Position numbers and translations under genes: made by a program
Shown: piece after piece, positions 1-64,000 of the stretch
How positions within the stretch are numbered: position 1 is the stretch's first letter
How the letters are laid out: every line of letters starts with the position of its first letter
Assembly: GCF_963664135.1 (NCBI RefSeq)
Contig: NZ_OY760905.1
Span: 1,364,001-1,428,000, forward strand
DNA length: 64,000 bases
Direction of reading: 5' to 3'
From: an uncultured Acetobacterium sp.
GTDB taxonomy: Bacteria > Bacillota > Clostridia > Eubacteriales > Eubacteriaceae
Notes under the pieces: model-generated
What the model saw: the letters and a program-made list of their open reading frames with translations, nothing else
Told to the model about the DNA's origin: nothing
Databases searched by the model: none

Positions 1-255
1 CTTATTGCCCACGTAGTTTTTAAACCAGATCTCAATAAAATCAATGAGTTTAATATTGCTATCCATAACATAGCCCAGATTACATTTTTCTTCAAACTCA
101 AGGGCGACCCTGTCCAGATCCTTCTTTAATTTGGTGGGGCTTAATCCCTCAGGGGGTTTATAGTTCATGGTGTGTTTGATTCTTTTGCCATTAACATCGA
201 AACCGCCAGAAACAACGATCCGGAAGGCATTGCCTCTTTTTTCTATGTTGCCCAT
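1..255 (-). CDS. Tyrosine recombinase/phage integrase, N-terminal part (runs off the window)
   Basis: The minus strand is open from an ATG at 255 to the window edge (85 codons, no stop). The start reads MGNIEKRGNAFRIVVSGGFD, then a KRIKHT-type strand, a KLKKDLDRVALEFEEK helix and IDFIEIWFKNYV. This matches the arm-binding/SAM-like N-terminus of Firmicute phage and ICE integrases; the catalytic R-H-R-Y domain lies outside the window. It sits 3 bp downstream of the repressor-like gene, the usual integrase-repressor arrangement at one end of an integrated element, and pairs with the tmRNA/tRNA 3' fragment near 11,033. Identification rests on N-terminal architecture only. Confidence 0.75.
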   Translation of the reverse strand, partial: MGNIEKRGNAFRIVVSGGFDVNGKRIKHTMNYKPPEGLSPTKLKKDLDRVALEFEEKCNLGYVMDSNIKLIDFIEIWFKNYVGNK

Positions 256-258
256 GGG

Positions 259-1218
259 TTAGACTTCCTCTTCTTTTATAGCCTCTTCTATTATTTTATC
301 AAGTTTTAAATCACTGCCAGTTATCGCTATTTTTGAATTTTCAGAGGTGCTATTTTCGGTGATTTTCTCAGCAAACACCTTTAAGAATTTTTCTTTTGTT
401 AGATTTTCAACCTTGCCAAATACTTCATAAAAATTACTCTTTTCAAGCATTTTTAATAGTTTTACTTCTTCAAGAGTATTGGCATATTTTTCATAACGGA
501 TTTCAGCATTTACTTTAGAACGTTCACGTGCGCATCTGGTGTAAATCAGAACATTTTTGATTTGATCAAGTATGACGGTATCAATAATTTCTTGGGCATC
601 GACTTTATGGACAAAACTATTATTCAATTTAATTCGTAGTGAACCTTCTTCATCAACCACACTTTCAAAGTATTCAGCGATTAATAAAAGAGGACCTTCC
701 CAAAACTCAGGTACATAAACAAATGGATCATCTTCGTTTTCGGGATAAGGAAAGTGACTTGCTTCGTCTTCGTAGTGATCAAGAATACCTTGGCGTTCTT
801 CATCGGTAATTGTGGTAATGGCACTATATTTTTCCCTTAATGAAAGAGCATCAGGCTCTGCTTCACATTCGATTAATTCACTTAATACTGGAATCAGTAC
901 GCCGGGAAGGTATTTTTTATAACCTTTCAATTTTTCAATTGCTTTATCACTTAACCCTATGGTCTCATGGATGGCCTTATCATCTATATTAGAGGTTCTT
1001 TGGTCTGTGATTCCAAGCAGATAATCAGCGGAAACATGAAAATAGTCAGCGATTTTATAGAGGCTATTTATCCCAGGCTCAGCAGCATTATTTTGATATT
1101 TGCTTAAAGATCCCGAAGGCACACCTATATCTACAGCTAACTGCTTGATAGATTTTCCACTTTCAATAATCAGTGATTGTAACTTTACAGCAAACTCTTT
1201 TGTTACATTGATACACAT
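259..1218 (-). CDS. XRE-family phage-type repressor with long C-terminal region
   Basis: This 319-residue protein has a Cro/CI helix-turn-helix at about residues 8-70 (IKQLAVDIGVPSGSLSKYQN, then YKIADYFHVSADYLLG). The C-terminal 220 residues are acidic, have no S24 peptidase Ser-Lys signature that I can see, and match no family I recognise. It is transcribed toward the integrase and divergently from the HTH/excisionase genes across a 240 bp region with repeated GTTCA motifs. That is the layout of a lysogeny or transfer switch, so it probably represses the divergent genes. The mechanism of derepression is not visible. Confidence 0.75.
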   Translation of the reverse strand: MCINVTKEFAVKLQSLIIESGKSIKQLAVDIGVPSGSLSKYQNNAAEPGINSLYKIADYFHVSADYLLGITDQRTSNIDDKAIHETIGLSDKAIEKLKGYKKYLPGVLIPVLSELIECEAEPDALSLREKYSAITTITDEERQGILDHYEDEASHFPYPENEDDPFVYVPEFWEGPLLLIAEYFESVVDEEGSLRIKLNNSFVHKVDAQEIIDTVILDQIKNVLIYTRCARERSKVNAEIRYEKYANTLEEVKLLKMLEKSNFYEVFGKVENLTKEKFLKVFAEKITENSTSENSKIAITGSDLKLDKIIEEAIKEEEV

Positions 1219-1276
1219 ATAGGCACACCTCGAAAATATTCATTATTATAAAAACTATGCATGTGACAACTCCTTC

Positions 1277-1391
1277 CGTTCACTATAATATATATTTTAG
1301 ATATTTCGTTCATTTTAAGATTATTTTTGTTGAAAATAATTTTCTTGCGTTATATAATCACGTTAAGAATTTCAGTTATTGTTGCGTTCAT
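1277..1391 (+). promoter_or_regulatory. Divergent control region: promoter and repeated GTTCA operator-like motifs
   Basis: A good sigma-A promoter points right: TTGAAA at 1330-1335, 17 bp spacer, TATAAT at 1353-1358, about 100 bp before the ATG at 1459. Three same-orientation copies of a GTTCAYT motif (near 1279, 1309 and 1386) surround it and could be repressor sites. The motif assignment is by eye only. Confidence 0.5.
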
Positions 1392-1458
1392 TATGATGAT
1401 TATACCAGTTGACTTAATTAGAAGCAACAACAATTGACAAATAATGGAGGAAAAAAAG

Positions 1459-1641
1459 ATGAAAAACAAAGAAATTAAAGATTCAATAAAAGAAGCAAGA
1501 CTATTTCAATATGAAGTCGCAGCTGCTATTGGAATCGCTGAGTCTACACTGTGTCGGAAGCTTAGAAACGAGTTACCCCAAGAAGAAAAACAAAGAGTAC
1601 TAAATGCAATTAAAAAACTTACAAATAAAGAGGCGGTATAA
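1459..1641 (+). CDS. Small helix-turn-helix protein of the mobile element
   Basis: This 60-residue product has a clear HTH: EARLFQYEVAAAIGIAESTL, then a short basic helix. The start was set at 1459 because GGAGG at 1446-1450 is 8 bp upstream; an ATG at 1444 is in frame but overlaps that ribosome-binding site. It is the first gene of the rightward element operon and is followed one base later by the excisionase-like gene. Probably a Cro-like or accessory DNA-binding protein. Confidence 0.65.
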   Translation: MKNKEIKDSIKEARLFQYEVAAAIGIAESTLCRKLRNELPQEEKQRVLNAIKKLTNKEAV

Positions 1642-1642
1642 C

Positions 1643-1930
1643 ATGAAAACCCCAAGAATGCGAACGATCCCTCAAAGCGCAGCAGAATTAAAAGCCCTGG
1701 ATCAGAACACCTCACTCACAGAATGCGCCATCAGACGCCTTGTAGATCAAGGTAAGATCAAATGTGTAAAGGCCGGGCGGAAAAAATTAATCAATTTGGA
1801 TCAGCTTATCACTTATTTGAGTGATCCATTTCCGGAAGAGGCACCAGAAGAGGTGCCAGGCGAAAAAGAAAAGGTTATAACCCTGGAAAGAATGGACGCT
1901 TACAAGAAAAGTATCGGGCTGGTTAAGTAA
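1643..1930 (+). CDS. Excisionase-like helix-turn-helix protein
   Basis: This 95-residue protein has the winged-helix layout of the MerR/excisionase (HTH_17) group: a helix (SLTECAIRRLVDQGKIK), a wing (CVKAGRKKLINLDQLITYL) and an acidic proline-rich tail. AGAGGCGG precedes the chosen start, and it nearly abuts the preceding HTH gene. In phages and ICEs this size and position is typical of the recombination directionality factor, but a transcriptional role is equally possible. Confidence 0.6.
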   Translation: MKTPRMRTIPQSAAELKALDQNTSLTECAIRRLVDQGKIKCVKAGRKKLINLDQLITYLSDPFPEEAPEEVPGEKEKVITLERMDAYKKSIGLVK

Positions 1931-2060
1931 TACGCAATTTTCGGATGTACACCAATCGTGGTATTTTAACAGCGAAATACAATCAAATGGGAAGGATCCA
2001 GTAGTTTAGCTGTGAAAAGAGTAAACTCCTGGCCTCTTCTCATTAATTTTATGACAAAGC

Positions 2061-2215
2061 AGAAGTACCAAAACGGTACTTCTGATATAAGCGATGGAGT
2101 CCCAATTCAGGACTCCATCGGCAGAAAGCTCGGATTATAGTTTCGTCGAAATTTCGACGAAAGGAAGACCTGAAAAAACTCTCCCTGGCACTGCAATACC
2201 GGTTGGGAGAGTTTT
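2061..2215. other. Cluster of four hairpins between the excisionase-like gene and rep
   Basis: The 495 bp from 1931 to 2426 have no convincing gene but hold four consecutive perfect inverted repeats: 2061-2069/2075-2083 (9 bp), 2092-2102/2110-2120 (11 bp), a 22 bp palindrome at 2141-2162 centred on GAAATTTC, and 2176-2185/2205-2214 with a run of T after it, which resembles a terminator. Lying immediately upstream of an HUH Rep gene, the block could be a rolling-circle origin, or a structured or antisense control RNA. What is seen is the symmetry; function is inferred. Confidence 0.6.
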
Positions 2216-2426
2216 AAAAGAGTGTTGTGTTTTTATCACAAATAACTGAATAAGAAAAGACCGCTGCTAAAGCTTGGATGCTATAGCGTTCTTTAAATAA
2301 CCTGTTGTCTAATTATACCTTTTTATATGATGGATAACAAGAAAAAAACGGCTGAGTAATCAGCTTTTAGACTTGATAAGGTTATTAATTTGCCGACAAT
2401 ATCTTTCATAATGAGGAGTTATCAAA

Positions 2427-3245
2427 ATGCCATACATCAAAGAAACATGTAGAGCTGGGAGAACCATAGAAATAACCAAACGGTTCACGACTCGTTTCAA
2501 TAAAAAAGGAATCGCCAGAGGTGAAAACCAGAAGCCAACGCCGGAGCAGATGCAAGTAATCAATGAGCGTAACGCAGAAACTAAATTGAGAAGGCTCATT
2601 AATACAAATTATGGCCAGGGTGATTTGCATATTGTTCTTACCTATGCAAAAGAAAAAAGGCTGGTACCAGAAGAGGCAAAGATTGAGCTTGAAAAGTTTA
2701 TCCGGAAGATCCGGGCAGAGTACCGGAAAAATAATGAGGAGCTCAGGTATATCCTGGTCACGGAATATAAAAGAAAATCCATTCACCACCATATGATTGC
2801 AAACACGATCGGGCCCGTGACTGCGAAGGACTTTGACAGATTATGGACAAACGGCCGTGTTAGATTTACATACCTCGATAGTATTGATAATACCGGTCAA
2901 TATGGCAAACTGGCAGCTTATTTGATTAAAGAGACAAGAAAAACCTTTAGAGAACCCGGGAGCCCTTCAAAGAAGCGATGGAATGCCAGTAAAAACCTAA
3001 AGAAGCCGGAAATTAAAAAAGAAATCATTAAAGCAAAAGAATGGCGTAAGGTGCCGGAGCCGGTCAAAGGATACATCATTGAGACTGACAGCATCCGGGA
3101 GGGCTTCCACGATTTCACCGGGTGGCCGTACCAGGTATACAGAATGATCAGGGTGGTCAAAGAAAAGGTCATTACCTCCCAAAAGAGCAAATCGATTTTC
3201 AAAGCCGAAAATCCGTCCATGAAACCAGAGAGGAAAAAGAAATGA
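2427..3245 (+). CDS. HUH-type rolling-circle replication initiator (ORF2/G2P-like Rep)
   Basis: This 272-residue protein carries the three motifs of HUH endonucleases: LHIVLTYA (motif 1, near residue 67), IHHHMIAN (metal-binding HUH, near 119) and KLAAYLIKET with the candidate nucleophilic tyrosine (motif 3, near 160). The basic C-terminus fits DNA binding. GAGGAG precedes the ATG. The gene overlaps the Rha gene by 4 bp (ATGA). The family starts rolling-circle replication of small plasmids, phages and some integrative elements, so this element may replicate after excision. Confidence 0.75.
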   Translation: MPYIKETCRAGRTIEITKRFTTRFNKKGIARGENQKPTPEQMQVINERNAETKLRRLINTNYGQGDLHIVLTYAKEKRLVPEEAKIELEKFIRKIRAEYRKNNEELRYILVTEYKRKSIHHHMIANTIGPVTAKDFDRLWTNGRVRFTYLDSIDNTGQYGKLAAYLIKETRKTFREPGSPSKKRWNASKNLKKPEIKKEIIKAKEWRKVPEPVKGYIIETDSIREGFHDFTGWPYQVYRMIRVVKEKVITSQKSKSIFKAENPSMKPERKKK

Positions 3246-3982
3246 ATGATTTAATCAATATTGAAAACAAAGATGGTTTGTTATTTGTAAGCAGCCGGGA
3301 GATAGCAGAAAGATTTGGTAAGGAACATTACCATGTAGTGGATGCAATTGATAATAAGATCAAGAATCTAACCCACGAAAATCCGGGGGTTAAAATATCA
3401 GAACTATTCATTGAAAGCTATTTCAATCACAAAGGTAATCACTACAAAGAATATCATTTGACACGAGATGGATTTAGTTTTATAGCCATGGGGTTTACTG
3501 GTTCAAAAGCAGACGTCTGGAGACTTAAATATATTGAGGCGTTTAATCAGATGGAATATGAAATCAAAAGGATAAATCAACCCCAAGGAGAGGAGCTTTT
3601 GGCGCTGGCTGTTCTACATGCTCAAAAGGTTATTGAAGCAAAGGACTCATTGCTAAATGATCAAAAACCAAAAGTTCTTTTAGCGGATGCCATCATGGCA
3701 AACGAAACGTCAATTTCAATCAAAGAATTGGCTGTAATATTAAAACAGAATGGTGTTGACACCGGGGAGAAAAGACTCTTTGAATGGATGCGCTCGAAGG
3801 GATATTTGACCAAACGAAGAGGAAAGGAAACTAGCCTACCCAGCCAGCGCAGCCTTGAAATGGGTTTACTCGAAACAGCGTTGATACCATACTTTAGAAA
3901 AGATGGTTCAAGCGAAACCTATCTTAAACCAATGGTTACAGTTAAAGGGCGACAGTATTTCATTAACAAGTTACTGGGTTGA
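3242..3982 (+). CDS. Rha-family phage regulator with KilAC-type C-terminal domain
   Basis: The start at 3242 gives 246 residues and an ATGA overlap with rep. Residues 1-105 match the Rha domain (VSSREIAERFGKEHYHVVDA ... YHLTRDGFSFIAMGFTGSKA ... KYIEAFNQMEYEI). Residues about 150-245 resemble the phage antirepressor KilAC domain (SIKELAVIL ... KRLFEWMRSKGYL ... MVTVKGRQYFINKLL). Such proteins regulate phage development, often as antirepressors. The link to rep suggests co-expression of replication and antirepression. Confidence 0.8.
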   Translation: MNDLINIENKDGLLFVSSREIAERFGKEHYHVVDAIDNKIKNLTHENPGVKISELFIESYFNHKGNHYKEYHLTRDGFSFIAMGFTGSKADVWRLKYIEAFNQMEYEIKRINQPQGEELLALAVLHAQKVIEAKDSLLNDQKPKVLLADAIMANETSISIKELAVILKQNGVDTGEKRLFEWMRSKGYLTKRRGKETSLPSQRSLEMGLLETALIPYFRKDGSSETYLKPMVTVKGRQYFINKLLG

Positions 3983-4044
3983 ACCGATCGTGGTCATAAT
4001 GGCACCGATAATGGCGCAGCATGACAGGATAATTACCGTTTAAT

Positions 4045-4060
4045 TTGAACGTATGTTCAA
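4045..4060. promoter_or_regulatory. LexA/DinR-box-like palindrome
   Basis: TTGAACGTATGTTCAA is a 16 bp palindrome. Its core GAAC-GTAT-GTTC fits the Gram-positive LexA consensus CGAACRNRYGTTYC except at the outermost bases. It lies 63 bp after the Rha gene, with no intact gene immediately downstream on either strand. It may be a relic of an SOS-controlled promoter in the decayed stretch or the operator of an element repressor. Confidence 0.4.
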
Positions 4061-4175
4061 TGATGAAAAGCGTTCAAAAAGCATAAGGTTAGATCAAGGT
4101 GTTTTAATCTGATATATTGGCGAACCAGAAGAGGTTAAGCATACCACTGGAATAAAGAAAACATCGGTAAGAAGA

Positions 4176-4370
4176 GGTCATTCAATAGGATTCAAGAATC
4201 ATCAGAAAACCGTTCCCACATGTGAGGGGGGTGGCTCATGCTGTTGGTGGCGTTGGCCAGTGATCCGGAAGAGCCGGGAGCCGGTGCGCACCATGGGCCA
4301 CACCCCCGGTCATAAAAAAAACGGGTTCAAAAATACGAGCCGTCATTCGATAGGGTTGAAGAATCATTAG
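4176..4370. repeat. Imperfect direct repeats flanking a GC-rich stem-loop
   Basis: ATTCAATAGGATTCAAGAAT at 4176 and ATTCGATAGGGTTGAAGAAT at 4343 are near-identical copies continuing to about 28 bp. Between them GGGGGGTGGCTCATG and CATGGGCCACACCCCC form a stem near 4225-4305. This could be a small non-autonomous element or the footprint of a transposition. No transposase is present. Confidence 0.4.
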
Positions 4371-5565
4371 GGATCCTCTTCTTGCGATATTTTTTATGAG
4401 AAATATTATAATCGGATTGGGAGCAATGGACACGGCTTCTAGCGCCTGTTTAAATAGAGTTAATGGAGTATTAACCCATAACCAAAGATTCATTTTTGAT
4501 CTTATGCCACTTGGAAGCTATAAAACACCAGGCATTAATAAGCTGCAAATAGGGCAAGGTTATGGCAAGGGAATAAGTTGCACACGGCACAAGTGAAAAC
4601 AACAGGAGTAGGTTCAAGCGATATATCAAGCCCCCGGGGGTGTGCGATTTAGTAATCAGCTGCACATTGCATAGGGTTCCCCATTTACGCACACACTTTA
4701 TTTTTGACTTTTTGAATAATAATTACATGAAAATAAGCGATTACATGCACTTTCAAGAGAGCTGGATGAATCTCTCATGAGTTAATGAACATAATCCAGA
4801 TTCCGATTATGACCAGGTTAAACGCTATGGAATACGCTAAGAAGGAACCATTGTACACCTCGTAAAGAATAAGTAAGACTATTCAGAGCTACAGTATGAC
4901 GTGGTTAACGGGATAGTCATTTGTGTTAAACACCGGTAACGACAAGCAACCCAAAAAAGGATCAAAGGGAATGAAGAAGATGAAAAGATTAAAATAACGC
5001 TTAGCCGAGCCAATCCCCCTCCTTAAAAGAAAAGCTTTAGAAAACATTTTCGTTGGATAGGGTAACTTCTTCCAATAGAGCGAATGCCGGAAATATTTTT
5101 TTTAGCAATTTAGGCCTCTTCTTGGAAAATGAATATTGTGGAAAAAACACCGGCGAAAAATTGCGCAGATCTGGTAACCAGTGAGAATTCTGTGGAGTAA
5201 ATATCAACGATGAATTTTCAGCTTTGACAGCGTGAAAAAACATCGGTCGAAAATTCAGCCGATCTTGCCAGTCCTCAAAATTGAGGAGTGAATTTAACCC
5301 ATGAAAATTCGGGGGTTAATCTGGTGGCGGAATTTTCCGCAGCGGAACAGTACAGCGGTTTTTTTCGTTATACCGGGTGTGCCCAAAATTGGTCAGGATC
5401 CAAACATGGGTTTTGGTGGGTGGTAAAACGCCATATAACCCATACCCAGTTTGGGGCTTGCCACTGGCAAAGTCCTGTTGGTAGCAAAACACGATATACC
5501 TCAATTTACGGATACTCTTTACAGGCATTACAACTTGGGCATACATTCGAGGCTGGTGGTCTGGT

Positions 5566-5817
5566 ATGGATTATACCGGACCTGAAGTTGTCCCCAATTT
5601 TGGGGAGATGTATCCGCAAGTTGGGGATACCCTGTCCGGGGCCGGGATATTGGCCCTGAGATTGGAGGATGAAATTAAGGTGAGGGCGAAAGAGAAGCAA
5701 ATCAGAAAACCTAAAGATTCTGTTACGCAGAAATATGCGGAACAAACGCACGCTGAAACCCGCAAAGAACTGGCCAAACTGGCCGGGGATCTGGTGCCGG
5801 GGCCAGATGTGGGATAA
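5566..5817 (+). pseudogene. Fragment of a ParB-like/plasmid partition-type gene
   Basis: The reading frame contains LRLEDEIKVRAKEKQIRKP followed by AETRKELAKLAGDL. The TRKELAKLAG phrase is common in the helix-turn-helix part of ParB-like and plasmid replication-associated proteins. The part before it has no partner domain and the frame ends right after, where the family continues with the second HTH helix. I read it as a remnant. An alternative is chance coding in a decayed region. Confidence 0.35.
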
Positions 5818-6046
5818 TACCCCTATTTCGTTTCTCAATTTTGGGGAGAGAAACCGGATATCAATATCGTTGACATCTGAAGAGGTCAGATCATTGACCT
5901 TTCAGGCTATTGTTACCTTAAATACCGGATGCGACCGATTGTCACACCTGAAAACGGCATACTGTGCATAATAAGCCTGGATGACCTGAAGCCGGACATT
6001 TGGACACCAAAAAGCCTAGGCGCTGGCCCAGGCTTATGTTCGCATT

Positions 6047-6205
6047 TTACTTTATTGGGCTACCCTCTTCGTCAATTTCTTTGGTACCACCGCCGAAATA
6101 ATAACCCTTACTTTCAAGAAAATCAATGAATTCATCCCAGAACTGGTCATGATTCACATTATCGAGGAGTTCAACTACGCCATTAATTTCGATGTACCGG
6201 CTCAT
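6047..6205 (-). CDS. Small hypothetical protein downstream of higBA
   Basis: This 52-residue frame starts at 6205, 4 bp after the antitoxin stop. The product is acidic and well composed: MSRYIEINGVVELLDNVNHD then an FIDFLESKGYYFGGGTKEID stretch. The helix-YYFGGG ending recalls the small YggL-like (DUF469) fold, but that is weak. Spacing suggests it is the third gene of the toxin-antitoxin operon. Only a weak AGAAG precedes the start. Confidence 0.5.
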   Translation of the reverse strand: MSRYIEINGVVELLDNVNHDQFWDEFIDFLESKGYYFGGGTKEIDEEGSPIK

Positions 6206-6208
6206 TGG

Positions 6209-6580
6209 TTAACTTCTGCTTATAGGGCGATTATCATCATTTTCGGGAATGTTGATTTTAAATGGCGGTTTAAGGTGCATGCGTTTTTCTTGTATGGGCA
6301 CAACCGCTAAAGTCATCCCCAGAGATTCAAGGATTTTAATCATAGTTGTTAATTTGGGGTCAGATGTGCCTTTTTCCATCCTGGCAATTACCGGCTGCTT
6401 GACACCGCTTAATTCTTCAAGTTTTTTCTGGCTGATCCCTTTTTCATGGCGTGCCTTAATGATTTCACCCATGAGTGCAACCCTTAAATCAGATTCTAAA
6501 ATTTCTTCAGGTGTGAAAATTTCTTTTCTGACATCGGCCCAGCTACTACCAATTGCTTTATTATTCATTATCTTCACCAC
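6209..6580 (-). CDS. HigA-like antitoxin, XRE family
   Basis: This 123-residue protein has an XRE helix-turn-helix at residues about 38-95 (EKGISQKKLEELSGVKQPVI, then ARMEKGTSDPKLTTMIKILE). The N-terminal extension and position after a HigB-like toxin fit HigA antitoxins, which neutralise the toxin and repress the operon. It overlaps the toxin gene by 20 bp, the toxin-first order typical of higBA. Confidence 0.85.
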   Translation of the reverse strand: MVKIMNNKAIGSSWADVRKEIFTPEEILESDLRVALMGEIIKARHEKGISQKKLEELSGVKQPVIARMEKGTSDPKLTTMIKILESLGMTLAVVPIQEKRMHLKPPFKINIPENDDNRPISRS

Positions 6581-6923
6581 TTTCTTTTAAGAATGCCAAT
6601 TCTCGTTTGGCTTGTTCAATTTCTCGCTTAGGGGTCTTTTGTGATTTCTTTATAAATTGGTGTAGCAATACATAACTACCATCTACCCAAGCGACGAAAA
6701 AGATTCTATTTCTTAAGGGCCTGATCTCCCAGATTTCGCCCTCTAAATGCTTGATGTATGGCTCACCGATCTTTGTACCGTATTTACTGAGCATTTGAAT
6801 GTAATCATTGATCTTATTGAGATTAACACGGCTGTCCTTGTCGTTTTTACGGCTTAATTCTCTGATAAAATCCAATACTGGCTCATTGCCTTTTGGGTCT
6901 TTATAAAAAAGTATTTTGTGCAA
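6561..6923 (-). CDS. HigB-like toxin (phage Gp49-like, RelE superfamily)
   Basis: This 120-residue protein fits the Gp49-like/HigB family: KILFYKDPKGNEPVLDFIRE at the start, the GEPYIKHLEGEIWEIRP core and the RIFFVAWVDGSYVLLHQFIK strand-helix with a KKSQKTP motif. These toxins are ribosome-dependent mRNA interferases. It is followed by its antitoxin and probably stabilises the integrated element. Confidence 0.85.
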   Translation of the reverse strand: MHKILFYKDPKGNEPVLDFIRELSRKNDKDSRVNLNKINDYIQMLSKYGTKIGEPYIKHLEGEIWEIRPLRNRIFFVAWVDGSYVLLHQFIKKSQKTPKREIEQAKRELAFLKESGEDNE

Positions 6924-7112
6924 ACCTCACACCCCCTGTTTATATTATAATAACTCGCAAGTTATTGTTTGTCAATTATTAAGTGGGAGACTTTAGAAAA
7001 TTAAGCCAGATAAGCAGATTTAAGCGGTTTTATTTATAGCAGGAATAAAGAACACCAGATTCAAGAGGGAGTTAAAATGCGGGGCGCTTTGGCCAATAAT
7101 TTGCATGAAAAA

Positions 7113-7141
7113 AGAAGAGGTTTTAAAAACTACCTCTTCTA
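7113..7141 (-). terminator. Hairpin terminator after the ART-like gene
   Basis: AGAAGAGG (7113-7120) pairs with CCTCTTCT (7133-7140) and on the minus strand is followed by a T-rich run. It lies 50 bp downstream of the ART-like stop. Confidence 0.6.
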
Positions 7142-7191
7142 ATAGCTCATTGCCGTGACTCTGGGCCTCATTTCCCGGTGTAGCTTCTTGA

Positions 7192-7731
7192 TTAACCGAA
7201 ATACCAGTCTAAGCAATCCAGGCACTCAGGAACCACAATGACCTCTTTTTCATTCCTGCAATTTGTGTAAAGAATAATGTCATTAATATGAAATGCAGTC
7301 TCTATCAGCTCTGCATTTCCTGAAAGCCTCCGATTGGAAAAAAATTCAGCTACTTTTTTATCCAGAGTATAACTTAGAGCGCATTCGATGGGTAGACTAT
7401 AGTCATTTACACCCCGGAACAATTTGAGAAAATCGCCATCGTCCAGATAATCGTGTAAGGCCTTGCGATTACCATCAATTCTCTTTTGTCGCTCCGCATT
7501 GGTTTCATTATCAAGAGAATCTTTTAAAAACGAATAGAATTCTTCCAGATCATAAGGATAATGGGTGTAAATATGGCGCAACTGATTGTAAAGACGCTCT
7601 GAGCTGGGCATAGAAGGATACATCTTTTTAAAATATCGCCAGGCTTCTAAATTGGGCGAACCATCGTCATTTCCATTTCCAAATGGCAATATAGCGTCTT
7701 CAAAATTTATACACATGTTGAAAGTCTCCAT
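7192..7731 (-). CDS. Putative ADP-ribosyltransferase-fold protein of the element
   Basis: This 179-residue protein has no close family I can name. Its second half has the order of an ADP-ribosyltransferase core: LFRGV (candidate NAD-binding Arg, near residue 114), SYTLDKKVAEFFSNR (near 126, resembling the S-T-S strand followed by a helix) and NEKEVIVVP (near 158, candidate catalytic Glu). Phage- and element-borne ARTs often act as toxins or host modifiers. It is monocistronic with its own terminator. The first half is acidic and helical. A role as an orphan toxin or anti-phage effector is inference. Confidence 0.5.
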   Translation of the reverse strand: METFNMCINFEDAILPFGNGNDDGSPNLEAWRYFKKMYPSMPSSERLYNQLRHIYTHYPYDLEEFYSFLKDSLDNETNAERQKRIDGNRKALHDYLDDGDFLKLFRGVNDYSLPIECALSYTLDKKVAEFFSNRRLSGNAELIETAFHINDIILYTNCRNEKEVIVVPECLDCLDWYFG

Positions 7732-7822
7732 TCTTTCATTTGGCTAAGATAATTTAAATAGTCGAGGCAGATCCTCTTCACGGATGATTTGTTGAGATTA
7801 ACAAAACGTTCCGTTGATCTAG

Positions 7823-8122
7823 TCAGATCTTTTCTAATTTCTTCGTATTTCCAGGAATGGCAAGCCATTCACAATACAATTTCCAGTTAATTTTGTCCCT
7901 GCCGTTGACTCTTATACAAATAGGATCTGGCAAAATACATTTGTTGATTAATCTTCTTGCTGCAGCGTAACTGATGTCTGCTTTTTTAGCAAAATCTTTT
8001 GCTGAGAGATAGGAATCCATAGGTTCTCTTGCTTTTTTAAGCAGAAAGATAATTTCGGCATTCTGGGTAATTATTTCTGCCTGCTTACGTTCGATGGCTT
8101 CAAGTCGTTCTTCTAGAAACAT
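7823..8122 (-). CDS. Small coiled-coil/HTH DNA-binding protein
   Basis: This 99-residue protein starts with a short coiled coil (LEERLEAIERKQAEIITQNA) and then has an excisionase-like winged-helix segment (SAKDFAKKADISYAAARRLI, then INWKLYCEWLA). It follows the Cro-like gene after 15 bp in the same direction. It probably binds element DNA, as an excisionase or accessory regulator; which of these cannot be decided. Confidence 0.55.
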   Translation of the reverse strand: MFLEERLEAIERKQAEIITQNAEIIFLLKKAREPMDSYLSAKDFAKKADISYAAARRLINKCILPDPICIRVNGRDKINWKLYCEWLAIPGNTKKLEKI

Positions 8123-8137
8123 TACGTTCTCCTCTTA

Positions 8138-8347
8138 TTAAATCTTAGTCCCATCTGGGAACTCAAAGAAAAATGTATACTCCCCACCAAGAGCTTCAGC
8201 AATAGCATTTAATTCTTCAGTAGTAAATGTATCACGTTTTAGTTTTTGATTAAAATTCGATGGAGTCATTCCAATAAGTCTAGCTAATGCAGCTTGACTT
8301 ATAGCTTTATATCCCAAGGCCATTTTTATTTTTTGTTCAATAGTCAT
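8138..8347 (-). CDS. Cro/XRE-like small repressor
   Basis: This 69-residue protein is almost entirely a helix-turn-helix: ISQAALARLIGMTPSNFNQK, then the second helices up to an aromatic tail (GGEYTFFFEFPDGTKI). AGGAGGTGCC precedes the ATG. It is divergent from the gene at 8506 across a promoter whose -35 lies inside an inverted repeat, the likely operator of this repressor. Confidence 0.8.
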   Translation of the reverse strand: MTIEQKIKMALGYKAISQAALARLIGMTPSNFNQKLKRDTFTTEELNAIAEALGGEYTFFFEFPDGTKI

Positions 8348-8432
8348 TTTGGCACCTCCTATAATTTGATTATAAACTATTAACTAAATAACGTCAATTA
8401 AATACTTTATAATATTCAGCATATAATTAACG

Positions 8433-8467
8433 ATTCGCTTGACAGTGTTAAGCGAATACTGTATACT
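8433..8467 (+). promoter_or_regulatory. Strong sigma-A promoter embedded in an operator-like inverted repeat
   Basis: TTGACA (8439-8444) and TATACT (8462-8467) are separated by exactly 17 bp. The -35 box lies within the inverted repeat ATTCGCTT (8433-8440) / AAGCGAAT (8450-8457). A protein bound there would block RNA polymerase, so the adjacent Cro-like repressor is the natural candidate. Confidence 0.75.
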
Positions 8468-8505
8468 AAAGGCATAGAATTAATCAATTGAGAGGAGAAA
8501 CCAAA

Positions 8506-8919
8506 ATGTATAATCGTTCAGAAATCTTAAGAACAGCCAACAAATTAACCGCCACCGGATTAACCAAAAGCCAGGCTTTTAAAAGAGCCTGGCTTTTGGC
8601 CAAGGGAAAAGCCCTTGTTGTCAAGGGTGTCACCCAGGGCAAGAGACAGACCGCCATTGACCATATGAAGCAATATGACCCATCAGAAATCACGATCAGT
8701 CTTGAAAGAAACGCTACCGGATATTTTGAAGAGGATACCATTGAAGTGGTGGTCATGATCCACGGCAATTCTTACTGTGTAGGCTATCTGGCTTCTTCGG
8801 TTGCTGAATGGTTATCAAAGGTCATGGACTTCGGAACGGCTTTAAAAGGGGCATTAAAACAAATTGTTGGTGGTAATGGTTTATATTATGGTTTGAGGAT
8901 ACAAGCACAGATTGCTTAG
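8506..8919 (+). CDS. Conserved mobile-element protein of unknown function
   Basis: The start at 8506 has GAGGAGA upstream and gives 137 residues. The N-terminus (SEILRTANKLTATGLTKSQA, then FKRAWLLAKGKALVV) resembles the short basic helix pair found at the front of many ICE and phage accessory proteins. The rest (EITISLERNATGYFEEDTIE, then a glycine-rich C-terminus) is unrecognised. It is the first gene after the strong repressed promoter and so is an early, inducible gene of the element. Confidence 0.55.
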   Translation: MYNRSEILRTANKLTATGLTKSQAFKRAWLLAKGKALVVKGVTQGKRQTAIDHMKQYDPSEITISLERNATGYFEEDTIEVVVMIHGNSYCVGYLASSVAEWLSKVMDFGTALKGALKQIVGGNGLYYGLRIQAQIA

Positions 8920-8953
8920 GGAGAGGCTGTACCTCTTCCGAACGGGAGGAAAA

Positions 8954-9314
8954 ATGCTTAATAGCGCACAAATAAAAGAATTATTCGAAAAAGAAGCCGT
9001 TGCGTTTTTAGAGTGGGAAGGCGTACCCATTTACAGAGCTATTGAATTATTTGGTATTGAAGCGGTTGACGCTGGAATGGATGAAAAAGAAGGAAAAATC
9101 CTTTATTGTGGCTATAAAATTGAAGGTGGTTGGTTATATTGCCTGGTATCTTCTTTACAAAGGATTCAGGAAGGCGGACACCTATGCCAATGCGGAAGAA
9201 ATTAAAAGAATATGCATTGAAAAGGAACTGGCTGGTAAAGAAACCAGAGCAAAGCTTGACAGGATCCGGATCACGCAGCAGAAAGCAAAATTAACCATAC
9301 ACAAGCAAAACTAG
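8954..9314 (+). pseudogene. Frameshifted first copy of a tandem gene pair
   Basis: The frame opens at 8954 with a good ribosome-binding site (GGGAGGA) and MLNSAQIKELFEKEAVAFLE. It then loses homology to its neighbour near 9130-9140 and ends at 9205. The matching continuation (YKGFRKADTYANAEEIKR) lies in another frame up to 9314. The intact neighbour at 9330 has the same order (MLNSAQVKELFGKEA ... FEGFKSAAVYANIQEIRE). One inserted or deleted base near the GGTGGTTGGTT run explains it. It may also be a sequencing error or a programmed shift. Confidence 0.65.
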
Positions 9315-9329
9315 ATAAGGGGAAAGAAT

Positions 9330-9686
9330 ATGCTTAATAGTGCACAGGTGAAAGAATTGTTTGGAAAAGAGGCTTTTTTAATAGGCAATAATGATGGTGT
9401 TTTAATTGAAATAGCTCAGAAACTATTTGGTAAAAAGGCGGTAACATACGCCAGAATGGTAGATAAAGGAGGGCATTGGTGGAATGTGTACGGAATAGAT
9501 AAGTATTACGTTGAATATCTTACATTTGAAGGGTTTAAGAGCGCAGCAGTCTATGCCAATATTCAAGAAATCAGGGAAAACCAGCAGAAAGAGGGAGATC
9601 TAATCCTATTGAAAAAACCTAAAGTTAATGAGAAAAGGAAGAATAACTATGAAACGAAAACAGAAAACGATATGGGCCTATCTTGA
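9330..9686 (+). CDS. Hypothetical element protein, intact copy of the tandem pair
   Basis: This 118-residue protein has no recognised domain. The first 90 residues align with the frameshifted copy just upstream, including the MLNSAQ start and the YANIQEIRE helix; the charged tail (KKPKVNEKRKNNYETKTEND) is unique. GGGGAAAG precedes the ATG. The duplication inside one transcription unit suggests expansion and decay of an accessory gene. Confidence 0.55.
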   Translation: MLNSAQVKELFGKEAFLIGNNDGVLIEIAQKLFGKKAVTYARMVDKGGHWWNVYGIDKYYVEYLTFEGFKSAAVYANIQEIRENQQKEGDLILLKKPKVNEKRKNNYETKTENDMGLS

Positions 9687-9708
9687 CGGGGTTAAGCAAG
9701 ATCTATAG
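9649..9708 (+). CDS. Possible 19-residue ORF overlapping the end of the previous gene
   Basis: An ATG preceded by AAAAGGAAG opens the basic peptide MKRKQKTIWAYLDGVKQDL, ending at a TAG at 9708. It is short and has no family. It is reported only because the ribosome-binding site and codon pattern look deliberate. Confidence 0.2.
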   Translation: MKRKQKTIWAYLDGVKQDL

Positions 9709-9969
9709 TAGGGGGCATAAAAATCTTTTGCCACCTCGTGACGGTCACGATGTCTAACTAGGCAGGAACAAAAATCCGGAAATTTGGGGTAAGAGGGGGT
9801 CTGTATTTTACCGACCCCTTATTTGAATAACCAGAAAAACCTAGAAACCGCCGTTTTAGTGAAGGGCGGTTTTTCTATTTGGGGATGGGATAACTGACGC
9901 ACCAAATCAGTTCATCAGGAAAAAGCACCAGGTCAAAATATAACGCTGGCAAGTTACCGGCAAATTAAA
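9687..9969. other. Intergenic stretch with hairpins, no gene
   Basis: This 283 bp stretch between the tandem pair and the sigma factor holds a CGTGAC/GTCACG hairpin near 9737, a GGGGTC/GACCCC hairpin near 9796-9818 and the terminator at 9845. No gene is supported apart from the tiny frame overlapping its left edge. Confidence 0.5.
9845..9875 (+). terminator. Rho-independent terminator of the rightward element operon
   Basis: AAACCGCC (9845-9852) pairs with GGCGGTTT (9865-9872), followed by a T run. It ends transcripts from the 8506-9686 operon. Confidence 0.75.
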
Positions 9970-10773
9970 TTACCGCATGAGCATATCAAGGAAATAATCA
10001 ATTGATCCCAGCCCTTCCAGATCTCCCAAAGTTTGAGTATAAAGGCAATGATTCCTTTGGGCGTAATTCAGAAGCTTAGGGAGAAGAGTGTTGCGAACAT
10101 ACTCATCCCTGTATTTGGACATCAATTCCTTACCAGTAACGGATGACCTGATTTTTCGCAATCCCTTAGCCGTCCATTGCCGGGCCCTCTCCGGTGAAAC
10201 GTCATATAAGCAGGCTATTTCTTTCAAAGTGTATTCTTGTCCATTTAAACCATAATTTAAAATTAGGGCATTCTTTTCTTTATCTTCAGGATTGAAAACA
10301 CGGTCCAGCATACGGAAGAGGTCTTCACGTAAAATCAACCGGTCAACCTCCTCATTGACCAGATGAAAGGCATTTAAGGCAGATGGATCTTCTATTAAAT
10401 CAATGTAGGTTGTTTCATCAGCTCCAGGGATCAACTCATGAGCGCTGATTACATGACATAGGTCACTTTCCCGGTCGCTCCTCTTCTCCCAGGGAGAGGA
10501 GAACCTCAAGCCTCTGGAGATGTGCCCTTTAATGGCCACACCGGCATAAGTGGAGAATTTGACATCATAATCAGGATCAAACCCTTTAGCAGCTTCAATC
10601 AAGCCAATATTCCCCAATTGAACAAGATCATCACGTTCAAGATACGATATTTCAGTGAGATTATAGTATTGATTAACAAAATGATGGATAAGGCCCTGGT
10701 TATTTTCAATGATTTGATCCAGTGCTGATTTGTCCCCATTACGAAAAGCCATAACCAATTCTTCATTCGACAT
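9970..10773 (-). CDS. Element-borne sigma-70 family factor
   Basis: This 267-residue protein has a region 2 core (YLERDDLVQLGNIGLIEAAK, then GFDPDYDVKFSTYAGVAIKG) and a region 4 HTH (YTLKEIACLYDVSPERARQW, then TAKGLRKIRSS). The spacing fits SigB/SigF-like or phage-type factors rather than ECF sigmas. It is the last gene before the attachment site and reads inward. It could activate late element genes or have been captured from the host. Confidence 0.85.
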   Translation of the reverse strand: MSNEELVMAFRNGDKSALDQIIENNQGLIHHFVNQYYNLTEISYLERDDLVQLGNIGLIEAAKGFDPDYDVKFSTYAGVAIKGHISRGLRFSSPWEKRSDRESDLCHVISAHELIPGADETTYIDLIEDPSALNAFHLVNEEVDRLILREDLFRMLDRVFNPEDKEKNALILNYGLNGQEYTLKEIACLYDVSPERARQWTAKGLRKIRSSVTGKELMSKYRDEYVRNTLLPKLLNYAQRNHCLYTQTLGDLEGLGSIDYFLDMLMR

Positions 10774-10984
10774 GATGTTTCTCCCGTTTTTGTTTTATTA
10801 TATCATTAAAACGGCTTTACAATCATCTTTTCGAACCCCTACCTTGGGGACAATTTGGGGACACATTATGATTTTTTGCTGATTTTTCGTTATTTTTTAT
10901 GATGGTTCATTAAAAGATAAGTTCATATAATGGCTTTATAATGGGAAATATGAAGTCTATAAGCATTGGTCGATTACCACTTGC

Positions 10985-11033
10985 CTTACTGGCAGTCAGA
11001 AGGCCAGGGGTTCGAGTCCCCTCATCTCCACCA
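10985..11033 (+). other. 3' end of a tmRNA (or tRNA) gene: probable attachment site of the mobile element
   Basis: CAGGGGTTCGAGTCCCCTC forms a T-arm and is followed by CATCTCCACCA ending at 11033. No matching 5' acceptor half (GGGGATG or GGAGATG) or D-arm is found in the 210 bp upstream, so this is only the 3' end. The CATCTCCACCA terminus fits ssrA, whose 5' end is usually GGGGAUG, better than most tRNAs. Such a 3' fragment is left when an element integrates into the end of the gene. The intact gene is expected beyond the left edge, next to the integrase. Confidence 0.65.
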
Positions 11034-11046
11034 ATTAAAAACGCAT

Positions 11047-11077
11047 AAGAGAGCCGTTGAGGTTCTCTTTTTTTTGA
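11047..11077 (+). terminator. Terminator behind the tmRNA/tRNA 3' fragment
   Basis: AAGAGAGCC pairs with GGTTCTCTT around a GTTGA loop and is followed by eight T. It would be the original terminator of the target RNA gene, displaced by the insertion. Confidence 0.75.
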
Positions 11078-11154
11078 TTGAATTTCAGAACCCTATCTTA
11101 ATCTTTAGCTAAACTTTCAAAATTCTCATAGTTTATTTTGAATTAATCGTCTTC

Positions 11155-11185
11155 CTTGTTAAGATTAGAAAATAATCTTAACAAG
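11155..11185. repeat. Perfect 13 bp inverted repeat upstream of the diguanylate cyclase
   Basis: CTTGTTAAGATTA (11155-11167) and TAATCTTAACAAG (11173-11185) flank a GAAAA loop. It lies about 80 bp before the cyclase start and just before the presumed promoter. It could be an operator or an RNA hairpin. It has no T run and so is not a simple terminator. The rest of 11078-11263 is AT-rich with no gene. Confidence 0.5.
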
Positions 11186-11263
11186 CACACATTTACTTTC
11201 TTTTTCTTTAAATTTTCTGCTAAAATAAACCTAAAAAAGATGTTGCTCAAATGAAGGAGTCCT

Positions 11264-12427
11264 ATGAAAACATTCCATTCGGTTATTCAATCACTCAATC
11301 CCTATGCCGCTTATGATAAAGCGCAAGCCGCAATTTTGCGAAAAACTTTATTGTGCGATAATATCAAACGCTTGAAGATTATTGGGATAATCGGTTCAGC
11401 GGTTAATCTGCTTTTGCTTGTTCTTTATTACTTAGAAGATGGCTTTGGGGGACTGACCACTATTGAGGCCGGATTGCGAATTGCTTGGATTCTAGCCAGC
11501 GTTATTTATATCTTAGGGATTGGCAGTCCTCATTTTCCCGATGCTATCAAAAGAAAACACTTTATTTTTTTCTATGGTGCCACCGGGCTCTGCCTGCTTT
11601 TTGCTAGTCTGATCACAGCCGTTTTATCCGTTGAGCAGGGCTCGACCTTTCTTTATCTTATCAATGTATTGCTGATTGGCAGTTTTTTATACCTTTCATT
11701 TCTGGAAATGAGCTTTATTATCGCCCCCAGTTTTTTGATTCTTGTCATTTCCATTATTTTTACCCCCAGTTCCATCCTGATGGTTCAGGGAAATATCGTC
11801 AATGTGATTGCCAGCGCGGCTTTTGCCGTTGTCGTTGCCCAGACAATATTAGTCTCAAAATTAAAACAGCTTTCCAACACCCAAACAATCCTTGATCATA
11901 AAAAAGAGCTGGAATATCTCATTGATCTGGATGGTCTGACCCGGATTCCCAACCGCCGAAAATTGGAAAGTTATTATTTAAGTAATCCCAATATATCTTT
12001 TGCACTGCTAATGGTCGATATTGATTATTTTAAGAACTACAATGACACCTACGGCCATTTGCAGGGAGACCAATGTTTGATTCAGGTTGCTCACTGCCTG
12101 TCCCACTATCCATATGAGGGACTGACCGCACGTTACGGTGGCGAAGAATTTGTCACCCTCATCAAACTGGACGATCTTAACGACGTTACAACCCTGGTTG
12201 AAGGCATCCGAGTATCTATTGAAGCCATGCAAATAAAACATGAAGCCTCTTCTTTTGGAGTTGTGACTGTCAGTATCGGTTATGTTGTTCACGCAACAGG
12301 CGAAACCGATCTGAAAAATAAAGACAATTTGGCTGACAGTCTCGAAAGCTATATTTTAAAAGCAGATCAGGCTTTGTATCAGGCCAAGGAAAACGGGCGT
12401 AACCAAATTAAGTTGTTTGAGGAATAA
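11264..12427 (+). CDS. Membrane-anchored diguanylate cyclase (GGDEF)
   Basis: This 387-residue protein has about six predicted membrane helices in residues 35-195, a short coiled linker, then a GGDEF domain (LDGLTRIPNRRKLE ... MVDIDYFKNYNDTYGHLQGD ... ARYGGEEF). The active-site motif is GGEEF, an active variant. No RxxD inhibitory site precedes it, so product inhibition may be absent. It would make c-di-GMP from two GTP. AAGGAG precedes the start. It is the first host gene beyond the attachment site and is monocistronic. The signal sensed by the membrane part is unknown. Confidence 0.9.
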   Translation: MKTFHSVIQSLNPYAAYDKAQAAILRKTLLCDNIKRLKIIGIIGSAVNLLLLVLYYLEDGFGGLTTIEAGLRIAWILASVIYILGIGSPHFPDAIKRKHFIFFYGATGLCLLFASLITAVLSVEQGSTFLYLINVLLIGSFLYLSFLEMSFIIAPSFLILVISIIFTPSSILMVQGNIVNVIASAAFAVVVAQTILVSKLKQLSNTQTILDHKKELEYLIDLDGLTRIPNRRKLESYYLSNPNISFALLMVDIDYFKNYNDTYGHLQGDQCLIQVAHCLSHYPYEGLTARYGGEEFVTLIKLDDLNDVTTLVEGIRVSIEAMQIKHEASSFGVVTVSIGYVVHATGETDLKNKDNLADSLESYILKADQALYQAKENGRNQIKLFEE

Positions 12428-12453
12428 AACGACGATTTGATCTATCAACTAAG

Positions 12454-12936
12454 TTATAAACTAATCGCTTCACCCCAACATGCCGCCAGTTTTTCCAATG
12501 AATAGTTGGCATTAGCGGGACTGGTAGATGGTAGCTTGATGATCGCTTTGTCAGTTGTCTCAAAGCAGTATCGGTTATATAATTCAAAAGCCTTGCCACC
12601 ATTTGCATAAATGGTTTCGATAGCACTAGTGTTTAATAGCGCCCGAAGATCGTTCGGCACCACATTTTTAATCGAACTATCGCTTGAGCCATTAATATCA
12701 CAGGAATAAATCACATCCCAAACAGCGATATGGTTTTCTAACAGCAGGGTTTTCTCTGCTTCAATGGTATCAGGGGTTGGCCAGCCCACCAAAGCACTGA
12801 TGACTTTCCAGAATCTGTTTTGAGGATGCTGATAGTAAAAACAGCTTTCTCTTGATTTTACTGACGGGAATGTCCCCAAGATCAATATTTTTGATTTCTG
12901 ATCATATACTGGTTCAAAGGTATGGATCATCGGCAT
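12454..12936 (-). CDS. DNA-deoxyinosine/uracil glycosylase family protein
   Basis: This 160-residue protein has the UDG-superfamily pattern of the family 6 hypoxanthine glycosylases: ILILGTFPSVKSRESCFYYQ at the start, HPQNRFWKV, then LPSTSPANANYSLEKL near the C-terminus. It excises deaminated bases from DNA. The start at 12936 was chosen over an upstream in-frame one because AGGGAG lies just before it and the family begins here. It is convergent with the cyclase gene. Confidence 0.85.
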   Translation of the reverse strand: MPMIHTFEPVYDQKSKILILGTFPSVKSRESCFYYQHPQNRFWKVISALVGWPTPDTIEAEKTLLLENHIAVWDVIYSCDINGSSDSSIKNVVPNDLRALLNTSAIETIYANGGKAFELYNRYCFETTDKAIIKLPSTSPANANYSLEKLAACWGEAISL

Positions 12937-12980
12937 CTTTTTCTCCCTTATATCTTTTAAACAATAATAGCGGTACAAGC

Positions 12981-13027
12981 TTAAAGCTCCCATAGATTCG
13001 CGCAAAGCGTGACTATGGGAGCTTTAA
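12981..13027. terminator. Perfect 15 bp stem terminator between glycosylase and phosphoesterase
   Basis: TTAAAGCTCCCATAG and CTATGGGAGCTTTAA flank a 17-base loop that can itself pair (CGC/GCG). It lies just downstream of the metallophosphoesterase stop on the minus strand. Confidence 0.7.
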
Positions 13028-13054
13028 ATAATTATGTTTTTAAATGCGTGTTCT

Positions 13055-14722
13055 TTAAATGCGAATCGCCTGACCGTCAGTCCACTGGGTAATGGTCTGA
13101 TCCGGTGAATACTGATACAGATTGACGGTTTCAATGGCCGAACCGGCTTTGGGCGGGGTGATCACAACAAAGGTTCGGGTCAGATAACCCTGGGCATTGT
13201 CAATCCAGGTTCCGCTGTTGGCATAAATGGTTTTATGATTGTCAAGATTGGTCATAGGAATAACATCCGCCACATGGGTATGTCCAAAAACAACAATCCG
13301 TTTCGAAGCGTCCAAATCAAAAAACTGCGTTTTAGCCTGATAATCGGTAAAAGCTGGCACTGCCGCCCGGGTTATGGCTTCACTGACGGGGATTTTAACC
13401 GTTACGCCATTGATGTTCTGGCGCTCGTCCCAGGTATCCTGAATATTATGGTATAAGGTCGCATCAATGAAACCTGTTTCTTTATCTTGTTGGGGAATAC
13501 AGTCATTTATTGAATAATTCTCCGTAAAACCATCAAGATTGGTTTTCAAAACTTTGTCATCAAAGCTTTCTTTGACCGGTAATACCGACAAAATGGCTTT
13601 CCAGGTTTCGTAATATAAATAGGCATTAAATTGACTGGGGTCTTCTTTATTGGGAATCATCTCCGGAAAAATATTATCCGATTGGGGATGTCCTTCAATC
13701 ACACAGGTCGTGGCGATTCGGGTAAAGAAATAACCCGGTGGCAAGATATTTGTATCATCGTTTGTGATCGCTCTGTTCGAAATCGGATCAGGGGTACAGA
13801 AAAAATTATATTTGTGGCCATGCTCAATGACAATTTCTGAATTGGGACCGGTGACATAGGTGCCCAGACCCTGCAGCTCCGCTCTGGCCTGACTGATGCC
13901 CGGAAAAATCCGAGCCACATCTGCCTCGGTGAGCAGTAGGTCATGATTCCCGGGTACATAAGTTACCTTAATTTCCCCGGCCTTGATGATGGCATTAAAG
14001 CCGTCCACAATGGCCTGGTTATTGGCTGCCACCTGATTAAAGAAGGCTGCTTTTTCATCCGGCATCTGATAATCCATGGGTAAAAACCATTCATCCAGCA
14101 AGTCGCCGCCGATGACCAACTCTTTCACGTTGGGAGCTGCCTTTACCTGAGTTAAAAAATCCACCAGCGCCTGTTTGTTTTTTTCCAGTTCGGCAAAAGA
14201 CGAATCCACGCCCAAATGAAAATCACTGGCGATAATAATCTGCGTTCGTCCCTCGTTTAACTCCGGGTTTCCGGATAAATCAAAATCAATATTGGTGGCA
14301 AAATAGCCCACATAGTCACAACCCAGTGATGCCTTAGTCTTTGAACCCAGGCTGCTTTTTATCACCAGCTGATAGGCTTCCCCCTGGGCAAACCGGGTGA
14401 TATCCTTATTGTTGATGCGGATGGTTTTAGGATCGTTGAGATCGATTTTTACCGCACAAACTTCCTCCACCGAATTCCCGGCACTATCAATGCGATACAG
14501 CTTCACCGCATCAGCGATGCTCGTCGGATCCAGCTCATCACTAAATTTTAATAAAATGGTTTGAATTTTATCATTTACCGGTGGGTTATCCAGCTCGTCT
14601 GACATTAACACGTTGGACTCAATAGTCATCTCTTTTGAGCCATCCTGAATGGATGTATAGGCTCCCAGAATAGAATTGGCAATTTTTAAACACGCAAGAC
14701 TGAAATACTTTGTTGTTTTCAT
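13055..14722 (-). CDS. Calcineurin-like metallophosphoesterase with N-terminal Ig-like region
   Basis: This 555-residue protein has the metal-binding motifs of the family: DFHLG (near residue 168), GGDLLDE (near 205), GNHD (near 258), a histidine motif IEHGH (near 300) and GHTH (near 481). Residues about 30-150 look like an SbsA/Ig-like beta domain (TILLKFSDELDPTSIADAVK). No clear signal peptide is visible. The substrate is unknown; such enzymes hydrolyse phosphoesters including nucleotides. AAGGAG precedes the ATG. Monocistronic. Confidence 0.8.
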   Translation of the reverse strand: MKTTKYFSLACLKIANSILGAYTSIQDGSKEMTIESNVLMSDELDNPPVNDKIQTILLKFSDELDPTSIADAVKLYRIDSAGNSVEEVCAVKIDLNDPKTIRINNKDITRFAQGEAYQLVIKSSLGSKTKASLGCDYVGYFATNIDFDLSGNPELNEGRTQIIIASDFHLGVDSSFAELEKNKQALVDFLTQVKAAPNVKELVIGGDLLDEWFLPMDYQMPDEKAAFFNQVAANNQAIVDGFNAIIKAGEIKVTYVPGNHDLLLTEADVARIFPGISQARAELQGLGTYVTGPNSEIVIEHGHKYNFFCTPDPISNRAITNDDTNILPPGYFFTRIATTCVIEGHPQSDNIFPEMIPNKEDPSQFNAYLYYETWKAILSVLPVKESFDDKVLKTNLDGFTENYSINDCIPQQDKETGFIDATLYHNIQDTWDERQNINGVTVKIPVSEAITRAAVPAFTDYQAKTQFFDLDASKRIVVFGHTHVADVIPMTNLDNHKTIYANSGTWIDNAQGYLTRTFVVITPPKAGSAIETVNLYQYSPDQTITQWTDGQAIRI

Positions 14723-14784
14723 TAATCAGAGCTCCTTATCAATATGATATTTCTGTATCCGACCGCTCCCATATCTTCCAAAAA

Positions 14785-14824
14785 AAACAATCAGATCGCA
14801 TTAAGCTCTGCTGATTGTTTTTTT
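14785..14824. terminator. Bidirectional terminator closing the nicotinate gene cluster
   Basis: AAACAATCAG (14785-14794) and CTGATTGTTT (14811-14820) form a 10 bp stem with A and T runs on both sides. Read on the minus strand it follows dmdB and would end the long nicotinate operon. The remainder of 14723-15199 holds no gene I can support. Confidence 0.75.
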
Positions 14825-15199
14825 GCTGTTTTCAGATATTTTTTCTTCCCTATTGTTCACACTACTGTAAATAATCTTTTTAGATCACTAACCGTTATCA
14901 GAGAACAGGAGTTTTCTAATGATAAGTTTATCGTATTAAATACTATATTTCAACAAAAATCTCAATGTATATTATGATCGTGCTAATCTTTTCTTTGATA
15001 TGGTTCAATTTAATTATATTTTCTAGGATGCGCTATTTCCTTCCACCCCATCTTCGATTATTAACAACAAGGTCTTAGAATATAGCACATCGCTTTGGAC
15101 ACACCGTTCGGTTTGGAGCTGGATGTTCTGGCATTGTTAAGTAAATTTGCCTCCAGTTATTTCTGATGATCTTTTCATGTTTATTTTGTGTCCAGTTTG

Positions 15200-15721
15200 T
15201 TAATAATGTTTATCAGCATAACCAACCCAACCGCCCTCTTTGACTAAGGTTTTATCAAACTCCCCAATCTTAAACGCAATGGTTTCGGATTTCTCATCCG
15301 CCTCAATCAAGATGGTAGAATTATCCACATTGATGCTCATGGACACTTCCTTGTTTGTATAAACTTCAAAGAGGTTGTTGATGGTTTCTTTTGGCAACTC
15401 AATGGCAAACATCCCGCAATTGTACATGTTCTGTCTAAAGATGCGGGCAAAGCTTTCAGCAATAACCACATTGATTGCGTTGACTTCCAAAGCCCAGGGT
15501 GCATGCTCCCGGGATGAGCCGCAGCCAAAATTCTCACGTGTAACAATTATCGATTTGTTCAAAAGATCGCTGGTGCTAAATCCTTCCAGAAATAAATCTT
15601 CCAGCAGAAAAGGCTTGAGCGCCTCTTTGGTAATTTCGGTCAGGTATTTCGCCGGGATGATTTCGTCGGTATTGATGTCACTACGGTCTAAAAATAATAC
15701 TTTTCCATTAAATGTCTTCAT
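15200..15721 (-). CDS. dmdB: 2,3-Dimethylmalate dehydratase small subunit
   Basis: This 173-residue aconitase-family swivel subunit has the FLDRSDINTDEIIPAKYLTE start and GCGSSREHAPWAL motif shared with LeuD and homoaconitase small subunits. With DmdA it hydrates 2,3-dimethylmaleate to (2R,3S)-2,3-dimethylmalate, the step before the final lyase in nicotinate fermentation. It overlaps dmdA by 4 bp. The leucine-pathway isomerase is the close alternative, but the cluster context decides for DmdB. It is the last gene of the operon. Confidence 0.88.
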   Translation of the reverse strand: MKTFNGKVLFLDRSDINTDEIIPAKYLTEITKEALKPFLLEDLFLEGFSTSDLLNKSIIVTRENFGCGSSREHAPWALEVNAINVVIAESFARIFRQNMYNCGMFAIELPKETINNLFEVYTNKEVSMSINVDNSTILIEADEKSETIAFKIGEFDKTLVKEGGWVGYADKHY

Positions 15722-17022
15722 TTTTTCTCACCTGCTGATGTTTTAAATAAATTAGAATTCGTGATGGTTCCGGCAATCGCGGTGGCAGCCGCAGTGGCCG
15801 GACTCATTAAATGAACCGTCCCACCCTTGCCCATCCGGCCATTGAAATTACGATTGGTAGTGGATGCGCAGACTTCGCCATCAGCCAAGACCCCATTACT
15901 CATCCCCAGACAGGCACCGCAGGTGGGATTGGTCACACAAAAACCGGCATCATGAAAAATCTCAATCAGTCCTTCTTTTAATGCCTTGGCATAAACATCC
16001 GGTGATGCCGGGCTCACGATGGCGCGGACATCATCACTGATTTTTTTACCTTTTAAAATACTAGCGGCGATTCGCAGGTCTTCTATCCGGCCATTAGTAC
16101 AGCTGCCGATATAGATCTGATCTACTTTTGTCCCGCTCATTTCATTAACAGTCTTAACCTGATCCGGTTTATAGCCGAAGGTCATCATCGGTTCCAGATC
16201 TGATATATCAAATTCGCAGATCTGTTCATAATCAGCATCGGCATCGGAAATCCACTTGGAATATTCGCTGAGGGCTTCCTCTTTACTGGCGAATTCGTCT
16301 TTGATATGATCCCATAAATAATCAACGGTGGTCATGTCGGGATAGCAGATCCCACAGGTGCCGCCGGCTTCAATGGCCATGTTGCATAGAGTCATCCGAG
16401 ATTCCATTGACATGGTATCCACCACCGGGCCGGTAAATTCAATGACCATGTTGGTTGCACCATTAACAGTTAACTCTTTGATAATGAAGAGAATTAAATC
16501 CTTGGCATAAACTCCCGGCTTTAGTTCTCCTGTTATTATCATTTTAATGGTTTTCGGAAAATGAAAAGCGCAGACCCCTTTTAAAATCCCGACTTCCAGA
16601 TCCGTTGTTCCGGTACCTGCGGCAAAAGCCCCGAAGGCGCCGTGGGTACAGGTGTGGGAATCCCCCATGATGATAGTAAAACCCGGTCGGACAAAGCCTT
16701 TTTCCGGAAAAATGGCATGACAGACACCATTTCTGCCGACATCAAAAAAGTCTTTGATACCGTGACGTCTTGACCAATCTCTTAAAATTTTCTCCTGCTC
16801 CGCCGTTTTTGAATCCTTGGCCGGGGTGACATGATCGATTACCGCCTTGATTTTAGTGGGATCAAAGACCCGATCCATCCCCCGTTCCATCAAATCTGTG
16901 ATGGCAATCGGGGTGGTGATTTCATGACAAAAAACCCGATCCAGTCGCAGTACATGGGCATCCGGAAATGGTTCATCGACCCGATGCGCATCAAATATTT
17001 TTTCAGCAATTGTTTTTCCCAT
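15718..17022 (-). CDS. dmdA: 2,3-Dimethylmalate dehydratase large subunit
   Basis: This 434-residue aconitase-family protein of the short LeuC/homoaconitase type has [4Fe-4S] cluster cysteines in YIGSCTNG (near residue 303) and PTCGACLG (near 362), and the GDSHTCTHGAFGAFAAGTGT motif near residue 120. It is oxygen-sensitive in known anaerobes. With DmdB it performs the 2,3-dimethylmaleate/dimethylmalate hydration. It follows the antiporter gene by 41 bp and overlaps dmdB. Confidence 0.9.
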   Translation of the reverse strand: MGKTIAEKIFDAHRVDEPFPDAHVLRLDRVFCHEITTPIAITDLMERGMDRVFDPTKIKAVIDHVTPAKDSKTAEQEKILRDWSRRHGIKDFFDVGRNGVCHAIFPEKGFVRPGFTIIMGDSHTCTHGAFGAFAAGTGTTDLEVGILKGVCAFHFPKTIKMIITGELKPGVYAKDLILFIIKELTVNGATNMVIEFTGPVVDTMSMESRMTLCNMAIEAGGTCGICYPDMTTVDYLWDHIKDEFASKEEALSEYSKWISDADADYEQICEFDISDLEPMMTFGYKPDQVKTVNEMSGTKVDQIYIGSCTNGRIEDLRIAASILKGKKISDDVRAIVSPASPDVYAKALKEGLIEIFHDAGFCVTNPTCGACLGMSNGVLADGEVCASTTNRNFNGRMGKGGTVHLMSPATAAATAIAGTITNSNLFKTSAGEKK

Positions 17023-17063
17023 TCTTTACTCCTTACATCGTTTTAAAACATTTTCTTTGCCAA

Positions 17064-18287
17064 TTAATCAGGTATTATTTCAAGCTTTAGGACACTAGCT
17101 AAATATTTTGCGGTACTCGCCTGAAATGTTAATGTAATAATGATTGCCATTGATGTTACCGCTGAGATCAGTTCAGCATTTGGAATACTCATGGTTATCA
17201 GCATTCCAGCTAATGCTGCCGGAATCACCCCGGTTTCTCTTGTCCAGCATAAATATGCAATTTCTTTGATATTCCACTTCGCTTTTCGGTCAAATGGAAC
17301 CGTGAGTAGCACCGAAATTGGTCTGGCCAGGAATACAAAGGCTAGAATAACCAGCAAAGAGGCACCCCAGTATTGGGCGATGATCTCAAAATTCATCTGT
17401 ACTCCCAGTAACGTGAAAATCAGCATCCTGATTAAAGAAATAGTTATGTCCTTAAATTTTTCATGTGATTCATGATGTTCTTCCACTGCTTTTAGATTAA
17501 ACATGCTCTTATTTCCACAGATCATACCAACAGTAAATGCTGCCATAAATCCACTGACACCAATCGCATCTGAAATAATATAAGCACCTAAAACTGAAGC
17601 GATTGCCATTTCGGCGGTAAATCCTCGACAGACACCGAATTTGCCTTCACAAACTAGCAAGTTTCCAATGTAACCGACAATCACACCTCCACCGGCCGTC
17701 TTTAAGAGATCTAGCATACTTCCGCCACCCGAAAAACTGCCACCGGCCGCTATTCCCAAGATGGCAAAAGTAATGATCGCTCCAGCCGCATCATTAAATG
17801 CAGATTCTGATATGATCGTCTGCTTCAATTTAGGACTGATATTCATGTTTTTAAATAGTGGAACCAAAACAGACGGATCTGTTGATGCGATTACCGCCCC
17901 CAGCAGCAATGCATAGATAAAATCGATGTGCAATATCTGCCAGGCAAAGAAACCTGTTACAGCCGCCGAAATAAGTACCCCTACCGTTGACAGCAGCCCA
18001 ATACTTACCTTTACTTCGTTCAAAACCTTAAAAGATATTTCTCTGCCACCATCAAATAGAATATACGCAGCTCCAAATGCCAGAATGACCTGATTGACTA
18101 CTGCATATTCACTGAAATCAATGATATTCAAAACTGCTGGGCCCGCAATAATTCCTGCCGCAATGTACAAAACGACATCAGGGATATAAATTTTTTCACT
18201 AACTCGGGTCAAAACAATTCCCAGAATAAAAATGATTGCCGAAATTCTCATCATATTATTTGCTAACTCTACAACATTTCCGGCCAT
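17064..18287 (-). CDS. CPA1/NhaP-type cation:proton antiporter
   Basis: The protein has about twelve membrane helices and the CPA motifs STDPSVLVPLF (near residue 140) and ESAFNDAAG (near 163), the paired acidic site of cation/H+ exchange. A start at 18287 gives 407 residues. The frame extends 28 codons upstream to a TTG at 18371, but that extension (METQSYN...) reads through what looks like a group II intron remnant, and no ribosome-binding site supports either start. It is embedded between hmd and dmdA. It may manage sodium/proton balance during acid production. A carboxylate exporter role is possible but not typical. Confidence 0.75.
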   Translation of the reverse strand: MAGNVVELANNMMRISAIIFILGIVLTRVSEKIYIPDVVLYIAAGIIAGPAVLNIIDFSEYAVVNQVILAFGAAYILFDGGREISFKVLNEVKVSIGLLSTVGVLISAAVTGFFAWQILHIDFIYALLLGAVIASTDPSVLVPLFKNMNISPKLKQTIISESAFNDAAGAIITFAILGIAAGGSFSGGGSMLDLLKTAGGGVIVGYIGNLLVCEGKFGVCRGFTAEMAIASVLGAYIISDAIGVSGFMAAFTVGMICGNKSMFNLKAVEEHHESHEKFKDITISLIRMLIFTLLGVQMNFEIIAQYWGASLLVILAFVFLARPISVLLTVPFDRKAKWNIKEIAYLCWTRETGVIPAALAGMLITMSIPNAELISAVTSMAIIITLTFQASTAKYLASVLKLEIIPD

Positions 18288-18289
18288 TA

Positions 18290-18420
18290 CAAATCGTCGA
18301 GTAGACTCTGTCTCGACTTCTCTCCTTCGTAAAGTAATTTCTTTAGCAGTGTTATAGGATTGAGTCTCCAAACCCCCTCACCGAACTGAACGTGCCCAAT
18401 TAAGGCATGCGACTCTTCAT
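18290..18420 (-). other. Probable 3' remnant of a group II intron (domain V-like hairpin)
   Basis: On the minus strand, 18415 to 18383 reads as a 33-base hairpin beginning GAGTCGCATGCC and ending GGGCACGTTCAGTTC. This has the length and layout of group II intron domain V with a few mismatches, preceded by GAA and followed by GGTGAGGGGGTTTGGAG, a typical transition to domain VI. No reverse transcriptase is present. The rest of 18421-18601 contains a long inverted repeat (AAAAGCACTT near 18429 / AAGTGCTTTT near 18476) that may end the upstream transcript. Confidence 0.45.
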
Positions 18421-18601
18421 TGCCGAAAAGCACTTTAAAAAAGATTTTAGGGTACTCAAGTCGATATATCTTTAGAAGTGCTTTTTATTTCGCCAAAGTA
18501 AGCCAGCCCGATTGAGCCCGCCTTAATTCCATCCGACTTACCATCAGGTATTAATATTATTTTTGTTATATAATCCTAAAGCAAATCCGATAATTTTGTC
18601 T

Positions 18602-20014
18602 TTACTCGACCAACTGAATACCCAGTTCGCCAGCGATTTTAATCGCTTCGGCGGTTGAAGGCACGGCTTCCCGCAGCACCAGCCGGCCGCCGCCGCGATT
18701 TAGGGTATCCACCGAAGCAGTCATCGCATCGGTTTCGATGGTGATTTTCTGGATCGCATGCTCAGTACCCTCGATGATCTCAACCTCAATCCCCAGTTCC
18801 TTGACCTTATCAATAGCCTGATTATACATCGCATAGTCTGAGGTGGCCGCGCCGAATACCGCACCCATTAAGATCCCCGGTACATTGATGGAACGTCGTT
18901 TAAACAACTCGGGATACAGCTCGATGGTGACTTTTTTAATCGTTCCCTTAATCAGTTTATTGACAATTCGGGCGGCATTGGTGGGCGAACCTACTGCCTG
19001 GCTGCTTCCCCCAACCACGGCATCCCCATAGGTATTTAAGATCGACTTGGTCTCTCTGGCCATCTGTTTTGCCAATCGGTTGGCCTTTGCCAGGGTTTCC
19101 TCCATCTGTCTGACTTCTTCCGCTTTGACTTCTTCTGACACCAGTGATTCAACTGAATCCTTTCGTTTGAAAAAGGGTTCCATGTATTCAACCACTGTCG
19201 GTACAAGGTGCTTACCGGATTCCACATGAACCTGACTGGCCATGGCAATCATCACATCAAATGGTACATTGACTGCCATTTCAACTTTTGTACAAAGTCT
19301 ACCAGCATACATTCCCATCAGGATAGCGCCACCGACATGGGTTGTACACAAGGCTGGCACCAGTACCCGGGGCGTACAGGGAACGCCAATGGTCGGCGAC
19401 ATCGCCAGCACCATCGCTTTTTCCATCTGTTCTGGAGTACCTCCTTCTAAAACAGCAGTTGCCGCTGCAATACAAGCCGATCCGGCACCGAAGCCTTCCA
19501 TATTGCAGCCGGTAGTGACCTTACCAACCCGAAAAATACTGCCGATTTTCAGAATCAGAGCCGCAATCTCTGCCACTATCTGATCATCATATCCGTTGAC
19601 CTGCATGGCTTTAATAAAGCCGGCGTAGGGACAGGAGTCCCCGGTTCCAGCGCAGGGTCGAAGACCGATGCAATGATTGCCCACCTGAGCTGCCAATGTA
19701 AACAGCAAGGCATCATCCAGCATTTTATCACCAAAACATTTTGGCCCCTCAATTGTATTCAGTTGCGAAGCGACCGTACCCAGAAGGATACTCTCGCCAT
19801 CTTCCAGTCCGATTTCCAGAGCCCTAATATTATGGTCGTACTCTTCGATAACCTTTGTCAAGATTTCTGCTCTTGCGAGTCCCGTCTGGATCTCACTTTC
19901 CAGGAGCACCACATCAACCACCCGAGCCTGATATTCGCTTGCAAGTGCCACAACTTCCCCAATCGTCAGGGGCTGCATCGCAACGATTTTTTGTCTCAAT
20001 TCTTGCATCATCAT
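18602..20014 (-). CDS. hmd: 2-(Hydroxymethyl)glutarate dehydratase (L-serine dehydratase-like)
   Basis: This 470-residue protein resembles the alpha part of the [4Fe-4S] L-serine dehydratases. Cysteine-containing motifs include LRPCAGTGDSCPYAG (near residue 125), TTGCNMEGFGAGSACIAAAT (near 173) and GVPCTPRVLVPALCTTHVGG (near 216). In E. barkeri the enzyme removes water from (S)-2-(hydroxymethyl)glutarate to give 2-methyleneglutarate. AGGGGG precedes a run of three ATG codons. It lies 9 bp after dml. A true serine dehydratase is unlikely in this context. Confidence 0.87.
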   Translation of the reverse strand: MMMQELRQKIVAMQPLTIGEVVALASEYQARVVDVVLLESEIQTGLARAEILTKVIEEYDHNIRALEIGLEDGESILLGTVASQLNTIEGPKCFGDKMLDDALLFTLAAQVGNHCIGLRPCAGTGDSCPYAGFIKAMQVNGYDDQIVAEIAALILKIGSIFRVGKVTTGCNMEGFGAGSACIAAATAVLEGGTPEQMEKAMVLAMSPTIGVPCTPRVLVPALCTTHVGGAILMGMYAGRLCTKVEMAVNVPFDVMIAMASQVHVESGKHLVPTVVEYMEPFFKRKDSVESLVSEEVKAEEVRQMEETLAKANRLAKQMARETKSILNTYGDAVVGGSSQAVGSPTNAARIVNKLIKGTIKKVTIELYPELFKRRSINVPGILMGAVFGAATSDYAMYNQAIDKVKELGIEVEIIEGTEHAIQKITIETDAMTASVDTLNRGGGRLVLREAVPSTAEAIKIAGELGIQLVE

Positions 20015-20023
20015 CCCCCTGTT

Positions 20024-20896
20024 CTATTTTCTTCCGGTTGCGTAATTCCTTTCGATTTCCCGGATTGCATCCAGGCCGATTAAATCGTTAAACTCGGCAA
20101 AGGTGACCATCTTGTCCATCACATTGGCCGTGGTGTCATCATTTTTCAGCGCCGTCCATAAATCTACCATCGCCTTTGTGGCCACGTAAATTGAAGCGGT
20201 GGGATAAATGGTCAGATTAAATCCGAGCGCTTCCAGCTCCTGGTTTTTTAACAAGGGAGTTCTTCCACCCTCCACCATGTTTGCCAGGGTATAGCCGTCG
20301 ATCTGAGTCGTGATCATTTTCATCTCTTCAACGCTTTCAGGGGATTCGATAAAGACAATGTCCGCACCGGCTTCTTTATAAGCCTGTCCCCGTTTGATGG
20401 CTTCTTCAATGCCCATGATGGTGCGCGCATCGGTTCGTGCCATGATCATAAAATCCGGATTCATTCGGGTATCCACTGCCGCTTTAATCTTACCCACCAT
20501 TTCATCCATGGCAATGATTTCACGGCCGATCATATGACCGCATTTCTTTGGCATCACCTGATCTTCCAGCTGGATCACCGCCACCCCGGCTTTTTCATAT
20601 TCCCGGACGGTACGCATAACATTAACCGCATTACCAAAACCGGTATCGGCATCGGCAATCACCGGTACCCCGGCGGCTTCGACGATGCTTGATGCCCGCG
20701 CCACCATTTCAGTCATGGTCATCAGTCCCACATCAGGCTGCCCCAGATGACTGGCCGATTGTCCATATCCGGTCATATAAACCGCATCAAACCCCAGCCG
20801 GCCAATTATCTTTGCCGTCATCCCGTCATGGGCTCCTGGTGCCACTACCATTTTCTTTGTTTTTAATAATTCTCTCATTTTTGCAGCTTGATTCAT
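20024..20896 (-). CDS. dml: 2,3-Dimethylmalate lyase
   Basis: This 290-residue member of the isocitrate lyase/PEP mutase family has the KKCGHMIGREI motif near residue 122 with the catalytic cysteine, metal-site DADTGFG near 82 and ARTDART near 158. It cleaves (2R,3S)-2,3-dimethylmalate to pyruvate and propionate, the last step of the pathway. 2-Methylisocitrate lyase is the nearest alternative, but the neighbouring dmdAB and mii point to Dml. Confidence 0.9.
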   Translation of the reverse strand: MNQAAKMRELLKTKKMVVAPGAHDGMTAKIIGRLGFDAVYMTGYGQSASHLGQPDVGLMTMTEMVARASSIVEAAGVPVIADADTGFGNAVNVMRTVREYEKAGVAVIQLEDQVMPKKCGHMIGREIIAMDEMVGKIKAAVDTRMNPDFMIMARTDARTIMGIEEAIKRGQAYKEAGADIVFIESPESVEEMKMITTQIDGYTLANMVEGGRTPLLKNQELEALGFNLTIYPTASIYVATKAMVDLWTALKNDDTTANVMDKMVTFAEFNDLIGLDAIREIERNYATGRK

Positions 20897-20934
20897 TCGT
20901 TCCGTCTCCTATTTCTGATTAAATTTCATATATT

Positions 20935-22362
20935 TTATTGAATATTCCAGTATTTCAGCATGAAATCCAGTACTTCATCGGGAAACCATTTGCTTAGTAC
21001 GCCCAGCGAAAACATCAGATAGTGATCATCAAAGACCACCCTGGGCTTATCGATAGGCAGCAGTGAATTACCGGGGTTTTCAAAAGCATCTTGAACAATC
21101 GTTTCTCTATCCTCATTGGTAGCATTGACAAAAACGCCACCGGCGCAAACGATATTTTTTATATGTCTCAAATCCCGGCCAATTGCCGTTCCTGCCATCA
21201 CCCCCATCACCGCATCATCTTCTTTGGCATACATGCCAGCATGTCGACGGATGGCCAGATGAATGGCACAAATCGCAATGGCCTGATCAAGCTTTTTTTC
21301 ATTTTCATTCTGCGGAATATAATCGGTCATTTCTTCCACTTTTTCAATGTAGTCAATAATCTCTGCCTCTGATACCTCAATCGATTGATCAATCAGCTTC
21401 CGCAGCGTTTGCGCACCAATGGCTTCAAGCACCCCATTGACACTGACCCGCATCCCCAGATTTCCTTCCACGGTTCGATAGGAGAATTGTTTTTCATTAT
21501 TGATCACCAATCCCCGTTCTTCCAATTTCAGTTCTTCCAACTCGGGAATGGCGGAGTGGATATCGGTGGTGGCGCCGCCAATATCAATCAGCATCAGACT
21601 GCCCATCCCTTTTTTTTCATAGAGTCCCTTGGCCAATAATTCACTGGCACAGAAAATAGCTCCGGGGGTGGGAATGACCGCTTTATTATTTAAGGTTCCG
21701 CAAAAATTCTTGACCCCCCGGGCATTGACAATTTGATTAATGAACTGGCTGTGAATGGCTTCCCGGGCTTGTTTAGTATTGAGTTCATGAATTGTGGGGA
21801 TGATGTTCGGTACCCGAACATTTGAAATTCCAGCTTCATCCAGCAGTTTTGCAACTTTTTTCTGAGCGTTGCGGTTGCAGGCAACAATGACCATCGCTTT
21901 GCCTTTAACCTTACAGATAATTCTGGCATTCTCCAAGGCCGAGGTTTCGTCACCGTTATCGGTGCCACCGGCCAGCAAAATGATGTCCGGTCTGATTTCA
22001 TGAAGAACCTCTTCCCGATATTCCGGTGGTTCGTCAACTGAAATGACCTCCATCACCCGTGCGCCAGCCGTCATTGCCACTTCTTTGGCGGCCTTAGCAG
22101 TCACCTTAGGCATATAACCCATGGCAACCATTCGTAACCCCCCGGCCGCACTGCAGGAGCTATAGCGATTGACCATCTGATCAAGGACAATGCCCTGGGC
22201 GATGACCATTTCTTCGGCTTGACGAGCCCCGATTGCCACGTCTTCCAGCGTTGTTGCCGATTGTCCTGATCCTAACCAGGTCAATCGGCCTTTTACTAAA
22301 TGATAGGCCACTGCTTTTGTATAGGTGCTGCCAATATCAAAAACGATCGTATTTGCTTTCAT
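20935..22362 (-). CDS. GlmL/MutL-like ASKHA ATPase, probable methyleneglutarate mutase reactivase
   Basis: This 475-residue protein starts IVFDIGSTYTKAVAYHLVKG and has LLAGGTDNGDETSALENARI and MLIDIGGATTDIHS, the phosphate-binding motifs of the actin-like ATPase family. GlmL accompanies B12-dependent glutamate mutase and is thought to protect or reactivate it. Here it lies just downstream of mii and mgm, so it probably serves Mgm. The ATG at 22362 is preferred over an in-frame GTG three codons earlier, but neither has a clear ribosome-binding site. Confidence 0.8.
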   Translation of the reverse strand: MKANTIVFDIGSTYTKAVAYHLVKGRLTWLGSGQSATTLEDVAIGARQAEEMVIAQGIVLDQMVNRYSSCSAAGGLRMVAMGYMPKVTAKAAKEVAMTAGARVMEVISVDEPPEYREEVLHEIRPDIILLAGGTDNGDETSALENARIICKVKGKAMVIVACNRNAQKKVAKLLDEAGISNVRVPNIIPTIHELNTKQAREAIHSQFINQIVNARGVKNFCGTLNNKAVIPTPGAIFCASELLAKGLYEKKGMGSLMLIDIGGATTDIHSAIPELEELKLEERGLVINNEKQFSYRTVEGNLGMRVSVNGVLEAIGAQTLRKLIDQSIEVSEAEIIDYIEKVEEMTDYIPQNENEKKLDQAIAICAIHLAIRRHAGMYAKEDDAVMGVMAGTAIGRDLRHIKNIVCAGGVFVNATNEDRETIVQDAFENPGNSLLPIDKPRVVFDDHYLMFSLGVLSKWFPDEVLDFMLKYWNIQ

Positions 22363-22374
22363 GGCCAGCACTTG

Positions 22375-23514
22375 CTATTTCAGTTTTGCTTTTTCAATAT
22401 AAACATAGCCTTCCATGATTCGTCTGGCCGTACGGATCAGTGCCACTTTTTCAATGGTCTGGCCATTTACCACCGAAACTACCGGGATAACCCCTGCTGG
22501 ATGACCGATTCTGACAGTATCGGATGCTGTTTTTCTGAGCACCTGATTAACAATGGTGCCGTCGATTTTTGCTGCTGCACCGGTACAAGCAGTGGCCGTG
22601 CCGGCGTAGGTTTTGTGTAACACTTGCATATACATTAGCCGTGAAACAAGATCCACTTCATCAGCCTTGATGGCATTGCCCGAGGTAAAGTCAATGTAAT
22701 CGGCCGGTTCTCTGACAAAAGCAATCATCGGAAAGGCCGGCGATTTTTCTGTAGCTTCTTTAGTATCTTTTGCCATTCCAATCATGACACAACACTGAGA
22801 TCGTATTTCTTCCAGATAAGCCAGCAGCTCGGGATCGCCATCGATCTCGGCCGGGGTTTCGGTTCCCTTCATTTTAACATCTGCAGCGTGGATGAAAACA
22901 CAGGGATTAGCAACATCAACGATGGAAACCTTAAGCTCGCCTTTACTGGTTTTAATGGTATCCACCACATTTCCGGTCGGCAATACCTTACCGGTGGCGG
23001 CACCGGCGGTGCCAGTAAAGTCCATCAGCTCAGCGGCATTGGTTCCCGGTACGCCATCGATTTTGAAGTCGCCACTGACCTTTGCTTTGCCATCTTCAAC
23101 TTCGACTTCGGCGTACAGTAGTTTGCCGGTGTTGGTATTGTGGATGCATACCTTTGTCTTTGGCTCAATGGCTTTGACAAAAGATTCGTCAATCGCGAAT
23201 GGCCCCACGCCAGAGGAAATATTACCGCAGTTTCCGTTGTAATCCACGGTGGTATCACCGATACTAACCTGGGCAAAAGTGTAATCCACATCAGCTTCGG
23301 GATGGGTCGGGGAGCCAATAATAGCCAGCTTGCTGGTCAATGGATCAGCGCCTGCCAGTCCATCAATCTGACGGATATCCGGACTTCCAAAAATCCTCAG
23401 GATAATTTGATCCCTCTTGGCCTGATCGGCGGGCAAATCATTTTCTTTCAGAAAAATCCCTTTACTCGTTCCTGCTCTCATAATGACACATGGTATACGA
23501 AATTGATCACTCAT
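22375..23514 (-). CDS. mii: 3-Methylitaconate delta-isomerase (PrpF family)
   Basis: This 379-residue protein has the PrpF-family opening IPCVIMRAGTSKGIFLKEND, an NCGNISSGVGPFAI motif (near residue 90) and the matching second-half segment KTYAGTATACTGAAAKIDG (near 305); the family is a pseudo-symmetric diaminopimelate epimerase fold. It converts (R)-3-methylitaconate to 2,3-dimethylmaleate. The start follows AAGGAG by 7 bp, which rules out the in-frame GTG five codons upstream. Confidence 0.9.
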   Translation of the reverse strand: MSDQFRIPCVIMRAGTSKGIFLKENDLPADQAKRDQIILRIFGSPDIRQIDGLAGADPLTSKLAIIGSPTHPEADVDYTFAQVSIGDTTVDYNGNCGNISSGVGPFAIDESFVKAIEPKTKVCIHNTNTGKLLYAEVEVEDGKAKVSGDFKIDGVPGTNAAELMDFTGTAGAATGKVLPTGNVVDTIKTSKGELKVSIVDVANPCVFIHAADVKMKGTETPAEIDGDPELLAYLEEIRSQCCVMIGMAKDTKEATEKSPAFPMIAFVREPADYIDFTSGNAIKADEVDLVSRLMYMQVLHKTYAGTATACTGAAAKIDGTIVNQVLRKTASDTVRIGHPAGVIPVVSVVNGQTIEKVALIRTARRIMEGYVYIEKAKLK

Positions 23515-23673
23515 ATTTAACTCCTTCACTTCTCTTAATTATCTATAAAAATTCCAGTCCATTCACTCCGTAGATGGTCCGTTTAGAACACTCCCATCGC
23601 AAACACAGTTTTCTGAAATCGATTATTTTATCTTATTTTTTAGTACTGTTTCTGACTTTTTTCCCTTATTGAC

Positions 23674-25518
23674 CTATTTGTTCTTATTATCGATCATCTC
23701 ACCGATCAATCGAACACATTCCTCTGGTGAACTGTCTGGTCCAAAGAAACCATCGATGCTCATAAAGCCACTGCCTTCATTTTTGATCTTGTCTTCATAG
23801 TAACGGTGTTCTTCTTCTTTTTCGGCAATCCGTCCGCCGGCACAGACCACTATTTTATCTCTCAGTCCCAGTTCTTCCAGCCGTTTGCTGACCCGCGGGA
23901 ATAGTACCATCCCCAAACCGAGCAGGTTGCTAACACCAACGGCGTCGGCATTGACTTCAGCCGCCACTTCGGCCACACTTTCCGGCAGATTCATGCCTCT
24001 TAAATAGACAACATCATAACCGGCTTCCTGAAAAGCCTCCCTGATAACATTGATGCCATTGACGTGGGCATCAGCACCAACGGTAGCTAAAACGATTTTT
24101 TCTGTGCGGGTTGGTGCTTTTTCGACACAAACTTTGACATCTTGCTCGCTTTGAGCACAACGAGTGGAATCCACTCCCAAGGGGGTGTAACCTTTGACAT
24201 AACGGGTGATCCCATCCTTATCGCGATTAACGACGACATGGCGTTTCAGATCCCAGCCGGCCGCCCGCTGGCTGTCGAGTACACCGTTCTTACCGGCCGT
24301 TACTATTAGTTCGATCAGTTCCTCATCGGACCATTGCCGCCAGAAATCGTCATTGATTTGTTCTAGACTCAGATCGGACACTTTTAATGCGGCTTCTAGA
24401 ACTGCCAGTGCTTCATTGATAATTTCCGCTTTACGGACGTCAATAACTGGTGACTGGATATCGGGATTATAAATGTTTTTAAATACATCTTCTGTCCCCC
24501 AAATCGCCTGTCCCATCGAATCACCGGTGGGGATTCCGACTGATTCAGCCGCCTTGGGTCGGTAAAAATCGGCTCCCCCCAATTTTGCGGTAACCGCCAT
24601 TCGTGAGAAATGAGCCGCTTCGGCAATCAGGTTTTGCGGCGGATTCTGGAACGTTTCAGGAACAACAATGATCGACTTGCTCTGGCAGGCTTCTCGAAAT
24701 GCCGCCATCACCGCCAGATCGGCATAAATATTAATCCCGGCCACATTCATCTGAATCGCTGATAATTCCCATGGTAGCTCAGCATGAACGGCCAGTCCTT
24801 CAGAGAGCAGGCACATGGCCAGAGCCATACCATCAGTGCCACCAATATTATTAAGATGCTTATGGGAATCCAATTGGACAAAAATATTGTTTTCGGCACA
24901 AATCTGGATCGCTTTATAACCGTTGACCACCTTCGTCTTGTAGTCGTGAATACCTCGACCACCAAAATGAACATGAATCACTGGGCCGATATCGGTGCCG
25001 TCAAAGCCGGCAATCAGGGCATTGATAATTGACAAATGAGGGGTATCCCCAGTGGCATTGATCCGCACTGGGTGCTTGGCACCACCACCCATAGCGATGA
25101 ATTCCCGTTCACCTTTAGGGGTAATCCCGCCTTTGCCGCGCGACTGATTGATCAGTTCTCTTCCTTTTAAAGGATCAATATGACGGGTTGCTTCGGCATG
25201 GACAAAATGAAAAAGAGTTTCGTCAAATTTGTCCGCATAGACATACATGTTCTGGGTTTCTTCATAGGTTTCTTTTGCAGAGTTTCGGCCTAAAATAGGG
25301 TTTTGGATTGGCCAGCCTCTTTCTTTGGCTTTTTGGGACAGCGCGTAAATACGGTAGCCACTGCGGGTAACACCGGCAACTTCCCGGGGATAAGGCGCCG
25401 GTAGTCCGACAACTTCGCCGTTTTCATCCAGATCAGGCATTTCAACCCCAAAACAATCGCTGAAAGCGCGAACGGACTCAATATCCTCTTTGATAATGCG
25501 TTTCGTTTTTTCCTGCAT
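23674..25518 (-). CDS. mgm: 2-Methyleneglutarate mutase, adenosylcobalamin-dependent
   Basis: This 614-residue enzyme has a substrate-binding barrel in the N-terminal two-thirds ([20 protein letters not shown], then [10 protein letters not shown]) and a C-terminal B12 domain with the DAHVNG base-off cobalamin motif (near residue 486) and [10 protein letters not shown]. It rearranges 2-methyleneglutarate to (R)-3-methylitaconate by a radical mechanism. The gene is followed by mii and the GlmL-like protein, consistent with a reactivation partner. Confidence 0.92.
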
Positions 25519-25599
25519 AATTTCCTCAATTCTATTATTTCATTCCGGGTCATGATGTTTTTTTCTACTGCTTTCGACATCACCCGAACCAACCTTACA

Positions 25600-25648
25600 C
25601 CCCGAGTAAATACCGGGGCGTAAGCGATTTAGCAAGCTTGCTTGCGCT
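25600..25648. promoter_or_regulatory. Two stem-loops between mgm and the AA_synth-family gene
   Basis: CCCCG/CGGGG (25600-25604, 25614-25618) and the longer AGCG-AGCAAGCTTGCT-CGCT palindrome (25623-25648) lie in the 135 bp before mgm. They could cause partial termination or protect an mRNA end, separating upstream from downstream gene dosage. They do not resemble a cobalamin riboswitch. Confidence 0.45.
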
Positions 25649-25653
25649 AAAAC

Positions 25654-26235
25654 CTAGCGCAGACCATCTTCACATTTTGCTTCGGCAATCGTCAGTCCAC
25701 CGATTCTTGGATGGGGTCGACCGCCATTACTAAACACTAATGCAACGACGATTTCATCACATTTAGGGGCATCATGGAGACGGACTTCCATGGCGCCGTA
25801 ATGGGTTCTGACAAAGGCGGCGTCAACAAAATGCAATGGCACATCCAGTGCAGTACCAGCTGGGCCAGCTTTTTTAGCTGAAGGAATAATTGACTTTCCG
25901 CCACCGATGGCATCGCGCATCGGTTTTCCTAATTTGGGATGGAGGATCGCAGCGCCATGTTCAAGCTCGCCATCCAGCCCGATGATGGCACCTTTGCCAT
26001 AGGTTTCAATTTTTCCGTCCAGGTGTGCGGCGGCGATTTTACTTAAATAATCCCCCAACCATTCACCGACTTCACTCAGTTCTTCAAGATTTTCTTTATA
26101 TCCTCCGGCAAAAGGATTTTTGATAACGGCTGCTACCGAAACGGTGGTTATCGGTTTAACAAGCTCTTCAAATCCTTCAAAGCGAACTTCTTCGATGGTT
26201 GTTACAATTTTCCTGATCTTTGGTTCAAGTGCCAT
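25654..26235 (-). CDS. AA_synth-family (DUF1185) protein in the nicotinate cluster
   Basis: This 193-residue protein is of the amino acid synthesis (PF06684-like) family, recognised by NPFAGGYKENLEELSEVGEW near residue 40, GKGAIIGLDGELEHGAAILH near 80, and RTHYGAMEVRLHDAPKCDEI near 145. The biochemical function of the family is not established. It sits between ena and mgm in the catabolic operon, so a role on a pathway intermediate such as 2-formylglutarate is possible. It is not needed to complete the known pathway. Confidence 0.7.
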   Translation of the reverse strand: MALEPKIRKIVTTIEEVRFEGFEELVKPITTVSVAAVIKNPFAGGYKENLEELSEVGEWLGDYLSKIAAAHLDGKIETYGKGAIIGLDGELEHGAAILHPKLGKPMRDAIGGGKSIIPSAKKAGPAGTALDVPLHFVDAAFVRTHYGAMEVRLHDAPKCDEIVVALVFSNGGRPHPRIGGLTIAEAKCEDGLR

Positions 26236-26256
26236 TTTTCATTCTCCTTAATATTT

Positions 26257-27417
26257 TTACAGTGTTTTTGCTTGTCGATTGGCTGGTGGTGTGTTGCGAC
26301 TAACGTTGACAACCACTTTCCCGTTAATCAGCACCATGCTGATGCCGGGAATATCCCCAACTGCAATGGCGCCCATCGCATCCTTAGCCACTGATCCCAT
26401 TGGCGCATCCATGATGACCAGATCCGCTTCTTTTCCGACCGTTATCATACCAGTGTTCAGCCCGTAAACCCTGGCTGAATTACCGGTAGCCATACAGACG
26501 GTGATTTCCGGAGCGATATCTGCCAGCGAAGCAATCTGACACAGGTTTCGCAGTATCCCCAAGGGAATCAGCCCGGTTCCCGAAGGGGCATCATTGCCAA
26601 AGATTAAACGGCCCAGCTGGTTCTTTTCTTTGGCTCGTTTTGCGACATAATCGGCCATTTTAGGATTGCCGCACTGGACAATCTCCATCGCAAAATCAGT
26701 CTCATCCATGATGCGGTCAGCTTCAGCGGGGGAAATGGATGTGGGGCCGCCATTGATATGGGAGACAACATCCGGCTTAGTCTTGATGACATCGTCTGCG
26801 GTTACCGTGGAGCTGCCCGGAATTGAGGTGCCACCAGTGTGCATCTGAACTTTAAAGCCGTATTTATGAGCCCACTCGACCATCGGTGCGGCATCTTCTG
26901 GTTTCTTGATGCTTCCCAGTCCCACTTCACCGACAAGCCAAACGCCCTGAGCTTTCATTTCAATAAAATCTGCTTCCGTCAGTCCCTTTTCCAGAATCAC
27001 TGCGCCGCCATGAACTTTAACCCCAGAAGGCGGGGCATTATAATAGGACTTGCTGATGGTAATCGCCAGGGCTTTGGCTCCGGCCGGATCTTTGGGCCGT
27101 CCCGGAAAATGGGCTTCTCCGGCTGAGATCATCGTGGTGACGCCGCCATGGAGTGCACTACCGATGAAGTCAAGAGTTTTCTGTCGTGGCGCAAAATCGC
27201 CGCCACTGACATGAACGTGGGTATCAAACAACCCCGGAGTTACGGTAGCTCCGTTGGCGTCAATGATGGTCGCCACTTCCAGATCCGCCAATAATTCGCT
27301 TCCACCGATTGCCGCAATTAAATTGTCTTCAATAATAATCGTATCTGCCTGTAAAACCGGGTTGTCAATGTCACCTGTAACAATCTTCCCGATATTTTTA
27401 ATAACCGTTTTACTCAT
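26257..27417 (-). CDS. ena: Enamidase
   Basis: This 386-residue amidohydrolase-superfamily member has GLFDTHVHVSGGDF (metal HxH, near residue 63), a carboxylate-bearing middle strand, KVQMHTGGTS (near 195) and FGNDAPSGTG (near 274, metal Asp). The enzyme hydrolyses 1,4,5,6-tetrahydro-6-oxonicotinate to (S)-2-formylglutarate and ammonia. It follows ndhM by 53 bp. Related dihydroorotases and imidazolonepropionases are excluded mainly by the cluster context. Confidence 0.9.
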   Translation of the reverse strand: MSKTVIKNIGKIVTGDIDNPVLQADTIIIEDNLIAAIGGSELLADLEVATIIDANGATVTPGLFDTHVHVSGGDFAPRQKTLDFIGSALHGGVTTMISAGEAHFPGRPKDPAGAKALAITISKSYYNAPPSGVKVHGGAVILEKGLTEADFIEMKAQGVWLVGEVGLGSIKKPEDAAPMVEWAHKYGFKVQMHTGGTSIPGSSTVTADDVIKTKPDVVSHINGGPTSISPAEADRIMDETDFAMEIVQCGNPKMADYVAKRAKEKNQLGRLIFGNDAPSGTGLIPLGILRNLCQIASLADIAPEITVCMATGNSARVYGLNTGMITVGKEADLVIMDAPMGSVAKDAMGAIAVGDIPGISMVLINGKVVVNVSRNTPPANRQAKTL

Positions 27418-27470
27418 TGCTTTTTCCTCCGTAATTTTTATCTTTCAGAATGCCAGACCGATAATCCGCT

Positions 27471-28484
27471 TTAGTTGGTGCCATTCTGGGTGTTTGCCTC
27501 TTTTTTTTTTACTGCCGCGACAATATCCTTGGGGAAAACCGGCAGTTTGGTAAACCGCACCTCCAGGGCGTCTTCGATGGCCGATACAATCGCCGGAATA
27601 ATCGGAATCAGAGCCGGCTCGCCCACACCTTTGGCACCGAATGGACCCGGTCCGCCTTCACTTTCCACCAGAATCGGATAAATCTCTGGCACATCCAGAT
27701 TTGAGGGAATAATATATTTAGAGAAAATCGGATTTTTTATCGAACCGTCTTTTTCTGAGACTTCAATTTCTTCCATCAATACAAAACCCTGTCCCATTAC
27801 AGTCCCGCCTTCGATCTGTCCTTCAACCATCGACTGGTTGATGGTTTGTCCCACATCATGAGCCGACACCACCTTCAACACATCGACCTCGCCGGTTTCG
27901 GTATCCACTTCCACTTCACAAATGGTAGTGGCATAGGAATAGACTTCATATGGAATCCCCGACATATCGCCAGGATCAAGGGTGGTGGTGGTCGGGTTAT
28001 AATAACCGGCTCCCACTGCCATTTTTCCAGCGGTCTTCATTTCTGCCATCAGGGTCTGATATGTCATGGTAACCGTCGCATCGCCAAATTTTGTAACTGT
28101 ATTTTGAGAAAAATCCAACTCCCGCGGCGGGCAGCCCAGATAGGCCGCCGCCACATCGGCTAGTGTTGCTTTGGCCTGTTCGCAGGCTTTCAAAACGGCG
28201 TTGCCGGTAATTAAGGTCTGTCGGGACGCCGATGTGGCACCGCCATCCGGAGTTACCCGGGTATCGCCCCAGGTTACCCGTACCTTTTCATAGGAAATTC
28301 CCAGCGCTTCAGCGGCAATCTGTGCCATCGTTGTTCCACTACCCTGGCCGATATCCGCTGCGCCAAACATCAAATTGGCCGTTCCGTCACCCAAAACTTC
28401 CACGAAAGCAGCGGCCGGATTAGGAAGACCGGTGTTACCGATGCCGTACCACATACTTCCGACACCTCTACCTCTTTTTTTCAA
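27471..28484 (-). CDS. ndhM: Nicotinate dehydrogenase, medium molybdopterin subunit
   Basis: This 337-residue protein is the C-terminal half of a xanthine-dehydrogenase-type molybdenum subunit, made as a separate polypeptide. It carries [20 protein letters not shown] (near residue 42) and [12 protein letters not shown] with the presumed catalytic Glu (near 290). With NdhL, S and F it hydroxylates nicotinate at C6. The E. barkeri enzyme has molybdopterin cytosine dinucleotide and a labile selenium, which fits the yqeB/mocA genes at 46 kb. One base separates it from ndhL. Confidence 0.92.
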
Positions 28485-28485
28485 A

Positions 28486-29754
28486 TTACATCACCTCCTC
28501 AGCTTTAGCCCGGGCTTTTTCCAGGGTTTCGATGAAACCTACGCTGTTTTCCAGGATCTGACCAGTGGGCAGCTGACTGCCGATCTGATGCGCATTTTTA
28601 ATTCTTATTTCAATGGGATCAATACCCAACTCGCGCGCCAGTTGATTCATCTGGCCTTCGTGACAAACCGCTACCTGCGGCACTCCGAAACCGCGGAAGG
28701 CGCCACCCATGGGATTATTGGTATAAACAAAGGTGGCATCTGCCCGAACATTGGGGATATTGTAAGGCCCAGTACAATGAGCCATGGCTCGGGTGATCAC
28801 CGCCGGGCCGTAGGAAGCATAGGCTCCGGTATCACCAGTCATCTGAACTTCCAGAGCCAACAGCATCCCATCACGGGTGGCGCCGGTTTTCGCTTTAATG
28901 GTCATCGGATGACGTTTCGACGAAACCATCGTCGATTCACTGCGGGAACGCACTATTTTCACCGGTTTTCTGGTATGAAAAGTCAATAACGCACAATGGC
29001 ATTGCACCGAAATATCAAGCTTGCCGCCAAAACCGCCGCCGGTAGCTGCCTGGATCACCCGCACCTGATTGTAGGGCAGCGCTAAAAGGCTGGCCACTTC
29101 ATTGCGGTCATAATGAGGATTCTGGGTAGAGGCTACGACCGTTATCAGCCCATCATCATCGTAATAGGCAATCCCGGCATCCGGTTCAATAAACATATGG
29201 CTGAGTCGGTGAGTCGAATAGGTGTTTTCAATAATGATGTCACATTTTTCAAAGGCCGCATCGACATCGCCACATTCCAGATGCTTGACCTGATGAATAT
29301 TGGTGGTGCCGTGAATAATCGGAGCATCCACTTCCAGTGCCCGCTCAAAGGTGAAAACCGCTTCAAGCTCTTCGTAGTCAACCTCAATCAGCGCCAGTGC
29401 CTCTTTTAAAATCTCCGGACTCCTTGCCGCAACCACCGCCAGAGCGTCACCATACCGGCGGATCTTGTCATCCACGAGACAGGGTTCATCTTTTATAATA
29501 ATACCAAAACGGTTTTTCCCGGGAATGGCGTGATAGTCGAGCACCGCCTCCACCCCATCCAGGGCCTTAGCTTTTTCCAGATTGAGGTTTTTGATGGTGG
29601 CATGGGGAACGGTGCTTCGGAACACCCCTCCGTACAGCATCTCGGGAAGGCTATAATCCGCGGCAAATTTAGTGGTTCCCAGAACTTTTTCCAGGGCATC
29701 GACCTTGACCGGGCTCTTTCCAATCACTGCATATTCTTTAGTCAATTGCTTCAC
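28486..29754 (-). CDS. ndhL: Nicotinate dehydrogenase, large molybdopterin subunit
   Basis: This 422-residue protein is the N-terminal half of the molybdenum subunit: [20 protein letters not shown] start, GGGFGGK (near residue 236) and [11 protein letters not shown] (near 350), the molybdopterin-contact loops. The split of the usual 750-residue subunit into L and M is a hallmark of nicotinate dehydrogenase. It overlaps ndhS by 17 bp, implying coupled translation and fixed subunit ratio. Confidence 0.92.
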
Positions 29755-30241
29755 CCCCTATTTCCATCTTGCGTTTATAAATTCCAACGGCACTTTTTAC
29801 CGCTGCATGAATTTTTTCATAGCCGGTGCAGCGGCAGAGGTTGCCAGACATCGCCACCTTTATTTCCGTTTCCGTTGGCGCTGGATTTTTCATCAGCAAT
29901 GCCTTGGCGGTTAAGATCATGCCCGGGGTACAATAGCCGCACTGAACCGCTCCTTCATCGAGAAAACACTGCTGCAGTACATCCAGTTCACCGTCTTGGG
30001 TCAGACCCTCCAGAGTAATAATTTTCGACTGATCGGCCTGACCAGCTAACATACAGCAGGTGGTTACCACATCACCGTTAAAGATCACGGTGCAGGCGCC
30101 ACACTCCCCTTCGGAACAGCCTTCCTTCACGCTGGTCAATTTAAAATCTTCTCGTAATAAATCGACCACCCGACGATTGGGATAGACTTCAATACACCGA
30201 TCTTCACCGTTCAAATTTAAAGAAATTAAAATTTTATTCAT
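29738..30241 (-). CDS. ndhS: Nicotinate dehydrogenase, iron-sulfur subunit
   Basis: This 167-residue protein has two [2Fe-2S] centres: a plant-type set in CSEGECGACTV and the later CC pair (residues 40-60), and the second domain's CGYCTPGM and CRCTGY (residues 95-135). It carries electrons from the molybdenum site to FAD. The start at 30241 overlaps the end of ndhF by 8 bp; the longer in-frame start has no ribosome-binding site of its own. Confidence 0.92.
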   Translation of the reverse strand: MNKILISLNLNGEDRCIEVYPNRRVVDLLREDFKLTSVKEGCSEGECGACTVIFNGDVVTTCCMLAGQADQSKIITLEGLTQDGELDVLQQCFLDEGAVQCGYCTPGMILTAKALLMKNPAPTETEIKVAMSGNLCRCTGYEKIHAAVKSAVGIYKRKMEIGGEAID

Positions 30242-31124
30242 ATGCGTTACCATTTAATTGCTCAAGAATGGGATCAAACAGTTTTCTGTAAACACCTTGA
30301 ACACTTTCTTTTTTATAAAAAACCGACCACGGACGGCTTTTAGCACTTTCATAGACTGCATCATGGAGCATCGGCAGGGTTTCTTCCAGTAAATTCCTGG
30401 TGATTTTCTTGCCCAGCAGATGTGCTTCTGCTTCCTTAAAATGTAGTGGATACCGTGCCAGACAGCCGCCTCTCATCGAGGCCTTGATACAAATACCGTC
30501 GCCATCCACCTGCACCAACATCCCGGCACCGATCACCGAAATAGCCAGCGATTTTCGCTTGGCCAATTTGTAAAAAGCCGTAGCTGTATGATCGTCAGGC
30601 ATCGTAAAAAACACTTCCGTCAAAATTTCATCAGCTAGCAGCGCATTCCGGTTGCTGACGCCTTTACCATCAAGGAATTTGGCCAGCGGCATCGTCCGCT
30701 TGCCGCCGATGCTTTCTAGCACCACTGCAGCGTTCAAAGTCATCATCGCACTGACTCCGTCACCAGCCACCGATGAAGTGGCAAGATTGCCGCCGATAGT
30801 TCCCAGATTTCTGATCTGCGGTGATCCGACTTTGCTGGCGGCCTGATATAAAACCCGGACTCGCTCTTTAATCAACGGATGGCTGGTAATCATTGAGAAT
30901 GTCGTCAATGCCCCAATCCGGATTTGATCTCCATCAATTCGGATATATTCCAGATCCTTGAGTTTTTTGATATCAATCACCACCTCCGGCCTGGTATGAC
31001 CTTCATTCATTTCAATGACAATGTCGGTGCCACCAGCCAGGATCGATGCTGATTCTCCATATTGAAATAACAACGCTTTCGTTTCGTCAATGCTTGTCGG
31101 TGCGAAAAAATCAAATGCTCTCAT
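30234..31124 (-). CDS. ndhF: Nicotinate dehydrogenase, FAD subunit
   Basis: This 296-residue FAD-binding subunit of the molybdenum hydroxylase family has LAGGTDIVIEMNEG (near residue 30) and NLGTIGGNLATSSVAGDG (near 108), the two FAD pyrophosphate loops, and a C-terminal CO-dehydrogenase-flavoprotein domain. It passes electrons to NADP+ in the known enzyme. The start overlaps the hgd stop as TAATG. Confidence 0.92.
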   Translation of the reverse strand: MRAFDFFAPTSIDETKALLFQYGESASILAGGTDIVIEMNEGHTRPEVVIDIKKLKDLEYIRIDGDQIRIGALTTFSMITSHPLIKERVRVLYQAASKVGSPQIRNLGTIGGNLATSSVAGDGVSAMMTLNAAVVLESIGGKRTMPLAKFLDGKGVSNRNALLADEILTEVFFTMPDDHTATAFYKLAKRKSLAISVIGAGMLVQVDGDGICIKASMRGGCLARYPLHFKEAEAHLLGKKITRNLLEETLPMLHDAVYESAKSRPWSVFYKKESVQGVYRKLFDPILEQLNGNAYE

Positions 31125-32029
31125 TATTCTTTTCCAGTCACCTTAACATTGGTGATCTTTTCCCAGACTTTGATGATCGCCGACATATCTTCCCGACCTA
31201 GCCCCGCAGCCCGTCCGCTTTCAAAAATCTGGGTGGCCAGTGCCGTCATCGGCAAGGGAATATTGTTTTCCCGGCCTGCTTCCAGAGCCAGTCCCAAGTC
31301 TTTATGCTGGAGATCCATAGCAAACCCACCTGCAAAATCATCTTTCATAATGAATTTTTCCAGTTTGGCATCCATCACATAACTGCGTCCTGAGCTTTTA
31401 CTGATAATTTCCTGCATGGTTTCAACTTTCAGTCCGCACTTGACACCCAAAATCAGGGCTTCGGCTAAAGTCGCCATATTGCATCCCAGCATCAGGTTAT
31501 TGACGATTTTAACCGCATCCCCGGTTCCGGTTGATCCCACATGGTAGATGTCACCACCGATGACAGCCAAGATTGGTTTGATTTTTTCAAAAACAGCTTC
31601 ATCGGCACCGACCATAATGGTCAGGGTTCCCGCTTCCGCTCCCTTGGTGCCGCCGCTCACTGGCGCATCGACGTATTTGATCCCAAGCGGTTCGGCGATG
31701 GCTGCCATCTTCAGGGTGCTTGATGGCGAAACACTGCTCATATCGATAATGATCGTACCTTTTTTACATTGACCAAAAATTCCGGCCGGTCCCACCATCA
31801 CGGTTTCGACGATGGTGGCATTGGGTAGCGATGTGATGATCACATCCGCCGCCAATGCCACTGCACCGCCATTTTCACATGCTGTTACGCCCAACGGTTT
31901 TATCTCATCAACACTGCTTTGGTTAACATCAAAAGCGAAAACCGTATAGCCTGCTTTCAGTAAATTGACTGCCATCGGTTTTCCCATGGCACCCAGGCCA
32001 ATGAAGCCGATTTTTATTGATTTATCCAT
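31124..32029 (-). CDS. hgd: 2-(Hydroxymethyl)glutarate dehydrogenase
   Basis: The start at 32029 gives 301 residues and follows AGGAG by 9 bp; a longer frame to 32095 overlaps the previous gene and lacks support. The protein is a beta-hydroxyacid dehydrogenase: IGFIGLGAMGKPMAVNLLKA Rossmann motif, DAPVSGGTKGAEAGTL (near 120) and the catalytic lysine motif GTGDAVKIVNNL (near 170). It reduces 2-formylglutarate to (S)-2-(hydroxymethyl)glutarate with NADH. Confidence 0.9.
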   Translation of the reverse strand: MDKSIKIGFIGLGAMGKPMAVNLLKAGYTVFAFDVNQSSVDEIKPLGVTACENGGAVALAADVIITSLPNATIVETVMVGPAGIFGQCKKGTIIIDMSSVSPSSTLKMAAIAEPLGIKYVDAPVSGGTKGAEAGTLTIMVGADEAVFEKIKPILAVIGGDIYHVGSTGTGDAVKIVNNLMLGCNMATLAEALILGVKCGLKVETMQEIISKSSGRSYVMDAKLEKFIMKDDFAGGFAMDLQHKDLGLALEAGRENNIPLPMTALATQIFESGRAAGLGREDMSAIIKVWEKITNVKVTGKE

Positions 32030-32045
32030 TCTATTTGCTCCTATC

Positions 32046-32882
32046 TTATAACTCATGATGTTTCCATTGAATCGCAACACCGCCAACATCGGCATAGACA
32101 GTTTGAAGATTACCCAGTTTGTATTGACGTAAGCTCTCTTTTTTAATCTGATCTAAACTTCTAAGCACTTCTTCCGGGGTTAATTGATCCACCCGCACGA
32201 CGACTTCGAGATCGGCAATATCACTGTCAGGTTGAAGATTTCCAGCCCGATCAGTGATCACTGCCGCTGATTTAATATAAGACGTATTGGCGATATGAGT
32301 GGCACAAGCATCAGCGATACAGCAGCGTTTTGAAAAAACGGTCACGGCGTTGGCAATGCCCCGGGTAAAGCTGCGCCCCCCCAGACCACTGGTACACACC
32401 CCGCCAATGCCGTCTTCCGCCCGGATCGTGACGATGTTTTCCATTTTACCAGTCTCCACATTAGGCAGAATGCCTATTTTAACCGCCTCGTTTGCTGCTA
32501 GCCGGATGGCGATATCGCCACCGTTATTGACAATCGCTTTATCCACATCATGATCATAAAGCCAATCTGCCAGGGCATCCGAAAGCGTTCCGGCCACGGT
32601 TGCGATCGGGGTCAAGGTTGGTTCTTTAATCTGTTTCACCGACTTCACCATTCTTAGGGGCAGACCAGTTAAGATGCTGTTATCAATGCTTTCCGGATAC
32701 TGCGACAGGTACGGGCGTTCTCTTGAAATTTCGGCCAGCAACTCTGGAATGATTAGCGCCGCTTCCGAACATAGCTCGGTTTGAATCACGCCGTTTTTGC
32801 TGGCCATCATCACCATCGTCACCGGGCCGTAATCGACAAAAATGCGGCCATCACTAAGGATCTGAAAAGGCTGATCAATCAT
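32046..32882 (-). CDS. UPF0280/ApbE-like protein next to Hnr
   Basis: This 278-residue protein is of the UPF0280 family, distantly related to ApbE FAD:protein FMN transferases. Seen are TPIATVAGTLSDALADWLYD (near residue 92), KAIVNNGGDIAIRL (near 114) and CTSGLGGRSFTRGIANAVTV (near 160), the ApbE-like flavin site. It overlaps hnr by 4 bp. The E. barkeri 6-hydroxynicotinate reductase is, to my recollection, a flavoprotein with covalently bound flavin, so this protein may attach it. That is inference. Confidence 0.75.
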   Translation of the reverse strand: MIDQPFQILSDGRIFVDYGPVTMVMMASKNGVIQTELCSEAALIIPELLAEISRERPYLSQYPESIDNSILTGLPLRMVKSVKQIKEPTLTPIATVAGTLSDALADWLYDHDVDKAIVNNGGDIAIRLAANEAVKIGILPNVETGKMENIVTIRAEDGIGGVCTSGLGGRSFTRGIANAVTVFSKRCCIADACATHIANTSYIKSAAVITDRAGNLQPDSDIADLEVVVRVDQLTPEEVLRSLDQIKKESLRQYKLGNLQTVYADVGGVAIQWKHHEL

Positions 32883-34381
32883 TTTTGGTAGTCAGACACA
32901 TCTTTGATCTGATCCATGTGTCCACCCATGGCCTGATAGTCGGATTTTCTCATGGTATACTCCACCGGTGCCACGGTGGCTGGGGTCGGCACCCAGGTAA
33001 AGGCCTTGTTGACCACCTTTTCGGTATCCACGATAAAGTTGATCCCCCCGCCGGGATACACAAAGGCTGGCGCACCGCCAATCGTCAGGACGGCTTTCTG
33101 AGCGTGAACCGCTTCAGTGATTTTGACCGGATGGGTACAGACGCCGCCTCTGGCACTACCACCAGTTCCGCCGGTATAGAGCACCGAGGTCATCGAACGT
33201 TGGCAATTGTTTTGAATCGCCAACGCAACACTTAAGGCTGCCTCAGTCATGGGGATTTCTTTAAAGCGGCCATCATCAATCAGGGTAAACAGAGCAAAGA
33301 TTTCGCCGGTGGTGTTCACCACCATGACCTTGATCCCTGGTTTGGCAATGGTCATGTCACAGCCTTTAATGGCATCCCGTGGTGTCTCCAGAGTGGTTCC
33401 GCCGATGCCGTGGCCGTGTTCACCAAAATAGCGACCTCTTGAACTCTTAGCCGCATTGGGAATCACGCCGCTCCAGGTCATTCCCACCGCTTCACCAGCC
33501 AGATGCTCTGAGCACAGTCCGATGACATGATGATCGATGACGATACAGTCATCGACTGCATCCTTCATCAATTTGGCAAAAAGTCCCACGGTGGCACTGC
33601 CACAACCGATTCGCATGATGCTTTCTGCGGCACCATCGATGATCGGAGCCTTCCCCGCCGTTAGTTTGAGACTGGTCTTGCGGTTAACCTTCAGTTCCAC
33701 TTCTTCGCCATTGGCCAGTTCCACAATGGTTCGGGCGGTGGCAAATCCGGCTTCGCTGGTCAGCTTATTAGCCCCGCCGATGGCGATCATTTTTGATCCG
33801 TACTCTTCGGTATTGACCATGCCAACAATTTTATTGTCGCGATAGACTGGATCCCCCTCTTCACCAATATAGGTGTTGGTATCCAGCTTGACAATCAGGC
33901 CGCTGTAACTCAGCGGCGCTTCGGTGACCACCGTCACGACATCCACCCCATCCCGGCACTGGCTGACAATGTGGGGCGCCGGTTTAGAGCAGGGGTAATT
34001 GGTACCGGCACCGACGGCCGTGATAATCGGCGTGCGGATTTTCTCTTCGGCTTCCGGCAACACCTTGGGCGCAATCACCAGGGCTCGGTCGCGAACCAGT
34101 TTCCCAGCCACGTTCCGGTAACGGGTACAGGCTCCGGTCGCGCCAATTGGAACCTTGCATTGAATCGGACAGGAACTACAGATGGCTATCGCAACTTTTG
34201 CCGGAACCGGTAGGATCGCCTCAAATTTGCAGACCCGGCGGCATATGCCACATTCCACACAGCGATCTGTGATTTCAATCAGGGTAAGTTCATCCACTTT
34301 TTTTATCTCAACTGCTCCTACCGGACATTCTTTTACACACATTTTGCATTTTTTGCATTGATCTGCAGCTATTTCAAACAT
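32879..34381 (-). CDS. hnr: 6-Hydroxynicotinate reductase
   Basis: This 500-residue protein begins with a bacterial ferredoxin domain: two CxxCxxCxxxC sets (CKKCKMCVKECP near residue 8, CVECGICRRVCK near 41) and a third cysteine group, CSSCPIQC near 68. The remainder is a unique reductase domain with glycine-rich GGTGGSARGG (near 408). It uses reduced ferredoxin to convert 6-hydroxynicotinate to 1,4,5,6-tetrahydro-6-oxonicotinate, dearomatising the ring. It is translationally coupled to the UPF0280 gene. Confidence 0.9.
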   Translation of the reverse strand: MFEIAADQCKKCKMCVKECPVGAVEIKKVDELTLIEITDRCVECGICRRVCKFEAILPVPAKVAIAICSSCPIQCKVPIGATGACTRYRNVAGKLVRDRALVIAPKVLPEAEEKIRTPIITAVGAGTNYPCSKPAPHIVSQCRDGVDVVTVVTEAPLSYSGLIVKLDTNTYIGEEGDPVYRDNKIVGMVNTEEYGSKMIAIGGANKLTSEAGFATARTIVELANGEEVELKVNRKTSLKLTAGKAPIIDGAAESIMRIGCGSATVGLFAKLMKDAVDDCIVIDHHVIGLCSEHLAGEAVGMTWSGVIPNAAKSSRGRYFGEHGHGIGGTTLETPRDAIKGCDMTIAKPGIKVMVVNTTGEIFALFTLIDDGRFKEIPMTEAALSVALAIQNNCQRSMTSVLYTGGTGGSARGGVCTHPVKITEAVHAQKAVLTIGGAPAFVYPGGGINFIVDTEKVVNKAFTWVPTPATVAPVEYTMRKSDYQAMGGHMDQIKDVSDYQK

Positions 34382-34432
34382 CTATTTTTTCCTCCCTGAA
34401 CTTATCCTTTACTTCTTTTCCCAGCATCACGA

Positions 34433-35368
34433 TCAGCTGATTTTTAACTGTTCATCAAGATGAGTTTTTGAAGCTTTTAATATCACATTGTAAAGTTTGA
34501 TCCCGACGGATGAAATTGCAATCAATTCGGTTTTTGTCAATGCTTTTTCGGCCAGTTTGATTTCCATCCGTTCGTTCACCGCGCTGATTTCAAAATCACC
34601 ATCACTTGAGTGAATAAATCCCTTTAATCGGTAAGTTGATGGTATCGTTTCTTTCACGAATGCTTTGAGTTTCTCTAAATCCAGGGGTTCTGAGGCCTCC
34701 ATGGCAATGGTGACCGGTCTGGTTTCTGGGGTATTTGACGTTTCCTGATCCAGGTTTGACGGAACCGCTGTCGTTTCAAATAATCTTTCTACATTAAATT
34801 TACAGTAGGTGGTAACAATCACTTCCGCCCCGGCATTGAGTTCATGTACTTTTCTGATCAGCTCAGTCTTTGTTTCCAGATCAAACAAATCGGCCTTATT
34901 GACAAGAACAATACTGGAATATTCGACCTGACGTTTCAGGGCCGGCAGGATGCCGGACATTTTGATAAAGGTTTCGCCGTCGATCACACAAATCGATGCC
35001 TGATATTCATATTGATCATTGGTCTTTCGGCCGATGCCATCCAGAATCGTTTGAATATTCGACGGATCGGCCAAACCCGAGGCTTCAATAAACAACAGTT
35101 CCAGATCATAGGATGCCATGGCAATCAAACTATCCACAAACTTATCTTTGACACAGGCACAGAAGATCGAACCGTTTGACACTTCAGCCATCGTCATGCC
35201 TTCTTCTTCAACGAGCCGATAATCGATGTTCACCTTGCCAAAATCATTGACAATGACCCCAATTTTCCGGTTATGAAAAGACGACATCAACTCTTTGAGC
35301 AACGTCGTCTTTCCGGCGCCTAAAAAACCTGTCAGTAAACAGAGTTTTGTCTTTCGACCTTGCGCCAA
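34433..35368 (-). CDS. CobW/G3E-family GTPase (metallochaperone)
   Basis: The protein has a Walker A GFLGAGKTTLL at the start, Walker B-type EASGLADPS and NKAD motifs, and a C-terminal CobW domain. The cysteine motif between switch regions is CACV instead of the usual CxCC, so metal binding may differ. The start is uncertain: a TTG at 35368 lies 20 bp after the upstream stop and gives 311 residues, while an ATG at 35464 would overlap the upstream gene. It lies between the methyltransferase genes and hnr, and may load metal into either set. Confidence 0.78.
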   Translation of the reverse strand: MAQGRKTKLCLLTGFLGAGKTTLLKELMSSFHNRKIGVIVNDFGKVNIDYRLVEEEGMTMAEVSNGSIFCACVKDKFVDSLIAMASYDLELLFIEASGLADPSNIQTILDGIGRKTNDQYEYQASICVIDGETFIKMSGILPALKRQVEYSSIVLVNKADLFDLETKTELIRKVHELNAGAEVIVTTYCKFNVERLFETTAVPSNLDQETSNTPETRPVTIAMEASEPLDLEKLKAFVKETIPSTYRLKGFIHSSDGDFEISAVNERMEIKLAEKALTKTELIAISSVGIKLYNVILKASKTHLDEQLKIS

Positions 35369-35387
35369 GTCACAATTACATGTGATC

Positions 35388-36749
35388 TTATTCGAATAAT
35401 GCTTCAATTTCTTTGCGCAATTCCTCACTGTCGGGAATGATGGAAATATGTTTGATGACACCATTGATGCACATGGTTGGCAAATTGGTTATGCCCATTT
35501 TCCGGCATCGAACCACATTTTCGCGCTCTGTGTATTTGTATTCGATGATTTCGATTCTGTCCCCGAAATAATCTTTCGCTTTTTTGGCTGCTGCCATCAT
35601 ATAGGTACAGGCCGCACATTGAACCGAGTCCAGAGTGAATACCTCGATAAAGGGTATTTCTAGTTTATCGTAGTCTGGCAACTCAATGACGATGTCGCTG
35701 AGATCCGGCCCCTCGTAACCTTTGATCAATTCTCTGGCCTGTTCGGTGTTTTTAACTGCCTGGGAACAGGCAATCGTGTTTTCCAATGGCACATCATAGG
35801 GCATATCGCAGCCGGGACTGACGATCATATTGCGTTTATCCTCAATTGAGTCCAGTAATTCGACCACATATTTTAGATTGTCTTTGGTTTCACCATGAAG
35901 CATCACGGTTGTCAACGGAATATTGCCGCTGATGGCGATATTATAACGATCGGCAATTTCTTTACCCGCTTTATAATCCACATTTTCATCCACAGCAATA
36001 CTGTCCGGATAGGTTTTGCACATCACATCCAGCTGTGGGGTGGCGTTACCGCAGACAAAAAAGGAAGAGAACCGGTCTTTATTGCGGACATAGTCAAACA
36101 CATCTTTAAAAGCATCAGATAGCATCGATTCAAAAGATTCTGGTGCAATCTGGCTGACCAGGGGATCGACAACAGCGATCACGTCCATACCAGCTTCAAT
36201 ATAATAATCACACATCTTTATCGCCACTTCAGCACAGAAGTTGACCAGCTCGCGAACATAGTCTTCATCCATCAGCATATCCAGAAAAATGTCGGTGCCC
36301 CGCAAATGGGAAGCCAGCGTAAAAGGTCCGCAGATCAAACCGTACAGGGCGATATCATCTCCCACGGAAGCTTTAAGCTTGGTCATCGCTTCCAGCATCA
36401 CTGGAATCCGACCCGATGTTTTTTCTGGAATGGTACAGCGACAGGGAATCCCTTTGGCATCGCCTTCTAACGGATGAGAATCAACCGCTGGTGGATTGTC
36501 TTCTGCCCAGAGCAGCTTGCAGCCCATTATTTCTGCTTCCAATTGCAAATCAAACATGATTGGCATTCCATCCGGTCCGTATACTTTGGCAACCTCCATC
36601 AGCGATTCGTATAATTTTTGACCATCTTTAAGTATTTCTTCAGCAGTATAACCAGCAAGTTTGCCCGAATGAATCCCGGCAAATGGAACCCATGGCACCC
36701 GTTCTGTTTGCTCATGTCGCATTGTTTTAAAAATAAGTTCTTTTCCCAT
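35388..36749 (-). CDS. UroD-type corrinoid methyltransferase fused to a thioredoxin-like domain
   Basis: Residues 1 to about 345 match the MtaA/CmuA branch of the uroporphyrinogen decarboxylase fold, with LRGTDIFLDMLMDEDYVREL near 170 and a C-terminal PGCDMPYDVPLEN. The HxC zinc motif found in this branch reads FVC here (SSFFVCGNATPQL), so the His ligand is replaced. Residues about 365-453 form a thioredoxin-like domain with a CAAC pair near 384. It could move methyl groups between corrinoid protein and acceptor. The fusion and altered motif make its role uncertain. Confidence 0.75.
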   Translation of the reverse strand: MGKELIFKTMRHEQTERVPWVPFAGIHSGKLAGYTAEEILKDGQKLYESLMEVAKVYGPDGMPIMFDLQLEAEIMGCKLLWAEDNPPAVDSHPLEGDAKGIPCRCTIPEKTSGRIPVMLEAMTKLKASVGDDIALYGLICGPFTLASHLRGTDIFLDMLMDEDYVRELVNFCAEVAIKMCDYYIEAGMDVIAVVDPLVSQIAPESFESMLSDAFKDVFDYVRNKDRFSSFFVCGNATPQLDVMCKTYPDSIAVDENVDYKAGKEIADRYNIAISGNIPLTTVMLHGETKDNLKYVVELLDSIEDKRNMIVSPGCDMPYDVPLENTIACSQAVKNTEQARELIKGYEGPDLSDIVIELPDYDKLEIPFIEVFTLDSVQCAACTYMMAAAKKAKDYFGDRIEIIEYKYTERENVVRCRKMGITNLPTMCINGVIKHISIIPDSEELRKEIEALFE

Positions 36750-36803
36750 TAGTTATTCCTCCATATAATTGAATAATTGATTTAAATTCTTAGATATTTT
36801 TTG

Positions 36804-36976
36804 TTCAGTCAGATCCACTTATTTAAACCATTAAATTGAAAATTGGGGGTTATCAAGTGGCGCTGATTTGGATCATCAGCTGAAAGCGAATTGTTTAAAC
36901 AGTGCATCTGACTGAAGAAAAAAAATTGTTTATCAGGAGATGGGCACTTCGGAAACCCGAAGCTGCCCACATCCTG
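36804..36976. promoter_or_regulatory. Long inverted repeat and terminator between symporter and UroD-Trx genes
   Basis: TTCAGTCAGATCCACT (36804-36819) and AGTGCATCTGACTGAA (36901-36916) form an imperfect stem extended by TTTAAAC/GTTTAAA, enclosing about 60 bases with further pairing. Next to it CAGGAGATGGGCACTTCGG / CCGAAGCTGCCCACATCCTG (36934-36976) is a strong hairpin, followed on the minus strand by a T run, so it is a terminator after the symporter gene. The rest of 36750-37015 shows no gene. Confidence 0.6.
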
Positions 36977-37015
36977 GTGTTAAATGTTTAATAATCTTAC
37001 AATTGTTCGATCGCT

Positions 37016-38548
37016 TTATTCTTGTACATCATAAAAACGATTGTTTGCCCGTTCGTATGTAAGATAAAATTCTTTAGAGTCCGCTTCATCCTGTTGGGTA
37101 AACAGGCTGACCACAACCATCGTAATGGCTGCACCGAAGAGGCCAATCGCGCCATACCAGGTATCTCCCAGATGCCATACTGAATATGTCAAGATTACCA
37201 GAATTGTTCCAATAATTGTCGCGGCAATTGCCGCTTGTTTTGTCGCTTTTTTCCAATAAAGTCCAAAAACAAGAACTGGAAACAAGGGCATTACAATTGC
37301 GATGGAGAACATAATCAAGGTGAAAATCAGTTCTGGTGGGTTGAGCGCAATTACCAACGAACCTAATCCCAATACAGCAATGATGATTCGGTTGACCATG
37401 CTTTCTTTTTCCTTAGGAACATTGATATGGAAGGTATTTTTAATCAAATCCGACGATACAATTCCGGATGCAACTGTCAAGAACGCATTGGCGGTGGATA
37501 AACCTACTGCCAGTGCACCAACGAAGAAACCAACCATCATAAAAACGGCGAGCGTTGGATTAAATGCGGTCACAAAATTATGAATCATATACGGAATAAT
37601 TAATTCGGTATCTGCTTTTGCCAGGTCACTGACTAAAGCCAGACCGATCAAACCTATTAACATCGTTCCTGTCCATACTACGGCCTGAAGAATCGGTGTC
37701 ATATAAGAAAGTTTTCGTTGCGATTTCAGATTGTCACCAAAATACCCCGCTCGAACAAATACATGGGGTAGCATGATTGTCCAGCCGATGGCACAGGCGA
37801 ACGGATAGCCAAAACGCGAAGCATTGGTGACCCATCCATCGGGACCAGGATACGAGAAGAAGGCTGGCGAATTCGCCCATAAGGTATCGACCGCCGCACT
37901 CAGCGATCCGCCAAAACCAACGATCAGGCAGGCGATAACGATAAACCATAACAATCCGATGAATAATAATCCCTGAACCGTATCGGCTGTTGCCGCTGAT
38001 TTAACTCCGCCAACACAGACAAAGATGGTCATGATCAAACCGACGACAATTACTGCCATTTGATAATTAATTGCACCACCAGTTGCATAATTGGCGGCAT
38101 TAGCAATTGCCACAAGCACCGATGAAATATAGGGAAACGATGCAGCCAGGAAGATCAGCCCCAAAATCGTCCGCAGTACCGGACTTTTAAACCGTTCATA
38201 GTAAAAATCAGCCGGTGTAACAAAATCGCCACCTTTTTCCTGATTAATCAGCCATACCTTGTTCATCGTAAAGTGTGCAATGATCGGAAACAATGCGATA
38301 TAGCTCATTTCCGAGAGCCAGTACCCCATCCCACCCCGGTAGTAAGCACCCGGCCCGGCAAAGAAAACCCAGGTACTCATCAGCGAGGCAATATATGTCA
38401 TAACCAATATTGGCCATGCCACACTCGTTTTTAATAAGCTTTCACTTTCATTTTGCTTTTTTTCTTTTTGGGTAACATAAAATGCAACACCCAGTAGAAA
38501 ACACATGTAGACGGCAAAAGCGACCCATATTGTTGTTGAACTTAACAT
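37016..38548 (-). CDS. Sodium:solute symporter (SSS family)
   Basis: This 510-residue protein has about thirteen membrane helices, FAGPGAYYRGGMGYWLSEMS (near residue 64) and the SSS signature-like ADTVQGLLFIGLLWF (near 188). It overlaps the DUF3311 gene by 7 bp. The PanF-type pair (small protein plus SSS) imports small carboxylates with sodium. Position between mttB and the nicotinate genes makes a nicotinate betaine or nicotinate the best guess for its substrate. Confidence 0.85.
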   Translation of the reverse strand: MLSSTTIWVAFAVYMCFLLGVAFYVTQKEKKQNESESLLKTSVAWPILVMTYIASLMSTWVFFAGPGAYYRGGMGYWLSEMSYIALFPIIAHFTMNKVWLINQEKGGDFVTPADFYYERFKSPVLRTILGLIFLAASFPYISSVLVAIANAANYATGGAINYQMAVIVVGLIMTIFVCVGGVKSAATADTVQGLLFIGLLWFIVIACLIVGFGGSLSAAVDTLWANSPAFFSYPGPDGWVTNASRFGYPFACAIGWTIMLPHVFVRAGYFGDNLKSQRKLSYMTPILQAVVWTGTMLIGLIGLALVSDLAKADTELIIPYMIHNFVTAFNPTLAVFMMVGFFVGALAVGLSTANAFLTVASGIVSSDLIKNTFHINVPKEKESMVNRIIIAVLGLGSLVIALNPPELIFTLIMFSIAIVMPLFPVLVFGLYWKKATKQAAIAATIIGTILVILTYSVWHLGDTWYGAIGLFGAAITMVVVSLFTQQDEADSKEFYLTYERANNRFYDVQE

Positions 38549-38772
38549 TTTTCATCCCCTTTACTATCATTATTCGTATCTCGCAGTTTATAAACCTTGT
38601 AAACTTTGTGCATCCCGACATAAACGGCAATCCACAGGGGAATAATGGTCAATGCTGCATGCAGCAACATCGGCCCGGCCTCATTGTAGGCTGGTAACCC
38701 GGGGAAGTTATACAAAGCGTATAACGCGGTAACAACGACCAGCCATATTTTTTCAGATTTTGTGACTCTCAT
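38542..38772 (-). CDS. DUF3311-type small membrane protein, symporter partner
   Basis: This 76-residue protein has two membrane helices (LVVVTALYALYNFPGLPAYN and MLLHAALTIIPLWIAVYVGM) and a charged tail. Such proteins precede SSS transporter genes and are probably an accessory subunit. The 7 bp overlap with the symporter gene implies coupled translation. Confidence 0.75.
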   Translation of the reverse strand: MRVTKSEKIWLVVVTALYALYNFPGLPAYNEAGPMLLHAALTIIPLWIAVYVGMHKVYKVYKLRDTNNDSKGDEKC

Positions 38773-38837
38773 TTTCGTTTTCCCTTTCTGTTTGGTTTTT
38801 TGTTATCTACTTTTTGTCGCTAATTTTATTTGAACGA

Positions 38838-40292
38838 CTATTTTACAAGCGCTTCATGGGCACGTTTCAGAACTTCTTCAACTGCTACAGCTTTATCTGC
38901 TGCCAGTTCATAAGTGCTTTCAGCATCCATAATCTCATGATATTTTTCCAGTGCTTTATCGGTTAAGGTTTTACAGCCTTCAGCTTCCCAATGAACAACG
39001 CCATCACGGTTGAACATATCCGGTCGATGCGGTTCCATAAAATGACGACCGGTGTGTGGACTCATCAGATAGCTGAATGACGGATCTTTGTCGAGGCAGG
39101 CAAATATTTCTTCCACATTGATGGTTTCAACATTAACCTCCAGTCCTCGGCGGATCCGCTGTGCGATGCCAAAGATTTCATTGTCAATGATCAACTGAAG
39201 TGGACTGATGGTTTTAGCGGTTTCCAACTGACCCGCGCCGCCTAAAACAGAAGCTGCTGACATCGCCATGGCATCGATCAGATTGGTTCTTTCGATAAAG
39301 TTCTGAGCATCCATATCCAGACTGTCGGTTCCTGTTCCGTAAGAATGAGCCCGAATGTTATAGCCGTTTTCGAATAATTCCATGGTAATCAATCGAGCGA
39401 TGGTGATTTCCGTATTCGACTGAAGGGTATAGGTGGTCATCATGTCCATAGAGAACAATAACGGTGTGGCAATGACTGGCAAACCCGGGCAGAGCAATTC
39501 CAGCATGATGATCATTGCCAGAATTTCTGCACAGGCGATAAACGCCGTTCCCTGAGCCGTGACCGGGGTGTTGGCTCCAGCTGTCGGCAATGAGCACGGT
39601 TGAACGGGAACACCGGCTTTGGCACAGCGGTAGAGAATTTCTGCATCCATATACTTGTAAGTTAAACATGGTACACTGCAGGCAATAAAGCTGACAATCG
39701 GCTTTTTCTGCAATTCTTCGAGGCCACCGGCTGCAGCAGCTGACATATCGATCAGATACTGAACGTTATCTGCTTCATAAGGCTGTACCCAGATATGTTT
39801 TTCAGACAGTTTAAGCGCTTTTTCCAGGGTGTACACATCAACGGCATCCCCCGGCACATATTCCCCGGAGGTGCTTGGCAGGGTCACAAAGTCAATATTT
39901 TCCATTGCATTGGTCAGTTTATACCACTCAACCACTTCCTCCAAGGTGGTGTAATGGGTATCGCCATTAATATCACGGTAGTTTGGTGCGCCAGTATTGG
40001 TACGGGCATAAAATTTTCCCTCTGGATTGGGGAATTCAAGATCTCTGGTTCCGGCTGGTGAGTACAGGGTAAATTTTTCCGGAACTGCTGCAATCGCCTT
40101 GTCGATCAGTTCTTTGGTGAATTTGAGATCTCTGGTTTCCATATCGACGATACAGCCAAGTTCTGCCAATTCACTGAGCATTTCATCATGATCCAGATGA
40201 ATCCCTCTTTCAATCAATAAACGCTCAATTTCGTTTTTCAGGAATGATAATTCCTCATCATTCATCACATCGTATTTTACTCTGCCTAACAT
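38838..40292 (-). CDS. MttB-family (non-pyrrolysine) corrinoid methyltransferase
   Basis: This 484-residue protein has the MttB trimethylamine methyltransferase fold: IERLLIERGIHLDHDEMLSE N-terminus, DLKFTKELIDKAIAAVPEKF, NTGAPNYRD (near residue 98), and PVSFI-like core strands up to HWEAEGCKTLTDKALEKYHE. The frame is continuous, so there is no amber-encoded pyrrolysine; such members demethylate quaternary amines such as glycine betaine, proline betaine or carnitine. It is 24 bp after a corrinoid protein gene and upstream of a transporter and the nicotinate cluster. Trigonelline is the substrate I propose from context. Confidence 0.85.
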   Translation of the reverse strand: MLGRVKYDVMNDEELSFLKNEIERLLIERGIHLDHDEMLSELAELGCIVDMETRDLKFTKELIDKAIAAVPEKFTLYSPAGTRDLEFPNPEGKFYARTNTGAPNYRDINGDTHYTTLEEVVEWYKLTNAMENIDFVTLPSTSGEYVPGDAVDVYTLEKALKLSEKHIWVQPYEADNVQYLIDMSAAAAGGLEELQKKPIVSFIACSVPCLTYKYMDAEILYRCAKAGVPVQPCSLPTAGANTPVTAQGTAFIACAEILAMIIMLELLCPGLPVIATPLLFSMDMMTTYTLQSNTEITIARLITMELFENGYNIRAHSYGTGTDSLDMDAQNFIERTNLIDAMAMSAASVLGGAGQLETAKTISPLQLIIDNEIFGIAQRIRRGLEVNVETINVEEIFACLDKDPSFSYLMSPHTGRHFMEPHRPDMFNRDGVVHWEAEGCKTLTDKALEKYHEIMDAESTYELAADKAVAVEEVLKRAHEALVK

Positions 40293-40316
40293 ATCTGTTT
40301 CCTTTCGGTTTATAAT

Positions 40317-40955
40317 TTATAAGCTTGTAACATATGCCTTTGACCATACAGCCGCGCCTGCGGCATCTGCGGCAAAGCCGTCCGCACCAATCTTGTCAGC
40401 CCACCCCTGAGTAACCGGAGCGCCGCCGATCAATACTTTCACCTGGTCACGCACACCGGCTTCTTCCAGAGCTTTGATGACGTGACCCTGTTCGTTCATC
40501 GTGGTAGTCAACAGTGCCGATAAACCAATAATTTGCGGTTTGTGTTCCTTGATCCCCTCAATAAACTGTTCGGCAGTAACGTTTGCCCCCATATCGACAA
40601 CATCGATGTTGGCGCTGCGCATCATCAACACAACCAGTTTTTTACCAATATCGTGCAAGTCGCCTTTGACTGTTCCGACAATGGCTTTACCAACAGTTGT
40701 GGGGCCTTCAGATTCCAGTAAGGGCTTGATGACATCTACCCCTTCATTCATTGCTTTAGCTGCCATCAGAACCGTTGGAACAAATATTTTACCTGCCCCA
40801 AACCGGGTTCCAATTTCGTTAATCCCTACCATCAGTCCTTCATTCAGAATCTCTGAGGCGCTCACCTTTTCTTCTAAAGCAAGTTTTACCTTAGCGACGG
40901 TACCTTCTACATTTCCTGCGATCACAGCTTCGCTGATCTCATTTAATATTGACAT
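40317..40955 (-). CDS. Corrinoid protein (MttC/MtgC-like)
   Basis: This 212-residue protein has an N-terminal helical cap and a C-terminal B12 domain with GDLHDIG (His ligand motif DxHxxG, near residue 101), ALLTTTMNEQ and GGAPVTQGWADKIGADGFAA. It carries the methyl group on cobalt between methyltransferases. It lies directly upstream of the MttB gene, the usual cognate pairing. Confidence 0.92.
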   Translation of the reverse strand: MSILNEISEAVIAGNVEGTVAKVKLALEEKVSASEILNEGLMVGINEIGTRFGAGKIFVPTVLMAAKAMNEGVDVIKPLLESEGPTTVGKAIVGTVKGDLHDIGKKLVVLMMRSANIDVVDMGANVTAEQFIEGIKEHKPQIIGLSALLTTTMNEQGHVIKALEEAGVRDQVKVLIGGAPVTQGWADKIGADGFAADAAGAAVWSKAYVTSL

Positions 40956-41033
40956 ATTTTCCTCCTCTTGGATCTTTCCTGATTCTTTTTTATCAAAAGG
41001 CCGTTAAGCCATTTTAATTTTTTTCTGGAATAC

Positions 41034-41669
41034 TCAATCTTGAATTTTCAAAATTTTATCCATACCATCAATGGCATTGTCAGCGTATACCGCTCCAATC
41101 TCTTTGGCAAATGCCTGAGTAATCGGTGCCCCGCCAACAATAATCGTGACCTTCCAATCAAATTGATGATCTTTAATTTCTTTAACAATCTTGCGCATAC
41201 TCATCATTGCTGTGGTAAGCATGGCGGACATCATCACAAATCTTGCCTGGTGTTTGGTAATGGCCTCGATAAACTCTTTTTCCGAGATATTCGTGCCCAA
41301 ATCAATCACCGTAAAACCAACACTCTCAAGCATAATGGAAACAAGGGTTTTTCCAATGGTATGAATATCGCCCTTGACCGTTCCAATAACCACGGTTTCT
41401 GAAGTCACCATCTTTTTTTCAAGCTGACTCAGATAAGGTTTCAAGACGTCTATACCAGCCTGCATAGCACGTGTGGACATTAAAACCTGGGGAATAAAAC
41501 TTTTCCGGTTTGTTAATAACACCCCGCATTTGTCCATGGCCGGAATCATACTCTTTTCCAAAATCTCCATTGGGTCATATCCCATTGACAAACACTCACG
41601 GCATAACTCAACCGTACAAACCTCATCTCCTTCGATTATCTTTTGAAATATTTTTTTCGTTGGCAACAT
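41034..41669 (-). CDS. Second corrinoid protein (MttC-like)
   Basis: This 211-residue protein has the same layout as its neighbour: helical cap (AMDKCGVLL ... QVLMSTRAMQAGIDVLKPYL), GDIHTIG cobalt-ligand motif near residue 99 and GGAPITQAFAKEIGAVYADN near 177. It is the first gene of the minus-strand operon, with AGGAGG 7 bp before the ATG. Two different corrinoid carriers in one operon suggest two methyl donors or one for each methyltransferase (MttB and UroD-Trx). Confidence 0.92.
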   Translation of the reverse strand: MLPTKKIFQKIIEGDEVCTVELCRECLSMGYDPMEILEKSMIPAMDKCGVLLTNRKSFIPQVLMSTRAMQAGIDVLKPYLSQLEKKMVTSETVVIGTVKGDIHTIGKTLVSIMLESVGFTVIDLGTNISEKEFIEAITKHQARFVMMSAMLTTAMMSMRKIVKEIKDHQFDWKVTIIVGGAPITQAFAKEIGAVYADNAIDGMDKILKIQD

Positions 41670-41703
41670 TGTGTCCTCCTGACTGTTAAACCAATTAACA
41701 CCG

Positions 41704-41757
41704 ATTATACTGAGATTCTCGTAATAACTATAGAAAATGCACTACAAGTCTTTGTAG
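41704..41757 (-). promoter_or_regulatory. Promoter and activator-site candidate of the methyltransferase operon
   Basis: On the minus strand TATAAT (41704-41709) lies about 35 bp before the start of the first corrinoid gene, with no good -35 box. A perfect palindrome CTACAA-GTCT-TTGTAG (41742-41757) lies about where an activator would bind upstream of a weak -35. The divergent PocR-AraC protein is the likely activator. Confidence 0.5.
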
Positions 41758-41812
41758 AATTGTAATACGTTTTTAAAAACTATGGAATCTAAATCCTGAT
41801 TTTACATTTTTC

Positions 41813-41880
41813 TTGACAAAAACCGACGTTTTGGTAAAATATTGCTGTAAATTTAATATGAGATAGCAAACTTACCAAAA
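41813..41880 (+). promoter_or_regulatory. Sigma-A promoter and inverted repeat of the regulator operon
   Basis: TTGACA (41813-41818) and TAAAAT (41835-41840) are 16 bp apart and point to the PocR-AraC gene. TTTTGGTAA (41829-41837) and TTACCAAAA (41872-41880) form an inverted repeat spanning the transcription start, a possible autoregulatory operator or leader hairpin. The intergenic 41670-41978 contains nothing else recognisable. Confidence 0.6.
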
Positions 41881-41978
41881 ACATTGTTCAAAAATCTTTA
41901 TTATGCAAATATCTTATACTCACCACCCCCTTTTAAACATCAATTGGCCAATTAAATTCTCAAACACAGAGGAGTCGA

Positions 41979-43238
41979 ATGGAAGAGCACATTGAAAAAC
42001 TGAATGAAACCTTATCCGCTTTTTGCGCCTGTACCAACGTCCCCGTCACAGTATATAAACCCTCTGGTGAAACGATGCTGACCTTCTTACCAGAGCTGAA
42101 GTTTTGCTCAATTTTCAACGATCCAGACGGAAAACTTAATAAAAAATGCATTGATACGCTGTCTTTTTCTGCTCAGTTCTCCGCTAACCTGGGCGAGCCC
42201 TATATCTTCACCTGTCCGGCCAACTTTATTAATATTGCAATACCAGTCATTATCGATAAAAAACACTTTGCTAGCATAATTATCGGTCCCCTAGTGATGG
42301 GGAATTTCAATGAAATCTATTTAGACAAAGTCTTTGAACTTTATCCCGACTCACAAACGTTGCTCCCCAAAATATCACTTGCCATTTCCAAATTGATCAT
42401 ATATAATTCCAGTCATATTCAGAGCCTGTCCACCTTGATGTTCAATCAGCTGATTGGAACTTTCAAGAATTGGCATGATTATGAGCATCTCAATGCCCGT
42501 TACCAGAGCCAGCTTTACATCGGTGATCAGATAAAAAAATATAAAAACAGATCCATCGCCACCCGTGAAGATGTCTCGACCTTAACGGCATTGGAGCACA
42601 AATTAATCCACTTCATAGAGGAACGGAACAAAGAGAAGGCACATGACATTCTGACCTTGTACTACGATGAAGTTCTCATCATCGAAGGTGGCAATTTTGA
42701 TAATATCAAGGGTCGGATCTTTGAATTATTTGGAACTCTTTCCCAGCAGGCTCTTGATAGTGGCGCTTCGATTCAAAAAATCTTCAGCCTGGATTTTAAT
42801 AAAATCTTTGCCATGAGTCAGGTACAAAGTGTCACCGAACTTTTCAATTGGATCGTCTACCTGATTAATCACTTTATTGACAATGTATACAGTTCCCTGA
42901 TTCTTGTACAATCAAAAATTATTAAACAGGCTCTTGTATTCATCAACGATTCCTATTGTGAAAAAATCAGCCTCAATGACCTGGCGACCCATCTCCATAT
43001 GAGCAAAGCCTATCTGTCAAAACTTTTCAATCAAGAAGTTGGCGTCAATTTCACCACTTACCTTAATGACAAGCGAATTCAGAAGAGTCTGGAATACCTT
43101 GAGGATAACGACATGACTCTCGCTGATATTGCCTTGCAGGTCGGTTTTGAAGATCAGAGCTATTTCACTAAAGTATTTAAAAAACTACTGGGGGAAACCC
43201 CCAAAGAATACCGGAAACGATTCACTGCCCAACAGTAA
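41979..43238 (+). CDS. PocR-domain AraC-type transcriptional regulator
   Basis: This 419-residue protein has an N-terminal PocR sensor domain (ETLSAFCACTNVPVTVYKPS, FTCPANFINIAIPVIIDKKH with conserved cysteines), a middle helical region, and an AraC double HTH at 315-415 (ISLNDLATHLHMSKAYLSKL and ADIALQVGFEDQSYFTKVFK). PocR domains sense small organic compounds in propanediol and methyltransferase systems. Divergent to the corrinoid operon, it probably activates both directions in the presence of the methylated substrate. Confidence 0.88.
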   Translation: MEEHIEKLNETLSAFCACTNVPVTVYKPSGETMLTFLPELKFCSIFNDPDGKLNKKCIDTLSFSAQFSANLGEPYIFTCPANFINIAIPVIIDKKHFASIIIGPLVMGNFNEIYLDKVFELYPDSQTLLPKISLAISKLIIYNSSHIQSLSTLMFNQLIGTFKNWHDYEHLNARYQSQLYIGDQIKKYKNRSIATREDVSTLTALEHKLIHFIEERNKEKAHDILTLYYDEVLIIEGGNFDNIKGRIFELFGTLSQQALDSGASIQKIFSLDFNKIFAMSQVQSVTELFNWIVYLINHFIDNVYSSLILVQSKIIKQALVFINDSYCEKISLNDLATHLHMSKAYLSKLFNQEVGVNFTTYLNDKRIQKSLEYLEDNDMTLADIALQVGFEDQSYFTKVFKKLLGETPKEYRKRFTAQQ

Positions 43239-43258
43239 AAAAATGATTGGAGTTCAAT

Positions 43259-43894
43259 ATGGTTGTCTTTACTCAAACAGAATTTATTTATGATAAAGAT
43301 CGGATTTTTCGTCAGCTGCATTTGAAAGAAAATGAAAATGCCACCAAATATACCCATCAAGTTTTTCCCAAACTCATTCAGTTTGCCAAGGAACAGCTGG
43401 AAATCACCACCTGTTATTGCATCCTGAAAAATAGCACTCAACTTAATCTTCCAAATATCGATTGCTGCCAGCACGTAGTTTTATGTTTTTGTTCCTGCTC
43501 AAATAGAATTGACCGTTTCATCGAGGATTTGCTTCAAAAGGATGAATTTCTGGACGGATTTCTGTTAAATCATATTTCAAACGAAATACTATTTAATGCA
43601 TCAAATCAGATGAATACGCAACTTGAAAACACCCTAAACCATTTAGGTTTAAAACTGACCAAGCGACATTCCCCCGGTGAAGACGAGATTGATCTGCAAT
43701 TTCAGGAAAGCATCCTCCAGGGACTGAAAAACGAAACTCCAATTAACGCCAGTCTGACTGAAAACTATATGCTCGAGCCTGAAAAATCAATGTTGTATTA
43801 TTTTGGTGCCGATTCTGAGATTGAATCGCATTCGACAAAACACGATTGCAAAACATGTCATTCAACGAACTGTCCTCATCGACTTGTTGACTGA
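43259..43894 (+). CDS. MetH-activation-domain-like protein
   Basis: The start at 43259 follows TTGGAG by 8 bp and gives 211 residues. The sequence is cysteine-rich at the end (HDCKTCHSTNCPHR) and resembles the vitamin B12-dependent methionine synthase activation-like proteins encoded beside RACE genes in acetogens. It probably assists reduction or binding of the inactive corrinoid protein. It sits 21 bp after the regulator and 26 bp before the RACE gene. Confidence 0.6.
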   Translation: MVVFTQTEFIYDKDRIFRQLHLKENENATKYTHQVFPKLIQFAKEQLEITTCYCILKNSTQLNLPNIDCCQHVVLCFCSCSNRIDRFIEDLLQKDEFLDGFLLNHISNEILFNASNQMNTQLENTLNHLGLKLTKRHSPGEDEIDLQFQESILQGLKNETPINASLTENYMLEPEKSMLYYFGADSEIESHSTKHDCKTCHSTNCPHRLVD

Positions 43895-43920
43895 ATTCTA
43901 TAACGAATACGAGGTAAATT

Positions 43921-45657
43921 ATGTATAAAATTTCATTTATTAATCAAAACAAGTCCCTCCGTGTTAATGGCGGCACCCTTGCCAATGCCTGCACTGAAGC
44001 GGGATTCCCCCTTGATCTTGTTTGCGGCGGCAAGGGAACCTGCGGCAAATGTTCTGTCAGTATTGAATCGAATGGCCAGAAACGAAATGAGCTAGCCTGC
44101 AAGTTTGAAATCTCAGAAGATCTGACAATCTATCTTGAAAGCGCGCAATTTCTTGACCAGGCTTCTCTGCTTACTGATCACCTTAAGCCCCAGCAAATCA
44201 GTTTTAATCCATCCCTTTCAAAGACTCATTTTCTACCTTCAGAAATGACGCCTGAGCTCTATGATGACCATCTGCTGAACGCTAGCGTCCCCCTGCTTCA
44301 AAAATTTTCCGAAATCATCAATGACGCTGACAAAGATGGCTTTACTGCCGTTTATCACCAGGAGCAAATCATTGATTTCCACCCCGGCGATACCAGTGAA
44401 TGGCTATATGGTGGAGCAATTGACATTGGCACCACCAGTGTCGTTCTCTATATCTACGACTTGAACAACGGAGAATTGATCCAGACCGAGTCCTCATTAA
44501 ACAAGCAGATCAACTTCGGAGCTGATGTTATCTCCCGGATACTCTTTTGTCAGGAACAGGATTCCGCTTTAGCAGAGCTGAATCGCTGTATCCTATCTAC
44601 CATCGACAACTTGCTTGAAAAATGCTATCTCAATCACCCCCATTTGCGTGCTCATCTCTATCAATTGATCCTCTGCGGCAATAGCACCATGCAGCATCTG
44701 TTTTTTAAGCTAAATCCTATTGCCCTGGGCGTTTTTCCCTTTTCCAATATCACCCAAAACAGCATCCTTACTCATAATGTCCACTGTGGCCTTAACCTTC
44801 CCGATTTTTCTATCATTGAATTTTTACCGCTTTTAGGCGGTTTTGTTGGAGCTGATACAACAGCAGTTCTTTTAACCTTACCTCAGGATGAAAAAAAATA
44901 CCTGATGATTGATCTTGGCACCAACGGTGAAATAGCGGTTGGGAATACCCAGCAGTTTTATACCGCGTCCACTGCCTGCGGGCCGGCTCTTGAAGGCGCC
45001 AATATCGAATGTGGGATGCGTGCCTGTGAAGGTGCCATTGAAAAAATTACTCTTGATAATGATGTAATTTCCATTAAGGTCATCGGCGACATAGATCCCA
45101 TTGGACTATGCGGTTCTGCTATTGTTGATGCCGTTGCAGTTTTAAGAACCGCGGGAATCATTGATGAAACTGGCTATTTTCTGACCCCTGACGAATACCA
45201 TGAAAAACATCCAAACAGCTTATTGATAGCTCAGCTGGCTCTGTTAGAAACAGACGATGTTGTCTTTTACTTTTCCAGCGGGAAGGTACCGGTTTTTATT
45301 TCTCAAAAAGATGTCAGACAAATTCAATTGGCCAAAAGTTCCATCTTTTCCGGGTGCATGACCTTGTTAAAGGAATGTAATCTGACCCTGGATGATATAG
45401 ATGAGCTCGTCCTGGCCGGAGCTTTCGGTAATTTTATCGATATCAACAATGCTTTGGCCATCGGTCTGCTGCCGCCGATGCCAACTGAAAAAATCATTTC
45501 AATCGGCAACGGTGCCGGACATGGTGTGCAACTTTGTCTGCTAAACCAACATGAAAACAAGCGAACAAAATCCATTCAAGCCCGGACAAAACAAGTCAAG
45601 CTGGCCGACAGTCCCGATTTCATGGAAGCCTATATCATGAACATGAACTTCAACTGA
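43921..45657 (+). CDS. Reductive activator of corrinoid enzymes (RACE, RamA-like)
   Basis: This 578-residue protein has an N-terminal [2Fe-2S] ferredoxin domain (CGGKGTCGKC near residue 35, fourth Cys near 60), a linker, and a C-terminal ASKHA ATPase region (GGAIDIGTTSVVLYIYDLNN near 162, LMIDLGTNGEIAVG near 328). It uses ATP to drive reduction of Co(II) back to Co(I) when the corrinoid protein is accidentally oxidised. AGGT precedes the ATG. It serves the corrinoid proteins encoded just across the divergent promoter. Confidence 0.92.
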   Translation: MYKISFINQNKSLRVNGGTLANACTEAGFPLDLVCGGKGTCGKCSVSIESNGQKRNELACKFEISEDLTIYLESAQFLDQASLLTDHLKPQQISFNPSLSKTHFLPSEMTPELYDDHLLNASVPLLQKFSEIINDADKDGFTAVYHQEQIIDFHPGDTSEWLYGGAIDIGTTSVVLYIYDLNNGELIQTESSLNKQINFGADVISRILFCQEQDSALAELNRCILSTIDNLLEKCYLNHPHLRAHLYQLILCGNSTMQHLFFKLNPIALGVFPFSNITQNSILTHNVHCGLNLPDFSIIEFLPLLGGFVGADTTAVLLTLPQDEKKYLMIDLGTNGEIAVGNTQQFYTASTACGPALEGANIECGMRACEGAIEKITLDNDVISIKVIGDIDPIGLCGSAIVDAVAVLRTAGIIDETGYFLTPDEYHEKHPNSLLIAQLALLETDDVVFYFSSGKVPVFISQKDVRQIQLAKSSIFSGCMTLLKECNLTLDDIDELVLAGAFGNFIDINNALAIGLLPPMPTEKIISIGNGAGHGVQLCLLNQHENKRTKSIQARTKQVKLADSPDFMEAYIMNMNFN

Positions 45658-45791
45658 ACGGCTTAAAAATTTTCAGCTCAACCGGGTTATTCTAATGATC
45701 CGATTCAACCCGAATTATCGCAACTTTGGGAATATTCTAATAACAACAGGGTTTCTCTAAATCAGTTTAGCTTACACATCCTTTCAAAATA

Positions 45792-45840
45792 AAACAAAGG
45801 TGTTTGAAGACAATTTTATCTTCAAACACCTTTGTTTGTA
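45792..45840. terminator. Perfect 19 bp stem, bidirectional terminator
   Basis: AAACAAAGGTGTTTGAAGA (45792-45810) and TCTTCAAACACCTTTGTTT (45819-45837) form a perfect stem with an 8-base loop. It separates the RACE operon from the convergent yqeB/mocA genes. The rest of 45658-45991 is AT-rich with no gene. Confidence 0.85.
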
Positions 45841-45991
45841 TTAATATAAAATTTAGTACTTATTTACCAAATTTTTTTGTTTAACAAAAATTACTTTTTT
45901 GCATCAGCTACATACTAGTCAGACTTCTTTGTCTCCGGCTTATTATAGTTAATTAACCCTTGCCTGTCAAACCTTTCTTAGTTCTCAGATT

Positions 45992-46819
45992 TCACATACC
46001 AATTGATTTCTTTGACAAATAATTAAGAATTGCCTCCAGAACGCCGCCGCTTAAGTTCCTGGCCTTATCGGAAATGGTATAGCAATAGTCAGCTTTACCT
46101 CGGGGATCCACATCGGCAATTTTCATCCCTTCAAAAACCCGGCTACCATCTGCGATTATTCCTCGAACGACGCCGGCGATTGTTGTGGTGACTTCTCTGT
46201 CACCAATGGTGGCCAGACAATCCCCAGAATCTACTGAAGTGCCAATATCCCGAACAATCCTGATGATACCTGCTAGCGGTGCACGGATCACGCGCTCATG
46301 GGTATATCCATCAATGCTTCCTGGAATACCCGTGTTTTTGGCAGCTCCGCCACAATAAATCACCCGACCCAGATCATGCCCTCGGTTTGTTTCTATGACA
46401 ACATCCACATCTATACCAGCAGTAAATCCCGGTCCCAAACCAATCACAAAGGGCGCCATTGCCCGGGTTGTACCCAAATTTTTTTTTGCCAGGATCGCAT
46501 CAACTACCGCAAGGGGCTTAAGATGCTTGATCCAATTTGCTTCCGGATCGACACAGATCGGGATTTTTCCGGCCGCCAGTGTTTTTATGATACTATCTTC
46601 CGTATCACACCGAAGCGCTGTCAATCCTTCCAGCGTTGACTCACCTTCTGTCACAGCTGATGCATAAGCGGCTGTTCTGCGGATGACAGTGGGTTTATCC
46701 ACTTCTAAAGCCATCACCGCAAATCCTGCTTGAAAGAGACGGTAAATCGTACCGCTGGCAATATCCCCCGCACCGCGGACAATAACGAGATTTTTAGATT
46801 CATTGCTGTTTTTCGGCAT
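45992..46819 (-). CDS. yqeB: Selenium-dependent molybdenum hydroxylase maturation protein
   Basis: This 275-residue protein of the YqeB/EF2563 family has an N-terminal Rossmann motif VRGAGDIASGTIYRLF, an RRTAAYASAV strand and a C-terminal beta domain (RAPLAGIIRI ... GDREVTTTIAGVVRGI). The family marks genomes with selenium-labile molybdenum hydroxylases. The only such hydroxylase here is nicotinate dehydrogenase NdhFSLM at 27.5-31.1 kb, so this is the probable client. It overlaps mocA by 20 bp. Confidence 0.85.
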   Translation of the reverse strand: MPKNSNESKNLVIVRGAGDIASGTIYRLFQAGFAVMALEVDKPTVIRRTAAYASAVTEGESTLEGLTALRCDTEDSIIKTLAAGKIPICVDPEANWIKHLKPLAVVDAILAKKNLGTTRAMAPFVIGLGPGFTAGIDVDVVIETNRGHDLGRVIYCGGAAKNTGIPGSIDGYTHERVIRAPLAGIIRIVRDIGTSVDSGDCLATIGDREVTTTIAGVVRGIIADGSRVFEGMKIADVDPRGKADYCYTISDKARNLSGGVLEAILNYLSKKSIGM

Positions 46820-47396
46820 AGTTCAATAACCTCCAATAGTCTGCTTTTGAATCCATGTCCATGACACAGGTCACATCTCCCGGGATCCGGATCACCGCTT
46901 CAGGATAGCTGGTAATTAGCCGCCTTCCACCGATATCACCGTTCTGATCCTCAAGCTCGGCAAACCATGATGACCCAAAACCAACCGGATGACCCAATGC
47001 TCCCTGGTGCTCCGGCACTATTATCGCTTCTGGGCTGGTGTTTAAACGTCTAATCACTTCGTTGATCAAACATGTTTGAGTCAGCGGATGATCTCCCAGA
47101 AAAACCAGTACCCCCTGACAATGTGGAAAGTGAGACCGGAGATAAGCAATCCCCAGTCGCAGCGATTCTGACTGACCCTTTTGGGGCGTTCTATTGAGGA
47201 TGACCGTGACGTTAGCGGGTAAATCAAGTGCCTCCCGAATTTCCAGTCGTGTAACCACCACCAGATAATCCAGAGCATCTTGGGGAATTCGCGACAACGT
47301 GGCTTCCAAAACAGTGCCCTGCCCGAAGGGAAGCAATAGCTTCTCCTCTCCCATCCGACTGGAAAGCCCAGCCGCCAATACAATACCTGCTAACAT
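46800..47396 (-). CDS. mocA: Molybdenum cofactor cytidylyltransferase-like protein
   Basis: This 198-residue nucleotidyltransferase has LAAGLSSRMGEEKLLLPFGQ (nucleotide-binding loop, residues 8-27), VLFLGDHPLT near 97 and GHPVGFG near 127. The MocA/YgfJ family adds CMP to molybdopterin, making the cytosine dinucleotide found in nicotinate dehydrogenase. GGAAGG lies upstream of the start. It is cotranscribed with yqeB. Confidence 0.85.
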   Translation of the reverse strand: MLAGIVLAAGLSSRMGEEKLLLPFGQGTVLEATLSRIPQDALDYLVVVTRLEIREALDLPANVTVILNRTPQKGQSESLRLGIAYLRSHFPHCQGVLVFLGDHPLTQTCLINEVIRRLNTSPEAIIVPEHQGALGHPVGFGSSWFAELEDQNGDIGGRRLITSYPEAVIRIPGDVTCVMDMDSKADYWRLLNYAEKQQ

Positions 47397-47822
47397 TCAA
47401 GCATTCATCCTTCCTATTTAACAATTAACAATAAAATTATACTGGAATTTAATAAAATATTATATAAAAATTCAGATCTTCACTTTGTAGAATTAATGGA
47501 ATTTTTGAAAAAAAATCAAATAACTTTGCTTAATATTTGATTTTTCTGAAGAAATCATCTTTTTTTTATAATTATCGAATCATTTTATTCGATTCGCTTT
47601 TCCCCCCAAATATGTTTTAACCGATACACAATACGGTATGTATGCGTCTCACACATTTTACTGCCATTCTTATTGATATGTGTTAGGGATTTCAAAATTC
47701 TTTGATAAATCATCGTTTTTGATCAAGTTTATTTTATACAAGTTTATCTTATATAAGTTTAAATAAAAAAAGACATCTCACAAATGAAATGTCTTTTTAG
47801 CTGTTTTTTATACTTTTTAATA
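47397..47822. other. AT-rich intergenic region between mocA and the ATP-grasp operon end
   Basis: No gene is supported. On the minus strand a TATAAT near 47437 may serve mocA, without a clear -35. The operon terminator at 47765-47798 is annotated separately. Confidence 0.5.
47765..47798 (-). terminator. Terminator of the GH3/ABC/ATP-grasp operon
   Basis: AAAAAAGACAT pairs with ATGTCTTTTT (47789-47798) around a 13-base loop, 25 bp after the last stop codon of the operon. Confidence 0.8.
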
Positions 47823-48743
47823 CTATCTTCTATCTTTCTTTTTCTGCGCCTCTTCCATAATGTTCTTCAGAGTCAGCAGCAAGGGGTTGCTTTGGCTGTT
47901 GCTGAGGGCATCCTTGGAATAGGTCAGTCCTGTCATCGAGTTAGCTTCACAGATGTAATAAGTGTCATTTTCGCCAAACAGAAAATCAATGCTACCAAAG
48001 TAGATATCCAGTACCGCGGCAGCGTTTTCGGCAATTTCCACTACCTCAGCCGGTGGCGTAATAAACTGCAGATCGCCCCCCTGAGAAAGATTGGATTTAA
48101 AGTTATCGCCATTGTCACGGATATAAGCGGTTGAGAATTTTCCGCCGCTTAACATAATCCGCATATCCCGGCCTTTTGAGGCAGCAATGCATTCCTGAAT
48201 CAGAATATGATCATCAAAATTCATGGCGGCGTAAATATCTAGGATGTTTTCCAGTTCTTTTTCGGTTTTGATCTGAACAACCCCTTTTCCTTTGCTGCCA
48301 TGCATTACTTTGACCACACAGGGCAGCCCCAGTTCACTGGCAATAAAAGACGGTTTAGTTTTGGGGGTCATCAGCACCGTTTTAGGGAATAAAAAGCCCT
48401 GATTGGCGGCTCCCAGTTTTTGAAAGGTCAACAGTTTGTCGGCGGTGTTGTTCAGGCTTTCGGAACTGTTAACACACAGCACATCCAGTGATTCCAGCAT
48501 TTTGACAACGGCCTTGCTATGATAGTTATTCCCGCCGAAAAAAGCTGACAGCGAAAAGTCGGGAACGTCCACCGCTTCGCCACCGATAAAACAGTGTTGG
48601 CTTTCACTCGGATCGCACATCACCTGAACCTCGCTAACATCGACAGTTCTGATATTGACGCCCATCTTTTCAATTAGCGCAATAATTGTCTGGATCGATG
48701 GTTCTTCAAGGGTTTCGTGATTGACTAATAACCAACCTAGCAT
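47823..48743 (-). CDS. RimK-like ATP-grasp ligase, second copy
   Basis: This 306-residue ATP-grasp protein has PCVVKVMHGSKGKGVVQIKT (ATP-binding loop near residue 137), ILIQECIAAS (near 178), the FKSNLSQGGD loop (near 216) and a metal site FGENDTYYICEANSMTG (near 260). The family joins a carboxylate to an amine through an acyl phosphate, as in RimK, LysX and glutathione synthase. It overlaps the first copy by 7 bp and shares its length and N-terminus (GWLLVNHETLEEPSI). Product unknown. Confidence 0.82.
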   Translation of the reverse strand: MLGWLLVNHETLEEPSIQTIIALIEKMGVNIRTVDVSEVQVMCDPSESQHCFIGGEAVDVPDFSLSAFFGGNNYHSKAVVKMLESLDVLCVNSSESLNNTADKLLTFQKLGAANQGFLFPKTVLMTPKTKPSFIASELGLPCVVKVMHGSKGKGVVQIKTEKELENILDIYAAMNFDDHILIQECIAASKGRDMRIMLSGGKFSTAYIRDNGDNFKSNLSQGGDLQFITPPAEVVEIAENAAAVLDIYFGSIDFLFGENDTYYICEANSMTGLTYSKDALSNSQSNPLLLTLKNIMEEAQKKKDRR

Positions 48744-49660
48744 GTTTTGCCACCTTCTCTCAAACGTTTTTTCCAGAGTGGTTCCGGTCTGTTTTTGACC
48801 TGTTTCATTAAATCGGCAAACATCACCTTGATGTCAAAGGCAACTCCCGGCATAGCATTAGCTTCACATAAATAGAAGGTATCATTTTCACCAAAGAGAA
48901 AATCGACACTACCCATATTGATCTTCAACAACTGAGCTACCTTTTCGGCTGCATCAATCACTGGTGCCGGCGGGGTGTATTCAACAATATGTCCACCCTT
49001 GGCAAGATTGGAACGAAAACTCTTTTCATTTTGACGGATAAATGATTTGACAAATTTCCCATTGGCCAGAATCATCCGCAGATCCCGTCCTGACGATGCG
49101 GCAATGCATTCCTGAATAATAATTTCATCGCCGATTTCGCTGGCAGTGCTCATACTGATCAGGTTATCCAGTTCTTTTTCATTATTGACCAGCACAACGC
49201 CCTTACCTTTGCTGCCGTGCATGACCTTCATAACCACCGGATAATCAAAAATCTTGCTCACAAAGGATGCTTCGGTATACTCGGTGACTAACAGGGTTTT
49301 CGGAAAGCAAACCTCTTCAATAGACTCGGCCACCAATTGAAAGGTCAGCAGTTTGTCATCCACATTTTTGATTGCGTCATATGAATTGATACAAAGCACG
49401 CCCAGTGATTCCAGCATTCTTAGTGCCGCTGAGGTATGATAATTCTTTTCCGTAAAGAAGGCCGCCACCACATAATCGGGAACCTCCATGATTTCGTCAC
49501 CCACATAGAGTTTTCCGTCAAAGTCATGGTCACAGACCACATGTATTTGCAGCGGATCTACGACAGTCAAATCCACATTCAACTCTTCCACTACCTTCAT
49601 AATTTTCACAATTGAAGGATCTTCCATTTTGCCGGGATTTCTTAATAACCAACCTTTCAT
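48737..49660 (-). CDS. RimK-like ATP-grasp ligase, first copy
   Basis: The start at 49660 (MKGWLLRNPGKMEDPSI) follows AGGAGG by 6 bp and aligns with the second copy; the frame extends to 49900 but that part reads a hairpin-rich repeat. The 307-residue product has PVVMKVMHGSKGKGVVLVNN, IIIQECIAASSGRDLRMI, FRSNLAKGGH and FGENDTFYLCEANAMPG. It is a close paralogue of the following gene, so the two may form a heterodimer or act one after another on a peptide. Confidence 0.85.
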   Translation of the reverse strand: MKGWLLRNPGKMEDPSIVKIMKVVEELNVDLTVVDPLQIHVVCDHDFDGKLYVGDEIMEVPDYVVAAFFTEKNYHTSAALRMLESLGVLCINSYDAIKNVDDKLLTFQLVAESIEEVCFPKTLLVTEYTEASFVSKIFDYPVVMKVMHGSKGKGVVLVNNEKELDNLISMSTASEIGDEIIIQECIAASSGRDLRMILANGKFVKSFIRQNEKSFRSNLAKGGHIVEYTPPAPVIDAAEKVAQLLKINMGSVDFLFGENDTFYLCEANAMPGVAFDIKVMFADLMKQVKNRPEPLWKKRLREGGKTC

Positions 49661-49730
49661 TTTAACCTCCTGAATTTTAAAATAATCACAAACGTTTATT
49701 GCTTCGACGTCTGTTTTCATAAACAACCAG

Positions 49731-49880
49731 AAGAAATCGCGTTGCGAATTTCTTCGAGGTCGCGAGCAGTCGCCAACTACAAGCAAGCTTGTGATTGGCT
49801 CATTGCTTTCGCGAATTTCGTAACGTGTAGGCGAACAGTCGCAAGACTGTACGCCGTACAGTGTAGAAATTGTTTGATGT
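49731..49880. repeat. Hairpin-rich intergenic element between ABC and ATP-grasp genes
   Basis: The 249 bp gap 49661-49909 holds AAGAAAT/ATTTCTT (49731-49754), a partly repeated GCGAATTTC phrase, and a strong hairpin near 49827-49868 centred on ACAGTC-GCAA-GACTGT. CAAGCAAGCTTG also occurs at 25.6 kb. This is the only large gap in an otherwise compact operon. It may be a palindromic mobile element or an RNA processing site. Confidence 0.5.
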
Positions 49881-49909
49881 AAACAGGCAGCGAAGCTCAC
49901 AGTAGCCTA

Positions 49910-51682
49910 TTAATTATCTGATGCACTTAGATATAAATTAGCGTATAAACCGCCCAGTTTCATGAGTTCGGCGTGACTGCCAACCTCTTTGATGTCGCCT
50001 TCCATCATAAAAATAATCTTATCGGCATTTTTGATGGTAAACAGCCGATGGGCAATAATAAAGGTCGTTCGTCCCTTCATCATCGCTTCCATGGCCTGGG
50101 TAATCAGTATTTCGGTCCGGGTATCCACCGACGAGGTCGCCTCATCCAGAATTAATACCTTGGGATCGGCAATAATGGTTCGGGCAATGGCCAGCAGCTG
50201 GCATTCCCCTTCGGACAGGGTAGTGAAATCACCGCCAATCCGGGTTTCATAACCCAGTGGCAGTTTTCTGATAAATTCGTCGCATTGAGCCTTTTTAGCG
50301 GCAGCGATGACATCTTCCCGGGTTGCCCCGTTTTTGCCATAAGCAATATTTTCTTCGATGGTACCATCAAACAGCCAGGTATCCTGGAGTACCATCCCAA
50401 AAGCATTTCTCAAGTTAGGCTTAGTGAGGTTTTTCACATTCAGACCTTCCAGCATAATACTTCCCTGGTTAATTTCATAAAAACGCATCAGCAGGTTAAC
50501 CAGGGTTGTCTTACCAGCGCCACTGGGTCCAACCACCGCTAGAATTTCTCCCGGCTCGGCCGTTAAAGATACATCATGAAATAAGGTTCGTTCGGGAATA
50601 TAACCAAACTCGACATGATTAAATTCAATACTGCCTTTGGCGTTGGCAACATCCAACACCTCGGTGCCTGCGTCTGGCAGTTCCTCTTCCCGATCCAGAA
50701 ATTCAAAGATCCGTTCGGCCGCTGCTGCTCCGGACTGGATGAAGTTCAGATTATTGGAAATCAAGGCCGTGGGGCTGGCAATATTATTGGCGTAGATGAG
50801 AAATGCCTGAATCCCCCCGATGGTCAGGGTTCCGGTAATAACAAAAATACCACCCACCACACAGATGCCAATATAGGCAATATTATTAATCAGCTTCATC
50901 AATGGTGCGCTCAATCCTGAATAGAACCGCGAGCTCAGATATGATTTAAAGAACCGCTGATTGATATCATCAAATTTTTCCGCTGATTTTGCTTCATTAT
51001 TAAAGGACTTGACAATTAAATGGCCATCATAGACTTCTTCAATCAATCCATTCAAGGCGCCCAATTCCTTCTGTTGTCTTCTGAAAAGCACCTGGGTCTT
51101 TTTGGTGATCAGTTTCATTACAAAATAAGAAAGCGGAATGGCAACAAAGAAGATCAGACTCAGTTGCACATTTAACACCAGCATCATGATAATAATACCA
51201 ATAATACTGGTTGCCTGAACCAGGATCTGGGTCAGATTACTTTCCAGTGCTCCTGAAAGGGTAGTGGCATCATTGGTAACCCGGGAAAGAAGATCTCCCC
51301 GTTCACTTTGATCCAACACATTCAGAGTCAGTTTATTCAGTTTTTCCTGAATATCTGTCCGTAGTCGTTTAATCGCCAATTGGGAAAGATAGGTGGTTCG
51401 CATGGTGGCGTAATAGGCAAACCCGGCACTTAAGACATAAAGAACAGCTAGGATGATCAGTTGCTGCCCGATATAACCAAAGTCAATATCCGTATTTTGA
51501 GCAATACTGTTCGCAATGCTATCGGTCACATCTTTGGTGACAACCGGTGCAAAAATCGCAAAGATGGTACTGGCAACCAAAGCAACGGCGACAAAAAAGA
51601 TCACATGTCGTTTATCCTTTAAATAATGACTGAGCCGCTTACCAATGGCGCCAAAACTATATTTTCTTTTTTTAGCTTTCAC
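49910..51682 (-). CDS. ABC exporter half-transporter, subunit with canonical Walker B
   Basis: This 590-residue protein has six membrane helices (residues 25-310) and a nucleotide-binding domain: Walker A GPSGAGKTT (near 385), signature LSEGE in place of LSGGQ (near 488), Walker B LILDEATSSVD. The altered signature pairs with the altered Walker B of the partner gene, as in heterodimeric exporters of the LmrCD/TM287-288 type. It overlaps the partner by 4 bp. It probably exports the product of the neighbouring GH3 and ATP-grasp enzymes. Confidence 0.88.
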   Translation of the reverse strand: MKAKKRKYSFGAIGKRLSHYLKDKRHVIFFVAVALVASTIFAIFAPVVTKDVTDSIANSIAQNTDIDFGYIGQQLIILAVLYVLSAGFAYYATMRTTYLSQLAIKRLRTDIQEKLNKLTLNVLDQSERGDLLSRVTNDATTLSGALESNLTQILVQATSIIGIIIMMLVLNVQLSLIFFVAIPLSYFVMKLITKKTQVLFRRQQKELGALNGLIEEVYDGHLIVKSFNNEAKSAEKFDDINQRFFKSYLSSRFYSGLSAPLMKLINNIAYIGICVVGGIFVITGTLTIGGIQAFLIYANNIASPTALISNNLNFIQSGAAAAERIFEFLDREEELPDAGTEVLDVANAKGSIEFNHVEFGYIPERTLFHDVSLTAEPGEILAVVGPSGAGKTTLVNLLMRFYEINQGSIMLEGLNVKNLTKPNLRNAFGMVLQDTWLFDGTIEENIAYGKNGATREDVIAAAKKAQCDEFIRKLPLGYETRIGGDFTTLSEGECQLLAIARTIIADPKVLILDEATSSVDTRTEILITQAMEAMMKGRTTFIIAHRLFTIKNADKIIFMMEGDIKEVGSHAELMKLGGLYANLYLSASDN

Positions 51683-53418
51683 AGTGATTCCTCCTTCCCA
51701 TCGTTATAGGATTGGGATTTCAGAATTTCCTGATAAACCAGGCAATCGCGGACCAGATCTTCATGTTTGCCCTGGCCGACGATGGCGCCATTATCTAAAA
51801 CCAGAATGCGATCAGCATGTTTAATCGTGCTGATTCGCTGGGCGATAATTAACACCGTTTTATCCCCGAATTTTTCACGAATGGCTTTGCGAACCAGTGA
51901 GTCGGTTTTAAAATCAAGTGCTGAAAAACAGTCATCAAAGATCGTGATCGGCGCTTTTTTGACCGCTGCTCTGGCAATACTGAGCCGCTGACGCTGTCCC
52001 CCCGAAAGATCTTTGCCGCCTTGAGAAATCGTGCTGCCCAGTTGTCCCTCCCGCTCATTAACAAAGTCAAGTGCCTGAGCAATGGATAGGGCTTCGGTTA
52101 CTTCTGCTTCAGTGGCTTGATCCTTGCCCACCCGGATATTTTCCAGCACGGTTCCGCTGAATAACACCGATTCCTGAGGCGCATAGGCAATGATGCTTCT
52201 TAAATCATGCTGGGTACAATCCCGAATATCAACGCCATCAATCACAATGGCACCGTCACTAACCTCGTAGAGCCGCATAATCAGGTTCACCAGGGTCGTT
52301 TTCCCGGAGCCGGTAGCCCCGACGATGGCGGTGATTTTTCCCGGTTCTGCCACAAAATTCAAACGATCCAAGACATTGATTTCGGCACCGGTATAACCAA
52401 AAGACACATCTTTAAATTCAATGCGTCCCTTGATGTTTTCAAGCGCAATCGGATTTTCTCGATCCTGTATTGAGAAGTCCGCATCCAATACCTCTTTGAC
52501 CCGGGCTGCTGAAACCGCCGCTTGAGGATAAGCCATTAATAAAGCCGAAACCAGACCAAGCGCAGACATAAACATCAAGACGTATTGGATAAAGACCATC
52601 AAACCGCCCAGACTGACGATTTGCTGCTGAACTTCATCGGCACCTAACCAGAGAATGATTACCATCGTCAGGTTCATCATTAATTGCATTAGTGGCGCAA
52701 AAAAAGCCACTGCGTAATTGGCCTTAACAGCCGCATTCATGCCTTCCTGATTGGCCTGTCCAAATTTTTCGGTTTCATAATCCTGACGGTTAAAAGCTCG
52801 GATCGCCCGCACCCCGGTCAGTTTTTCTTTCATCAGCAGGTTCAGCCGATCTACTTTTTGCTGCATGACCTTAAATAAGGGCATGCTTCTGGCAGTAGTC
52901 AACCCGATGATAATCGTCGTAATCAGAAAAGATCCCAGCAGTAACAGCGTCAGGGTGACATTTTCTCTAAACGCCATTACAAGGGCACCGACTCCCGTAA
53001 TGGGAACCAGCAGTAGCGATCGTAATCCGTTGATTACCACAATCTGCATCTGGGTGGCATCGTTTGTTGATCGGGTCAACAGGGTAGCTGCCCCAAAACG
53101 ATTGAAATCCGTTTGTGAAAAGCTCTTCACCTTGTCAAACACGTCCGCCCGAATCCGGCTGGTAAAAGACGCCGTCACGTAAGCCGAATAATAACTGGAA
53201 GCCACCATACAAATCGCCGCAACCAGAGAAACCAGCAACATTAAACTGCCGCTTTTTAGAATATAAGCAGTATCTCCCTGGGCCACCCCATTTTCAATAA
53301 TGTCCCCCATCATCGTGGGCAGATAAAGCTGGGCCGCTGCTTGGCTGAGCACAAATACAAATACCAGAATCATCTGGATTCGATAATCTTTTAAATATCT
53401 TATCAGTAAACTAACCAT
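51679..53418 (-). CDS. ABC exporter half-transporter, subunit with degenerate catalytic site
   Basis: This 579-residue protein has six membrane helices, Walker A GATGSGKTT (near residue 362), canonical LSGGQRQRL (near 467) and Walker B ITIFDDCFSALD, where Asp replaces the catalytic Glu. With the partner's LSEGE this makes one consensus and one degenerate ATP site. Its ATG lies 3 bp after the GH3 stop, so the exporter is translated in step with the biosynthetic genes. Drug efflux is the alternative role. Confidence 0.9.
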   Translation of the reverse strand: MVSLLIRYLKDYRIQMILVFVFVLSQAAAQLYLPTMMGDIIENGVAQGDTAYILKSGSLMLLVSLVAAICMVASSYYSAYVTASFTSRIRADVFDKVKSFSQTDFNRFGAATLLTRSTNDATQMQIVVINGLRSLLLVPITGVGALVMAFRENVTLTLLLLGSFLITTIIIGLTTARSMPLFKVMQQKVDRLNLLMKEKLTGVRAIRAFNRQDYETEKFGQANQEGMNAAVKANYAVAFFAPLMQLMMNLTMVIILWLGADEVQQQIVSLGGLMVFIQYVLMFMSALGLVSALLMAYPQAAVSAARVKEVLDADFSIQDRENPIALENIKGRIEFKDVSFGYTGAEINVLDRLNFVAEPGKITAIVGATGSGKTTLVNLIMRLYEVSDGAIVIDGVDIRDCTQHDLRSIIAYAPQESVLFSGTVLENIRVGKDQATEAEVTEALSIAQALDFVNEREGQLGSTISQGGKDLSGGQRQRLSIARAAVKKAPITIFDDCFSALDFKTDSLVRKAIREKFGDKTVLIIAQRISTIKHADRILVLDNGAIVGQGKHEDLVRDCLVYQEILKSQSYNDGKEESL

Positions 53419-53421
53419 TAC

Positions 53422-55098
53422 CTACTCCTTATCAACTAGCGCAAAAAAGAAATTTTCTTTGATCAGCGTGTCGATAACTCGGACTGGCTTTAACTGATTA
53501 CCGGAAATCCCTCGCATGATCATTAAATCACGATACAGCGCATAGGTTTCTTCCTGGACAAATGTTATTTCGGATGGGCTTAAAATACCGCTTTTCACCT
53601 TGGAACCAATGGATGGATTAGCGATTCCCAGTTTTTCTTCAATGATAATCCGATATTTATCATGGTTTTCCTTTGACATTCGTTTTTCGGTTTCCATAAT
53701 GATGACATAACGACCCGGTGATACGGCAACATCAGCATACACGCTGTAATCAACCAACTCGCATTCAGTATCTTTGGCAAATTCTTTAACGGCCCAGGAA
53801 ATACATTCTTCGGTGGTCTTTTCCCCGGCAATACTAACCATTTGATTGAGCCGATAAACAAATTGAATTTTAGGGCAGTTTTTATACCAGCCCACGACGC
53901 GAACCACATCTTTGATGCGATACCGGTAAAAACCGGAAGTATTGGTCAAAACAATCTCGTAGTCTTTTCCTGTTTCTAATTGTTCCATGGTCAGCGTTTC
54001 TTCTGAATCTTCCTGGTCTACCGGAATAAACTCATAAAAGGCCGAGTCTGGAATTAAAACAAACTCCTGGGATTCCATTTCGTTGCAAATCGCCATGATC
54101 GACTCTGAAGCTGCATAAACGCTAAAATAAATGGGAACATCTCCCAGATAATGACGCATTTTATCTGTATAAACCGCAAATCCCCCACTACCAATAGCAT
54201 GCACAAAAGCGAAATCCGGCCAGATTCTTCGAACGATCGGTGTTTCGAACCCTTTTTTAAATTCAGCCCGTAATTCTGCTGCCCGTTTAGGGTCGGGCTT
54301 AATCTGTTTTTGCAACTGTGCCTTCACATCGTCAGGTATTTTGATATCCGGATTGATCGTTCCTTTCTCAATATCATCCACAATGATTTCCCAGTTGGTT
54401 TCCAGATATTTCATCAAATCGGAAATCCCAGTCATAAAGGCCGAAACGATATATGTAAGGTTTCGATCCATCAGCGCAAAACGCAGATGCGCATACTTGG
54501 TATCCATTATTTCGGTGGGAAAAACAATTTCTTTTGGCGAGGTAAACATTAAAAACAAGAGGTTTTTGATACTGTAAACCCCTCGACCTGAGATCGAACC
54601 AGCAAATAAGCCATTCGGAAGCGTCTCAAATTTAACTTCCATCAGATTCAGCCCTCGGCCCCGTTTCCACTTTTTACCTAATGCCCGGGCGATAATCGCA
54701 AAACTGAACTGGGTGGCATACTCCCGATAGAGTTTTACCGTTTGTTCAGAAACGGGGATTTTCTTGGGATTATCAACGCTTCCCGAGGTAAGTGCGTAAT
54801 GGACAATCGGATCCTTGGTGATCAGATCTGTTTCTCCCGCGATCATCCGTTCAATATAGGGTGCATAATCATCGTAAATTGAAAAAGGAACCATCTTTTT
54901 ATAGTCCTCAATGGTTGCAATTTCACTAAAATGATATTTCTTTCCATATTCGGTTTCAGCATTCTTCTTCAACATGTCCAACATCAGTTGTTTGTTAATT
55001 TCCGGTGCATTTTCAGTTAAATAATCAAACTTCTCAATTTTTTTGTAGCCCTTCTTAATATTCAGGGAATACAACATTTTGGGTAATATTTTTATCAT
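53422..55098 (-). CDS. GH3-family acyl-adenylating enzyme, second copy
   Basis: This 558-residue protein of the GH3 (auxin-responsive) fold has YALTSGSVDNPKKIPVSE (motif I, near residue 103), YFSVYAASESIMA (motif II, near 325), and FYRYRIKDVVRVVGWY (motif III, near 406). GH3 enzymes activate a carboxylate as adenylate and form an amide with an amino acid. The start shares its base with the previous stop (TAATG). Bacterial members are largely uncharacterised. Confidence 0.85.
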   Translation of the reverse strand: MIKILPKMLYSLNIKKGYKKIEKFDYLTENAPEINKQLMLDMLKKNAETEYGKKYHFSEIATIEDYKKMVPFSIYDDYAPYIERMIAGETDLITKDPIVHYALTSGSVDNPKKIPVSEQTVKLYREYATQFSFAIIARALGKKWKRGRGLNLMEVKFETLPNGLFAGSISGRGVYSIKNLLFLMFTSPKEIVFPTEIMDTKYAHLRFALMDRNLTYIVSAFMTGISDLMKYLETNWEIIVDDIEKGTINPDIKIPDDVKAQLQKQIKPDPKRAAELRAEFKKGFETPIVRRIWPDFAFVHAIGSGGFAVYTDKMRHYLGDVPIYFSVYAASESIMAICNEMESQEFVLIPDSAFYEFIPVDQEDSEETLTMEQLETGKDYEIVLTNTSGFYRYRIKDVVRVVGWYKNCPKIQFVYRLNQMVSIAGEKTTEECISWAVKEFAKDTECELVDYSVYADVAVSPGRYVIIMETEKRMSKENHDKYRIIIEEKLGIANPSIGSKVKSGILSPSEITFVQEETYALYRDLMIMRGISGNQLKPVRVIDTLIKENFFFALVDKE

Positions 55099-56816
55099 TA
55101 TTCGCCTTCCTTTGCCCAATAAACCATGCTGCCTTCTTCAGGGTATTCCTTCACGATTGTTTTTAACTTCGTCTGATTAACATTCTTACCCGGCATGATT
55201 GATCGGGTGAACAGAGAATCCCGGTATCCATCTGGCATAATGATGACTTCCAGGGCGTTTAGCTGATTTGAACTTCTTAATTTTTCATAAGCGCTGTTTT
55301 CAGTTCGTAATGTTTTTTCCAACCCTTCTCTAAACAAATCGCCTGGAAAGTGATTGGCGTGGGGTTCAAGGATAAACACTAACGTTTTCTGCTTTTGATC
55401 CAATAAAATCTGGTAAAAGCGAACTTCTTCATTTTTCTGGTCAGATACTTTCTTAATGTACGCATCAATTTGATAAATCATCAATTTTAGCTCGTCGATC
55501 TCCAGATATTCAGAGGCTTTGCTGATAAAAACAATCCGGGGCGCCTGGTTATTGAAACCAGAAACTCGGATAATGTCTTTCATATTATAGCGATAAAGCC
55601 CGGAATACGAGGTAACAATCAACTCATAGTATTCGCCTTGTTTTAGTTCATGCGCAAGCACCGTCTCATTATTTTCTGATCCCACCGGCAGAAATTCAAA
55701 AAAGTACCCAAAAAGAGCGAGCAGGCCAGCCGGATCTTGAGGTACATCGGGAATGTTGAACTTGCCTTCGCTGGCACCATAACCCCACTCCAAAAACTTC
55801 ACTGTTGGGGGTAAATTCTTTTTAATATCGGCCACAATTTTCGCTGCACTGGACGACATCCAACAGGAAACCACCGTAAATTCTGGCCAGATCGATGCAA
55901 CACCAAGCGTTTTGTTCGCCATAAAAATATTTCTTAATTCTTCGGCACGCTGAGGATTTGGCGTTAATTTTGAGTTAAGCTTTTCGCGCAGATCTTCGTT
56001 AAGTGTAATTTTTGAATTGATTTGGCCTGCTTCAATATCAGCTAGCAAATCTTCAACCAGGGTATTCATTTTTTTCAGTAAAATATTAAAGTGGGCAATA
56101 TTGCTACACACCACACCCGCCAAGTGTTTTTCTTCCAGCGCATAACGGATCGTTAAATAGTCAGTTGCTTCATTACTCAGGTCTTTTGCTAGCATTAATT
56201 CAACTGGCAAAACCATTTTCTTTAGCATCTCGCTCGGCATATCTTTTGCCGCCTGACCCGAGGCCGAACCAATCGGAATGCCCCCTTCAGTTTTTCCGTA
56301 TTCAGAAGGATTTGCAATGGCCAAAACTTTTTTCCCCGGTGCCATAACTTCCGGAGCCAGCATCAACAGCAGAATGGCACGAATCTGGGAAACCAGTCCT
56401 TTGATCAGTTCGCCGTTTTTGCTTTCAGGAATGAGTTTCGGAATTCCGGTAGATCCACTTGTTGCAATAAAGCTGGCCGGTGGTCCATTAAATAAAATAT
56501 CCACATCCCCATATTTAAGCTTGTCAAGAACCGCTTCCACATATGTATAATCAGAGATTGGTACCTTTTTTCGATACTCATCAGCGGTATCAATCTTCGC
56601 AAAGCCCATTTTTTTCCCAAAGTCACTATTTTCAGCACATTTTAAAATATCCTGAAGCACACGCTTTTGTGTGTCTTCAGGAGTATTTTCTATTAAATAG
56701 AAGCTTTTGATTAATTTTTCATTGGGCATTTCTTTTAGTATTTCAGGAATGCTACTTCCGTCGTGTTCCCCCAAGATGTAATATGAAATTTCTTCCTGCT
56801 TTCTATTTTCTTCCAT
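55098..56816 (-). CDS. GH3-family acyl-adenylating enzyme, first copy
   Basis: This 572-residue paralogue of the next gene has FIATSGSTGIPKLIPESKNG (the fuller motif I, near residue 112), LEWGYGASEGKFNIPD (near 350) and LYRYNMKDIIRVSGF (near 420). It differs from the second copy over the substrate-binding regions, so the two probably act on different acids or amines. It follows the STAS gene by 9 bp. Confidence 0.85.
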   Translation of the reverse strand: MEENRKQEEISYYILGEHDGSSIPEILKEMPNEKLIKSFYLIENTPEDTQKRVLQDILKCAENSDFGKKMGFAKIDTADEYRKKVPISDYTYVEAVLDKLKYGDVDILFNGPPASFIATSGSTGIPKLIPESKNGELIKGLVSQIRAILLLMLAPEVMAPGKKVLAIANPSEYGKTEGGIPIGSASGQAAKDMPSEMLKKMVLPVELMLAKDLSNEATDYLTIRYALEEKHLAGVVCSNIAHFNILLKKMNTLVEDLLADIEAGQINSKITLNEDLREKLNSKLTPNPQRAEELRNIFMANKTLGVASIWPEFTVVSCWMSSSAAKIVADIKKNLPPTVKFLEWGYGASEGKFNIPDVPQDPAGLLALFGYFFEFLPVGSENNETVLAHELKQGEYYELIVTSYSGLYRYNMKDIIRVSGFNNQAPRIVFISKASEYLEIDELKLMIYQIDAYIKKVSDQKNEEVRFYQILLDQKQKTLVFILEPHANHFPGDLFREGLEKTLRTENSAYEKLRSSNQLNALEVIIMPDGYRDSLFTRSIMPGKNVNQTKLKTIVKEYPEEGSMVYWAKEGE

Positions 56817-56825
56817 TACATCACC

Positions 56826-57128
56826 TTACTCGATAGTTAAAATATCAGAGAATCCTGTCATATCAAATACTTCCTGAATCTCTGGTTTTACATTTTTAAT
56901 CACGAAAATTCCGTTGAGCGCCTTAGATTTTTTTTGAATTAACAGTAAAACCCTTAATCCGGCACTACTGACAAAATCAAGTTTATCAAAATCGAGAAGC
57001 ATATTAAAGCCATTTTTAGTGTAATATGGTTCCATTTCTTTTTGAAAATCCGGGGATGTATTGGTATCCATTCTGCCTTCGAGTTCAACCACAAATATTT
57101 CGTTTTCCTGTTTGATTTCAATGTTCAT
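56826..57128 (-). CDS. STAS-domain protein (anti-sigma factor antagonist-like)
   Basis: This 100-residue protein is a single STAS domain: FVVELEGRMDTNTSPDFQKE, LLDFDKLDFVSSAGLRVLLL with the Ser pair that is phosphorylated in SpoIIAA/RsbV, and an FDMTGFSDIL C-terminus. It is the first gene of the GH3/ABC/ATP-grasp operon. No anti-sigma kinase or phosphatase is nearby, so it may be a switch of another kind or respond to a distant kinase. Confidence 0.88.
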   Translation of the reverse strand: MNIEIKQENEIFVVELEGRMDTNTSPDFQKEMEPYYTKNGFNMLLDFDKLDFVSSAGLRVLLLIQKKSKALNGIFVIKNVKPEIQEVFDMTGFSDILTIE

Positions 57129-57464
57129 TTTAGTACCCTTTCTTTCACTTGGATTAAATAACTTGCTCCCTAATTTGATATTTAAATTTCTAATTAGTAG
57201 ACACTTTATTTCATCTATAATTTGTCAATATTTTGAATTTTAATTGATCATACCACAATAATTTGCCGGGTGCAATTATAAATACATTTGAATTGTAAAA
57301 GTTGTATTTGCAGCTAAACCTGTATCGGAACTATCATAGCCTTACAAAAATTATTTTATCTGTTGCAAATGTAACTATTCACATACATTGTAGAATATTT
57401 ATGTTGTTTATTTTTCTTTTTTATTTACATTTCGAATTTTCTTTTACAATTTCGTTACATTCTA

Positions 57465-57493
57465 TTTACATAAAGCATAAATTATGTTAGAAT
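57465..57493 (+). promoter_or_regulatory. Promoter of the surface protein gene
   Basis: TTTACA (57465-57470), 17 bp, TAGAAT (57488-57493). The start codon is 75 bp further on, with GGGAAGGA before it. The remaining part of 57129-57567 is very AT-rich and holds no gene; the divergent STAS promoter must lie there too. Confidence 0.65.
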
Positions 57494-57567
57494 TACTACA
57501 CTTAGAACAAATCTGAGCAATTATAATCACTATTAAAAATTAAATAAACAAAAAGGGAAGGAATGTC

Positions 57568-59919
57568 ATGAAAAAGAACTCAATTATCTCCATTATTATT
57601 ATCCTATTTATCCTCCTTACCGCCATTTTGTTTGTTCGCGGCTGTAGCCAAGAAGGAAGCGAAATGAAAAACTACAATGTAGCGGGGACATACACCGAAA
57701 CATCCACGTATCAAAATGCTGAAATTTCGGTTTCCGGCGTAAATATTGAAAACGCGACCTATACCGGTAACGTTTCAATTACCGATGCCGTTATCGATGG
57801 TGATATCCGTCTGACAAACTCCGCAGTGCAAGGCGAATTGCTGGTAAAAGGAGGTGGCACTATTTATCTGGATGGCGGTTCTTACCAGAACATCACCCTT
57901 GAAAAACAGAACGTAAAACTTGTTTTACTGGGCGAGGCTGCGGTCGAAAACCTCACCATCCGGTCAGCTGCTACTGTGGTCGTCGATAATCAGAGTAAGG
58001 TAAAAAACCTGAACGTTGAAAAAACAGCCAGTCGGACCTCGATTACCACCCAGGCGAATGGTACCATTGAAAACATCCAGTCCCGTGGTATCAGCGATAT
58101 CGTGCTGAATACACCGGCTAAATTGGTTGGTTTTGGCCCCAATGCTGGCGGTTCAACCCTGGTGACCAATGCGATTGTCGATAAAATTGTCGCTGAGTCG
58201 AAGGTTGTGTTAACACTTAATGCTAATGTTGGTTCCTTATTGTTAACCAGTACCGGCGAAGGTACCAGTATCACCCTTGGAAACAATGCTGTGATTGCAT
58301 CCCTCGGCACTGAGACCCGAGTCGAAATTAAGGGTGAAGGCTCTGTCACCAGTGCCACCACCAATGATATCTTAAACATTACTGGTACCATTACTCCGGA
58401 TGTGGTTTATCTTACCACCAAACCAGTCGTCACCGATCCCAATGGCGGAATGACGATTTCAACGAATACCAGCCGAACTGCTAATTCCACCGGTAGCTCC
58501 AGTTCAAGTTCTAGCTGGTTTTCAGAGAATTCCAGTTCCGGTACTATCATTAATTCAAAATATGATGCACCACCTCTTAACCCGGTTGATCCAACCCCAA
58601 CCCCAACACCAACACCAACACCAACACCACCTAGTCCACCCACAAATATTGCCGTAACGGGTATCCAGGTGACACCAGTCGAAGCGGATGTGATTATGGG
58701 TAATACCTTAAAATTGAACGCTGTTGTTTTCCCTGAGAATGCCACAAACCAAACCGTTTTATGGGAATCGTCCAATCCCAGCGTTGCAACAGTAACCAAC
58801 GGTGTGGTCACCCCAGTTTCCAATGGCGAGGTTACTATTACCGCTCGAACTCAGGACGGTAATAAAACAGATACCAGTAAAGTCACCGTTAAAACAAATA
58901 TATCTGCCGTCACGATGATTAACACGATTAACGCAGTGAATAACAGCATCGCCGAAATCATTGCGTATGATAGCAGCTACAGCTTACCGGTTGTAGTTAT
59001 TGTCCAAGGCTTTGGCAGTGAAATATTCCCTTGTACCGTTAACTGGTCGCCGAATACGGTTGATACAAAAAAGGTTGGTGAAACGACCTATACTGGCACG
59101 CTTGTGATGCCAGCCGGATACGTAAATCTCAACAACATTCAACCCAGCATTTTTCTGACAGTCCAAGCTCAGCCAGTTATTACTGCCAGTTCTGCGCTGT
59201 CTTCCCAACGAATATACTTAAATGATGACCCTGCTCCAGTTTTTGTGGAGGCAAGTGTTACCGAAGATAAGGTCCTGACCTATCAATGGTCTCAACGGAT
59301 TGGCGATGTTGAAACCCCCTTGCCGGAGGTTACCGGACCAATCTACGACCCACCAGTTTCAACAACACCGGGCACCGTCTATTACAATTGTGTAATTACA
59401 TCAGAAAATGCTGTCCCAGTTATGGTTTTAGCCGGTATTGTTGTTACCAGTGCCGAACCCGTTACGATCGCCGATCCCGTTGATCCAAATGTTACACCTG
59501 ATGAAACTGCTTCAGTCGCTCCGGTTGTAGCAACGGGTTTATCAGAAAAACCAACAATCACTTCTCAACCAACCAGCATTTCACAACTTACCGGTGTGGC
59601 TCTGGCAGCCAGTTTAGCTCAGGCGACCAATACCGCTCAGGCGGCTCTCGGTTCACCCAAAACTGAGTCCATCCCAGCCGCCTTCTCAGTGGAAGCCAGT
59701 ATCACTGATGGCGGCACGTTGACCTACCAGTGGTTTGAAAGTAAAAGTCTGATCAATGCCGATGGCACCGCCATTGCCGGTGCCACCAACAAAACCTTGG
59801 ATGTGGATGCTTCCGGTCCGGCCGGAACCACCTATTACTATGTCGAAATCACCAATACCAAAGAAGGCTGCTTACCAGAAACAACCGTCAGCCTCCCTGT
59901 CTCGTTCACCGTTGTTTAA
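57568..59919 (+). CDS. Large secreted/surface protein with beta-helix, Pro-Thr linker and Ig-like domains
   Basis: This 783-residue protein has an N-terminal membrane helix ending VRGC, a possible lipobox. Residues 35-290 are short repeated beta strands (GNVSITDAVIDGDIRLTNS ... ENLTIRSAATVVVDNQSKV), like a pectate-lyase-type or bactofilin-type helix. A Ser-rich patch, then PTPTPTPTPTP linker (near 345), a BIG_2 domain (VTGIQVTPVEADVIMGNTLK, 363-445) and two Ig/cadherin-like repeats ending TYYYVEITNTKEG. It is probably anchored at the cell surface and may bind polysaccharide or cells. No sortase motif is seen. Confidence 0.78.
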   Translation: MKKNSIISIIIILFILLTAILFVRGCSQEGSEMKNYNVAGTYTETSTYQNAEISVSGVNIENATYTGNVSITDAVIDGDIRLTNSAVQGELLVKGGGTIYLDGGSYQNITLEKQNVKLVLLGEAAVENLTIRSAATVVVDNQSKVKNLNVEKTASRTSITTQANGTIENIQSRGISDIVLNTPAKLVGFGPNAGGSTLVTNAIVDKIVAESKVVLTLNANVGSLLLTSTGEGTSITLGNNAVIASLGTETRVEIKGEGSVTSATTNDILNITGTITPDVVYLTTKPVVTDPNGGMTISTNTSRTANSTGSSSSSSSWFSENSSSGTIINSKYDAPPLNPVDPTPTPTPTPTPTPPSPPTNIAVTGIQVTPVEADVIMGNTLKLNAVVFPENATNQTVLWESSNPSVATVTNGVVTPVSNGEVTITARTQDGNKTDTSKVTVKTNISAVTMINTINAVNNSIAEIIAYDSSYSLPVVVIVQGFGSEIFPCTVNWSPNTVDTKKVGETTYTGTLVMPAGYVNLNNIQPSIFLTVQAQPVITASSALSSQRIYLNDDPAPVFVEASVTEDKVLTYQWSQRIGDVETPLPEVTGPIYDPPVSTTPGTVYYNCVITSENAVPVMVLAGIVVTSAEPVTIADPVDPNVTPDETASVAPVVATGLSEKPTITSQPTSISQLTGVALAASLAQATNTAQAALGSPKTESIPAAFSVEASITDGGTLTYQWFESKSLINADGTAIAGATNKTLDVDASGPAGTTYYYVEITNTKEGCLPETTVSLPVSFTVV
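58591..58630 (+). repeat. CCAACA-type microsatellite coding the Pro-Thr linker
   Basis: Six to seven near-perfect six-base units (CCAACC/CCAACA) encode the Pro-Thr linker. Because the unit is six bases, changes in copy number alter linker length without a frameshift. Confidence 0.7.
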
Positions 59920-59933
59920 TATATAAACCAACT

Positions 59934-59977
59934 AAAAAGAAGTGATCCTCCAGATTTGGAGGATCACTTCTTTTTTA
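59934..59977. terminator. Strong bidirectional terminator
   Basis: AAAAAGAAGTGATCCTCC pairs with GGAGGATCACTTCTTTTTT around a short AGATTT loop, serving the surface protein gene and the convergent pyruvate carboxylase gene. Confidence 0.85.
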
Positions 59978-60024
59978 TAAATAATTCTTTCTCATTTGTT
60001 TTTTAATTATTTTTTGATAAATAC

Positions 60025-63000
60025 TTATTCCATTTCAACGATTAATTCGCCGGATTGGACGCTTTGCCCTTCAGAAACGTAAATTCGTTTAACGGTGCCA
60101 TCTTCGCTGGCCACCATTTCAGTTTCCATCTTCATGGCTTCAACAATAACCAGCGCCTGATTTTGTTTAACAGCTTCGCCTTCGTTGACTAGAACTTTTA
60201 GAACCGTTCCGGGAATACCAGAGCCGATTTGTTTTGAATTTTTAGCATCCGCCTTTAGCATGGTCACTTTCTGTTTTGCTGAAAGGCTGCGTTTATCTTC
60301 AACATAGATTTCTCGTCGGAAACCATCCACTTCAAACATCACCGGACACATCCCCTCGTCATTTGGCAAGCCAATATTAACCAGTTTGATGATAAAGCGT
60401 TTCCCTTTAGATACTTCCACATCGATGACTTCGCCAACTTTTAAACCATAGAAGAAAGCGTGGCTTTCCATTCGCATGAAATCGCCATATTCCTGGAGGA
60501 ACTCGACATACTCTTTCATTACCTTTGGATACAGGGCAACACTTAATACTTCCCGATCACTCAGTTCGCAGCCAAATTCTTCTTTAAAATCCCGTTTTAT
60601 TTTATCAAAATCTTCATCCGGCAACAACGCCCCCGGACGAACGGTAATCGGTTCAACGCCTTTTAAAACAATTTTCTGAAGTTCCGGGTCAAATCCGCCT
60701 TCCGGCTGACCAATCATACCCTTGTAGAAATCTACAACGGAGTCCGGGTAGGATAATTCTTTGCCCTTTGTTTTAATGTTATCCACAGTCAGATCATTCT
60801 GAACCATGAAGATTGCTAAATCACCGACAGTTTTCGATGATGGGGTTACCTTGACAATATCACCCAGCATCAAGTTAGCTTCCATATATTTTTCTTTTAC
60901 TTCTCTGAATTTATGACCTAATCCAAAACTCTCTACCTGAGCCCGGAGGTTGGAGTATTGTCCACCCGGTATTTCTAATTTATAAATCTCAGTGGAACCG
61001 GATTTCAGTTCGGATTCAAACTTGCTGTAGACCTGTCGGGTTGTCCCCCAATAATCTGATAAAATTTGCAGTTCGTCTTCATTTAAACCAGTATCTCTGG
61101 GGGTATTTTTCAATGCTGCCACAATCGAATTAAGAGCTGGCTGGGAGGTTAGACCACTGATGCCGTTAAGTGCCGCATCGGCAATATCGGCTCCGGCCAT
61201 TTGACCAAACAGTACGGTGGCAACGCCATTTCCGGTGGTATCATGGGTATGAAGGTGGATCGGCATACTGACCTCAGCTTTTAAGGCTTCAATCAGTTTA
61301 TAGGCAGCCCCTGGTTTCAATAAACCCGACATATCCTTAATGGCTAGAATATGGGCCCCGGTTTTTTCAATTTCATGCGCCATTCGGACATAGTAATCCA
61401 GATTGTATTTGGTTCGGGAGGTGTCTAAAATATCTCCGGTATAACAGATGCTGACTTCAGCAATCTTATCAGTTTTTAAAACCTCATCGATGGAAATCTT
61501 CATGCCATCCATCCAGTTGAGAGAGTCAAAAATACGGAAGATGTCAATTCCGCTTTTGGCAGCTTCCTGAACAAAGGCACGGATCACATTATCTGGATAA
61601 TTCTTGTAACCAACTGCATTGGCACCCCGCAGGAGCATCTGGAATAAAATGTTGGGTACCCGTTTTCGCAGTTCATCCAGACGTCGCCATGGCGATTCTT
61701 TCAGGAACCGATAAGAAACATCGAAGGTTGCGCCTCCCCACATTTCCAGAGCAAACAGATCCGGTACCAGCGCTGCCGTTTCGCGGGCAATTTTAATCAT
61801 ATCCCGGCTTCGCACCCGGGTGGCAGCGATGGATTGATGGGCATCACGGAAGGTGGTGTCACAAAGCAACAACTTATCCTGTTCTTTGATCCATTTAACC
61901 AGACCGTCTGGTCCCCGTTCATCCAGTATTTGTTTGGTGCCGACAAAATGAGTATCCACCGGTATGGAGGGAATATATGGTTCATCAAAATCCGGTTTGT
62001 TCCCGAAGGTTTCATTAACGATGATATTCCCAAAGTACTTAAGCACCGTGGAGGCTTCACTTTTCTGATCTTCGATCTCAAATAATTCGGGATGATCGTC
62101 AATAAACTTGGTATCACATTTTCCATTGATAAAGGTTGGGTGCTGCAAGACATTGATCAGAAAATCTTTATTCGTCTGAACGCCTTCAATCTTCATTTCT
62201 TTGAGTCCCCGTACGGCTTTACGGCGAGCATCTTCAAAGGTTCTGGAGAACGAGGTACTCTTGACTAAAAGACTGTCGTAATAAGGGGTAATTTCCGCTC
62301 CGGTAAAGCCATTACCGCCATCCAGTCGGATTCCAAAACCGCTGCCGGTTCGATAAACATCTAAACGGCCGGTATCCGGCATAAAGTGATTCTTAGGATC
62401 CTCGGTGGTGATTCGGCATTGAATTGATGCGCCCCGGGTTTCGATGGCATCCTGACTCGGAATCCCGATTTCTTCTGAATCTAAGCGCAAGCCCTGAGCA
62501 ATTAAAATCTGGGACTGAACCAGATCAATGCCAGTGACCAGTTCGGTAACGGTGTGCTCTACCTGAATACGAGGGTTCATTTCGATAAAATAGTGATCGC
62601 CCTTTTTATCGACCAGAAACTCAATCGTTCCGGCGTTACGGTAATTGACTTCTTTGGCCAGTTTAATAGCATCCCTGCAGATCGCCTGGCGCTGTTCGTC
62701 ATTAATGCTTAAGGATGGGGTAAATTCGACAATTTTCTGGTGACGTCGCTGGATGGAACAGTCCCGTTCGAAGAGATGGACCACATTGCCATGATTATCC
62801 CCCAGAATCTGAACTTCAATGTGTTTCGGTTCTTCCAGATATTTTTCAACAAAAATGGTTCCGTCACCAAATGCCTTGGTTGCTTCGCTGGTTGCTGAAT
62901 GGAATTCTTTCAGTAAGTCTTTTTCATCCCGAACAATTCGCATGCCGCGACCGCCGCCGCCGGCTGCTGCCTTTAAGATAATTGGATAACCGGCCTTTTG

Positions 63001-63453
63001 GGCAAACTCAATCGCTTCTGCATCCGAAGTGATCGGTTTTTCAACTCCGGGTATGGTTGGCACATTGACACTTTTGGCGACAATTTTTGATTGGATCTTA
63101 TCGCCCATTTTTTCCATCATTTCATGGGTTGGTCCAATAAAGACAATTCCTTCCTCTTCACATCGCTTTGCAAAAAGCGGGTTTTCCGAAAGAAAACCAT
63201 AACCGGGATGGATGGCATCAACTTCTTTTTTCTTAGCCAGTGTAATAATCTTGTCCATATCCAGATAGGCTTCGACCGGACCGGTGGTTCCGGTAATCAG
63301 ATAAGACTCATCCGCCTTGGTTCTAAACAGGGATAGTTTATCTTCTTGTGCATAAATTGCCACGGTATGAATCCCCAGCTCTTGACAGGCTCGAATAATT
63401 CGAATGGCAATTTCTCCTCGATTGGCAATTAGTACTTTATTAAACTTTTTCAT
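60025..63453 (-). CDS. pyc: Pyruvate carboxylase
   Basis: The start at 63453 (MKKFNKVLIANRGEIAIRII) follows AGAAGGAA and gives 1142 residues, the normal size of the single-chain enzyme. Order: biotin carboxylase (to about 450; AAGGGGRGMR ATP loop, MNPRIQVEHTVTE), carboxyltransferase barrel (about 530-810; LLCDTTFRDAHQS, LHTHDTTGNG metal site), allosteric linker, and BCCP with EAMKMET biotin lysine. It makes oxaloacetate from pyruvate with bicarbonate and ATP, feeding biosynthesis; pyruvate is also a product of nicotinate fermentation. Confidence 0.96.
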   Translation of the reverse strand: MKKFNKVLIANRGEIAIRIIRACQELGIHTVAIYAQEDKLSLFRTKADESYLITGTTGPVEAYLDMDKIITLAKKKEVDAIHPGYGFLSENPLFAKRCEEEGIVFIGPTHEMMEKMGDKIQSKIVAKSVNVPTIPGVEKPITSDAEAIEFAQKAGYPIILKAAAGGGGRGMRIVRDEKDLLKEFHSATSEATKAFGDGTIFVEKYLEEPKHIEVQILGDNHGNVVHLFERDCSIQRRHQKIVEFTPSLSINDEQRQAICRDAIKLAKEVNYRNAGTIEFLVDKKGDHYFIEMNPRIQVEHTVTELVTGIDLVQSQILIAQGLRLDSEEIGIPSQDAIETRGASIQCRITTEDPKNHFMPDTGRLDVYRTGSGFGIRLDGGNGFTGAEITPYYDSLLVKSTSFSRTFEDARRKAVRGLKEMKIEGVQTNKDFLINVLQHPTFINGKCDTKFIDDHPELFEIEDQKSEASTVLKYFGNIIVNETFGNKPDFDEPYIPSIPVDTHFVGTKQILDERGPDGLVKWIKEQDKLLLCDTTFRDAHQSIAATRVRSRDMIKIARETAALVPDLFALEMWGGATFDVSYRFLKESPWRRLDELRKRVPNILFQMLLRGANAVGYKNYPDNVIRAFVQEAAKSGIDIFRIFDSLNWMDGMKISIDEVLKTDKIAEVSICYTGDILDTSRTKYNLDYYVRMAHEIEKTGAHILAIKDMSGLLKPGAAYKLIEALKAEVSMPIHLHTHDTTGNGVATVLFGQMAGADIADAALNGISGLTSQPALNSIVAALKNTPRDTGLNEDELQILSDYWGTTRQVYSKFESELKSGSTEIYKLEIPGGQYSNLRAQVESFGLGHKFREVKEKYMEANLMLGDIVKVTPSSKTVGDLAIFMVQNDLTVDNIKTKGKELSYPDSVVDFYKGMIGQPEGGFDPELQKIVLKGVEPITVRPGALLPDEDFDKIKRDFKEEFGCELSDREVLSVALYPKVMKEYVEFLQEYGDFMRMESHAFFYGLKVGEVIDVEVSKGKRFIIKLVNIGLPNDEGMCPVMFEVDGFRREIYVEDKRSLSAKQKVTMLKADAKNSKQIGSGIPGTVLKVLVNEGEAVKQNQALVIVEAMKMETEMVASEDGTVKRIYVSEGQSVQSGELIVEME

Positions 63454-63658
63454 ATTTCCTTCTACTTTCTTGAATGCATCTTTATGCATAAATAATTCTC
63501 ATCTATAAAAAATTAATTGTAGCTATTATATAAAATTGCGCCCAAATATTAAAGCTATTTTTTCATGAATTTTGAATTATTTTTTTTAATAACTCATTCT
63601 TCTTTATTAAAGCAGTTTTATGGGACTAATTTGTCACTTTTATTGATATTTTTTATAA

Positions 63659-63961
63659 TTATCTCTTATTTTTTGCCTGTTTACGATATTTAATAATGAC
63701 CGGACTATCGCTCTTTTTATTTAGTTTAACGATTTTCTTTTTTGCTCTATTGTGAAGTTGAGGGTTTTTTAGTTGGTGATTTTCTTTTGATTCTCCGACA
63801 TCTTCATTTATTTCACTTTCTAATGATTGTTTACGATGATTATCTTCTACGCTTTCATCCATCATATTGCTTTGAGAATATAAAGCTTTAGTTAAATAAT
63901 TCACCATAAAATATCCGGGAATGACAATAACAGCAACAATAACTAACATTCCAAGATCCAT
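63659..63961 (-). CDS. Small single-pass membrane protein of unknown function
   Basis: This 100-residue protein starts with one membrane helix (MLVIVAVIVIPGYFMVNYLT), followed by an acidic stretch and a strongly basic end (NRAKKKIVKLNKKSD). AAAGTGG lies upstream of the ATG at 63961; a GTG at 63973 is in frame but less supported. The shape recalls OadG-like small subunits, but no signature residues back that up. 63490-63658 is AT-rich with no gene. Confidence 0.5.
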   Translation of the reverse strand: MDLGMLVIVAVIVIPGYFMVNYLTKALYSQSNMMDESVEDNHRKQSLESEINEDVGESKENHQLKNPQLHNRAKKKIVKLNKKSDSPVIIKYRKQAKNKR

Positions 63962-64000
63962 TTTATTTACCACTTTCGAGTATTTCTTGTTTTTGGATCC

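Follow-up and report, generated by a model that had tools for sequence, protein, structure and literature searches.

A candidate trigonelline demethylation module adjoining the nicotinate fermentation genes of an uncultured Acetobacterium

Introduction

Eubacterium barkeri is the classical nicotinate fermenter. Its classical pathway begins at nicotinate and is not known to include a demethylation front end. Trigonelline (N-methylnicotinate) is abundant in plants, for example in coffee and legumes. The MttB-superfamily demethylases MtgB, MtpB, MtcB, MtyB, and MthB share several features with the locus described here: a non-pyrrolysine MttB domain, a corrinoid partner, a reductive activator of corrinoid proteins (RACE), and a nearby transporter. 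They transfer a methyl group to Co(I), as is also expected for the MttB of this locus. According to passages of PMC12155760, six members of the superfamily had an identified physiological substrate as of 2025; the substrates except phosphocholine are carboxylate-bearing quaternary amines, and none of those named in these passages is aromatic. Trigonelline is a quaternary amine with a carboxylate and therefore fits this substrate type. Aerobic degradation of trigonelline by TgnA/TgnB is described, in a passage of PMC8269262, as starting with oxygenase ring opening (Perchat et al. 2018, cited therein).

We analyzed a 64,000-nucleotide stretch of the genome of an uncultured Acetobacterium sp. (the window), in which nine genes (34433–45657) precede a nicotinate fermentation cluster. 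These genes probably form a module that demethylates trigonelline ahead of nicotinate fermentation; we estimate the probability of this reading as roughly three in four.

Results

Gene content of the module

The sequence-only reading had named an MttB, two corrinoid proteins, a symporter, a UroD-type enzyme, a RACE protein, and a PocR-AraC regulator beside a nicotinate cluster, and all of these families were found. The CobW-type GTPase, with which the interval starts, and an orphan protein had been left unnamed. The nine genes are as follows.

34433–35464, minus strand: CobW-type GTPase (PF02492, 138 bits)
35388–36749, minus strand: UroD-type methylcobamide methyltransferase, MtaA-like, with a C-terminal thioredoxin-like stretch (PF01208, 174 bits)
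37016–38548, minus strand: sodium:solute symporter, SSS (PF00474, 109 bits)
38838–40292, minus strand: non-pyrrolysine MttB-superfamily methyltransferase (PF06253, 185 bits)
40317–40955, minus strand: corrinoid protein 1 (TIGR02370, 206 bits, slightly below the cutoff of 215)
41034–41669, minus strand: corrinoid protein 2 (MtgC-like, 169 bits, under the cutoff of 370)
41979–43238, plus strand: PocR-AraC transcriptional regulator, divergent (PF10114 and PF12833)
43247–43894, plus strand: orphan protein of 215 residues between the regulator and the activator, without a family match
43921–45657, plus strand: RACo/RamA-type RACE protein (PF14574, 242 bits; PF17651, 145 bits)

The six minus-strand genes run head to tail into the nicotinate cluster, and the genes for the regulator, the orphan protein, and the activator diverge from them. 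The CobW and UroD-type genes overlap by 77 bases, and the GTPase may act as a zinc chaperone that serves the UroD-type enzyme. The latter scores 158 bits against the MtaA/CmuA family TIGR01463, short of its cutoff of 235, and its residues 368–449 match the thioredoxin-like family TIGR00411 with 26 bits, under the cutoff. The orphan protein had no match in NCBIfam at E 0.001 or in Pfam at E 0.01. Copies with 31–84% identity occupy the equivalent position in G009, G025, G031, G428, G467, G472, and the metagenome-assembled genome (MAG) S1R.

The nicotinate fermentation cluster

Downstream of the module, the cluster extends on the minus strand from Hnr to the mutase and further to position 15200. 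The nicotinate fermentation set (Ndh, Hnr, Ena, Hgd, mutase, isomerase, dehydratases, and lyase) is completely present. Ena and NdhL were assigned through solved relatives, and several others through family and position.

32879–34381, minus strand: 6-hydroxynicotinate reductase, Hnr (ferredoxin-like N terminus; named by cluster position)
32046–32882, minus strand: ApbE-like protein, conserved next to hnr (PF02424, 27 bits)
31124–32095, minus strand: 2-(hydroxymethyl)glutarate dehydrogenase, Hgd (related family TIGR01505, 276 bits, below the cutoff of 341)
27471–31124, minus strand: nicotinate dehydrogenase NdhF, NdhS, NdhL, and NdhM (molybdenum hydroxylase subunits)
26257–27417, minus strand: enamidase, Ena (match to PDB 2VUN over 386 residues, 707 bits)
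25654–26235, minus strand: AA_synth-family protein (PF06684, 222 bits)
23674–25518, minus strand: 2-methyleneglutarate mutase (B12-binding mutase C-terminal domain, TIGR00640, 66 bits; specific name from position)
22375–23529, minus strand: 3-methylitaconate isomerase (PrpF/oxalomesaconate tautomerase families, under cutoff; specific name from position)
20935–22371, minus strand: GlmL-family mutase accessory protein (TIGR01319, 291 bits, cutoff 204)
20024–20896, minus strand: 2,3-dimethylmalate lyase (PrpB-like, 302 bits, below the cutoff of 354; specific name from position)
18602–20014, minus strand: 2-(hydroxymethyl)glutarate dehydratase (weak serine-dehydratase-like match, TIGR00718, 29 bits; named by position)
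15200–17022, minus strand: 2,3-dimethylmalate dehydratase, small and large subunits (LeuD/LeuC-type aconitase families; specific name from position)

NdhL matches PDB 3HRD chain A with 750 bits over almost its full length. Ena is 83% identical to the enamidase of genome G031, which is itself identical over 385 residues to PDB 2VUN, presumably the E. barkeri enamidase. G031 is thus probably E. barkeri. The same kinds of enzymes make up the E. barkeri nicotinate cluster, and in G031 the same MttB module lies upstream of hnr.

Conservation of the gene arrangement

The block occurs in the same order, with small insertions, in Acetobacterium bakii (G009), Eubacterium aggregans (G025), and G031. A partial block, interrupted by a contig end, is found in G015, which has neither the UroD-type nor the CobW gene between the symporter gene and hnr. 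The scan of named genomes gave at least four loci. MttB is also linked to nicotinate genes in the Lachnospiraceae MAG S1R, in whose stretch no UroD-type gene was found, and in G377, where a methyl-tetrahydrofolate:corrinoid-type methyltransferase gene (357 bits, cutoff 259) lies between the symporter gene and ndhS. The linkage is seen again in G107. In the f112 genomes, the MttB module and the nicotinate genes co-occur on different contigs.

Corrinoid protein 1 adjoins MttB in G009, G025, G031, four f112 genomes, MAG S1R, and G377. Corrinoid protein 2 is present in the first three and in the four f112 genomes, and the MAG S1R cluster holds a 38% match. The symporter adjoins MttB even in genomes with the nicotinate genes on a separate contig (f112) or with none found (MAG S22M). 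The UroD-type gene is part of the module in three of the four f112 genomes; the fourth is cut by a contig end.

Co-occurrence of MttB and Hnr

The survey covered 471 genomes: the genome of the window with 60 relatives, a further 397 from the phylum, and 13 others from targeted families. A genome was counted as MttB-positive if it has an MttB with 43% identity or more to that of the window. There were 11, own genome included, and every one carries Hnr, strong homologues of which occur in 24 genomes (split in G102 into two pieces at contig ends). Fisher's test, which ignores relatedness, gave 4e-16 for this co-occurrence, and three families had entered the survey owing to an already positive member. 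In the phylum draw alone, all three MttB-positive genomes have Hnr, compared with 14 of 397 overall (P 3.5e-5); leaving out G107, which was counted by gene fragments, the result is two of two (P 0.0012). A looser cut that admits G168 gives 11 of 12 carriers with Hnr. A survey for mttB beside hnr had been proposed from the sequence, and the pairing was found in all surveyed carriers and, in several arrangements, as physical linkage. This MttB is present in 11 of the 24 Hnr-positive genomes and absent from the other 13.

In all 13 of these genomes, no module gene was found in 9.6–20 kb around hnr, save one symporter match of 26%; nicotinate fermentation itself therefore does not require the module. 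The same-order block elsewhere, the co-occurrence, and these module-free regions rule out chance adjacency of module and cluster. Outside the 471 genomes, the Lachnospiraceae MAG S22M has a symporter of this type next to an MttB with 56% identity, and Hnr was not found in this assembly of unstated completeness. The best 20 of 109 plasmid-record matches to MttB have at most 28% identity.

Classification of MttB and its putative binding residues

The MTTB family (PF06253, cutoff 25 bits) spans residues 6–477 of the 484 residues of MttB, and a corrinoid protein and a reductive activator are encoded close by, which is the context of the superfamily. The reading frame is open and contains no in-frame amber codon, which rules out a pyrrolysine enzyme. 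The top solved-structure match by sequence is the pyrrolysine MttB (PDB 7XCL; 140 bits, 25.6% identity), whose pyrrolysine position aligns with a glycine of the window MttB.

As the sequence-only reading had suggested for MtgB, MtpB, and MtcB, MttB was placed in a tree; its characterized references were MtgB and the pyrrolysine MttB. The window MttB belongs to its own 14-member clade (support 1.0) and MtgB to a separate clade with seven others (support 1.0). The G377 enzyme groups with those of G168 and G107:C42 (support 0.967), which sit among other genes, such as those for molybdenum hydroxylases and a cytosine/purine-type permease. On this tree, the MttBs linked to nicotinate genes share their branch with others. 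The node that would separate the S22M enzyme has a support of 0.251.

MttB and MtgB are 22% identical over 434 aligned positions. A passage of PMC6855144 proposes, from models of MtgB, that glycine betaine is bound by Y94, N199, R309, and H345. By sequence alignment, the only basis of this pocket comparison, these align with T100, C205, H316, and G351 (HMMER) or G352 (MAFFT) of the window MttB. The clade residues were chosen among columns invariant in seven members, at the 22% identity to MtgB. An AlphaFold2 model of MttB built from five sequences has a mean pLDDT of 58.3, too low for further use, with 318–385 and 398–463 among the stretches below 50. Five MTTB genes occur in the genome, and the bacterial family to which it belongs is rich in other MttB relatives. 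The paralogue L001 is 69% identical to MtgB and 22% to the window MttB, groups with MtgB, and retains Y, N, R, and H at the proposed positions. The clade, the replaced residues, and this separate MtgB lead us to reject the window MttB as the glycine betaine enzyme.

Discussion

The proposed route

In the proposed route, the sodium symporter would take up trigonelline, and MttB would position it beside corrinoid protein 1, whose corrinoid would be in the reduced Co(I) state. The methyl group of the pyridinium nitrogen would pass to Co(I), and nicotinate would be left. The methyl group may then be transferred to tetrahydrofolate via the UroD-type enzyme, or via a pterin-type enzyme encoded elsewhere, and enter acetate synthesis by the Wood-Ljungdahl pathway; the genome contains three matches to acetyl-CoA synthase (CdhC). 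The RACE protein would rescue oxidized corrinoid, and the PocR-AraC protein would switch on the module. Ndh, Hnr, Ena, Hgd, and the mutase steps would then turn nicotinate into pyruvate and propionate. The separate clade of MttB, its co-occurrence with Hnr, and the physical linkage support the earlier suggestion that the betaine is N-methylnicotinate, and trigonelline is the predicted substrate.

In contrast to the described demethylases of the superfamily, the window MttB would act on an aromatic N-methylpyridinium compound, and its gene adjoins a ring-fermentation pathway. The use of trigonelline would be shared with the TgnA/TgnB route; however, demethylation would come first and be oxygen-free.

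Alternative substrates and roles

The substrate could be a different N-methylated compound of the pyridine or nicotinate type (N1-methylnicotinamide or an N-methylated hydroxynicotinate, for example) that still feeds the pathway. The genomic evidence fixes only the entry of the product into nicotinate fermentation, and the neighbors of the related G107:C42 and G168 genes suggest that the branch may be broader. However, no nicotinamidase was recognized among the cluster genes, and the non-phosphocholine substrates in the passages of PMC12155760 carry a carboxylate. We consider such a substrate unlikely.

MttB could also act on an aliphatic betaine (glycine betaine, proline betaine, or carnitine), with the nicotinate genes as co-gained catabolic neighbors. 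The five MTTB genes, the frequency of MttB relatives in the family, and MAG S22M are compatible with this explanation. However, it has to account for Hnr in all surveyed carriers in several gene arrangements, even on separate contigs (f112), and for the MtgB that the genome of the window already has. Moreover, in the genomes assigned by size and MttB number to the Eubacterium limosum group (g5), none of the matches listed was above 28% identity. We consider an aliphatic substrate quite unlikely. It is very improbable that the module aids the pathway otherwise, for example with methyl groups as an extra electron source or sink and without making nicotinate: acetogens do link the oxidation of methyl groups and the formation of acetate to fermentations, but nicotinate fermentation does not require the module, and such a role would give no reason for a dedicated MttB and symporter.

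Significance

In the sequence-only reading, the trigonelline route was not known to be described. Among the papers listed in searches of the open-access literature, judged mostly by titles and the beginnings of abstracts, none was found that describes an anaerobic or corrinoid-dependent demethylation of trigonelline.

More tentatively, and at somewhat less than even odds, the MttB branch may comprise enzymes for N-methylated aromatic nitrogen rings. One arm would serve trigonelline before nicotinate fermentation, and a second arm (G107:C42 and G168) other N-methyl heterocycles. The two arms would jointly form a corrinoid route that needs no oxygen and opens plant pyridinium betaines to acetogens.

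If the trigonelline reading is true, this MttB clade gains a substrate, and a growth test would be simple in the culturable A. bakii, E. aggregans, and E. barkeri. It would also provide a complete route for the anaerobic use of a plant betaine, in which adjoining gene sets use the methyl group and the ring separately, both as food without oxygen.

Gene organization around MttB

The module around the non-pyrrolysine MttB comprises nine genes (34433–45657). From the sequence alone, most of these genes had been read as lying in line with, or divergent from, a nicotinate fermentation cluster, and this observation is real. A spacer of 51 bases separates the CobW gene from hnr (6-hydroxynicotinate reductase), after which the nicotinate fermentation set continues as far as 15200. 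A consensus scan, which is weak evidence, detected no terminator-like minus-strand sites in any spacer between the corrinoid genes and hnr. The features discussed here are as follows.

Genes of the module and its surroundings
34433–45657, minus strand: CobW GTPase, UroD-type methyltransferase, SSS symporter, MttB (38838–40292) and two corrinoid proteins
34433–45657, plus strand: PocR-AraC regulator, orphan protein (43247–43894) and RACE activator
17064–18371: cation/proton antiporter-like gene (by eye) within the nicotinate cluster
45992–47396: YqeB (selenium-dependent molybdenum hydroxylase maturation; 367 bits, cutoff 220) and MobA-like nucleotidyltransferase, adjoining the module
47823–56816, minus strand: two RimK-like ATP-grasp, two ABC-transporter-like (by eye) and two GH3-family genes in a row
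57568–59919: 783-residue protein with a Big_2 domain

The enamidase (Ena) and the nicotinate dehydrogenase subunit NdhL match the solved structures 2VUN and 3HRD, respectively, each across nearly the full length, and several other genes of the nicotinate set were named by family and position. The YqeB and MobA-like genes fit a selenium-dependent nicotinate dehydrogenase; the pair also occurs near the module in Acetobacterium bakii (G009), and weaker matches were found near hnr in genomes G358 and G261. No match above 40% to the antiporter-like gene is present between the corresponding genes of genome G015. The orphan protein has no Pfam or NCBIfam match and lies between the regulator and RACE genes in several families. 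The row at 47823–56816 may represent a small cluster for biosynthesis and export. The window sits in a single contig of 4,084,676 bases, and the three CdhC matches in its genome fit an acetogen host.

Phylogeny and residues of MttB

A midpoint-rooted FastTree tree was built from 86 MttB-like sequences, the glycine betaine methyltransferase MtgB and the pyrrolysine MttB. The window's MttB falls outside the MtgB clade, in a clade of 14 members with a support of 1.0, and its identities to MtgB and the pyrrolysine MttB are 21.9% and 25.6%. Within this clade, the enzymes of Eubacteriaceae, family f112 and two Lachnospiraceae MAGs (S1R and S22M) form a subgroup (0.995), and the node placing S22M outside the others has a support of just 0.251. 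The G377 enzyme groups with those of G107:C42 and G168 (0.967), whose neighbours are other genes. MtgB clusters with a paralogue from the window's genome (L001, 68.8% identical to MtgB).

Tyr94, Asn199, Arg309 and His345 of MtgB have been proposed from models to bind glycine betaine, according to the available text of PMC6855144. These residues are retained in L001 and align with Thr100, Cys205, His316 and Gly351 (HMMER) or Gly352 (MAFFT) in the window's MttB. Because the clade residues compared were picked from alignment columns that do not vary in seven members, their invariance partly reflects this choice.

At loci L099 (G107:C42:38001-56105) and L128 (G168:C3:1-14000), MttB relatives with 33–37% identity have molybdenum hydroxylase genes and a cytosine/purine-type permease in their vicinity; the G168 locus also holds a hydantoinase A-like gene. 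They are possibly demethylases for other N-methyl heterocycles.

Co-occurrence of MttB and Hnr

We surveyed 471 genomes: the window's own and 60 relatives, 397 others drawn evenly from the phylum, and 13 added from three families chosen for having a positive member. Some Hnr match was obtained in 56 of the first 61 genomes, chiefly through the ferredoxin-like 60 residues at the start of the protein; therein, only six long matches (55–100% identity) were counted, and E values of 1e-40 or better were required elsewhere. For MttB, the cut was 43% identity or more to the window's enzyme. The survey favours the proposed pairing of mttB with nicotinate genes: Hnr is present in all 11 MttB positives (G000, G009, G015, G025, G031, G428, G467, G468, G472, G377 and G107; families f1, f112, f43 and f62) and in 24 of the 471 genomes, with search sensitivity varying among a single protein, a four-row profile and a seven-row profile. 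G107 was counted from two mttB fragments at contig ends (44–45% identical to the window's enzyme and 58% to that of G377, with 98.9% identity between the two); its exclusion leaves 10/10, and a looser cut admitting G168 (33–34%, without Hnr) gives 11/12. Fisher's test, uncorrected for relatedness, gave 4e-16 for the union and 5e-15 with G168; restricted to the phylum draw, it gave 3.5e-5, or 0.0012 if G107 is left out.

Conservation of gene order

Gene order, running from the regulator block past hnr as far as the mutase, is kept in A. bakii, Eubacterium aggregans (G025) and G031, with inserted unmatched stretches of 1–3 kb in places. Over 385 residues, the G031 enamidase has the same sequence as 2VUN, the E. 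barkeri enzyme; therefore, G031 is probably E. barkeri. In G015, where a contig end truncates mttB, the last 131 residues of this gene product remain, together with the symporter and hnr; the UroD-type and CobW genes are absent between the latter two.

A scan of named genomes gave at least four loci (E. aggregans, A. bakii and the two MAGs). In S1R (MttB 73% identical), the genes for a corrinoid protein, MttB, the symporter and Hnr are consecutive. S22M (56%) has mttB and the symporter; Hnr was not found genome-wide at E 1e-20 in this MAG of unstated completeness, the one exception met to the MttB-Hnr pairing. Its locus (L060, MAG S22M_St_6) continues with a 996-residue open frame (13497–16484) containing RACo and UroD-type domains, which could be an activator/second methyltransferase fusion.

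MttB and the symporter precede hnr in the Eubacteriaceae genomes and S1R. In G377, the order is sigma-54-type regulator, corrinoid protein, mttB, symporter, pterin-type methyl-THF:corrinoid methyltransferase, ndhSLM, ena, hnr and the remainder. A 5.6-kb contig of G107 holds the symporter end, ena, hnr and the mttB start; on a separate contig, the start of a second mttB copy follows a regulator that shares 63% identity with the G377 one. In f112 (G428, G467, G468 and G472), module and hnr are on different contigs. Thirteen Hnr-positive genomes lack this MttB, some having more distant MttBs elsewhere; in the 9.6–20 kb around their hnr, ena is present in 13/13, and the only module gene detected is a 26% symporter match (G171). 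Judging from these arrangements, the module looks like an optional front end accompanying nicotinate fermentation, and the symporter appears to travel with MttB.

Proposed route from trigonelline

In the proposed mechanism, the symporter would import trigonelline, the methyl group would move from the pyridinium nitrogen to Co(I), and the resulting nicotinate would enter Ndh and then Hnr. The UroD-type protein ends in a thioredoxin-like tail and, among solved structures, best matches a methylcobalamin:coenzyme M methyltransferase (4AY7), whereas G377 carries the pterin-type gene; therefore, THF is a putative methyl acceptor. The CobW protein as a zinc chaperone is a guess, as is any role of the orphan protein within the module.

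In their available parts, PMC12155760 puts at six the MttB-superfamily members whose substrate is identified and emphasises the carboxylate, PMC10805028 names trigonelline as a possible, as yet unknown aromatic methylamine, and PMC8269262 cites the aerobic TgnA/TgnB ring-opening route. An anaerobic route by trigonelline demethylation to nicotinate is absent from the accessible portions of PMC13222342, PMC12482172 and PMC10104139, and no description was found in the open-access literature searched, judged largely by titles and the start of abstracts. Demethylation of trigonelline, the candidate substrate, feeding nicotinate fermentation is the best interpretation at hand.
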